A stretch of DNA of 30,935 nucleotides from a virus: positions 1-30,935 of the IMG/VR virus record IMGVR_UViG_3300025586_000019. The stretch is one strand, 5' to 3'. The notes under the pieces were generated by a model, which was given only the letters and a program-made list of their open reading frames with translations, did no database searches and was not told the DNA's origin. Each line of letters begins with the position of its first letter. Within the stretch, counting starts at the first letter, position 1. Below are positions 1-30,935 of this stretch, piece by piece. The position numbers and the translations under genes were made by a program.

Positions 1-56
1 TTATGGCGGTCGCCTTTGCTTTTAATTTAGAATGAGTATAAATAAGAAAAGATAAA

Positions 57-146
57 ATGAAATTAGGGTTGTTACATTTAGATTGGCAGGTCGTTCTAGT
101 CGGCAGTAATGCGAATAACAGTGGCAACGATAAGAAAAATAAATAA
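57..146 (+). CDS. Small 29-residue hypothetical peptide
   Basis: Unrecognised. A short complete frame opens at ATG 57 and closes at TAA 144-146; it begins MKLGLLHLDWQVVLVG and ends in a polar tail rich in Asn and Lys. The upstream purine stretch (AAGAAAAG) is only a weak ribosome site. The 56 bases before it hold the tail of a truncated frame and nothing I can identify. It may be real, since this end of the window is packed with very small genes, but composition alone cannot prove it. Confidence 0.35.
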   Translation: MKLGLLHLDWQVVLVGSNANNSGNDKKNK

Positions 147-173
147 GTATTATTCATTTACTTAGGAGGTAAA

Positions 174-521
174 ATGAAAAAACTAATGATTACATTGGTA
201 ATAATTATATTGGCAATGAGCCTATCCGCAGAATACATCTTGCGGAATGCTGAAAGCGGTACTAAATTTGAAGAATTTGAATATCTGCAAGGCGGGATAT
301 TGTTTCGTTTTGATTTCAAGCAGGTCGATGTTCCGGGAATAGAAGGCGAAATAACGAAGATTTGGAGATACAAGGAGATTTGGCTTCCGGATACGACCGA
401 TAAAACTGCTCTTAATGAGATAATCAAAGATGAAAAAATTGGAGATAAAGCAAAATCTGATAATCTTGAAATTTGGAGAAGAAATACAATAAAATCTAAG
501 CAAATATTGAGGATAAAATGA
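174..521 (+). CDS. Secreted hypothetical protein with signal peptide
   Basis: Unknown function. Residues 1-19 form a classic signal peptide (Lys-Lys, then a run of Leu/Ile/Val, then SLSA) with probable cleavage before EY, so the mature protein of about 96 residues should be exported to the periplasm. No lipobox Cys is present. The mature part is polar and charged with no recognisable motif. The start is set by a strong AGGAGG 8 bases upstream. Its stop overlaps the start of the next gene (ATGA), so the secreted protein and the following membrane protein are probably translationally coupled and may work together, for example in lysis or in altering the host envelope; that role is inference. 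Confidence 0.7.
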   Translation: MKKLMITLVIIILAMSLSAEYILRNAESGTKFEEFEYLQGGILFRFDFKQVDVPGIEGEITKIWRYKEIWLPDTTDKTALNEIIKDEKIGDKAKSDNLEIWRRNTIKSKQILRIK

Positions 522-925
522 ACCCGATCTGGAGAAAGATTTTATATGTATTATCGTTCTGGATTTACTTCATGGCAACCGGAGTGACGGAAGCGATGAC
601 CTGGAAGGGGAATATTAATCCGGATATTTATCATTACTGGCGAGCTGTCGAGTGGGCTGGATTAATTGCTTTATTTATATCGTTTCTTCTGGTGAATGGC
701 ATTCAAAAAACCTGGGAGAATCTTAAAATTGCGATATGTGCTACAATTTCCGGAGTTGGCATTTACGAGTTGGTATTCTGCAAAACAGCTTATGGTGATT
801 GGATGTACCATAAGACTTCGAGGTGGCTTTTTATATCAGAACATCCATCAAACTGGTTTTGGATTGGTTTGATAATTGTTTGCAGTATTTTTATTATTAT
901 AATGATAAGAAGTAAAAAGAATTAA
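518..925 (+). CDS. Polytopic inner-membrane hypothetical protein
   Basis: Unknown function. The 135 residues contain about four hydrophobic segments (roughly 8-26, 45-62, 71-88 and 110-129) and a basic C-terminus (RSKKN), consistent with an inner-membrane protein. It is rich in Trp, many near predicted membrane boundaries. It starts inside the stop codon of the preceding secreted-protein gene (ATGA). A holin-like role is possible because a probable peptidoglycan peptidase lies downstream at 3449, but four segments and no family motif make this only a guess. Confidence 0.65.
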   Translation: MNPIWRKILYVLSFWIYFMATGVTEAMTWKGNINPDIYHYWRAVEWAGLIALFISFLLVNGIQKTWENLKIAICATISGVGIYELVFCKTAYGDWMYHKTSRWLFISEHPSNWFWIGLIIVCSIFIIIMIRSKKN

Positions 926-932
926 AATGATA

Positions 933-948
933 CCCGGGGACCCCGGGG
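933..948. repeat. GC-only palindrome
   Basis: An uninterrupted GC tract in a very AT-rich neighbourhood: CCCGGGG, one A, then CCCCGGGG. CCCGGG occurs twice and the two halves are reverse complements. There is no T run after it, so it is not an ordinary intrinsic terminator. It lies between the membrane-protein stop and the AAGGAGG of the next gene. Confidence 0.5.
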
Positions 949-974
949 ATTAAATAAAATAAGGAGGTGCTGAA

Positions 975-1259
975 ATGCCACCAAAAGAAAAAGGAATCAA
1001 AGAAATTGTAGAATTAGCTGATGCTGTAATTGCTTTCGCTGAAGAAGCAAAGGAGAAAGCAAAAAACGGGTATACGCTTATTGAGATTGCTGGATTTTAT
1101 GATAATGTGACTGACATCATAAAAGAAGGCAAGGACTACAAAGAAATGCTTGAAGAAGGAAAAGACATCGATGTTGAGGAAGCGAAAATTCTTGCTGATA
1201 AACTCAAAAAGCTTGTTTTCACTATCGTAGAACTTTTCATCAATTTGAAAAAAAAGTAA
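975..1259 (+). CDS. Small acidic helical hypothetical protein
   Basis: Unrecognised 94-residue protein, rich in Glu, Lys, Ala and Leu, predicted almost wholly helical. Residues 9-30 (IVELADAVIAFAEEAKEKAK) look amphipathic, and the C-terminus (KLVFTIVELFINLKKK) is a hydrophobic helix ending in lysines. AAGGAGG 7 bases upstream gives a clear start. It is followed after 12 bases by a small membrane-protein gene, so the two probably share a transcript. Charged helical proteins beside small membrane proteins are common in phage lysis regions, but nothing here proves that role. Confidence 0.65.
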   Translation: MPPKEKGIKEIVELADAVIAFAEEAKEKAKNGYTLIEIAGFYDNVTDIIKEGKDYKEMLEEGKDIDVEEAKILADKLKKLVFTIVELFINLKKK

Positions 1260-1271
1260 TAGGTTAATATC

Positions 1272-1463
1272 GTGGAAACAATTAAAGATATTCTTATTTA
1301 CGTTGCTGCCGGTAGTGTTGCTTGTTTAGCTTTAGGAGCGTTATTCACTGAAATCGGTAAGCATATCAAAGGGAAGGATATTTTTGATTGGCTCGGTGCT
1401 TTTTTTACGTCACTCGGAAAGATTTTGAAAAGCATTAAAAATCTTGGAAATGGAAAGAAGTGA
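1272..1463 (+). CDS. Small membrane protein, holin-like
   Basis: A 63-residue protein starting at GTG. It has a hydrophobic N-terminal segment (about residues 6-27, ILIYVAAGSVACLALGALFT), a second weaker hydrophobic stretch (about 38-50) and a lysine-rich tail. One or two membrane spans with a basic C-terminus fit the general form of phage holins, and a probable murein peptidase is encoded downstream, but no family signature is visible. The stop codon (1461-1463) touches the first bases of the structured RNA candidate at 1462-1539. Confidence 0.5.
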   Translation: METIKDILIYVAAGSVACLALGALFTEIGKHIKGKDIFDWLGAFFTSLGKILKSIKNLGNGKK

Positions 1464-1539
1464 GTCTATGGCAGCTACATCTCTTATGTGTGAATTAAGT
1501 AGCCGGAGATGGGAACGTATGAGTCCTGGTCATAGACTC
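1462..1539 (+). ncRNA. Candidate structured leader RNA with pseudoknot
   Basis: Seen in sequence: an outer stem pairs 1462-1472 with 1529-1539 (9 Watson-Crick pairs GAGTCTATG/CATAGACTC, extended by G-U and C-G). Inside, GCTAC 1474-1478 pairs with GTAGC 1499-1503, and ATCTC 1479-1483 in that hairpin's loop pairs with GAGAT 1506-1510 beyond it, giving an H-type pseudoknot. GAGTC at 1521-1525 can compete for the 3' strand of the outer stem. The element ends about 10 bases before the GAGGGAG ribosome site of the gene at 1557. I do not recognise a known riboswitch or ribozyme class. A cis-regulatory leader or a phage small RNA are both possible. Confidence 0.45.
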
Positions 1540-1556
1540 TTTAAATTGAGGGAGAA

Positions 1557-1652
1557 ATGTCTATTGGTGAATGGTTATTAATTAGTGTAATTATTTTTTT
1601 AATTTGTGAAGTAATTTGTATTTTAGTTTCAATAAGGAAGGGGAAGAAATGA
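1557..1652 (+). CDS. 31-residue single-span membrane peptide
   Basis: Complete small frame starting at ATG 1557 behind GAGGGAG. It has a polar start (MSIGEW), one hydrophobic helix of about 20 residues (LLISVIIFLICEVICILVSI) and a basic end (RKGKK). Its TGA overlaps the ATG of the next gene (ATGA at 1649-1652), which supports real, coupled translation. The form resembles phage spanin/holin-type or other membrane micropeptides; function is unknown. The structured RNA candidate lies just upstream. Confidence 0.6.
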   Translation: MSIGEWLLISVIIFLICEVICILVSIRKGKK

Positions 1653-1939
1653 AGGAAACAAAGAAAAAAGTAGTGGAAAAAGAACTATCGGTTGAATCAT
1701 CTAAACCAAAAAACGAAATGATTGAAACAAGCTTAGATGAATTAACAAAAGGAATTTATAGTTTTGGTGATTTAGTAGGTAGGATTGTTTATGGATTTAA
1801 TACAAAATCAGAAGAAAACAATCCGCCAGGACCATATCGGTCAATCGGTGATTTAATTGAGGATTTACCCAGAGAATTGCAACGACTTAATAAAATACTT
1901 TGTGAACACATGAAGGAATTAGCAAAAGCATTATTATAA
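1649..1939 (+). CDS. Hypothetical soluble phage protein
   Basis: Unrecognised 96-residue protein. The frame could be opened further upstream, but ATG 1649 is chosen because AGGAAGGGG sits just before it and it overlaps the stop of the membrane peptide. The N-terminus is Lys/Glu-rich (KETKKKVVEKEL), the middle has a proline-glycine patch (NNPPGPYRS) and the C-terminus is helical (LPRELQRLNKILCEHMKELAKALL). It may bind the membrane peptide with which it is coupled; that is inference. Confidence 0.55.
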   Translation: MKETKKKVVEKELSVESSKPKNEMIETSLDELTKGIYSFGDLVGRIVYGFNTKSEENNPPGPYRSIGDLIEDLPRELQRLNKILCEHMKELAKALL

Positions 1940-1950
1940 CAGGAGAAAAA

Positions 1951-2124
1951 ATGAAAATCATACTGGGTAATATTGCAACAATAATTTATGTCCTTTTTTG
2001 TATTCCGGTTTTTATTTTTCGTATTATCGGAGTTTCTTTGGATATTATAACGGAAGAATATTGTAAATTAATTAATGAAATGCCGGATAGTTGGTTTGCG
2101 TGGGCTTTTTGGAGGGTAAAATGA
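1951..2124 (+). CDS. 57-residue membrane protein
   Basis: Complete small frame with AGGAG 6 bases before ATG 1951. Residues about 5-30 are hydrophobic (ILGNIATIIYVLFCIPVFIF), followed by an acidic middle and a Trp-rich end (SWFAWAFWRVK). One membrane span is likely. It ends in an ATGA overlap with the next frame at 2121, the first of three consecutive ATGA overlaps up to 2353. Function unknown. Confidence 0.55.
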   Translation: MKIILGNIATIIYVLFCIPVFIFRIIGVSLDIITEEYCKLINEMPDSWFAWAFWRVK

Positions 2125-2177
2125 AGAGAGCAATATTGATTTTGGTTTTAGTTTTGGTAAGAAAGAGGAAGAAATGA
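2121..2177 (+). CDS. 18-residue peptide, duplicated signal-sequence start
   Basis: A mini-frame reading MKRAILILVLVLVRKRKK. Its first 11 residues equal the start of the secreted protein at 2350, because a 44-bp direct repeat (2112-2155 and 2341-2384) duplicates that gene's RBS and first codons. After the repeat it gains a short basic tail and stops, overlapping the next start (ATGA at 2174-2177). It is best read as a remnant of the duplicated 5' end that now serves as a translational relay into the zinc-ribbon gene. Whether the peptide itself does anything is unknown. Confidence 0.45.
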   Translation: MKRAILILVLVLVRKRKK

Positions 2178-2353
2178 TAATATTAAAACTTTGTCCTTTT
2201 TGTGGAGGAGAAGCTGAAATGTCAAAAGAAGAAGATTTCCTTATTTGCAAGATTGAATATCCAATCATTAAGTGTAAGAAATGTCATTCGAGGACTGCTA
2301 AATGCGAAGATGAAAAATTAGCAATCGAAACGTGGAATAAGAGGGTAAAATGA
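2174..2353 (+). CDS. Lar-like zinc-ribbon protein (restriction-alleviation family)
   Basis: A 59-residue protein with the layout of the Lar/restriction-alleviation-like phage family: N-terminal LCPFCGGEAEM, a central CKKC pair, and a C-terminal E-x-W-N-K-R signature (IETWNKR). The two Cys pairs should bind one zinc. Lar of Rac prophage relieves type I restriction, but most phage members are uncharacterised, so an anti-restriction role here is inference. It starts and stops in ATGA overlaps, and the whole gene sits between two copies of a 44-bp direct repeat, as if inserted in front of the secreted-protein gene. Confidence 0.7.
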   Translation: MIILKLCPFCGGEAEMSKEEDFLICKIEYPIIKCKKCHSRTAKCEDEKLAIETWNKRVK

Positions 2354-3015
2354 AGAGAGCAATATTGATTTTGGTTTTAGTTTTTATATCCGGATTATTA
2401 TGCGGAGCGGATATCTCTTTTTATAACACGACTAAAACATTAGGAAACGATACTTTCCTGGATTTCTACAGATTGGAAATCGAAGGGAAGGCATATGGAA
2501 GTTTGGAGATTGAATCGATGTATGAATGGCTTGCCGAAGATGATACGGTTTATACTTCTTACCGGTTAAAAATTCCCTACAAATGGAAAAACTTGAAAAT
2601 ATCTATTACCAGAATTGAAATTGAAAAGCAGGAAATATTTCTGAGTCAATTAGATTTACGTTATTTGCTTGAAAAAAGCTGGTTGGTTTCCGCTGATATT
2701 GGTATTGGAAGTCAATGGATGACAGTGAAAGAAGGAAAATTACAAAAGAAGTGGAAATTTATTCTTGGGAAAAGGCTGGAAAAAGAAATAGCTCTTTGGG
2801 GTATAAATCTAAAAGTGAAATCAGAGACAGATTTTAGCACTTCAAACTTCCAGAAATTTCAAAATGAATCTAAATTAAAAATTGGATTTTTACTTGGTAA
2901 GGCAAATATTTTCGGAATTAAAATACCAGGAGTTTATTTTTCATTTTTATATGAAGTTAAGTATTACAAACAGCGATCAACGAACAGGATGACCGGGTTT
3001 GAATTTTCTTTTTAG
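2350..3015 (+). CDS. Secreted outer-membrane beta-barrel-like protein
   Basis: A 221-residue exported protein. Residues 1-20 are a signal peptide (KR, then ILILVLVFISGLLCGA) with probable cleavage before DIS. The mature part is rich in alternating hydrophobic/polar strands with aromatic residues (for example YRLKIPYKW, GVYFSFLYEVKYY) and ends in Phe (GFEFSF), the pattern of Gram-negative outer-membrane barrels recognised by the BAM machinery. About 8-10 strands would fit. A phage-borne outer-membrane protein could change host surface properties or block superinfection; this is inference. It closes the ATGA-coupled chain. Confidence 0.6.
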   Translation: MKRAILILVLVFISGLLCGADISFYNTTKTLGNDTFLDFYRLEIEGKAYGSLEIESMYEWLAEDDTVYTSYRLKIPYKWKNLKISITRIEIEKQEIFLSQLDLRYLLEKSWLVSADIGIGSQWMTVKEGKLQKKWKFILGKRLEKEIALWGINLKVKSETDFSTSNFQKFQNESKLKIGFLLGKANIFGIKIPGVYFSFLYEVKYYKQRSTNRMTGFEFSF

Positions 3016-3056
3016 GTATCGGTGTTGAACATTAATATTTTGCTTTTCTATGTGCG

Positions 3057-3100
3057 ATAGGGGTTAGACTGCCATCCCCCTATGAGAAAAAATTGGCAGT
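3057..3100 (+). ncRNA. Candidate H-type pseudoknot leader
   Basis: ATAGGGG 3057-3063 pairs perfectly with CCCCTAT 3077-3083, leaving a 13-base loop. ACTGCCA 3068-3074 in that loop pairs perfectly with TGGCAGT 3094-3100 downstream, across an A-rich linker. Two 7-bp stems in 1,2,1',2' order define an H-type pseudoknot. It lies in the 135-base gap after the outer-membrane-protein gene and 50 bases before the start at 3151, so it may control that gene or act as a separate RNA. I do not recognise a known class. Confidence 0.5.
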
Positions 3101-3150
3101 GTATAAAGTGAATTTTCTTTTTAAAAATAAATACAAGGAAGGTAAGAAAA

Positions 3151-3438
3151 ATGACAACTCCGGAATTTAGAAACATTTTAGCAGAAAGTGAACATTACGA
3201 AGATTTCTGCGATGAGCTCGATGCTTTTGTGGCAAAACACAATCTCGATGGAACTTGGGAAGCAAACGGCATTAAGTATTTTGAAGACGAACACGACTCA
3301 AACTTTACCCAAGAGGAATTGGATGAGTATATCGAACATCACGGATTAGATGGAGACACAACAACTACACAGGATTCTTTTATTTATCATTGGTATCTGA
3401 TTTATTTAGAACATGTGAGGGGTTTACAGGTCTCATAA
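3151..3438 (+). CDS. Acidic hypothetical phage protein
   Basis: A 95-residue, strongly acidic protein behind a good AAGGAAGG site. Asp/Glu are spread throughout (EHYEDFCDELDAF, QEELDEYIEH) and it contains two similar histidine-glycine-leucine-aspartate patches (HNLDGTW and HHGLDGD), which may reflect an internal repeat. High acidity can indicate DNA mimicry, as in some anti-restriction proteins, but no ArdA or Ocr signature is visible. Function unknown. The pseudoknot candidate at 3057-3100 is its leader. Confidence 0.6.
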   Translation: MTTPEFRNILAESEHYEDFCDELDAFVAKHNLDGTWEANGIKYFEDEHDSNFTQEELDEYIEHHGLDGDTTTTQDSFIYHWYLIYLEHVRGLQVS

Positions 3439-3448
3439 TTCAGTTATA

Positions 3449-4015
3449 ATGTATATTCTCGATCATAAAAAATTCTGTTTACAGGAATTAGTTTGGAAAT
3501 CGATTTATGATTATTATCAAGCTAAGGGTCAATTATGGGTTTTATGGAGAAAGTTTGATCCGAATTTCCTGAAAACCTTAGAGCAACTTCATTCTATTTT
3601 CGGAACTGCTGTCATTAATAATTGGAGTTTCAAGAATCCAATAAGCTGGCTCAATAACCAGGTTTTTGAACATTCCGGAGCGAGACCTTTAAATCTCGTA
3701 TGCAATCCCAGTGAATGTGAATTTTTTATAGCCGGAAATCCATTTATTATTGCAAGTGAAAAAAAGCTTTGGGGTCAAGGAACGACTCATTGCGATTGGA
3801 ATACTGCTGATGTTAAATTCAAACGATGCTATTCTGATAAATATGAAAGACGTAAAAAGAATTATGATGAGATCCGTGAACAGATATTAGATAATCCTGA
3901 ATTGTTTCCGTATATTACAGTTCTGGAAAGTGGTGATTATGCTCCTACTTGGCTGCATGTTTCAACAGGTAACTTTGATCATGAAAATAGAAGTGTGAGG
4001 ATCGTAAAACCATAA
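3449..4015 (+). CDS. Putative M15-type murein peptidase (endolysin-like)
   Basis: A 188-residue protein with features of the D-Ala-D-Ala carboxypeptidase/M15 fold used by phage endolysins: a HSGARPLN segment, a central THCDWNTADV stretch that could supply the first zinc His and Asp, and a late TWLHVS that matches the W-x-H-V zinc-binding motif. M15 enzymes cut peptidoglycan cross-bridges and release progeny. The match is divergent and made by eye. No clear ribosome site precedes ATG 3449, which suggests coupling to the gene ending 10 bases upstream. The stop codon (4013-4015) lies inside the right end of attC-like site D. Confidence 0.5.
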   Translation: MYILDHKKFCLQELVWKSIYDYYQAKGQLWVLWRKFDPNFLKTLEQLHSIFGTAVINNWSFKNPISWLNNQVFEHSGARPLNLVCNPSECEFFIAGNPFIIASEKKLWGQGTTHCDWNTADVKFKRCYSDKYERRKKNYDEIREQILDNPELFPYITVLESGDYAPTWLHVSTGNFDHENRSVRIVKP

Positions 4016-4058
4016 CAGCCACTCCTTCCCTTCGGAAAGGTAGTTTGTTGTTATGGGC
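4010..4058 (-). repeat. attC-like recombination site D
   Basis: Read on the minus strand: outer box GCCCATAAC, spacer, inner arm ACTACCTTTCC, 4-base loop, inner arm GGAAGGAGT, spacer GGCT, outer box GTTATGG. The inner arms match except for two unpaired bases (A and T) on one side, the hallmark extrahelical bases of integron attC sites. It follows the restriction cassette and shares its ACTACC...GGAGTGGCTGTTATR framework with site E at 18058-18126. The site is nearly symmetric, with GTTAT ends on both strands. Confidence 0.65.
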
Positions 4059-4072
4059 ATCCTTAATAAACA

Positions 4073-4654
4073 TTATTTTGACCATACAATGTGACCATTA
4101 ACATCATTTTCTTCAAATACTTCTAAAATTTGAGCACAAAATTTCATCGTTTCTGTGTCTCCAATTTTCTTTGCAGCTTCATAAAGGCGGATAAACATTT
4201 TTTTCCCAGTTTCTGTTTGTTTATAATTTTTCTTTCTAAAATTATGTGTTTAACAAAGTGTTTGTCCATTCTCAATTGTAGCCTTACCACCCTTGTCTTT
4301 TGGTTTAATGTGATCAACGTGAATTTCCACTCCATCTTTCCGGCTTCGCCCACAAATTACACAACGATAATCGTCTCTTTTAAGAATTATTTCTTTTTGT
4401 GCTGGCGTAAAATTTTCTAATTCCTTTTTTACTACAAACTCAGGATCATATTTATAAACACCTTTTGCTATTTTTATTAAAAAACCATTTTGATGCAATT
4501 GTCTTATTTGTCTATCTGGGTCTCGAAAAATGTTACCAGTCCTGTTTCTAAATTCTTCTACTACCCAATCAACAATTTCTGGATGGTGGATATTACGATT
4601 AGGATTTTTCTTAAAAAATTCTATTATAATTTCTTTTTGTGTAATATTACTCAT
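4073..4654 (-). pseudogene. HNH restriction endonuclease interrupted by a stop codon
   Basis: A type II restriction endonuclease partner of the adjacent methyltransferase. N-terminal residues about 1-75 look like a winged helix (HHPEIVDWVV, then RQIRQLHQNGFLIKIAKGVYKYDP); residues about 85-135 hold an HNH/zinc domain (YRCVICGRSR, VDHIKPKDKGG, NGQTLC). Right after NGQTLC a TAA (4250-4252) interrupts the frame, but the same frame continues for 58 well-formed codons (THNFRKKNYKQTETGKKMF ... VNGHIVWSK) to TAA 4073-4075. The lost part includes the HN of the HNH core, so the 134-residue product is probably inactive. One base change would restore it. It starts 1 base after the methylase stop. Confidence 0.75.
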
Positions 4655-5461
4655 TTAAAACTCCAACATATTAGTTTCTTTAAAAATTCTCGTTTTTGAT
4701 AATTCACAATATTTTGGGTCAATATCAACACCAACACCATATCTTTTATTATTAACTGCTTCAATTATTGTTGTACCACTACCAATAAATGGGTCAAAAA
4801 CAACATCTTTCTGAAAACTAAACAATTTTATACATCTGTATGGTAGCTCTCTTGGGAAAGGAGCAGGATGACCAATTCTTTTTTTACTCTCTCCATTAAA
4901 TGTCCATAATCCATTAGTCCAATCCATAAATTCCTTTTTACTCATATCAGAAATTTTTGTTCCATTTGTTTTTTTCCATTGATCTTTAAATAATATTACA
5001 ATTAATTCAACAGGAGCAATTACATATGGTGCAGAAGCTTTCATCCAGCTTCCCCAAGCAGTTCTTCGAGAAATATTACCTTCATTCCATACGATTGTTG
5101 AATGATATTTCCACCCAACTTCTTGTGCAATTCTTGTAAGGTCTGAACCCACACTTCTATGTCCGCCTTTATTTTTATCTAATGGTATATTTAATAAAAA
5201 TCTTGCTTGGGTATTACTCCAATCATAACAATTTTTCATCCATTTTTCAGAAAATTCTAAATACGTTTCATATGATAATTCGTCATCGTTTGAATTGTAG
5301 TCAATCCCCACATTATACGGTGGCGATGTTACAATAAGATCAATAAACTCAGAAGAAAATAATTTTTTATTTAATATATCTCCCTTATATAGCAAGAACT
5401 TATCATCATCATAATAAAGAAATTTTTTACCTAAATCGTTTTTTATTTCACTTAAATTCAT
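4655..5461 (-). CDS. Type II site-specific DNA methyltransferase
   Basis: A 268-residue amino-methyltransferase (N4-cytosine or N6-adenine). The catalytic motif IV TSPPYNVG lies near residues 45-52 and the S-adenosylmethionine motif I FDPFIGSGTT near 222-231, so the motif order is the beta type (IV before I). YGVGVDIDPKYCELS follows as motif II. It protects host or phage DNA against the cognate endonuclease encoded directly downstream. With the endonuclease broken, it may now act alone as an anti-restriction or epigenetic modifier. Recognition sequence cannot be read from the sequence. It is the first gene of a cassette-like unit with an AT-rich 70-base leader. Confidence 0.85.
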   Translation of the reverse strand: MNLSEIKNDLGKKFLYYDDDKFLLYKGDILNKKLFSSEFIDLIVTSPPYNVGIDYNSNDDELSYETYLEFSEKWMKNCYDWSNTQARFLLNIPLDKNKGGHRSVGSDLTRIAQEVGWKYHSTIVWNEGNISRRTAWGSWMKASAPYVIAPVELIVILFKDQWKKTNGTKISDMSKKEFMDWTNGLWTFNGESKKRIGHPAPFPRELPYRCIKLFSFQKDVVFDPFIGSGTTIIEAVNNKRYGVGVDIDPKYCELSKTRIFKETNMLEF

Positions 5462-5527
5462 AATAAAACCTTTTTTATTTACAAATCTTTCACTTCAAAT
5501 TTAATGTCAATGAGTTTAATAAAGGAT

Positions 5528-5601
5528 GCCCATAACAAACGTGCCCACAAACAACGAGAAGAACATTTGAAAGAGTCGTGGCACACGTGAAACATTATGC
5601 G
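5528..5601 (-). repeat. attC-like recombination site A
   Basis: Minus strand: outer box GCATAATG, inner arm ACGTGTGCCAC, about 29 bases of loop, inner arm GTGGGCACGT, outer box GTTATGGGC. The inner arms pair with one extra base on one side. The gene at 5606 ends 4 bases before it. The GTTATGGGC end belongs to the start of the restriction cassette and matches that cassette's far end at 4050-4058. Confidence 0.6.
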
Positions 5602-5605
5602 AAAC

Positions 5606-5863
5606 TTAGTCTCTTTTTTTTCCCCAGTCATTATCTTGGCAATTTTCACATTCTACCCAATCACCAGATAACATTTCTTGAACATAATCTTGAATGCAAA
5701 ATCCAGGAGCACCTTCTTCTTTCATTGATTTTACGCCTTTTTTTATTGCATCAGAACATTTTTTGCAAGGGCAATTAAATATTTTCAATTCTTTAACTGC
5801 ATCTAAATTCTCAATCACGTCTCTTATTTCTTCAACTGTGTTTAATTTTTTTTCTTTGTTCAC
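5606..5863 (-). CDS. Cassette-borne Cys-rich hypothetical protein
   Basis: An 85-residue protein starting at GTG behind a strong AAAGGAGG. It contains NCPCKKC around residues 29-35, a lone FC around 56, and VECENC near 71-76, which together look like a zinc-binding knuckle. The rest is charged and helical. It is the only gene of a 357-bp cassette-like unit between sites A and B and ends just before site A. No known family is recognised; zinc or nucleic-acid binding is a guess from the Cys pairs. Confidence 0.65.
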   Translation of the reverse strand: MNKEKKLNTVEEIRDVIENLDAVKELKIFNCPCKKCSDAIKKGVKSMKEEGAPGFCIQDYVQEMLSGDWVECENCQDNDWGKKRD

Positions 5864-5886
5864 AACAACCTCCTTTATTTAACTTC

Positions 5887-5953
5887 GTATAACATAAGTG
5901 TCCACAGTAGCAAAGCAAGGTGAATTTCTGACTGGCACACTCTCTCATTATAC
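5887..5953 (-). repeat. attC-like recombination site B
   Basis: Minus strand: outer box GTATAATG, inner arm AGTGTGCCA, loop of about 26 bases, inner arm TGGACACT, outer box GTTATAC. The inner arms pair fully apart from one extrahelical G. The stop codon of the gene at 5948 lies within the outer box. This is the most canonical of the sites in layout. Confidence 0.65.
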
Positions 5954-6325
5954 ACAGCTTAGTTTTGGTTTATTGAAAACCATTTTAACTCTTTTGCAAA
6001 ATGACATATTCTTAAATTTAAGAAGTTCTGTCCGCAATGTTTTGATAATGTCATTTCCTATATCAACGTTTTTAGATAGTGAATCAATGGTGTCAAAACT
6101 CATTCCCAACATTTTTTCTACTTCTTTTGACATCCCAAAACATACTTTTTCGTTTCTCTCGTTTATAAATATTCTACCGGTTACCATTTCTGTTGTTATT
6201 TGTACGTCTTGTTCTTCTGGTTTAACTGGAATAAAACCTGATGGCAACATGCCAATTCTTGGGAGTACGGTTGGGTTGTTAGTTACTTCAAGCATCTCTA
6301 CATCTTTTAATACAAACATTTTCAT
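5948..6325 (-). CDS. Cassette-borne hypothetical protein
   Basis: A 125-residue protein with GGAGG 7 bases before its ATG. The N-terminus is compact and beta-like (MFVLKDVEMLEVTNNPTVLP), the middle holds TTEMVTGRIFINERNEKVCF, and the C-terminus is helical and basic with CKRVKMVFNKPK. I do not recognise the family. It fills a 465-bp cassette-like unit between sites B and C, and its TAA lies inside site B, the usual gene/attC spacing of integron cassettes. Confidence 0.65.
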   Translation of the reverse strand: MKMFVLKDVEMLEVTNNPTVLPRIGMLPSGFIPVKPEEQDVQITTEMVTGRIFINERNEKVCFGMSKEVEKMLGMSFDTIDSLSKNVDIGNDIIKTLRTELLKFKNMSFCKRVKMVFNKPKLSCV

Positions 6326-6351
6326 AATATCCTCCGTTTATTTTTCGCTAT

Positions 6352-6408
6352 GTATAACACTATGTCCACTCGCCACTTTGTTCTGCGTGGTACACCTGAA
6401 CATTATAT
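6352..6408 (-). repeat. attC-like recombination site C
   Basis: Minus strand: outer box ATATAATG, inner arm TGTACCAC, loop of about 17 bases, inner arm GTGGACA, outer box GTTATAC. The inner arms pair with one unpaired A. The stop codon of the broken gene 6403-6685 lies inside its left end. It is the last site I can find going towards the recombination operon. Confidence 0.55.
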
Positions 6409-6685
6409 CGCATATTTACCAGAATAAACCTTAATTTCTAAACCAGCTTGATTAATATGCTTTAACTCAAATGGCAATCCAATCTTAATCCGTTTTGATA
6501 ATTTATTTCTGGCACTTCTCGTTCCCGTTAATTTTTTCTTTTTCTTTCTTGGTAACTTAAATAATCTTTTTAACGCTTTACTATGAATTTTTAAATTATG
6601 AAATGAACATTCTAATTTCTCGGTAACAGTAATAGTTTTTTTTATTGCTGAATTTAATAATTCAAAACCAACAACAGTTTTTCAT
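6403..6685 (-). pseudogene. Frameshifted small basic protein gene
   Basis: AAAGGAG stands 6 bases before ATG 6685, but the frame from that ATG stops after 7 codons. One base over, a frame without ordinary start codons runs for about 90 codons to TAA 6403-6405 and reads VVGFELLNSAIKKTITV ... and later LFKLPRKKKKKLTG. Removing one A from the AAAAA tract just after the ATG gives MKTVVGFELL, joining start and body. The product would be about 93 residues, very basic, perhaps nucleic-acid binding. It could be a true mutation, a slippage-controlled gene or a sequencing error. Confidence 0.55.
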
Positions 6686-6696
6686 TTGGTTCTCCT

Positions 6697-6996
6697 TTAT
6701 CTCAACCTGCTATGAACAAATTGCTCTAAATCTAAGAATCTGAATTGCAATAATTCAAATCTGATTTCAACCGGAGCATTATCGTCAACCAATTCCCATT
6801 TATCATAGTCTCTCATCATTACTGTATTAACACCTCCGGTTTTTAGGGGAATACAGGTAATAAAAGCTATTTGTTTAATGTTTTCGTAATCCTTGTTAAT
6901 TTCACTTGCCATCTTTACGATCTGTTTCGTTTCTTTATTGTAAATAATATCATTGATTTTGAGTTTAATTATTTCTTCGTGTTTCATTTTCTTCAC
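6697..6996 (-). CDS. Hypothetical early phage protein
   Basis: Unrecognised 99-residue protein. After a Lys-rich start it has a beta-rich middle (KQIAFITCIPLKTGGVNTVMMRDYDKWELV) and ends LLQFRFLDLEQFVHSRLR. It overlaps the stop of the gene at 6993 (ATGA). It stands immediately before the frameshifted cassette gene and marks the end of the ordinary early operon. Confidence 0.6.
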   Translation of the reverse strand: MKKMKHEEIIKLKINDIIYNKETKQIVKMASEINKDYENIKQIAFITCIPLKTGGVNTVMMRDYDKWELVDDNAPVEIRFELLQFRFLDLEQFVHSRLR

Positions 6997-7289
6997 TCCT
7001 TTTTATTATTTTCCAAAAATTCTTTAACATTTTTTAAAGCTTCATCTCCGTTAACCTTAAATATTTTTCTACATATAAAATCTCTTATAAATTCAAGACT
7101 ATTTTCAATAAACTTAATAAATAAAAAATCAGCCAATCTGCCTGATGTTTTGTTTTCTTTATATTTTAGTTCAATTCTAAGATTCGTAATAACACGCAAG
7201 CAATTAGTAATTGCTGTATGAACTATAGTCATTCGAGTTATATCTTTATTGTAACCGACATCATTTAATTTTTCATCACTTGTTTTCAT
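6993..7289 (-). CDS. Hypothetical early phage protein
   Basis: Unrecognised 98-residue, mostly helical protein with GGAG upstream of ATG 7289. Its middle (ADFLFIKFIENSLEFIRDFICRKIF) is hydrophobic with aromatic residues and the C-terminus is lysine-rich. Its leader holds TTATGTAAC repeats and a small hairpin, so its transcription may be controlled separately from the resolvase gene upstream. Confidence 0.6.
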   Translation of the reverse strand: MKTSDEKLNDVGYNKDITRMTIVHTAITNCLRVITNLRIELKYKENKTSGRLADFLFIKFIENSLEFIRDFICRKIFKVNGDEALKNVKEFLENNKKE

Positions 7290-7302
7290 TTCACACTCCT
7301 TT

Positions 7303-7390
7303 TTATGTAACTGTTAAACTAAGATTAGACGAACATCTAACATAAGTCATAATGTTTATTAAACTTACTTATGTAACGGTTATGTAACTG
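7303..7390. repeat. Three TTATGTAAC repeats and a small hairpin
   Basis: TTATGTAACTG occurs at 7303-7313 and 7380-7390, and TTATGTAACGG at 7369-7379, so the last two are in direct tandem. TTAGA/TCTAA (7325-7340) can form a 5-bp hairpin between them. The repeats lie in the 110-base gap between the resolvase gene and the next early gene, and may be protein-binding sites or the scar of a small deletion or duplication. Confidence 0.5.
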
Positions 7391-7399
7391 AAAATCATT

Positions 7400-7858
7400 T
7401 TACCATCTCCCAGCTATTAAAAAATAGGCATCTCTGGAATGTTCCGAACTCCTACCTTTATATTTTGAAATCTTTTCAAACCTTTCTTTCGATATTTTTG
7501 TCATTGAATTTTTATTCGGTCGCATCGCATAAAACTTAATATTATTTCGCTCGAAATAGTCAATAAATAATTTCGCACAGGCTTTATTTTCACCGATGTT
7601 TTGAGCAATCTTCCCGACATAATTTATCTTATCCTGAACAAAATTATATTTCAATGGAATCCTGAATTTAGCAAATACCGTTTTGTTTTGTGATGAATCC
7701 TCAATATAAATTTTCAATAATCCCGGAGAGTATAATTTTATAATCCCGATTGCTTCCCAAAATGAAACAGTTTTAAGGGTTAAATTATTCTTGAAATCTT
7801 TGATTGCTAATCCGGTGTTTTTGAGTCCCGGATCGATTCCGATTAATATTTTATTCAT
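7400..7858 (-). CDS. RuvC-like Holliday junction resolvase
   Basis: A 152-residue RNase H-fold nuclease of the RuvC type that would cut four-way junctions formed during phage recombination and packaging. The first strand carries the acidic motif IGIDPGLKNTGLAI (residues 6-19), a second acidic position is in YIEDSS, and a C-terminal HSRDAYFL supplies the last Asp. Lys/Arg patches (RPNKNSMTKISKERFEK) may bind DNA. ATG 7858 is preferred over one four codons earlier because GGAAAG lies just before it. It works logically with the RecT and exonuclease genes of the same operon. Confidence 0.75.
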   Translation of the reverse strand: MNKILIGIDPGLKNTGLAIKDFKNNLTLKTVSFWEAIGIIKLYSPGLLKIYIEDSSQNKTVFAKFRIPLKYNFVQDKINYVGKIAQNIGENKACAKLFIDYFERNNIKFYAMRPNKNSMTKISKERFEKISKYKGRSSEHSRDAYFLIAGRW

Positions 7859-7872
7859 TCTTTCCTGCAATT

Positions 7873-7924
7873 AAAATATTGTCTCCACGCTGCTCGTGGC
7901 AGACTTTTCGTTACATAATATTTT
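7873..7924 (-). repeat. attC-like hairpin F (degenerate)
   Basis: Outer arms AAAATATT/AATATTTT (7873-7880, 7917-7924) and inner arms GTCTCCACG/CGTGGCAGAC (7881-7889, 7895-7904) with one extrahelical base. On the minus strand the unpaired base is a G before CCAC, as in site B. It follows the stop of the gene at 7911. It lacks the GTTAT end, so it is either a decayed site or simply a transcription-terminating or RNA-stabilising hairpin. Confidence 0.4.
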
Positions 7925-8429
7925 TCAATCTACCACAATTGTCAATTTCACATTTACACATTTTCAATCCTTGAATTTTTCTCCCAAATGAGTTGCTGTG
8001 ATATTCTTTTGCAAATTGCTCCGCCCATTGATAAAAATTCTCCCTCATCGGAATTATTCCGCACGGAAAAAGTTTCATTGCCTTAACCATTAAAGTTCTG
8101 TCATCATTCCTGAAATTTAGAGGATAATCTTCTTTCAAAGTTTTCAGATAAATCCACCAGCCTCCATACAGCCATGATTCATTATAAAAAACCCAAATAT
8201 AACAATATTTTATCCTTTCGTTGTCTCTAAATCTTTTGAAAGAAAGTCGGCGTTCTTGCCTTAGTGTACGAGCTTTAAATTCTTCTTTCCAGGTTGTTAT
8301 TTTCCATTTTCCACCAAAATGCTCTTTGGTGAAATAAGCAACTTCCGGCGGAATTATAATTTTATCTTTATCTTCTCTGTGAAGATTCCACCAGAATTCT
8401 GCTGCTTTTCTTGGCATTATCGTTGTCAT
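7911..8429 (-). CDS. Hypothetical early phage protein, aromatic-rich
   Basis: Unrecognised 172-residue protein rich in Trp, Tyr, Phe, Lys and Arg. It has FWWNLHRED near the N-terminus, a basic segment (KARTLRQERRLSFKRFRDNERIKYCYIWVFY), a WLYGGWWIYL stretch in the middle, and three closing cysteines around MCKCEIDNC. An in-frame ATG four codons in (MPRKAAEF) is an alternative start. Its place between the resolvase and recombinase genes suggests DNA metabolism, but no domain can be named. Confidence 0.6.
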   Translation of the reverse strand: MTTIMPRKAAEFWWNLHREDKDKIIIPPEVAYFTKEHFGGKWKITTWKEEFKARTLRQERRLSFKRFRDNERIKYCYIWVFYNESWLYGGWWIYLKTLKEDYPLNFRNDDRTLMVKAMKLFPCGIIPMRENFYQWAEQFAKEYHSNSFGRKIQGLKMCKCEIDNCGRLKNIM

Positions 8430-8486
8430 TATTCTTTATCCAAACTTTGAACAAAATTCATATTCTTTCATTACGCACTTTCTCCT

Positions 8487-8645
8487 TTAATAATTAAATG
8501 CAAATGGATAATTCTTTTCATAAAATTGTTTATATTTAATTCTTTTAGGATAAGATAGAAATTCTTTAAATGTTTTTCTATACAATTGCCGGCGGTTTGT
8601 CCAAATTGCCATTGGAATATATTCATATTCTCGCTTATATCTCAT
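8487..8645 (-). CDS. 52-residue basic hypothetical protein
   Basis: A complete frame from ATG 8645 with GAGAG upstream, rich in Tyr, Lys and Arg (begins MRYKREYEYIPMAIW, ends NYPFAFNY). Its frame remains open upstream into the end of the truncated recombinase, so it could also be shifted 3' debris, but its sequence does not resemble the missing recombinase region. Aromatic-basic composition matches the next gene at 8429. Function unknown. Confidence 0.4.
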   Translation of the reverse strand: MRYKREYEYIPMAIWTNRRQLYRKTFKEFLSYPKRIKYKQFYEKNYPFAFNY

Positions 8646-8671
8646 CAAATAAGGTCTCTCTTTTTGTTGTT

Positions 8672-9130
8672 TTAGGAAAACGATCCTTTCAAAATCTTCT
8701 TGAAGCGTTGTCCTTTTTTAATTTCTTCAGATAAATTATCGATATAATTTTTTGCCATCAGAACCTTAATTCCATGTATGAATTTTTCGTGTGATCTGGA
8801 ATTCTTTGAAAGGATCTGATTTTCTTTTACTAAATGCACTTCTACATCTAAATCATCAATAGTAACATAATCTTTGAAATTCCGGTAAAGTCTATCTGTT
8901 TTTTCTACTATAATAACTTTTATATCATTATCAGAGATAAATTGCAGCATTAAATTGAAATCTGTTCTTCCGGTTCTTTTACCAGTTTCGGAATCTTTGA
9001 ATTCTTTTATTATTTTAATTTTGTTTTCAGCAGCATAATTGCGTAAAAGTTCCAACTGTGCCGGTATTGAATAACCTGTCTTTTCCTGCTCCTTTGAGGA
9101 AACTCTTGAATAGGTAACTGCTTTGATCAT
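8672..9130 (-). CDS. Serine recombinase, catalytic domain only
   Basis: A 152-residue protein matching the N-terminal catalytic domain of resolvase/invertase and large serine recombinases: YSRVSSKEQ holds the nucleophilic Ser near residue 11, YSIPAQLELLRNYA follows, DSETGKRTGR and FNLMLQFI match the conserved loop, and VEKTDRLYRN supplies catalytic Arg. It reaches the long helix (IDNLSEEIKKG) and then stops; the DNA-binding and zinc-ribbon domains, which bring large members to 400-500 residues, are missing. It may be a truncated former integrase or a small stand-alone enzyme. Start overlaps the preceding stop (ATGA). Confidence 0.75.
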   Translation of the reverse strand: MIKAVTYSRVSSKEQEKTGYSIPAQLELLRNYAAENKIKIIKEFKDSETGKRTGRTDFNLMLQFISDNDIKVIIVEKTDRLYRNFKDYVTIDDLDVEVHLVKENQILSKNSRSHEKFIHGIKVLMAKNYIDNLSEEIKKGQRFKKILKGSFS

Positions 9131-9279
9131 GCAACTTCCTTTTTGTCTAATTGCAAGATAATTTCAGAGAATTCATAAAAGAAATCACGGATTTGGCTTA
9201 GTTCATTATCCGCAATCTTGATATCTGCAGGAAGATTTTTTCTGCAATCAGAAAGTGTCAATTTATTTTGTGTTTTCAT
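9127..9279 (-). CDS. 50-residue hypothetical protein coupled to the recombinase
   Basis: A complete small frame (MKTQNKLTLSDCRKNLP ... LQLDKKEVA) ending in ATGA overlap with the serine recombinase start at 9130. Mostly helical and acidic-to-neutral. Coupling suggests co-production with the recombinase, but there is no motif to define its role. Confidence 0.5.
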   Translation of the reverse strand: MKTQNKLTLSDCRKNLPADIKIADNELSQIRDFFYEFSEIILQLDKKEVA

Positions 9280-9282
9280 TTT

Positions 9283-9372
9283 TTATAAATTAATAATTAA
9301 TTGATCTTCGTTTTGTTCGTTTTCTGTAAACTTCTCAAAACTCACCGGATAAATTTCCTTTATTTTTTTCAT
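9283..9372 (-). CDS. 29-residue hypothetical peptide
   Basis: A small frame starting inside the methyltransferase stop (ATGA at 9369-9372) and reading MKKIKEIYPVSFEKFTENEQ ... to TAA 9283-9285. It links the methyltransferase gene to the next small gene in a run of overlapping frames. Function unknown; it may only relay ribosomes. Confidence 0.35.
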   Translation of the reverse strand: MKKIKEIYPVSFEKFTENEQNEDQLIINL

Positions 9373-10187
9373 TGTTCCTCTTTTATTATATCATAATTAT
9401 AAAATAAGCTTTCATTATCATTTGCCATTTCCGTTTTATCGTAACCATATTTTTGAACATCTATTGCTTCATCAATAAGTTTTTTTGCTTCTTTATAATA
9501 GTTTTTTTTAATTTCAAACCCGTAACATTTTCTATTCATTTGAATTGCCGCCACTAACGATGTTCCGCTTCCCGCAACTGGGTCTATTACGACATCGCCT
9601 TCGTCTGTAAATATTTTTATTAACTTTTTCAATAATGGTACAGATTTTTGGGTCGGGTGTATCTTGCGTGTCTTTGTATCTCTTTCGATATCAAAACAAT
9701 TAAAAATCATTTTTCCGTTGTTATTGAATTTTGGCAATTTATCACGATAAAGTATCAATCCATATTCACAATTTCCAACAACCCGCATATTTGCTTTCAA
9801 AACCTGAGCAGAAAAGTTTTTACGAAAAACAAGATTTATGTAATTATTAATACCATATCTTTTAGCAAGCGCTATCAAATACATTTGTTGGTCAAAAGCA
9901 CAAAAAATAACCATACAGGGAGCTTTACCTCGTTGCTTTGGTTCTTTTTTCATCATGTGGCTACAAAAGTGCATAAATTCAGCAGGTCGAAAATCTTTAT
10001 CGGTATCAAAAAATTCAGTATTGGCTAATTCGCTTTCACCATTTGCATTGTCTCCTTTGTTATACCACGCTGGATTAGATCCATAAGCATTTTTGCCAAC
10101 ATTATATGGTATATCTGCAATTACTAATTGAGCTTTATGTATTCCATATCTTTTGTAGTTTTGAAAGTGGTCATTAAAAAATATCAT
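9369..10187 (-). CDS. Phage DNA adenine methyltransferase (beta type)
   Basis: A 272-residue N6-adenine-type methyltransferase. Motif IV is IADIPYNVG near residues 24-32 (D-I-P-Y form), followed by a large insert (about 33-150), then HPTQKSVPLLKKLI and motif I DPVAGSGTSLVAA near 203-215, and CYGFEIKKNYYKEA as motif II. Order IV before I marks the beta class. No endonuclease is adjacent, so this is an orphan phage methylase, likely protecting phage DNA from host restriction or marking replication or packaging sites. AGAGGA precedes ATG 10187. Confidence 0.8.
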   Translation of the reverse strand: MIFFNDHFQNYKRYGIHKAQLVIADIPYNVGKNAYGSNPAWYNKGDNANGESELANTEFFDTDKDFRPAEFMHFCSHMMKKEPKQRGKAPCMVIFCAFDQQMYLIALAKRYGINNYINLVFRKNFSAQVLKANMRVVGNCEYGLILYRDKLPKFNNNGKMIFNCFDIERDTKTRKIHPTQKSVPLLKKLIKIFTDEGDVVIDPVAGSGTSLVAAIQMNRKCYGFEIKKNYYKEAKKLIDEAIDVQKYGYDKTEMANDNESLFYNYDIIKEEQ

Positions 10188-10195
10188 TATTCCTC

Positions 10196-10282
10196 TTAAA
10201 ATGGCATAGAATCAATTATTCCATCTGGAATTTTATCCATCTCAACCAGACAATCTCCCTGATAGATTTTATTCAGTTCCAT
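10196..10282 (-). pseudogene. N-terminal fragment of a second DNA methyltransferase
   Basis: A 28-residue frame reading MELNKIYQGDCLVEMDKIPD then GIIDSMPF and stop. This matches the N-terminal signature of many N6-adenine methyltransferases (N-K-I-Y-x-G-D-C-L-x-x-M, then I-P-D-x-x-I-D before the DPPY motif), and it stops at the place where DPPY would appear. It directly precedes the complete methylase at 10187 and starts 2 bases after the ASCH gene. It is probably debris from replacement of one methylase by another. Confidence 0.6.
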
Positions 10283-10283
10283 C

Positions 10284-10754
10284 TTATAAATCATATTCAA
10301 CCTCAAACAATCCCAACTTGCCCTTACAAGCCTTAAAAGGGAGAGGTTTCGCATTTTCCAATATCCAATGAGTAAAATGAGGATCTGCCCAAACTGATTC
10401 GTGTTTTTTAGAAAAACCTACTAAATCCACCACTCCTACAATTCCACCAAATTGAAATCCATCAATGCCATTATCCATCACGATTAAAAGCTGTTCTCTT
10501 TGTTCTTTTGTAAGATTAAAAGAGATAAATTCCCAATCTATTCCTCCATACATATCAATTGTCCTCGAAGCATGGATTAAAAGTTTTATGGGAAGTTCAA
10601 TTCCTTCTTTCTTGAAAGATAATCCGGGTTTCCAACTTCTGTTTTCCACATCCTTTATCCCATTCACAATGAGCCATGCCCACGGTTGCCTGATTGATAG
10701 AGCTTTCCATTTTTCTTCATTAGCTGTTTTTAATTTATTCCAGAATTCTTTCAT
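10284..10754 (-). CDS. ASCH-domain protein
   Basis: A 156-residue ASCH-fold protein. ALSIRQPWAWLIVNGIKDVENRSW (in parts at residues 18-41) is the typical ASCH opening, LLIHASRT follows as a central strand, and GGIVGVVDLVGF plus a late FEVEYDL complete the barrel. ASCH proteins bind RNA or modified nucleosides and some hydrolyse acetylated cytidine; phage copies are often next to methylases, as here. The specific substrate is not known. Confidence 0.8.
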   Translation of the reverse strand: MKEFWNKLKTANEEKWKALSIRQPWAWLIVNGIKDVENRSWKPGLSFKKEGIELPIKLLIHASRTIDMYGGIDWEFISFNLTKEQREQLLIVMDNGIDGFQFGGIVGVVDLVGFSKKHESVWADPHFTHWILENAKPLPFKACKGKLGLFEVEYDL

Positions 10755-10757
10755 AAT

Positions 10758-11492
10758 TTACGCAACTCCTCTTTCCGGTGTTTTGAACATTTTAAGTGCG
10801 AGATTATAAGCTTCTTCCATTTTGTTGAGTTCGTCTATAATATCTAATTTATAGCCGTATCGGTGACGATTATTCCATCTGCTAACAATATCAATATGAT
10901 AACGGTCTCTAAATGATCTGTAGAACCTATTCCAAAGATACTGATAACCGCTTTTGTCTAATTTATAAAAATTAGCATATCTTCTAATTGTTTGATTTAA
11001 TTTAGTTCTAAATGAACATTCGGGTACGATACAGGTAGGTTTTAGATCGCTTTCAAGCAATGGAAATCTTATTGAGCGATGCAATTTAAAATCACTCATT
11101 TGTTGTTTTATCTCTTTTATTTCAGACATCATAAATTCAATCGCAAATTGAGGATTTTGAGTATTAGATAAATATTGTCCGGTTTTCCTGATTGCCGGTA
11201 AAACCTCGTGAGTGATCCATCTTTTGAATTCCTTAGCTTCCGGTTTATTCGATCTGAGAATTAAGGTGTAAATACCGGATTCATTAACAGCTAACATATT
11301 TCGTTGCTGACCTGAACTTAAAACTTTTACGTTCAGCTTTTCATCTGAATCAAGTTTTGAGACTGCATTATGAACGTGAGGTAAATTGAGAACCCTGCAG
11401 ACATCTTTTGCAATCCAGAATGGTTCATCGTTAATTGCTAAAACCCTGATTTTATTTTTAGCAAAATTAAAGATTTGGATTTCGTTATTCAT
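10758..11492 (-). CDS. BRO-family antirepressor-like protein
   Basis: A 244-residue protein with an N-terminal BRO domain: IQIFNFAKNKIRVLAINDEPFWIAKDVCRVL (in parts at residues 4-34), then HVHNAVSKLDSDEK, LAVNESGIYTLILRSNKPEA and FKRWITHEVLPAIRKTGQY, all diagnostic of BRO-N. The C-terminal half (about 140-244) is helical and basic with a single-strand-like FRDRYHIDIVSRWNNRHRYGY segment that may form the second DNA-binding or effector domain. Such proteins antagonise phage repressors or host regulators. ATG 11492 is chosen for its GGAGGTGAT ribosome site; an upstream in-frame ATG at 11507 lacks one. Confidence 0.8.
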   Translation of the reverse strand: MNNEIQIFNFAKNKIRVLAINDEPFWIAKDVCRVLNLPHVHNAVSKLDSDEKLNVKVLSSGQQRNMLAVNESGIYTLILRSNKPEAKEFKRWITHEVLPAIRKTGQYLSNTQNPQFAIEFMMSEIKEIKQQMSDFKLHRSIRFPLLESDLKPTCIVPECSFRTKLNQTIRRYANFYKLDKSGYQYLWNRFYRSFRDRYHIDIVSRWNNRHRYGYKLDIIDELNKMEEAYNLALKMFKTPERGVA

Positions 11493-11506
11493 ATCACCTC
11501 CACTCA

Positions 11507-11764
11507 TTAGCTTTCAATCAATTTTGGATTCTCAAAGATGTTTCCAACATACTTGCTTTTTTTTTGTATTCTTTCTAACAGATATTCTGCATCATCATTA
11601 AAAAACCTTCCAGTATTTATTATTTCTCTTGTTTTAAGATTTACTGCAAAATTTTCTATTTCGTGATATTCCCACTTATTTGTTTTAGGATTAACGATAA
11701 AGACACTTCGACCAAAATCATAATCTCTATGTCCTTCAAATACATCTCCGTTTTGTATATCCAT
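11507..11764 (-). CDS. Hypothetical early phage protein
   Basis: Unrecognised 85-residue protein. The N-terminal half is beta-like (VFEGHRDYDFGRSVFIVNPKTNKW) and the C-terminal half helical (DAEYLLERIQKKSKYVGNIF). The reading pattern resembles a small SH3-like or HK97-gp10-like fold but no family can be named. It ends against the BRO gene leader. Confidence 0.6.
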   Translation of the reverse strand: MDIQNGDVFEGHRDYDFGRSVFIVNPKTNKWEYHEIENFAVNLKTREIINTGRFFNDDAEYLLERIQKKSKYVGNIFENPKLIES

Positions 11765-11780
11765 ATTAAATTCCTTTCTA

Positions 11781-11963
11781 TTAAGCTGTTTTCACTTCAA
11801 TATAATTATCAATTTCATCATCATCAATTAATGATAACGTGTCCCATGAGTTATCCTCAGTGAAAAACTTTATGGTTTTATCCCATTCAGATTCTTTGAG
11901 ATAATCTTTGACATCTTGAGATGTAACGAACCAGAAGATAAATTTCATTACTAACTTTTTCAT
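11781..11963 (-). CDS. 60-residue acidic hypothetical protein
   Basis: Unrecognised protein with a hydrophobic basic start (MKKLVMKFIFWFVTSQ) followed by an acidic body (DDDEIDNYIEV). The first segment could be a weak membrane anchor. ATG 11963 overlaps the stop of the upstream gene (ATGA), which supports the start. Confidence 0.55.
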   Translation of the reverse strand: MKKLVMKFIFWFVTSQDVKDYLKESEWDKTIKFFTEDNSWDTLSLIDDDEIDNYIEVKTA

Positions 11964-12400
11964 AACTTCCCCTTTTTATTATAATCATTAATTGCTTGTT
12001 TATATCGTTTAAAGTTGCCGTCACATACACGATGTAATTCTTTTTCTATATAATCTTTTGTTCTATCAGGTCTAACCTTTTCATGATACAAAGCAACAAC
12101 TTCATTTAATTGCTTTTCATATCGTTCTTTTTTTCTTTTTTTATATGCTCTGTGTTTTTTGCATTTATGCGGAATTAATCCTTTTCCGCAACCACAAAAC
12201 GCATAAGCAGTACGTGCTTCGCAATGTGACATTTCACAATATGAAGGAGCTAATATTTTTTCAATTTTATAAAAAATATCCCGGCAAACAGTTTCTGATT
12301 TAGCTCGTTTAACTAAAATTCTCAGGAAATCATCAGCAGTAATTATTTTATGATATTCAAATGCTTCTTTAATTATTTTTTGATAATGAGAATATTTCAT
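11960..12400 (-). CDS. Cys/His-rich basic hypothetical protein
   Basis: A 146-residue basic protein starting at ATG 12400 behind AAAGGAGAG. The centre has CEMSHCEARTAYAFCGCGKG followed by HKCKKHRAYKKRKKERY; these Cys and His residues could bind zinc and the adjacent Lys/Arg run nucleic acid. The C-terminal third is helical. The frame is open for 29 codons further upstream but those codons cross a GC-rich hairpin and lack a ribosome site. It lies between recT and the BRO region, consistent with DNA metabolism; no specific function is visible. Confidence 0.6.
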   Translation of the reverse strand: MKYSHYQKIIKEAFEYHKIITADDFLRILVKRAKSETVCRDIFYKIEKILAPSYCEMSHCEARTAYAFCGCGKGLIPHKCKKHRAYKKRKKERYEKQLNEVVALYHEKVRPDRTKDYIEKELHRVCDGNFKRYKQAINDYNKKGKL

Positions 12401-12421
12401 CTTTCTCTCCTTTTTATTTAG

Positions 12422-12478
12422 GGGCGGGCAGGTCTCCGACTTTAACGGTAGCCTGCCGCCTCTCACAACCGCCACCTC
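12422..12478 (-). promoter_or_regulatory. GC-rich hairpin between recT and the next gene
   Basis: On the minus strand GGCGGCAGG pairs with CCTGCCCGCC (one bulged base), with an inner CCG/CGG stem and a 7-base loop; GGGGAGG upstream and CCCC downstream could extend it. The element is far more GC-rich than its surroundings. There is no T tract after it, so RNA stabilisation, an attenuator-like leader or an inserted palindrome are more likely than a terminator. Confidence 0.4.
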
Positions 12479-12496
12479 CCCTTTCACTTCTATTTC

Positions 12497-13645
12497 TTAA
12501 AAATCATCTTCTTCTTTTTGTTCGGCAACTTTAACTTGCAGGAGATAATATTTCAGCTTTTGAAGGTCTTTCGAGTTATTGCATTTCGATAAATCTGTTT
12601 CGTGGGTAAATCTTTCAAGCGTACTTTTAGCTGTTGAATCAACATCATAGCCACCGATCTCATTTTCATTGAGGAAATAAAAGATTTTTGCGATTTCTGC
12701 TTTTAATTCAGAGATTGATTTTTCAGACTCGATTTCTTTTTCTTCAGGATCGGGGGTTTTTATTTTCTCTTTCTTTGGTTTGCGGGTGCGGTTTTGTTTT
12801 TCAGTTTTTTCTGGTTCAGGATCAATATTGCTATTCAAAACTTCATAATCTGTCTGATCTGCTATCATTGACATATCAATTCCTGCATCAATATTTTTAG
12901 GGATTTCTTTGATCGTTTCATCTGAAAGCACAGCATTAGAAAATTCGATTGACATCGGCATAAATTTTAATGCTTTTTTGATAACCGTTTTGAGTGCCAT
13001 TGCATCAAAATTAGTTTTCCAGGGTGAAGTCCAACCTTTTTGATAAGCTTTTGAATATTGTTTTGCGTGTTCTTTAATATCGATTATTGACATTACAGCG
13101 AATCCATAACCACCATTTTTGAGCTTCACAACCGAATAATAGGTTATGGGATTCCCACGATCACCGGTCATTAATGGTTTATGAATCAGTTTTGGTTCGA
13201 GTCCAAGTTCATATTCAAACTCATCATTTTCATAAACTACTTCAGCAATCAATGAAAGTGAATTCTGATGCCGGTAAAAAAGTTCAATTAAACCTTTGTA
13301 GCCAATCTGGAATTGACAGTCGATAGTATCTTGTTTCCTATTCAAGAATGGAATCAAATATGCTTGACCGGTTGGTGTGTTGGGTTCTAAACCAAGTTGA
13401 GCAGACTGCATTAAAGCACCCATCAGTGATGGAACGTTGCAGCTTGCTAATTTAGGTGTTTGTTTCAGAACGGTTACAACGATCCTGGTAAATCTATCGC
13501 AGGACATCATTTTACCGAGTGCCATTTCAAATTGAGGTTTCATCTCACGAATTAAATCAAAGATGGATTTTCCTTTTGATGTTTTTGTGAGTGATTTTTC
13601 TTCTTGCTCCTGTAAAGCATTTTTAACTTTTTCAGTGTTTGTCAT
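12497..13645 (-). CDS. recT: RecT-family single-strand annealing protein
   Basis: A 382-residue RecT-type recombinase that anneals complementary single strands during phage recombination and replication. The conserved core spans about residues 25-225: FEMALGKMMSCDRFTRIVVTVL, LMGALMQSAQLGLEPNTPTGQAYLIPF (in parts), CQFQIGYKGLIELFYRH and VVYENDEF are typical. The last 120 residues are a charged linker (EKTEKQNRTRKPKKEKIKTP) and a helical tail, longer than in E. coli RecT (269 residues). It is paired with the exonuclease gene 17 bases upstream, which would generate its substrate. TTTTTTAAAAAGGAG lies before the start. Confidence 0.9.
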   Translation of the reverse strand: MTNTEKVKNALQEQEEKSLTKTSKGKSIFDLIREMKPQFEMALGKMMSCDRFTRIVVTVLKQTPKLASCNVPSLMGALMQSAQLGLEPNTPTGQAYLIPFLNRKQDTIDCQFQIGYKGLIELFYRHQNSLSLIAEVVYENDEFEYELGLEPKLIHKPLMTGDRGNPITYYSVVKLKNGGYGFAVMSIIDIKEHAKQYSKAYQKGWTSPWKTNFDAMALKTVIKKALKFMPMSIEFSNAVLSDETIKEIPKNIDAGIDMSMIADQTDYEVLNSNIDPEPEKTEKQNRTRKPKKEKIKTPDPEEKEIESEKSISELKAEIAKIFYFLNENEIGGYDVDSTAKSTLERFTHETDLSKCNNSKDLQKLKYYLLQVKVAEQKEEDDF

Positions 13646-13662
13646 AATTTTTCTCCTTTTTT

Positions 13663-14589
13663 TTAACTTACTTTTCGGATTTGAAATCTTCGGGAAGACG
13701 ATTCTTTGGAATAAAGATCATAAAGTTTCGGATGTTCTTCTTTGAAGGATTTAGTTTGAAATCTGTTTTGAAAAAATGATTTCCAGCTTACTTTGTAATT
13801 ATCAAGAATTCCGATTTCGTTATCTTCCATTTCTTCTTTGATTAGATTATCGATGGTTTGGATTTTTGTTTCGATGGTTTTCTTTTCGGTTATAAATTTT
13901 TCTCTATCTTTCAGAAGTATTCTATCTTCATGATTAAGGTCAAAAGTCGAATCGGGAATTGAATCCGGAAAAGTTTTTAAAAGAAAATCCGAGCTTGCTT
14001 TCGAGCCGTCAATAGCCGGAGGAATTCTTTTTTCTACATTATTCACCCAGAAATCATTTTCCTGATTAATGACCATTCTTTCAAGTTCCGGATCTCTTTC
14101 AATTTTCTTAAATCTGAAATCATTACCACCTATTAAGACAGCAATATAACCATAATCATAATTAGTGATAATGAGATAATGAACGACCTGAATAATGGTT
14201 GTGATAGGAATTTTTTCGCCATCCCATATTTTAGAGTTCCAAGCATTAGTTGTTTTACATTCCAGAACGAAATGCTGACCTTCATTATCAATACTTTCTC
14301 GATCAATGTTTCCAAGCATAAAGGGATATTCTTCATTCATTAAAATATGATTATTCCTGCGTACCTTCAAACCTGTTTGTCTCATAAATTCCTGTGCAAC
14401 CATATCCTCATGCAGCGATCCCCAGTAAACAAACCGATTGTCGACTTTTTCGGAATATTCTCCAATTTTTTCGAGGTAAAGCTGTAACCTGGATTTATAA
14501 GGATTCAAACCCAGAACGGTAGCTGCATCACTCCCACCGATTCCCAGACGTCGTTGTTCTAGCCAATCAGTAATTTTAATTTTCTGCAT
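13663..14589 (-). CDS. YqaJ/lambda-type 5'-3' exonuclease
   Basis: A 308-residue PD-(D/E)XK exonuclease of the YqaJ viral recombinase type. RLGIGGSDAATVLGLNPYKS (residues 14-33) is the family opening, GSLHEDMVAQEF holds the first Glu near 61, GNIDRE gives the Asp near 96, LECKTT is the E-x-K near 110-112 and IIQVVHYL the late Gln. The C-terminal 100 residues are coiled, ending in a basic SSRRFQIRKVS. It would resect phage DNA ends to feed the adjacent RecT. Length is close to the family norm of 200-320. Confidence 0.9.
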   Translation of the reverse strand: MQKIKITDWLEQRRLGIGGSDAATVLGLNPYKSRLQLYLEKIGEYSEKVDNRFVYWGSLHEDMVAQEFMRQTGLKVRRNNHILMNEEYPFMLGNIDRESIDNEGQHFVLECKTTNAWNSKIWDGEKIPITTIIQVVHYLIITNYDYGYIAVLIGGNDFRFKKIERDPELERMVINQENDFWVNNVEKRIPPAIDGSKASSDFLLKTFPDSIPDSTFDLNHEDRILLKDREKFITEKKTIETKIQTIDNLIKEEMEDNEIGILDNYKVSWKSFFQNRFQTKSFKEEHPKLYDLYSKESSSRRFQIRKVS

Positions 14590-14593
14590 AATT

Positions 14594-15040
14594 TTAACCC
14601 GCCTCTTTTAATGGAACCTGAATTCTAAATTCTACCGGAAGTTCCAGGATTCGTAAAATTTCAAGATTATGCTGCTTGGTTTCACTGTATTTGATTTGAA
14701 GTTCATCATAATCATTCGATAGATTCCTGTGAAGTTCGTGAGATGTTTCTAAATCTTTCTGTTCTTTTTCTCGGAAGTGTATGAGTTCTTTGATTTTAAT
14801 TGTTAGCGCCCGATTTTGTAGTATTAAATTTTCATTGTGTCCCAAGAGGGTTGTATTGTCAGCATTTTTGATTACCAGCTTTTCTTCCAGATCATAGACT
14901 TCTCCCACTAATTTCCGTTCAGTTCTTTCAAGACAGTTTCCCAATCCCTCAACTTGCTTTCTCGCAATAGCATGTAATATAACAAATATAAATAATGCGA
15001 GAGATAAAACAATAATTACAGTTAAAATAAGACTATTCAT
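14594..15040 (-). CDS. Membrane-anchored coiled-coil protein
   Basis: A 148-residue protein with one N-terminal transmembrane helix (about 4-24, LILTVIIVLSLALFIFVIL) and a long heptad-like coiled coil (about 35-135, rich in Glu, Leu, Lys and Asn). No known family is recognised. It lies just upstream of the exonuclease, overlapping closely, so it may tether or organise the recombination machinery at the membrane; that is speculation. Confidence 0.6.
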   Translation of the reverse strand: MNSLILTVIIVLSLALFIFVILHAIARKQVEGLGNCLERTERKLVGEVYDLEEKLVIKNADNTTLLGHNENLILQNRALTIKIKELIHFREKEQKDLETSHELHRNLSNDYDELQIKYSETKQHNLEILRILELPVEFRIQVPLKEAG

Positions 15041-15052
15041 AATTTTTCTCCT

Positions 15053-15427
15053 TTAAGCCGCTTTATCTTCTATTTCAATTTCTGTTCCATCTAAATTAAT
15101 TTTAAGCTGAAAATCCTCGCTTTCCATTTTTTTAGAATCAATGAGTTCTCCGGTTTCAACGCTGTAAAATTCTTTGATTTCTTTTTCCGGAAAATATTTA
15201 ACTGTGCATTTGATATAACGATATTCACTTTTGTTTCTGATGTTTTCAGCCAATATGTTTAACTTGCTTTCAGCGGCGTCAATTTCAGCCTTAATCTGTG
15301 AAGTTACAGATTTTTTCTTATCATCGAGGCTTCGCTTTTTTATGTGTTCAACTGCGAGCTCATTTGCCATTTCTTTCATTTCTTCTTCGGTGAATTTATA
15401 TTCACCATATACCTTTTTGATTTTCAT
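15053..15427 (-). CDS. Hypothetical early protein, coiled coil plus beta domain
   Basis: A 124-residue protein with GGAG before ATG 15427. Residues about 12-70 are helical and charged (EEEMKEMANELAVEHIKKRS ...), then YIKCTVKYFPEKEIKEFYSVETG and DFQLKINLDGTEIEI form a beta-rich end. Similar small proteins often sit beside phage recombination genes, but I cannot assign a function. Confidence 0.6.
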   Translation of the reverse strand: MKIKKVYGEYKFTEEEMKEMANELAVEHIKKRSLDDKKKSVTSQIKAEIDAAESKLNILAENIRNKSEYRYIKCTVKYFPEKEIKEFYSVETGELIDSKKMESEDFQLKINLDGTEIEIEDKAA

Positions 15428-15462
15428 TTGTTTTCTCCTTTTTAAAAAATTAAGCTTTTATG

Positions 15463-15660
15463 CTATTGGATTTGGTTGAGAACCGTGATCATAATAGACA
15501 CCAATACCGGATAAATTTTCAATAGTAAACTTCTCACAAACAGAGCATTCCAACCCTCTCTTTTCTTTTCGATTTTTAAAAGCATTTCATCGATTATCTC
15601 AGATTTAAAATCTCTGAAATATTCGATTATTTGTTTAATCGGATATTTAATAGCTTTCAT
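15463..15660 (-). CDS. Small hypothetical protein with hydrophobic tail
   Basis: Unrecognised 65-residue protein. The first two thirds are basic and helical (KYPIKQIIEYFRDFKSEIIDEM); the last third (VRSLLLKIYPVLVSIMITVL) is hydrophobic and could be a C-terminal membrane anchor. Its start overlaps the stop of the regulator gene at 15660, suggesting coupling. Confidence 0.5.
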   Translation of the reverse strand: MKAIKYPIKQIIEYFRDFKSEIIDEMLLKIEKKREGWNALFVRSLLLKIYPVLVSIMITVLNQIQ

Positions 15661-15857
15661 CAGTCCATCTCCTTTTCATCTCGTTGTTTGAAATAGAGAG
15701 TTATCTGCGATAGTATCTTATCGCTTGCCCGTCCACGTTCAGCACGTGAAATTGAGTTACCCGACATTCCCAGTTCTTTTGCTAAATCTGTTTGTTCCAT
15801 CTGATAGTAAATTCTTTTAGATTTAAGCTCGTGCGGTTTGAGGAATTCTATTTCCAT
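15660..15857 (-). CDS. Cro/CI-type helix-turn-helix regulator
   Basis: A 65-residue XRE-family DNA-binding protein. Residues about 11-55 form the five-helix fold, with the helix-turn-helix at QTDLAKELGMSGNSISRAERG. It has no dimerisation or protease domain, so it resembles Cro more than a full CI repressor. It lies near the end of the divergent control region and could bind the TTGACA-based inverted repeat at 16111-16155. It overlaps the upstream gene by 35 bases. Confidence 0.75.
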   Translation of the reverse strand: MEIEFLKPHELKSKRIYYQMEQTDLAKELGMSGNSISRAERGRASDKILSQITLYFKQRDEKEMD

Positions 15858-16023
15858 CCATGACCTCCTTTAATTTAATTTTATTTGATACCGTTAACCT
15901 TAATCTTTTGAGGATTAGTTTCGCTTTTTCCTGGTTGTTAATTTCTTTTAGTTGTTTGACTTCCGAAGCATTGAAAAATCGCTCCGGAAAATAATTGAGA
16001 ACTGTGTTCGTTGGTATCTCCAT
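15823..16023 (-). CDS. First leftward early gene, small hypothetical protein
   Basis: A 66-residue basic protein behind a GGGGAA site, the first gene transcribed leftward from the control region. It has ASEVKQLKEINNQEKAKLIL and KRLRLTVSNKIKLKEVMDG, which could be a small helical DNA-binding or regulatory domain, but no helix-turn-helix is clear. Its end overlaps the start of the Cro-like gene. Confidence 0.5.
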   Translation of the reverse strand: MEIPTNTVLNYFPERFFNASEVKQLKEINNQEKAKLILKRLRLTVSNKIKLKEVMDGNRIPQTARA

Positions 16024-16040
16024 AAATTCCCCTTTTTTTA

Positions 16041-16163
16041 ATTTGACACAAACAAATAACGAATTAAACTATCTTTTATGTGAATCACAGGACAAAAATG
16101 ACATTCTTGTAAAATGTGTCAAGAAAAAAATTATATTTTTATCTTGACACATTTTATTATAAT
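16041..16163. promoter_or_regulatory. Divergent early control region with operator-like inverted repeat
   Basis: AAAATGTGTCAAGA (16111-16124) and TCTTGACACATTTT (16142-16155) are exact inverted copies around an A/T centre, and a third TTTGACACA half-site lies at 16043-16051. Each arm contains TTGACA, the -35 consensus, one facing each way. TATAAT occurs at 16158-16163 on the plus strand and at 16130-16135 on the minus strand, but not at standard spacing from these -35 boxes, so exact promoters are uncertain. The layout fits a genetic switch between leftward early and rightward replication genes. Confidence 0.6.
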
Positions 16164-16196
16164 TATTTTTTTGGTTTTGTGGTAGGAGAAAAAAAA

Positions 16197-16326
16197 ATGG
16201 AAGCGACCAATGCAATTATTCAATCGTCAAACCGGACTTAAAGCTACTGTTTTTCAGATCAATGCAGACAAAGAAAACGGTGATAAACCGCAAGAAATTA
16301 AGAAATTTACTTTTAACGTTAATTAA
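16197..16326 (+). CDS. Small rightward early protein, start region out of frame
   Basis: TAGGAG lies 8 bases before ATG 16197, but that frame ends after 14 codons. From ATG 16210 another frame gives a 38-residue protein (MQLFNRQTGLKATVFQINAD ... FTFNVN). Dropping one G from ATGGAAG would join them as MKRPMQLFNRQTG. So either the true start is 16210 with a distant ribosome site or there is a one-base error or mutation. First gene rightward of the switch; function unknown. Confidence 0.45.
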
Positions 16327-16339
16327 TGGAAAAATAATA

Positions 16340-16462
16340 ATGAGCATACGAGTTTTCAAATCTGCTTTTGTCATTGATTTTCCTCCTGAAATATCAATAT
16401 TTTTGCAGATGCGAAGTGCCGTTCCATGTCTGCGGTTCTCCTGCTCGTGTGCTCTTTTTTAA
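16340..16462 (+). CDS. Doubtful 40-residue frame
   Basis: A short frame reading MSIRVFKSAFVIDFPPEISI and ending in a Cys/Ser-rich tail. No clear ribosome site precedes it, and the tail has unlike composition. It may be non-coding sequence between two real genes. Confidence 0.2.
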   Translation: MSIRVFKSAFVIDFPPEISIFLQMRSAVPCLRFSCSCALF

Positions 16463-16475
16463 ATTGAGGTAAAAA

Positions 16476-16694
16476 ATGGAAACTCCGGAATTAAGAGAAA
16501 AATTAAAAGCAAAACTCAAAGAAATGAATAAACAACGATCTCCACACGAAGAAAAGAAAACTCTGAAGTGGTTCTTTGAATATTATCTCGCTGATATTAT
16601 AACTTATATTTATTTCTGCAATCAATTAAATAGTTTCTGGAAAATGAAAGATGAAATCAAAGCCAGGATCATTAATTTCCTGGAAGATAACTAA
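16476..16694 (+). CDS. Small basic helical hypothetical protein
   Basis: A 72-residue protein with TTGAGG upstream. It begins with a Lys/Glu-rich helix (ELREKLKAKLKEMNKQRS) and continues with an aromatic-rich part (WFFEYYLADIITYIYFCNQL). It precedes the replication gene and its structured leader. Function unknown. Confidence 0.55.
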   Translation: METPELREKLKAKLKEMNKQRSPHEEKKTLKWFFEYYLADIITYIYFCNQLNSFWKMKDEIKARIINFLEDN

Positions 16695-16710
16695 TGAAAC
16701 CTAAAAACAA

Positions 16711-16785
16711 TTTGCGGGACAGTCTGTTAATTCAGATTTCCGGCGCCTACATCACTGGATTACCGCAAAACTTTATCTATGTAGG
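16711..16785 (+). promoter_or_regulatory. Candidate pseudoknot leader masking the replication-gene RBS
   Basis: TTTGCGG (16711-16717) pairs with CCGCAAA (16763-16769). CCTACAT (16746-16752), inside that stem, pairs with ATGTAGG (16779-16785) outside it. The order 1,2,1',2' makes a pseudoknot. A third hairpin, AGTCTG/CAGATT (16721-16726, 16733-16738), stacks inside. The ATGTAGGGGG strand contains the ribosome binding site of the gene starting at 16795, so folding would hide it. This suggests a riboswitch-like or protein-controlled translational switch for replication. No known class is recognised. Confidence 0.5.
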
Positions 16786-16794
16786 GGGTAAAAG

Positions 16795-17724
16795 ATGGCA
16801 AGACCGACAAAGCAGGGAATAGATTATTTTCCCGTAGATTGTCAATTTGACTCAAAAACAGAAATGTATTTATTGGAAACAGAAGCAATCGGATTAGCAG
16901 TTTTAATTTCAATTTGGCAGCAAATTTATTCGAATGATGGTTATTATATTCTTAATGATGAAGATTTGCTTTTATTAATCAAAAAGCGAATTAATGTAAA
17001 CATAAATGAAATTAATGTATGTATAAACATCGCTTTAAAAAGAAACTTATTTAACAACGAATTAAATGAAAAACATCATATTTTAACATCAAAAGCGATC
17101 CAAAAACGATTTTTTGAGATTTCAAAACGCAGAAAAACAATAGAAATTGACAAAAAATTCTTTATTGCCGGAGTTAATGTTTACAATAACTTCAATAATG
17201 TGAACAAAAACTCAAAAATTGATGACAAAAAAAAACAAACAGAAACAGAAACAGAAACAGAAACAGAAACAGAAACAGAAACAGAAACAGAAACAGAAAC
17301 AGAAACAGAAAGTAAAGTAAACAAAACAGAAACGAACTATAATTACCAACATATACGTACTACAGGGAAAACCGAAAATAATGTGCATAACTTTTCAGAG
17401 AAGCAAGAAGAAAAGTCTCGTTCGTCTATTCAAAATAGTTTCATTAAAAAAAAACAGTTTCTAAGAGAAAAGCTAAAGGGTAAACTTAAAAAACCGTATA
17501 ATCCCGGTGAAGAACCTCAACCGATTACAGAAAAGGAAATTGATCATCTTTTCAATAAATTCGATAAGAACATTGATTTAGTTTTGAAATACTATTTCTA
17601 TGCTTGTACCAGTAAAACAAAATACTTTGCTTCTTTCTTATTTGCTGCTCTGGAAGATAAATATACTATTCCGGATGATCTTGTTGATCGTATAAAACAG
17701 AAAATAAGAGATTTATCGGGATGA
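16795..17724 (+). CDS. Phage replication initiator/replisome organiser-like protein
   Basis: A 309-residue protein. Residues 1-105 match the N-terminal domain of Lin1244/Lin1753-like phage replication proteins (DUF4373): MARPTKQGIDYFPVDCQFD, EAIGLAVLISIWQQIYSNDG, LLIKKRINVN and the HHILTSKAIQKRFFEISKRR wing. A low-complexity linker follows with twelve Thr-Glu pairs, then a Lys-rich helical C-terminus (about 220-309) like DnaD or helicase-loader regions. It likely binds the phage origin and loads the host helicase. The start is set by GTAGGGGG, part of the leader pseudoknot. Confidence 0.75.
   Translation: MARPTKQGIDYFPVDCQFDSKTEMYLLETEAIGLAVLISIWQQIYSNDGYYILNDEDLLLLIKKRINVNINEINVCINIALKRNLFNNELNEKHHILTSKAIQKRFFEISKRRKTIEIDKKFFIAGVNVYNNFNNVNKNSKIDDKKKQTETETETETETETETETETETETESKVNKTETNYNYQHIRTTGKTENNVHNFSEKQEEKSRSSIQNSFIKKKQFLREKLKGKLKKPYNPGEEPQPITEKEIDHLFNKFDKNIDLVLKYYFYACTSKTKYFASFLFAALEDKYTIPDDLVDRIKQKIRDLSG
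17239..17310 (+). repeat. ACAGAA hexanucleotide repeat, 12 copies
   Basis: Twelve perfect tandem ACAGAA units encode (Thr-Glu)12 in the linker of the replication protein. Because the unit is six bases, copy-number change lengthens or shortens the linker without breaking the frame. Confidence 0.95.
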
Positions 17725-17749
17725 GGTGATAATAAACAAAGGAGGAAGT

Positions 17750-18052
17750 ATGTTAGAAGTTTGGAAAGAATTTTTTAGACTGAAGTGGGAAGAAATTAGT
17801 GAATGGTTTGACAACAGTAAAAATGAAATTAAATGGAAATTTCCAATAATTGCATTTGTTGCGTATATGCTTTTTGTTGTTGTCCCTATTATGATTATTA
17901 AGGGAGAAAATAACGTAAGTTCAACTTATGTTTCAATCCCATTCTTAATAATGCTTTTTATTTATCTCATATATGTTCTTGGGATTTTATTAAAATGGCT
18001 ACGATCAAACTGGAAACAAGCCAAAAAAAACGTATCAAAGAGATGTGTTTAA
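17750..18052 (+). CDS. Two-span membrane protein ahead of attC-like site E
   Basis: A 100-residue protein. ATG 17750 is preferred because GGAGGA lies just before it. An N-terminal amphipathic, Trp-rich part (VWKEFFRLKWEEISEWF) is followed by two membrane segments (about 31-50 and 61-83) and a basic tail (RSNWKQAKKNVSKRC). Function unknown. It ends 5 bases before the outer arm of attC-like site E, the same gene-to-site spacing as in the minus-strand array. Confidence 0.6.
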   Translation: MLEVWKEFFRLKWEEISEWFDNSKNEIKWKFPIIAFVAYMLFVVVPIMIIKGENNVSSTYVSIPFLIMLFIYLIYVLGILLKWLRSNWKQAKKNVSKRCV

Positions 18053-18057
18053 AATTG

Positions 18058-18126
18058 TTTTATAATGCCAAACTACCCCTCTCTTGCTTTACATCTTGCC
18101 GATGTGAGGGGAGTGGCTGTTATAAA
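18058..18126 (+). repeat. attC-like recombination site E
   Basis: Plus strand: outer box TTTTATAATG, inner arm ACTACCCCTC (18072-18081), loop of 24 bases with its own ACATC/GATGT hairpin, inner arm GAGGGGAGT (18106-18114), GGCT, outer box GTTATAAAA (18119-18127). The inner arms match except for one extrahelical A. The framework ACTACC...GGAGTGGCTGTTATR is the same as in site D, 14 kb away on the opposite strand. Confidence 0.6.
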
Positions 18127-18176
18127 AAGGAAACGAAAATCGAAAGGGTGGGAGAAAAAATAAATATTCTTATGAA

Positions 18177-18332
18177 ATGTATGTGAAAATAAAAAAACTG
18201 GAAGAAGCGGGATTATCAAAACCTGAAATTGCTAAGAAAATAAAAACGAATGAAAATATGATTTACAGGGTTCTTGGTGGATCTACTGAAACTTATAGAG
18301 GTTATGCTGAACGATATAATAATGAAAAATAA
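18177..18332 (+). CDS. Small helix-turn-helix protein, N-terminus uncertain
   Basis: From ATG 18177 the frame encodes 51 residues with a clear helix-turn-helix (GLSKPEIAKKIKTNENMIYRVL). The same frame stays open upstream and would read GRKNKYSYEM, very like the MGRKTKYKP start of the small terminase gene at 18997. A GTG at 18149 would start this protein if one more G were present in the GGG run, so a one-base deletion or error is possible. The stop overlaps the next gene. It may be a regulator or a small-terminase-like DNA-binding protein. Confidence 0.5.
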   Translation: MYVKIKKLEEAGLSKPEIAKKIKTNENMIYRVLGGSTETYRGYAERYNNEK

Positions 18333-18651
18333 TGTAATTACTCTTGATGAATTGATAAGAATTCTCAGGCTTGAAAAATTCAATCAAAATGATTTTATTT
18401 TCTTTCAGGAACTCGTTGAAAAAATTATTTACTTGACACAGAATAAGCTAATTTACCGAACTGGAGTTGTCTTTTTCGGAAGGAAATTAGTTGTAATAAA
18501 TAATAAGTGTTTGGTTCTCCATTTTGCTCACGGTGTATTCGACTATCTGGAGTATAAAGACAGATGCGGAGATATTCAAACATTTAATCGCAGTTCTTTT
18601 ATTAAGTTTTCGGTATTGGAAAAACCAGATCGGACTCTCAACGTAAAATAA
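18322..18651 (+). CDS. Hypothetical protein
   Basis: Unrecognised. ATG 18322 (109 residues, MKNNVITLDELIRILRLEK) is chosen because it overlaps the previous stop; an ATG at 18304 or a TTG at 18274 would lengthen it by 6 or 16 residues. The first part is helical and the second part beta-rich (TGVVFFGRKLVVINNKCLVLHF). Its 3' end forms part of a terminator-like hairpin. Confidence 0.5.
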   Translation: MKNNVITLDELIRILRLEKFNQNDFIFFQELVEKIIYLTQNKLIYRTGVVFFGRKLVVINNKCLVLHFAHGVFDYLEYKDRCGDIQTFNRSSFIKFSVLEKPDRTLNVK

Positions 18652-18674
18652 TTACGTTCAGGTTCCGGTTTTTT
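18619..18674 (+). terminator. Terminator-like hairpin
   Basis: A perfect 7-bp stem AACGTAA/TTACGTT (18640-18646, 18652-18658) with a 5-base loop, bracketed by AAAAACC upstream and GGTTTTTT (to 18674) downstream that can pair as an outer stem. The T tract follows the outer stem. It could end the replication transcript before the packaging genes, in either direction. Confidence 0.45.
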
Positions 18675-18692
18675 ATTTATGGGAGCGAAAAT

Positions 18693-19019
18693 ATGAGCAA
18701 ATTTAGGTTTTGGAAAGAGTATAGTTTATCAAAAGATTATGAATATTTATACAATTTATTAATGGATAACGAAAAGATGAAAGTTGTATGTATCGTTAAT
18801 CATAATCATTTATCTGAAAGTTCGGCAACGGATATCGCAACGGTAGTATCTATGTCGGATTTGGATTCAGATAAAAAACAAATAGCAATTATGACGAGAG
18901 GCTATAAATACAGTGAATGGATGGACAATTTAAATTCTTTTATTATGGAATGTAGAGAACTGAATTTAGTATGGATAAATCCAATGACGGTAAATAATGG
19001 GACGCAAGACAAAGTATAA
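18693..19019 (+). CDS. Hypothetical protein preceding terminase
   Basis: Unrecognised 108-residue protein with GGGAG upstream. The centre has alternating beta and helical stretches (MKVVCIVNHNHLSESSATDI, QIAIMTRGYKYSEWM). It overlaps the small terminase gene by 23 bases, so it is probably co-translated with packaging genes. Confidence 0.6.
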   Translation: MSKFRFWKEYSLSKDYEYLYNLLMDNEKMKVVCIVNHNHLSESSATDIATVVSMSDLDSDKKQIAIMTRGYKYSEWMDNLNSFIMECRELNLVWINPMTVNNGTQDKV

Positions 19020-19458
19020 ACCGAAGACTTTTCCACGACTCGTTGGTGAGTTTGCTCGTGATGGTTATTCCGATAAAGAAATATGGAAAAAACTCGGAAT
19101 TGGAAAGGATTCTTTTTATTTATATCTAAAGAAATATCCAGAATTTTCAGAAGCTTTATACAGAAATCGGGTTTTAGTCAATGCTGAAGTTGAGGAAGCA
19201 TACCTTAAAAGAGCACTTGGTTATGATTACGATGAAGTTACAAATGAGGTCACGATATCAGATGTCGGAAAGGAAACGAAGCATAAAAGAATAACCACTA
19301 AAACCGTTGTCCCGGATGTTCGTGCCTGTGCTCAATGGTTGGAATGCAAGAAGCCGGAAATATGGAGAAAGAAGCAGGAGATAGACGTTAAACTCGAAGG
19401 CTTTAAATCATTTGCGGAATTTATGTTAGCGAAAACAAAAAATGAAACAGATAATTGA
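18997..19458 (+). CDS. Terminase small subunit-like DNA-binding protein
   Basis: A 153-residue protein with an N-terminal homeodomain-like helix-turn-helix (FPRLVGEFARDGYSDKEIWK then LGIGKDSFYLYLKKYPEF) typical of phage small terminases that bind the packaging site. The middle is helical (NAEVEEAYLKRALGYDYDEV) with a TKHKRITTKTVVPDVRACAQ strand and a CKKPEIWRKK motif common in this family. It overlaps the large subunit by 17 bases. Position and fold together make the assignment strong. Confidence 0.8.
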   Translation: MGRKTKYKPKTFPRLVGEFARDGYSDKEIWKKLGIGKDSFYLYLKKYPEFSEALYRNRVLVNAEVEEAYLKRALGYDYDEVTNEVTISDVGKETKHKRITTKTVVPDVRACAQWLECKKPEIWRKKQEIDVKLEGFKSFAEFMLAKTKNETDN

Positions 19459-20989
19459 AAAAGATATTGAATTAATTAATTCTTATCAAGATAACTGGAA
19501 TAAGTTTTCCAGAGATGTTCTGGGTGTGAAATTAGATACAGAACAGGAAGAAATATTATTTGGAGTTCAGAACAATAAAAGGGTATCGGTAAAATCCGGT
19601 CATGCCAGAGGAAAGGATTATGTAGCTGCGGTTGCTTCATTATGTTTTTTATATTTAAATGTGCCGTCAAAAGTTATAAATACAGCTCCAACGGGCAGGC
19701 AAGTAAATTTGATCATGATGACTGAAATCTCAAAAATATTCAGAAATGCTAAAATACCGCTTGGTGGTGAATTGTTGTCGAATATGATTAAATTCAATAC
19801 AATGCCGGATATTAAAACAGATGATTGGTTTTTGGTTGGATTCAAGGCTGGGGATAAAGACGTAGAAGCATGGTCGGGATTTCACTCCCCAAATATTATG
19901 GTTGTAGTTACGGAAGCAACCGGAATTGATGAAGAAAATTATAATGCTCTTGAAGGCATATTGCAAGCAAATAGCAGATTGTTAATTGTTTATAATCCGC
20001 ACAGGCTTTCAGGTGAAGCTTATGAATCATCAAAATCGCCACGTTATAAACATTTCACCATGAATTGTCTGAATGCTCCCAATGTTTTGAATTGGCAAAG
20101 ATTATTAAATAAAGAAATTACTGAACAGGAATATAAAAAACTACATATTTCGGGACAGGTTGACTGGGAGTGGATAAATGATAAAGTTCAAGCTGCTGGC
20201 TGGTGTTCTAAAATCCCGGAAGAAGAAGTGTCAAAAGAATTTTATGATTTCCAATGGATGGGAATTTGGTATCGACCTGGTAACCTTTTTCGAGTTAAAG
20301 TCTTGGGGGAGTTTCCCGAAGAAGATGAAGAAACATTAATTCCAATTGAATGGATAAATGCCGCAAATGAACGATGGAAACAATTCAGGGGTAAATTTCC
20401 TAAAGGAATGAAATTAATAGGAACAGACGTTGCTGGTATGGGAAGGGATAAAACAGCCCACGTACCACGAATAAAAGATGTCGTTTTTGAAATAAAAACA
20501 TATAGCCAGCAAGATCACATGGTTACTGCGGGACAAATTGTTAATATGCTTGCTGACTTAGATAATCTAAGCTTTATTGATACCATAGGAGAAGGGGCGG
20601 GCGTTTATTCCAGAGTTAAAGAAATGAAACCAAATCAAGTTTTTTCGGTAAAAGCATCACATTCAGCTAAATTTCTAAGAGACTTAACAGGACAGCGAAC
20701 ATTTGCTAATATGCGGGCTTATTTGTTTTGGGCTTTACGTGATTGGCTTGATCCGGCTTACAAATCAAAAGCAGCACTTCCCCCAATTCAAGAATTAACT
20801 CAAGAATTAAATGAAATTCGCTGGGAAGTTAGGAGTAATGGAGATATTATTATAGAGCCCAAAGAGGAACTGAAAAAAAGGCTTGGAAGGTCTCCTGATT
20901 ATGCCGATGCTTTAGCAAATACATTCTTTCCTTACAAAAGAAAAAAAATAACAAATCCAATAACAAAAGCGAAGCTGGGGATTTATTAG
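19442..20989 (+). CDS. terL: Terminase large subunit (packaging ATPase/nuclease)
   Basis: A 515-residue motor that pumps DNA into the head and cuts the concatemer. Walker A is VKSGHARGKD (about 50-59), Walker B with catalytic Glu is IMVVVTEA (152-159), and the coupling motif is LLIVYNPHR (about 180-188). The RNase H-like nuclease domain shows GTDVAGMGRDKTA (Asp near 329), FIDTIGEG (Asp near 380) and SPDYADALANTFF near 490. Length is normal for the family. The start overlaps the small subunit. It fits the SPP1/HK97-like head modules. Confidence 0.95.
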   Translation: MKQIIEKDIELINSYQDNWNKFSRDVLGVKLDTEQEEILFGVQNNKRVSVKSGHARGKDYVAAVASLCFLYLNVPSKVINTAPTGRQVNLIMMTEISKIFRNAKIPLGGELLSNMIKFNTMPDIKTDDWFLVGFKAGDKDVEAWSGFHSPNIMVVVTEATGIDEENYNALEGILQANSRLLIVYNPHRLSGEAYESSKSPRYKHFTMNCLNAPNVLNWQRLLNKEITEQEYKKLHISGQVDWEWINDKVQAAGWCSKIPEEEVSKEFYDFQWMGIWYRPGNLFRVKVLGEFPEEDEETLIPIEWINAANERWKQFRGKFPKGMKLIGTDVAGMGRDKTAHVPRIKDVVFEIKTYSQQDHMVTAGQIVNMLADLDNLSFIDTIGEGAGVYSRVKEMKPNQVFSVKASHSAKFLRDLTGQRTFANMRAYLFWALRDWLDPAYKSKAALPPIQELTQELNEIRWEVRSNGDIIIEPKEELKKRLGRSPDYADALANTFFPYKRKKITNPITKAKLGIY

Positions 20990-20990
20990 A

Positions 20991-21212
20991 ATGAAAATAA
21001 AATTAATTGAGAAATGCTTAGTCTGTGGCGGGACAGGAACAGAGCCAAATGAAAACAGTCTTATGAAAAAGAAAATAACGAAAAAATGTCATCACTGCAA
21101 AGGAAAGGGATTGATATGCACCGAAAAAGATGTTCGTGAAGTTAAGATTCCGATGTCTGATAAACTTCAGAAAGCAACGTTTGATGGTTATGCTTTATTC
21201 TGGGAAGCGTAA
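20991..21212 (+). CDS. DnaJ-type zinc-finger small protein
   Basis: A 73-residue protein with two CxxCxGxG motifs, CLVCGGTG (residues 9-16) and CHHCKGKG (about 34-41), as in the DnaJ cysteine-rich domain; the four cysteines should bind one zinc. No J domain is present. Such proteins are common in phage head operons, with unknown role. It starts 1 base after terL. Confidence 0.7.
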   Translation: MKIKLIEKCLVCGGTGTEPNENSLMKKKITKKCHHCKGKGLICTEKDVREVKIPMSDKLQKATFDGYALFWEA

Positions 21213-21213
21213 A

Positions 21214-21360
21214 ATGAGCGATAATGTTATAAATTCATTATTCAAGAAACTCAAAGCGGATGGAATGAAATTTCAAAAGATTTGGGATAGATTATATTTG
21301 AAGGGTGCAACTGTTATTCAGGTCAACCGGTTAATCTTACAAGAGTTTTTGGGAAGATGA
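21214..21360 (+). CDS. 48-residue hypothetical protein
   Basis: ATG 21214 follows a GGGAAG site and opens a helical, basic frame (MSDNVINSLFKKLKADGMKF ... LILQEFLGR). The frame is open further upstream across the zinc-finger gene but that part is its shadow. Two bases separate it from the preceding gene. Function unknown. Confidence 0.5.
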   Translation: MSDNVINSLFKKLKADGMKFQKIWDRLYLKGATVIQVNRLILQEFLGR

Positions 21361-21381
21361 AAAAAATAAGAGAGGTGTAAA

Positions 21382-21666
21382 ATGAAACTAAGTAAAAAGA
21401 AATTAGAAAAAATTGTAAAAAATATCAATGGAACACTAGTTATATTTGAAAATAGCAAAACAGAACTGGATGGATATAGCATTCAAGACAATGATGGCAA
21501 AATTACAGTAGTTTATGATCCAGAAATAAATAGAATTATAATGGCTTTAGACTATGGTAAAAAGCAACAAGAAACATATTCTTTTACAGTAGAATCATCA
21601 ATAGCGTTAATATTAATGCTACATAAAGCCGCAAAAATTGACATAACGGAGCTATACAATGATTAG
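21382..21666 (+). CDS. Hypothetical protein in head operon
   Basis: Unrecognised 94-residue protein with AGAGG before its ATG. Short beta strands dominate (NGTLVIFENSKTELDGYSI, GKITVVYDPEINRIIMALDYG), followed by a helical end. It lies between the terminase and portal genes. Confidence 0.6.
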   Translation: MKLSKKKLEKIVKNINGTLVIFENSKTELDGYSIQDNDGKITVVYDPEINRIIMALDYGKKQQETYSFTVESSIALILMLHKAAKIDITELYND

Positions 21667-21684
21667 ATTAAAAAGGAGCGTAAA

Positions 21685-23082
21685 ATGAAAATCCAAGAGA
21701 TTTTAAAATTAGAAGATTACGGGAAGATATTTGATAAGTTATGCGTGGATAATGTTGAGGACAGGGATATTGATAAGAATCTCGAAAATTATGAAGGCAA
21801 GCATGATATTTTAAACAGACTAAATGAAAGTATCGGCTCTGCACCGGAAGAAAAGCCAGATGGAACATTGACACCAGATACCCGAAAAACGATAATAACA
21901 ACCAAATTGGTTTTAAATCTTCAACAGAAAATTGTTAAGATGGCGGTTGCTTTTCTGTTTGGTTCGGATGTGAAAATCAAACTCAACAATCCTGAAGAGC
22001 CATTAAAAAAAGCTTATCAAAATATGTTATTGACATATAAAAACGTTAAGATTAATTCATTTAATCGAAAACTTGCAAAAGCTTGTAAAAGTGAATCTAA
22101 GGCTGCTGAACTTTGGTATATTACAAAGGATAAAGACATAAGAATTATACTTCTCTGTAAAAAGAACGGAGATGATTTCTATCCTCATTATGACGAGCAT
22201 GGAGACGTGGATGCAATAACGAGAAGATATGCTTCCGAAAATGAAAAAGGCGTTCTTATCGAACACAATGATATTCATATGGCTAAAAAAGTAATTTACA
22301 CAACGAAAAGGCAATCCGGCAATTCCTATGAAATTACAGAAAAAGAAAATTCTGTTGGAAAAATAATGATAATTTTTTCTGACCAAAAGAAACCGGATTC
22401 AGCAGATGTTCAGACTTTGATCGCCCGGCTGGAAATGATTATTTCTAAACTTGCAGATTCAAATGATCGTAATGCTTTCCCGATATTGAAGGCTACGGGC
22501 TTAATTGATACATTCCCTGATAAAGATTCAGTTGGAAAAGTATTTACCATAAAGGGGGAAGACACCGCTGCAGGAGGAATTTCATATGGAGATGTGAATT
22601 ATCTCGTAGCTCCCGACGCTGCTGAATCATTAACCTTAGAAATTGATAATTTATTGCGATTTGTCTGCTGGTTAACTGGAACAGCAAATATTAGTTTCGA
22701 TAATATCAAGGGGATTAATAGTAATCTGTCCGGTAATTCGATTAAATTAATGTTCCTTGATCCAATTTCAAAAGCAAAAGATGATCAGGAAATATTTGGA
22801 GAACATCTTGACAGAAGAAATAATTTAATGAAGGCAATATTATTGTCTTTAGATGTCAATGAAAGAGATAACTATAAAAAACTTAATCTTACAAATGAAT
22901 TTGGTTCGATTTTACCAGAATCAGATATGGAAAAAATACAAATGCTTGCAGAATCCAGACCTGGTGAAAATCTAATTGATAAACCAACCGCTGTCAAAAA
23001 TCATCCGTTTGTTGAAAATGCAGATGATGTAATCGCAGAAATGGAAAAAGAAGAAAAATTAATTGGAGGTCAAAATGTATAA
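21685..23082 (+). CDS. Portal protein (SPP1 gp6-like)
   Basis: A 465-residue portal that forms the dodecameric DNA gate at one head vertex. Features match the SPP1-gp6 family: an early YEGKHDILNR, the conserved LVLNLQQKIVKMAVAFLFG (about 74-92), a central VKINSFNRKLAKACKSESKAA, a wing with YTTKR, and late segments IEIDNLLRFVCWLTGTANIS and GNSIKLMFLDPISKAKDD before a charged end. AAGGAG precedes the ATG. It directly follows terminase, as expected. Its 3' end contains the first copy of a 28-bp repeat. Confidence 0.9.
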   Translation: MKIQEILKLEDYGKIFDKLCVDNVEDRDIDKNLENYEGKHDILNRLNESIGSAPEEKPDGTLTPDTRKTIITTKLVLNLQQKIVKMAVAFLFGSDVKIKLNNPEEPLKKAYQNMLLTYKNVKINSFNRKLAKACKSESKAAELWYITKDKDIRIILLCKKNGDDFYPHYDEHGDVDAITRRYASENEKGVLIEHNDIHMAKKVIYTTKRQSGNSYEITEKENSVGKIMIIFSDQKKPDSADVQTLIARLEMIISKLADSNDRNAFPILKATGLIDTFPDKDSVGKVFTIKGEDTAAGGISYGDVNYLVAPDAAESLTLEIDNLLRFVCWLTGTANISFDNIKGINSNLSGNSIKLMFLDPISKAKDDQEIFGEHLDRRNNLMKAILLSLDVNERDNYKKLNLTNEFGSILPESDMEKIQMLAESRPGENLIDKPTAVKNHPFVENADDVIAEMEKEEKLIGGQNV

Positions 23083-23276
23083 ATGTAAATGTTGCAGAAA
23101 GCCTTACTCTATAATCCCAAACATAAATGGTTTATGCTCTTATTGTAATAAATTACCTAAGTTTAAGCATAATTACGAAACTAAAGAAATACTTATGAGA
23201 AGAGATTTAAAAAACACAAACTCTAATCTATTACGCAAACTTAATAATAAATTAATTGGAGGTTAAAATGTATAAA
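23056..23276 (+). repeat. 28-bp direct repeat pair around the zinc-ribbon gene
   Basis: Positions 23056-23083 and 23249-23276 match except for one C/T difference. Each contains TTAATTGGAGGT, the ATG and the first two codons (Tyr-Lys). The zinc-ribbon gene lies between them, so the RBS/start segment of the next gene appears duplicated around it, as at 2112-2384. Confidence 0.85.
23075..23266 (+). CDS. Small zinc-ribbon protein between direct repeats
   Basis: A 63-residue protein beginning MYKCKCCRKPYS with CSYCNK further on; the CKCC and CSYC pairs form a zinc ribbon. The rest is basic and Asn/Lys-rich. It overlaps the end of the portal gene by 8 bases, uses GGAGG as its ribosome site, and its last residues LIGG repeat the portal's own C-terminal LIGG because both lie in a 28-bp repeat. 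Likely nucleic-acid binding; role unknown. Confidence 0.65.
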   Translation: MYKCKCCRKPYSIIPNINGLCSYCNKLPKFKHNYETKEILMRRDLKNTNSNLLRKLNNKLIGG

Positions 23277-23651
23277 GAAGCAAAACTAAAACTAAAAGCG
23301 TATTTGAACGCTTGGAAAAAACTTGATTTAAAAGAAATGCGGAAGCACACGACAAAAACCTATCGAGCTAATCACATCGATACATCGCATCTTGAAGCAT
23401 TTATGGGAGCTAAAAAGCTAACTAAATTTAAGATTTTAGAACCGAAACGAATCGGTGATGCAATGACAGAAATACCGGTTGAGATTTATTATCACATCGG
23501 AAAAGATATTTTCCATAAACTAATCAAAGTAAGATTAGGTTCTGAAAAAGAAGCCCATCAACCATATACCGGCTATCCGTGGGGAGTCAATCCGATTTCC
23601 GGTTTTAGAGAGGGAGAGATTCCAGAAAAAAAAGAGGAGAAACAGAAATGA
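23268..23651 (+). CDS. NTF2-like hypothetical head-operon protein
   Basis: A 127-residue protein; ATG 23268 is chosen behind the GGAGG of the second 28-bp repeat. The pattern of an N-terminal helix pair (LKLKAYLNAWKKLDLKEMRK) followed by beta strands (KFKILEPKRIG, MTEIPVEIYYHIG, LIKVRLG) resembles the NTF2/SnoaL-type cone fold. The tail is lysine-glutamate rich. Function in the phage is unknown. It ends in an ATGA overlap with the next gene. Confidence 0.5.
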   Translation: MYKEAKLKLKAYLNAWKKLDLKEMRKHTTKTYRANHIDTSHLEAFMGAKKLTKFKILEPKRIGDAMTEIPVEIYYHIGKDIFHKLIKVRLGSEKEAHQPYTGYPWGVNPISGFREGEIPEKKEEKQK

Positions 23652-24022
23652 GACCAGGAACATTTGAAATCGCAAAATCATTTTTAGTTGAAAATCACCC
23701 GTTAATTGAAACATTTTTTAAATTGATGACAGTTTTATCAAAACAACAAATCGGTGAAATTACAATTTATAAAGTACATTCAGATTTGTTTGAAGGACAT
23801 AGTTCTAAAAAATTTGTGATATGCTACAAATCTGGTAAATTTGAAGCATTCCCTGAAAAAGATGAAATTCCAGAAGGTTGTTTATCCTTAAATCAAATTG
23901 GCGGAACTTTTAAAAAATTCTTTTTATCAACTAAATATCCAAAGAATGTAACTATGATTGGAGAAAATGGAAATTCTGTTAAATCTGATATTGTAGAATT
24001 TGAAAAGAGAGGTTCAAAATGA
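23648..24022 (+). CDS. Hypothetical protein, first of a paralogous pair
   Basis: A 124-residue protein sharing about its first 82 residues with the next gene: both begin M-x-x-GTF-x-IA-x-SF and share IYK, FVIC and a late EKDEIPEG/EKDVIPDG. The C-terminal 40 residues are unrelated and shorter than in the neighbour. ATGA overlaps on both sides. It looks like a tandem gene duplication followed by divergence; function unknown. Confidence 0.65.
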   Translation: MRPGTFEIAKSFLVENHPLIETFFKLMTVLSKQQIGEITIYKVHSDLFEGHSSKKFVICYKSGKFEAFPEKDEIPEGCLSLNQIGGTFKKFFLSTKYPKNVTMIGENGNSVKSDIVEFEKRGSK

Positions 24023-24741
24023 AACAAGGAACATTTACCATAGCCTCGTCTTTTATGGACGAAGGGAATCCGTTGCTTGATAAACTATTCCAGCCGATGG
24101 TGGTGTTAGCAAAAAAGCGTCAAGGTGACACGATAATTTACAAAGCTATTTCACCCTTATTTAACGAAAAAGACGCCACCAGCTTTGTAATTTGCTTTGA
24201 TGGTGAGAAGTTTATAGCATTTGGTGAAAAAGATGTTATTCCCGATGGGTTGTTAAATCTGTCAGAACCCGGAGCAAAAGCAATTTTTCAAACAATTAAT
24301 AAAGGGAAAACAAACCTTAAAGAGCTTTCTGAATCTATACAAGAAGCAACTGAAAAACCTCACATTATCGATTTTCCTGCTTATCCAAAGAACTACTTTG
24401 AACTGCTGAAATTAGCAAAATCAAAGGGATTCAAACCGGAACTGCATAAAGACAAGAAGAAACCAACTTTGATAAAGTTTTTGGATTCCCAGAAAAAGAA
24501 AAATGCAGAAACTATCAAATCTCTTGAAATAACAGGAGAAAATTTTGTTTTGGATGCGAGAAGTTTGAAAACTATCAAATCCGATGAACAAATCAAAGTC
24601 TATGAAGTCACCGAATCTGATATGGTTAAAAACCAGTCTGGATTCCTGCAGGCTGGGGCTATCATAAATGATTCAATGGAGTTTGATAATACCATCGATG
24701 AAATGCTGAAAGCCGGATGGATAAAAGAGGTTGAGGAATAA
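24019..24741 (+). CDS. Paralogue with added HeH/SAP-like domain
   Basis: A 240-residue protein. Residues 1-85 are homologous to the preceding gene. Residues about 120-155 (NYFELLKLAKSKGFKPELHK then KKKPTLIKFLDSQ) look like a small helix-extended-helix or SAP-type nucleic-acid-binding module. The end (VTESDMVKNQSGFLQAGAII) may be a third domain. It sits between the portal and minor-head genes. Confidence 0.6.
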   Translation: MKQGTFTIASSFMDEGNPLLDKLFQPMVVLAKKRQGDTIIYKAISPLFNEKDATSFVICFDGEKFIAFGEKDVIPDGLLNLSEPGAKAIFQTINKGKTNLKELSESIQEATEKPHIIDFPAYPKNYFELLKLAKSKGFKPELHKDKKKPTLIKFLDSQKKKNAETIKSLEITGENFVLDARSLKTIKSDEQIKVYEVTESDMVKNQSGFLQAGAIINDSMEFDNTIDEMLKAGWIKEVEE

Positions 24742-24745
24742 TCAA

Positions 24746-25795
24746 ATGACATACGAACAGCTTTTACAACGTAATATCCGTAAAAATCAGAAATTAGTTG
24801 AGTTAATCCTAAAGCAAGCTGCAAAGGATATTGCAAAAAGAATCGCAAAATATCGGCTCAGATTGCCGAATGTTATTGCAGATAACACTTTTTACAAAAT
24901 GAATCTGAAATTGCAAACTGAAATTGATTCCGTTCTGGGTGTCCTGCATAACAATCTTGAAGATACAATCGAGAATTCAATTCGTGAAAGCTGGGAGCTG
25001 GCAAATCTTAACAGAGATAATATAGCAAATGCTTTCACAAAAGGAATTGATTTACCAGGTTATCTTAAAACCTCGATGTATCAATTGAATTTACCAGCTT
25101 TAGATTCATTCATTGGACGTGCTATAAATGGAATGAATTTGAGTGATCGGATCTGGAAATTAACTAAAATAAAGAAATATGCTCTGGAAAAATATCTTGC
25201 TTCCGGTATTTCCGTTGGAAAAAGTGCAGCGAGAATCTCAATCGATATTCGTGATTTTGAGATTAATCCTCAGAAACTATTCCGGCGGGTGAGAGGTGAA
25301 GAAGGTAAATTGAGACTTTCAAAAGCTGCTAAAATGTATCATCCGGGTCAAGGAGCTTATCGTTCAAGCTATAAAAACGCTCTGAGACTTGCCGCAACTG
25401 AGACTAATATTGCTTATGGAATGAGCGATTTCCAACGCAGAAAACAGATGCCGTTCGTAACTGGAATAGAGATTCATTTATCTGCAGCACATCCTAGACC
25501 GGATCTTTGTGATTCTATGGAAGGTAAATATCCGAAGGGTTTTATGTTCTGGGGTTGGCATCCGTTGTGCATGTGTATAGCAACCGACATAAAGATTTCC
25601 AAGCAAGAATTCTTTAATTATCTCGATACTGGAAAGATTAATTCTCAAAGATATGTGAGAACGATCCCGAAGTCAGCAACAAATTATCTCAATAAAAATA
25701 AAAAAGTTATTGACGGATGGAAGAACAAACCTTATTTTATAGCTGATAATCTAAATGATAATTTTGAATTAAAAGAAAGTGTTTTGAAGGTTTGA
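24746..25795 (+). CDS. Minor head protein (Mu F / SPP1 gp7-like)
   Basis: A 349-residue head-morphogenesis protein. The first half is helical and basic; the C-terminal domain (about 200-310) carries the Mu-F-like signature: LRLAATETNIAYGMSDFQRR, then HPRPDLCDSMEGKYP and GWHPLCMCIATDI, in which paired Cys and His residues are conserved. It probably joins the portal to the growing head. ATG 24746 is used; an upstream TTG in the same frame lacks support. It follows the portal region as in SPP1. Confidence 0.85.
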   Translation: MTYEQLLQRNIRKNQKLVELILKQAAKDIAKRIAKYRLRLPNVIADNTFYKMNLKLQTEIDSVLGVLHNNLEDTIENSIRESWELANLNRDNIANAFTKGIDLPGYLKTSMYQLNLPALDSFIGRAINGMNLSDRIWKLTKIKKYALEKYLASGISVGKSAARISIDIRDFEINPQKLFRRVRGEEGKLRLSKAAKMYHPGQGAYRSSYKNALRLAATETNIAYGMSDFQRRKQMPFVTGIEIHLSAAHPRPDLCDSMEGKYPKGFMFWGWHPLCMCIATDIKISKQEFFNYLDTGKINSQRYVRTIPKSATNYLNKNKKVIDGWKNKPYFIADNLNDNFELKESVLKV

Positions 25796-25797
25796 AA

Positions 25798-25884
25798 ATG
25801 AATAATTTATTGTATAATTGGTGTTACAATTGGAATAGCCCATTCTTTATTTATTCAATGGTTAACTAAAATATTTGAAGATTA
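25798..25884 (+). pseudogene. Possible frameshifted single-span membrane peptide
   Basis: ATG 25798 opens an odd frame of 23 codons, but from about 25815 another frame reads IIGVTIGIAHSLFIQWLTKIFED, a natural-looking membrane helix with a charged end, stopping at TAG 25882-25884. One or two bases gained or lost near TTGTATAATT would join the start to it. It may be a broken or misread small membrane gene, followed by GAGGAG of the next gene. Confidence 0.35.
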
Positions 25885-25898
25885 GAGGAGATGAAAAA

Positions 25899-26192
25899 AT
25901 GGATATTAAGATTTTATTGTTAATTTTAATTTTAACAGCAATAGCGGTTTATCTAATTAAGATAGGAGCAAATATTGATAAACCTGCTAATTGTATTTAT
26001 GTGCTAAAGGAAGGTTCTAATTCGAATGACGAAGAAGGGAATTGGAGATGTATTCTTAAAAAATCTAAAAGGCAAATTTTCTTCCTTTCAAAAAAAGATA
26101 AACTGAAATATCAAGAATTTTGTGTCGGTGATTCCTTAATTTGGCAATATTATGAAAACGAAAAATGGATTACTGCAAAAATACCGACTTAG
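25899..26192 (+). CDS. Membrane-anchored hypothetical protein
   Basis: A 97-residue protein starting at ATG 25899 behind GAGGAG. Residues about 4-24 are a membrane helix (KILLLILILTAIAVYLIKIG); the rest (about 30-97) is a small beta-rich domain with Cys-rich spots (NCIYVLKEG, WRCILKK). Topology would place the domain outside the cytoplasm or at the membrane face. Function unknown. Confidence 0.55.
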   Translation: MDIKILLLILILTAIAVYLIKIGANIDKPANCIYVLKEGSNSNDEEGNWRCILKKSKRQIFFLSKKDKLKYQEFCVGDSLIWQYYENEKWITAKIPT

Positions 26193-26207
26193 TTTTCAAG
26201 ATAAATA

Positions 26208-26633
26208 ATGGCTAAAAAATACATTTCCGAACACGGACAAATATTCTATGATATTGGTGGAATTAACTTTGATGAGTGGAAATATAGCTGCTTTGAATGT
26301 AAGCACCTGAATGAAGATTATTCGACCTGTCCGGCGTTTCCGAAGGGAATCCCTGAAAAGATCATAACCGGTAAATTTATTCATAAAAAGATTATACCGA
26401 AACAAAAGGGAGAAACAACTTTTGAAGCTTTACCAACTAAATTAATTAAAAAAAGATTTCAGGAAATGTATATCGATGAAGTCTTGAATCAATTACAACT
26501 TGAAATTGACGCTGTAAATTCTGAATTATACGATTCAGATAATAAAAACACAAAGCTTATATTCTACAAAGCAGGATTGACAAAAGCTCTCAATATCATT
26601 ATGAAAGTATTTAAGTTTAAGGTTGTGAAATAG
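26208..26633 (+). CDS. Cys-motif hypothetical phage protein
   Basis: A 141-residue protein. The N-terminal part holds CFECKHLNEDYSTCPAFPKG followed by IPEKIITGKFIHKKI; this C-x2-C...C-x-A-F-P-x-G-I-P-x-x-I-x-x-G...H pattern recurs in a small uncharacterised family found in bacteria and phages and probably binds a metal. The C-terminal half is helical. It overlaps the end of a minus-strand gene by 17 bases. Confidence 0.65.
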   Translation: MAKKYISEHGQIFYDIGGINFDEWKYSCFECKHLNEDYSTCPAFPKGIPEKIITGKFIHKKIIPKQKGETTFEALPTKLIKKRFQEMYIDEVLNQLQLEIDAVNSELYDSDNKNTKLIFYKAGLTKALNIIMKVFKFKVVK

Positions 26634-26784
26634 AATTCTCCTTTTTCTTTCTTCTCATCGCTCTCGTAGCTTTTGCTTGCTCTGTGGTTAAAATCCGGCG
26701 GGATATCAGTCCGCCCTTTCTACCACCATTGACTAACCGTTTCCGTGTTTCAATAGCTTTTTTGATTTCTTCTTGAGTTGCCAT
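26617..26784 (-). CDS. 55-residue basic small protein
   Basis: A complete minus-strand frame with TGGAG before ATG 26784: MATQEEIKKAIETRKRLVNG then GRKGGLISRR, a helical TEQAKATRAMRRKKK and a short end. Its composition suggests nucleic-acid binding. It converges with and slightly overlaps the plus-strand gene at 26208-26633, and it overlaps the end of the next upstream minus-strand frame. Confidence 0.5.
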   Translation of the reverse strand: MATQEEIKKAIETRKRLVNGGRKGGLISRRILTTEQAKATRAMRRKKKENSISQP

Positions 26785-27036
26785 TGTTTCTCCAGTTTAT
26801 TATTATTTTATTAAGAAATTTCAATATTTTTTTAGGTTCATAAATTTTTACTTTTTCAAAAACATCAGGTGAATAGATAAAATAATTATTTATTTTTCCT
26901 GAATGTTCTTTTGCTGTATTAATTTTTCCAATCAATACTGAAGATAACATTGATCCCAACAAATCGTGAAAATCATTTGTTTCTATTTTTTCAATATGAT
27001 TATCTAATATATCAAATATTTTTTTGCATAATTCAT
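26750..27036 (-). pseudogene. Small gene with one-base frameshift near its start
   Basis: AAGGA precedes ATG 27036, but that frame ends after ten codons (MNYAKKYLIY). One base over, a long natural-looking frame reads KKIFDILDNHIEKIETNDFH then LLGSMLSSVLIGK and continues to 26750. One extra A in the A7 tract (27019-27025) would give MNYAKKIFDIL and join the two, about 95 residues. Internal TTG/ATG starts near 26962 could still give a shortened protein. Function unknown. Confidence 0.5.
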
Positions 27037-27040
27037 TTGG

Positions 27041-27322
27041 TTATTCCTTCTTTGATATTTCATTATTTGCTTTATCAATGATTATTTCCAAGTCGTGTTT
27101 TTTTAAATTTCCTTTTTGAGAACATTTCCCGTAAACGTAAGATATTATTTGATTTTGACATTCTTTAGTAATATCATATTTAAAACTAAAATTCCAATCT
27201 TTACTTTGCATAAAATTAGTAACATCTTTTGCTGTTCTTTCAACTAATCTTCTCAAAAATTCATCTGCTTCTAATTTCTTATTGGCATCGAAATCTATAC
27301 ATATTATTACCTTTGCGATCAT
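27041..27322 (-). CDS. Hypothetical protein
   Basis: Unrecognised 93-residue protein with AGGAG before ATG 27322. It starts with a short strand (AKVIICIDFDANKKLEADEF) and continues helical and charged (RRLVERTAKDVTNFMQS). It ends 5 bases before the next ATG, suggesting an operon. Function unknown. Confidence 0.6.
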   Translation of the reverse strand: MIAKVIICIDFDANKKLEADEFLRRLVERTAKDVTNFMQSKDWNFSFKYDITKECQNQIISYVYGKCSQKGNLKKHDLEIIIDKANNEISKKE

Positions 27323-27336
27323 TTCTTCTCTCCTTT

Positions 27337-27510
27337 TTATTTTTGTTCTTTCAAGTCATCAATAATAGAATCTGCTTCAGACTCGACATGAAACAATAAT
27401 TCACCTAATTCAGATTCGCATTCCTTAGCAGATAAATTTTGAAATGTATTATCAATGTCATCAATAATATCATTCAACTTTTTAATAACTCGTAATTTTA
27501 GCTTTTTCAT
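27337..27510 (-). CDS. Small acidic helical protein
   Basis: ATG 27510 (57 residues) is preferred behind GGGAG. The sequence starts basic (MKKLKLRVIKKLN) and continues acidic (DIIDDIDNTFQNLSAKECES then ELGELLFHVESEADSIIDDL), a helical pattern seen in many small phage regulators. It is the first gene after the leftward promoter candidate. Confidence 0.6.
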   Translation of the reverse strand: MKKLKLRVIKKLNDIIDDIDNTFQNLSAKECESELGELLFHVESEADSIIDDLKEQK

Positions 27511-27553
27511 CTTGCTCTCCCTTTCTTCTTTAACCACACTCTATCTATAGATG

Positions 27554-27581
27554 AATTTACAAAAGGGGGTTTTGTTGTCAA
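27554..27581 (-). promoter_or_regulatory. Leftward promoter with overlapping palindrome
   Basis: Minus strand: TTGACA (27576-27581), a 16-base spacer and TAAATT (27554-27559, 4 of 6 to consensus). The spacer and -10 overlap a palindrome, ACAAAA/TTTTGT around GGGGG (27559-27575), a plausible operator. It would drive the four small minus-strand genes 26617-27510. Confidence 0.45.
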
Positions 27582-27883
27582 GTTTATTTCTGTTTTTTTC
27601 ACTTTTTTTTCTAATATCTTGCAGGACGTGATCATAAGCGGTTCTGCGGAGCTAACTTTTTTTATTTATTTTTACTTTTTTTTATTATAAATATTGCTCA
27701 AAAAACCGGTTTGACCCCCTAAAACTTAAAAAAATAATATTTTATGTTTGACAAGAAAATGGTAAAAGTGCTTTTTCGGATTTGTAGTATTTTAAATTTT
27801 TTATAGTTCTTTATAAAGTCGAAAAATCAGCCGGAAAATTAACCGGCTGCGAAACATAATTGTCTATCGAATTAAATCGAAGG
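27582..27883. other. AT-rich non-coding stretch with one hairpin
   Basis: No convincing gene. It holds several T tracts, an isolated TTGACA at 27748-27753 without a good -10 partner, and a 7-bp hairpin CAGCCGG/CCGGCTG at 27828-27849. Together with the terminator that follows, it reads like a leader ahead of the scaffold/capsid genes. Confidence 0.4.
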
Positions 27884-27922
27884 CGGTGTGTCCAGATAGT
27901 ATCTGGGGACACCGTTTTTTTT
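27884..27922 (+). terminator. Strong intrinsic terminator before the capsid genes
   Basis: CGGTGTGTCCAGATA and TATCTGGGGACACCG form a long hairpin (15 positions per arm with two mismatches, minimal loop) followed directly by eight T. It lies about 67 bases before the scaffold start, so it either ends a transcript from the AT-rich leader or acts as an attenuator for the capsid operon that needs antitermination. Confidence 0.75.
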
Positions 27923-27988
27923 GTTTTTAATATCACAAATTAGAAATTGAGAAGTTAACCAAACCGTTATTAAGTGAGGAAACAAATT

Positions 27989-28636
27989 ATGGAAAAGAAG
28001 ATGATCAAGGAAATGATCGAATCTTTAAAAGGAAAATTATCTACAGAAGAGTTAAAAAAAGTAGAAACCGATTTAACTGAAATTTTAAGTGCGGAAGCTG
28101 TGATGGAAAAAGCTTTGTCTAAAGCAAACGATGGAGCAAAAATTTCAAGGGAAAAGAGTGAAGAACTGCAAACAGAAAGTGACAAATTGCAAACAGAAAT
28201 TGATGAACTGAAAAAGAAAAAAGAACCTGATCTGAAAAAAGAACCTGATCTGAAAAAAGATCCACCTAAAGAACCAGAAGTTGTTCCTGAATACATTACA
28301 AAACTGAACGAACGCTTGGATAAAATTGAAACTGAAAAGGAAATTGAAACACAGAAAAAGGAATCCGAAGCGAAAACCAAGCAACTCAATATTGAAATTG
28401 AAAAATATCTGGAAGAGGTTGAACTGCCAAAGAAATTAGCAGCACACATCAAGGTCACTGATCCTGAAAAAGTCAAAGAAACAATTAATTCGCTCAAACA
28501 AACCCTAAATGATCAAGCATTAAAAGATGGTACTGTTCCATTAACCGGAAAAGGTGCTGGATCAATTACAGAGGAAAAAATTAAGGCTTTTGCTGAAAAG
28601 CAAAACAAAGAAAGAAATGAAACTTTAGAATTGTAA
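27989..28636 (+). CDS. Capsid scaffolding protein
   Basis: A 215-residue, highly charged coiled-coil protein with GAGGAAA before ATG 27989. Helical blocks rich in Glu/Lys (about 1-75 and 105-150) surround a proline-containing linker with two copies of KKEPDL, and the C-terminus ends in NKERNETLEL. The composition, position between the minor-head and capsid genes, and length fit phage scaffold proteins that guide capsid assembly and then leave or are degraded. Confidence 0.75.
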   Translation: MEKKMIKEMIESLKGKLSTEELKKVETDLTEILSAEAVMEKALSKANDGAKISREKSEELQTESDKLQTEIDELKKKKEPDLKKEPDLKKDPPKEPEVVPEYITKLNERLDKIETEKEIETQKKESEAKTKQLNIEIEKYLEEVELPKKLAAHIKVTDPEKVKETINSLKQTLNDQALKDGTVPLTGKGAGSITEEKIKAFAEKQNKERNETLEL

Positions 28637-28649
28637 AGAAGGAGTCGAA

Positions 28650-29606
28650 ATGAGTTTACAATTAGTTAAAACCGATGGCACAGTCGAAGCCATTGTGTTT
28701 GAAAAAGTCTTGGAGGACGTGCCAGGAGGAGTCACTCTAAAGACATCGGAATTAAAGACACTAACGAAAGAAATTCTGGAAGGTGCTTTACTTGCCGAAG
28801 ATCCGTCAACTGCCAAGCTTTATCATCTCGTTAAAACAGCAAAAGTTTACGAAGCCGAAGCAGCTAATGGAACAGCATTAAAAGTGCTGAAAGCACACGA
28901 ATTTAAAGTTGGTGAGTTTATCACCAATGGACAGGTATCAACTGAAATTGTTTCGATTACCACAACCGAAACGCTTTATGATACTATCAATTTAACCGCA
29001 ACTTTGGACGCATTAGAAGCTGTTCCGGTCAATACTATCGTTTACCAGGGGACATCTGAGACCTCAAACGCTGCTACAGCAAGTTCGGCGGTTGTTGAGG
29101 ATGTTGTCGGTGCCACTCTAACGGTTTCAAGCCCTCGTGGGATTGGAAATGGAATAACCGTAACTATTGCCGCTGCTGGCGGTGATACACTTGCGGTAAC
29201 TTATACTATTGCAACCCGTGTATTACTTCTGTCTCTGGCGAATTCAACTGCCACAAAAAATACAGCAGCTCTTATTCAAGCCGCAATTAGAGCATTATTA
29301 GTTCACGAAGGGATTGATTTCTCAGATTGGACTTGCGCTGCTGGTGGAACCTGGGATGCTGCTGCTATTGGTGGAGTTTTGACTATTTCTACCGACTATA
29401 TGATTGGTGGGGTTGAAAAACCCGCTGCTATTGATCCGCTTTACGCTGCTGACTCAGTAATGCGAAATAGTGTCGATGTTACCGGCGATGATATGAATAT
29501 AATTGTCTCTGCTGTAACCCGTGGAACAGTTAACGAATCATTGCTTCCTTTCTATGTTCCTGCCTGTCACAAAACTGCCTTAACTGACAGAATTAAATTC
29601 ATGTAA
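28650..29606 (+). CDS. Head decoration / capsid-associated protein with Ig-like insert
   Basis: A 318-residue protein. The N-terminal part (about 1-120) resembles lambda-D-like or capsid-stabilising proteins (LLAEDPSTAKLYHLVKTAKV, EFKVGEFITNG). Residues about 150-260 are a Thr/Ala/Gly-rich module containing GNGITVTIAAAGGDTLAVTY and TKNTAALIQAAIRALL, a recurrent phage-surface domain. It lies between scaffold and major capsid as decoration proteins often do. GC and Ala content are higher than in neighbours, as common for structural genes. Confidence 0.65.
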   Translation: MSLQLVKTDGTVEAIVFEKVLEDVPGGVTLKTSELKTLTKEILEGALLAEDPSTAKLYHLVKTAKVYEAEAANGTALKVLKAHEFKVGEFITNGQVSTEIVSITTTETLYDTINLTATLDALEAVPVNTIVYQGTSETSNAATASSAVVEDVVGATLTVSSPRGIGNGITVTIAAAGGDTLAVTYTIATRVLLLSLANSTATKNTAALIQAAIRALLVHEGIDFSDWTCAAGGTWDAAAIGGVLTISTDYMIGGVEKPAAIDPLYAADSVMRNSVDVTGDDMNIIVSAVTRGTVNESLLPFYVPACHKTALTDRIKFM

Positions 29607-29617
29607 GGGGAGGAATG

Positions 29618-30718
29618 ATGAATCCATCAATTTTTAATGAAATAAGTGCAAAGACATTGGAAATATACATTTCCAGAAATGACTATGGCGTTGACTACAT
29701 GTACAAAAAGATTTTTCCATCCAAGTATGTAACGTCATTACTTTATCAAACATTAATCGGAGCACAGGGCAATCCCGTAATTGCAGATGTAGTTTCTTAT
29801 GATGCCAGTGCACCGGAAAAAAGCAGGAAAACAATAAGCATTTTGACCGGAGCTATTCCTGCGATAAAAATCTTGAGACGAATGACAGAAGTGCAAATTA
29901 ATCAATATCTTAATCAGAAGAACGATCCCAGAATTGACAAAGATGCATTGCTGAAAGTTCTTTTTAATGATATTGATTATTGTTTTACCGGTTTGGAAGG
30001 TCAAAAAGAATGGATGTGTCATCAATTGTTGTCACAGGGCTTTATTGCTTATGATAGCACTAATAATGCTGGAGTTGTAACTGAGAACAATATAGACTTT
30101 CAACTTCCGGCAGCGAACAAAAGAAAGGTCAAATCTGCTACCGGAACACGTGTTTGGAATAATGGTACTGCTGCTAATTATCTTCCTATCACAGATATCG
30201 AAGTTATTGTAACCGCTGCACGTGCGCTCGGGATCAAGCTGAAATACCTCTTAATGAATTACACTAAATGGGCTCAATTCAGGGCAGCAACTGAAGTAAT
30301 TCAATATGTAGGTGGACTTACCACTGCAATCAGAACTCCGACTTTGAATGAAGTTAATGTTGTGATGGCAGCCCAAGGATTACCGAAGATCGTTCTTATG
30401 GACGCTCTATTGAATATTGAAACAGCAGAACACGTTATAACAGCCACAAATCCCTGGGTAACGAAATATGTTACTTTTATTCCTGAAACCATACTTGGGA
30501 ATATGTTAGAAGCACCAATCGCTGCTGAACAACTCAATCTTCCACAGACTAAAAAGGTTAGGAAAGGTAATGCATTGGTCTTGAAATATTCAACTTTGAA
30601 TCCGGTAAATGAAATCACCGAAGGTCAAATTAACGCTTTTCCAAGTTTCCCATCAATAGATCGCTGTATCAGGTTCGATACAGAAGCAACTCCCGAAGCT
30701 GACGGTCTTGACGACTAA
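29618..30718 (+). CDS. Major capsid protein (lambda gpE-like)
   Basis: A 366-residue capsid protein of the lambda-E/HK97-fold type: an early YMYKKIFPSKYVTSLL, RKTISILTGAIPAIKILRRM (about 70-89), the E-loop/P-domain region with IDKDALLKVLFNDIDYCFTG, and late motifs VTKYVTFIPETILGNML and NEITEGQINAFPSFPSIDR. AGGGGAGGA stands before two adjacent ATGs; the second (29618) has better spacing. It forms the shell with the scaffold and decoration proteins encoded just upstream. Confidence 0.85.
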   Translation: MNPSIFNEISAKTLEIYISRNDYGVDYMYKKIFPSKYVTSLLYQTLIGAQGNPVIADVVSYDASAPEKSRKTISILTGAIPAIKILRRMTEVQINQYLNQKNDPRIDKDALLKVLFNDIDYCFTGLEGQKEWMCHQLLSQGFIAYDSTNNAGVVTENNIDFQLPAANKRKVKSATGTRVWNNGTAANYLPITDIEVIVTAARALGIKLKYLLMNYTKWAQFRAATEVIQYVGGLTTAIRTPTLNEVNVVMAAQGLPKIVLMDALLNIETAEHVITATNPWVTKYVTFIPETILGNMLEAPIAAEQLNLPQTKKVRKGNALVLKYSTLNPVNEITEGQINAFPSFPSIDRCIRFDTEATPEADGLDD

Positions 30719-30732
30719 TCCGGACTGTTAAG

Positions 30733-30935
30733 ATGACTATTTTAGAAGCCTTAACAAGCCTTACTGAGTATGATAATGATAATCTGCTCAGTAAGGTTTT
30801 ACTTGATTGCGAATTAACTGGAACGGATACTTATGTTTCGGATACGCATAAAGCTAAGTTAGATTTGTGTGCTGCGGATATTTACGAACATATTGCAACT
30901 CAACCGGATTTCTCAGAAAGCAAATTATCAATAAA
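30733..30935 (+). CDS. Head-tail connector-like protein, cut by the window end
   Basis: The first 67 residues of a gene starting at ATG 30733 and still open at the window end. It begins MTILEALTSLTEYDNDNLLS and continues with ADIYEHIATQPDFSESKLSI, a helical pattern like the small connector proteins that follow major capsid genes. A 10-bp inverted repeat lies within its first codons. Confidence 0.6.
   Translation, partial: MTILEALTSLTEYDNDNLLSKVLLDCELTGTDTYVSDTHKAKLDLCAADIYEHIATQPDFSESKLSI
30759..30796 (+). terminator. Hairpin inside the start of the connector gene
   Basis: CCTTACTGAG (30759-30768) and CTCAGTAAGG (30787-30796) are perfect inverted copies with an 18-base loop, followed by TTTT. 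It lies 40 bases after the capsid stop. It may reduce transcription beyond the abundant capsid gene or protect its mRNA 3' end. Confidence 0.4.

What the first reader, a model, noticed from the sequence alone, without database searches (positions are those of the whole stretch)
5536..6357. Two further units whose own ends match each other
For the gene at 5948, GCTGTGTATAAT at its 3' end pairs over 12 positions (two wobbles) with GTTATACATAGC at its 5' end, better than with the neighbouring unit's box. For the gene at 5606, TTCGCATAAT pairs with GTTATACGAA with one mismatch. Matching within a unit rather than across a junction is the signature of separately acquired cassettes.
Basis: seen in the sequence. 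Interest (0 to 1): 0.75.

Follow-up and report, generated by a model that had tools for sequence, protein, structure and literature searches.

The report
Swappable integron gene cassettes in phage
A virus of bacteria carries a short row of integron-type gene cassettes, among them a DNA-methylating enzyme, and a near-identical virus has one cassette cleanly swapped for another, which indicates that phages exchange such genes cassette by cassette.

Summary
On the minus strand, the last bases of each of three units (genes at 5948, 5606 and the methyltransferase/HNH pair at 4250-5461) pair better with the first bases of the same unit than with any neighbour. Together they exceed 100,000 composition shuffles; the 5606 unit alone is weak. 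The region 4010-6411 is an integron-type cassette array: imperfect-palindrome attC sites with R"/L"/L'/R' boxes and an unpaired base on the L" side, no integrase on the contig, in a tailed-phage genome.

The best new evidence is contig L003: the same phage (99.5% identical over 4 kb) with the methyltransferase/HNH cassette replaced by another methyltransferase cassette, with exact breakpoints at the cassette boxes. The breakpoints fall at R" boxes, not at the usual R' boxes. That is unexplained; top-strand attC recombination is one candidate. Integrase-less attC clusters with methyltransferases in phages are already published (Qi 2023, PMC9892861), so this is a new member of a known kind.

The parts
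4010..4056 (-). short terminal attC-like hairpin P0 (R" CCCATAAC, unpaired A in L", R' GTTATGG), its body kept unchanged between the window and L003
   Evidence: folds at -9.5 kcal/mol, 2 of 200 shuffles as good; body identical in L003
4050..5536 (-). cassette unit 3: methyltransferase plus HNH nuclease; its own ends GTTATGGGCATCCTT / AAGGATGCCCATAAC are perfect inverted repeats; replaced by another methyltransferase in L003
4655..5461 (-). type II N4/N6 DNA methyltransferase gene
   Evidence: PF01555 7.8e-44; PADLOC MTase_II 3.9e-94
4250..4654 (-). HNH nuclease gene cut short by an in-frame TAA at 4250-4252; the frame continues to about 4074 and an intact 194-aa relative exists in phage contig L002
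5530..5600 (-). attC site 2, between units 2 and 3; its body differs in L003 although the gene before it is unchanged
5594..5893 (-). cassette unit 2 (gene at 5606-5863), own ends TTCGCATAAT / GTTATACGAA
   Evidence: gene end identical over 63 nt in L003
5606..5863 (-). 85-aa cysteine-rich protein, no known family
5887..5953 (-). attC site 1, between units 1 and 2, with extrahelical G in L" (GTGT[G]CCA against GTGTCCA)
5947..6358 (-). cassette unit 1 (gene at 5948-6325), own ends GCTGTGTATAAT / GTTATACATAGC; the stop codon TAA lies inside R"
5948..6325 (-). 125-aa protein, no known family
6352..6411 (-). attC site 0 at the upstream edge of the array; R" GCGATATAAT matches no unit start
6406..6681 (-). 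open frame of the flanking gene (92 codons, start codon out of frame); not shown to be a cassette

Best explanation
Region 4010-6411 is a cluster of integron gene cassettes without an integrase, set between two convergent phage genes of a tailed phage. Each cassette is a small gene unit plus an attC site. When excised it is a circle in which its own first bases (R') and last bases (R") form one attC hairpin, so own ends match; in the row, each R" sits next to a foreign R', so cross-junction matches are worse. An integron integrase supplied by the host acts on folded single-stranded attC sites and inserts, removes and swaps the cassettes. The kept cargo includes DNA methyltransferases, which most likely shield phage DNA from host restriction. 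Shown here: own-end pairing, hairpin anatomy, phage setting, and one clean cassette difference between two near-identical phages. Inferred: the integrase, its origin, the single-strand stage and the anti-restriction role.
For: Own-end pairing above shuffles and permutations. Junction hairpins with R, L and spacer architecture, and an unpaired base on the L" side a few pairs into the stem in most sites of the window, L003 and L046. Genes sense-oriented, stop codon in or near R" and a ribosome-binding site shortly after R' in most cassettes. Terminase and portal genes place it in a phage. L003: 99.5% identical over window 46-4054, the P0 body and 63 nt at the end of the 5606 gene identical, and between them a different methyltransferase with own ends matching at 16 of 17 positions. 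A second phage array, L045/L046, with two methyltransferase cassettes, attC bodies of the same type and a short terminal hairpin. Published attC clusters without integrase in phages, with five methyltransferases and five of six tested attC sites functional with IntI1 (PMC9892861).
Against: No tyrosine recombinase on this contig or on the L003, L045/L046 and L042 contigs, but none of these is known to be complete. The R' boxes (GTTATAC, GTTATGG) depart from strict GTTRRRY after GTTA, and three of four R" end in AAT instead of AAC. The breakpoints of the L003 swap are at R" boxes, whereas bottom-strand integron recombination cuts at R'. Attributing the swap to an integrase is inference; homologous recombination between phages could have carried it after the junctions were made. 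No circular intermediate was seen.
Confidence: 0.87

Rival explanations
1. The palindromes are ordinary phage terminators or repeats between genes, and the end matches reflect shared terminator stems, not cassettes.
For: P0 lies between two convergent genes and folds well; similar hairpins can be terminators.
Against: The matches join ends 300-1500 nt apart, not the arms of one stem; the L003 swap has edges exactly at the boxes; the internal junction stems fold no better than shuffled sequence, so they are poor terminators.
Confidence: 0.04
2. A recombination system other than an integron integrase (homologous recombination or annealing by phage proteins, or the serine recombinase at 8672-9130) shuffles modules bounded by short shared boxes.
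For: The contig has a resolvase-type serine recombinase (PF00239 3e-21) and no tyrosine recombinase. Flanking identity on both sides of the swapped unit would allow homologous recombination.
Against: It does not explain the asymmetric hairpins with the unpaired L" base in several phages, nor own-end pairing over 8-17 nt. Homologous recombination can spread a swapped array but not make the precise junctions.
Confidence: 0.08
3. Within the integron reading: the swap seen in L003 went through the gene-sense (top) strand of attC, with cleavage at R", so that each gene travels with the attC body on its 5' side. (Not exclusive of the best explanation.)
For: Both edges of the exchanged block lie at R" (ATAA|) boxes: the body of attC 2 changes with unit 3 while the 5606 gene and the P0 body stay. 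In VCR mutants, inverting one extrahelical base relocates the cut from R' to R" (PMC2727003). The extrahelical bases here are G or A on the sense strand.
Against: One allele pair only, and L003 ends 63 nt into the neighbouring gene. The side of the unpaired base is the canonical one. Top-strand use is about 1000-fold less efficient for known sites (PMC8946536).
Confidence: 0.3

Closest known systems
CALINs (clusters of attC sites lacking an integrase) in phages, Qi et al. 2023, PMC9892861
   Same: attC sites and gene cassettes without integrase in temperate and virulent phages, with N6_N4 methyltransferases among the cargo
   Different: uncultured phage; two alleles of one phage show a cassette swap; breakpoints at R"
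Integron attC sites of the VCR and class 1 type (PMC2727003)
   Same: R"/R' pairing extended beyond 7 nt, unpaired base in L", variable centre
   Different: R' GTTATAC or GTTATGG instead of strict GTTRRRY, R" often AAT, unpaired base G or A on the sense strand
Type II restriction-modification pair in phage contig L002
   Same: methyltransferase 72% and HNH 74% identical
   Different: L002 shows no attC-like sites beside the pair and has an intact HNH gene; here the HNH gene has a stop

Membership tests
integron gene cassette array (CALIN) | at least two attC sites in a row with short genes between, same orientation | tested here: met
   four junction hairpins around three units, all genes on the minus strand
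integron gene cassette array (CALIN) | no integron integrase nearby | tested here: met
   none in the 30.9-kb record by TIGR02249 or PF00589; contig may be incomplete
integron attC site | R" and R' of one cassette complementary | tested here: met
integron attC site | core GTTRRRY and inverse core RYYYAAC | tested here: inconclusive
   GTT present at all four R'; the following bases are ATAC or ATGG, not strictly RRRY; AAC at one of four R" and AAT at three
integron attC site | L"/L' pairing with an extrahelical base on the L" side | tested here: met
   clear at attC 0, attC 1, P0 and L003's site; less clear at attC 2, where a mismatch adjoins it; arm alignments were read by eye
integron attC site | recombination by IntI at R' of the bottom strand | tested here: inconclusive
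   the one observed swap has its edges at R"; no assay possible
integron attC site | score in the IntegronFinder or HattCI model | not testable with these tools
   models not available

The most novel reading that the evidence does not exclude
In these phages integron cassettes are swapped through the gene-sense strand, with the cut at R" and the short terminal hairpin kept as a fixed docking site, so that the moving unit is the gene plus the attC body on its 5' side: a reversed use of attC, perhaps tuned by extrahelical G or A bases on the sense strand, that lets phages exchange methyltransferases one at a time.
Probability: 0.25. Interest if true: 0.68.

Novelty: new member of a known kind. 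Interest (0 to 1): 0.5.

Why it matters
Phage-borne attC clusters are known, but mostly as single sequences. A pair of nearly identical phages that differ by one exact cassette is evidence of recent cassette exchange in a phage population, and both cassettes encode DNA methyltransferases, which fits turnover of anti-restriction genes. The R" edges also offer a natural test of attC strand choice, so far studied mainly in engineered sites.

Tried and rejected
A scan for attC-like structures by simple scoring gave many chance hits across the window, so it was not used as evidence alone. In 32 bacterial and archaeal loci with relatives of the methyltransferase, stricter scanning gave only one convincing attC-like site, in L038 beside another restriction system, so the source integron was not found. 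The genes at 5948 and 7400 gave no viral relatives, and the 5606 gene only the L003 contig; 5606 had no match in the phage collection and 5948 none in plasmids. Apart from the window, only the L003 contig held the P0 hairpin. The gene-antisense reading of the whole array (attC polarity on the plus strand) was considered because the plus-strand edges X|TTAT fit the swap; it was set aside because genes, stop codons, ribosome-binding sites and the side of the unpaired base all fit the minus strand. The host was not identified: the nearest terminase in named phages is 33% identical.

Full report
Setting. The window is a 30,935-base virus record. It carries phage terminase and portal genes, with leftward genes from about 16 to 4 kb and rightward genes on either side. 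The region of interest lies between the end of a rightward gene (3449-4015) and leftward genes from 6406 up.

The observation. On the minus strand the region has four junctions with palindromic boxes and three units between them. In the comparison of all ends with all starts, each unit's own start is the best partner; the end of the flanking gene at 6402-6411 pairs with nothing. The sum over the three units was not reached in 100,000 shuffles of the distal bases for 12 to 14 positions. The unit at 5606 alone is not convincing (0.06 at 12 positions). Across 14 cassettes of three phage arrays the effect is clear (own mean 6.5 of 8 distal positions, cross mean 3.4), with the caveat that the units of L042 and L046 were delimited by eye.

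What it is. The junctions have the parts of integron attC sites: outer R"/R' boxes with GTT at the R' start, spacers of unequal length, L"/L' stems and an unpaired base on the L" side. The genes run in the sense direction, with the stop codon in or just before R" and the start codon about 28-76 bases after R'. In an integron the own ends of a cassette meet when it is a circle, and pairing beyond the 7-base box is usual (PMC2727003). So the own-end matching is what integron cassettes are expected to show. No tyrosine recombinase was found on the record, hence a cluster of attC sites lacking an integrase. Such clusters, with methyltransferases, have been described in phages, and five of six tested sites worked with IntI1 (PMC9892861).

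The swap. L003 is a 6,293-base contig that matches window 46-4054 at 99.5%. From there it continues through the same terminal hairpin P0, then differs, then rejoins the window for its last 63 bases inside the 5606 unit, all identical. In between, the window has the methyltransferase/HNH unit and L003 has another methyltransferase (L003 5497-6150, PADLOC MTase_II 3.7e-40) whose own ends match at 16 of 17 positions. This is a one-for-one exchange with edges at the boxes. It carries a puzzle. The exchanged block runs from the R" of P0 to the R" of the 5606 unit, so the attC body next to the unchanged 5606 gene is replaced too, while the P0 body stays. Bottom-strand recombination would cut at R' and would move each gene with the attC body on its 3' side. 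Recombination through the top strand cuts at R" and would give what is seen; in engineered sites inverting a single extrahelical base decides this, and top-strand use is normally about 1000-fold less efficient (PMC8946536). One allele pair cannot settle it.

Cargo. The methyltransferase is of the N4/N6 type II kind. The HNH gene beside it has an in-frame stop, while a relative of the pair in another phage, L002, has an intact HNH gene. Keeping the methyltransferase while the nuclease decays fits a role in protecting phage DNA from host restriction; this is inference. The two other cassettes encode proteins without known relatives.

Other arrays. L045/L046 is a different phage with two methyltransferase cassettes of the kind in L003, attC bodies of the window's type and a short terminal hairpin ending GGCTGTTAT, like P0. 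L042 comes from a 46.7-kb phage contig with several attC junctions and GTTAG-type boxes. The short hairpin at the end of the row in different phages may be a docking site; this is a guess.

Verdict. The swap and its R" edges are the part worth following.

Noticed in passing
window 18060-18125, strand +: A further hairpin of the P0 type (ATAATGCCAAACTACCCC...GGGGAGTGGCTGTTATAA, unpaired A in L"), with no evident cassette beside it.
   Followed up: partly
window 81-135 and L003 1356-1415: A short stretch repeats the end of a lectin-like gene (L003 83-1483) with changes mostly at A positions, as in the template of a diversity-generating retroelement; no reverse transcriptase on the contigs.
   Followed up: partly
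L001 1-718 against window 18258-18976: A contig 99.9% identical to window 18977-30935 has a methyltransferase directly before the terminase genes where the window has another gene: a second place of gene exchange, without attC-like boxes noticed.
   Followed up: partly
window 4074-4252, strand -: The HNH frame stays open after the in-frame TAA at 4250-4252, so the gene looks recently broken.
   Followed up: yes
window 6670-6690, strand -: The flanking gene 6406-6681 has its ATG out of frame with the rest by one base, next to a run of A: frameshift or assembly error.
   Followed up: no
L038 6546-6625: A solitary attC-like site with 10-11-base arms directly after a methyltransferase and a second gene (probably a restriction pair) in a bacterial contig.
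   Followed up: no
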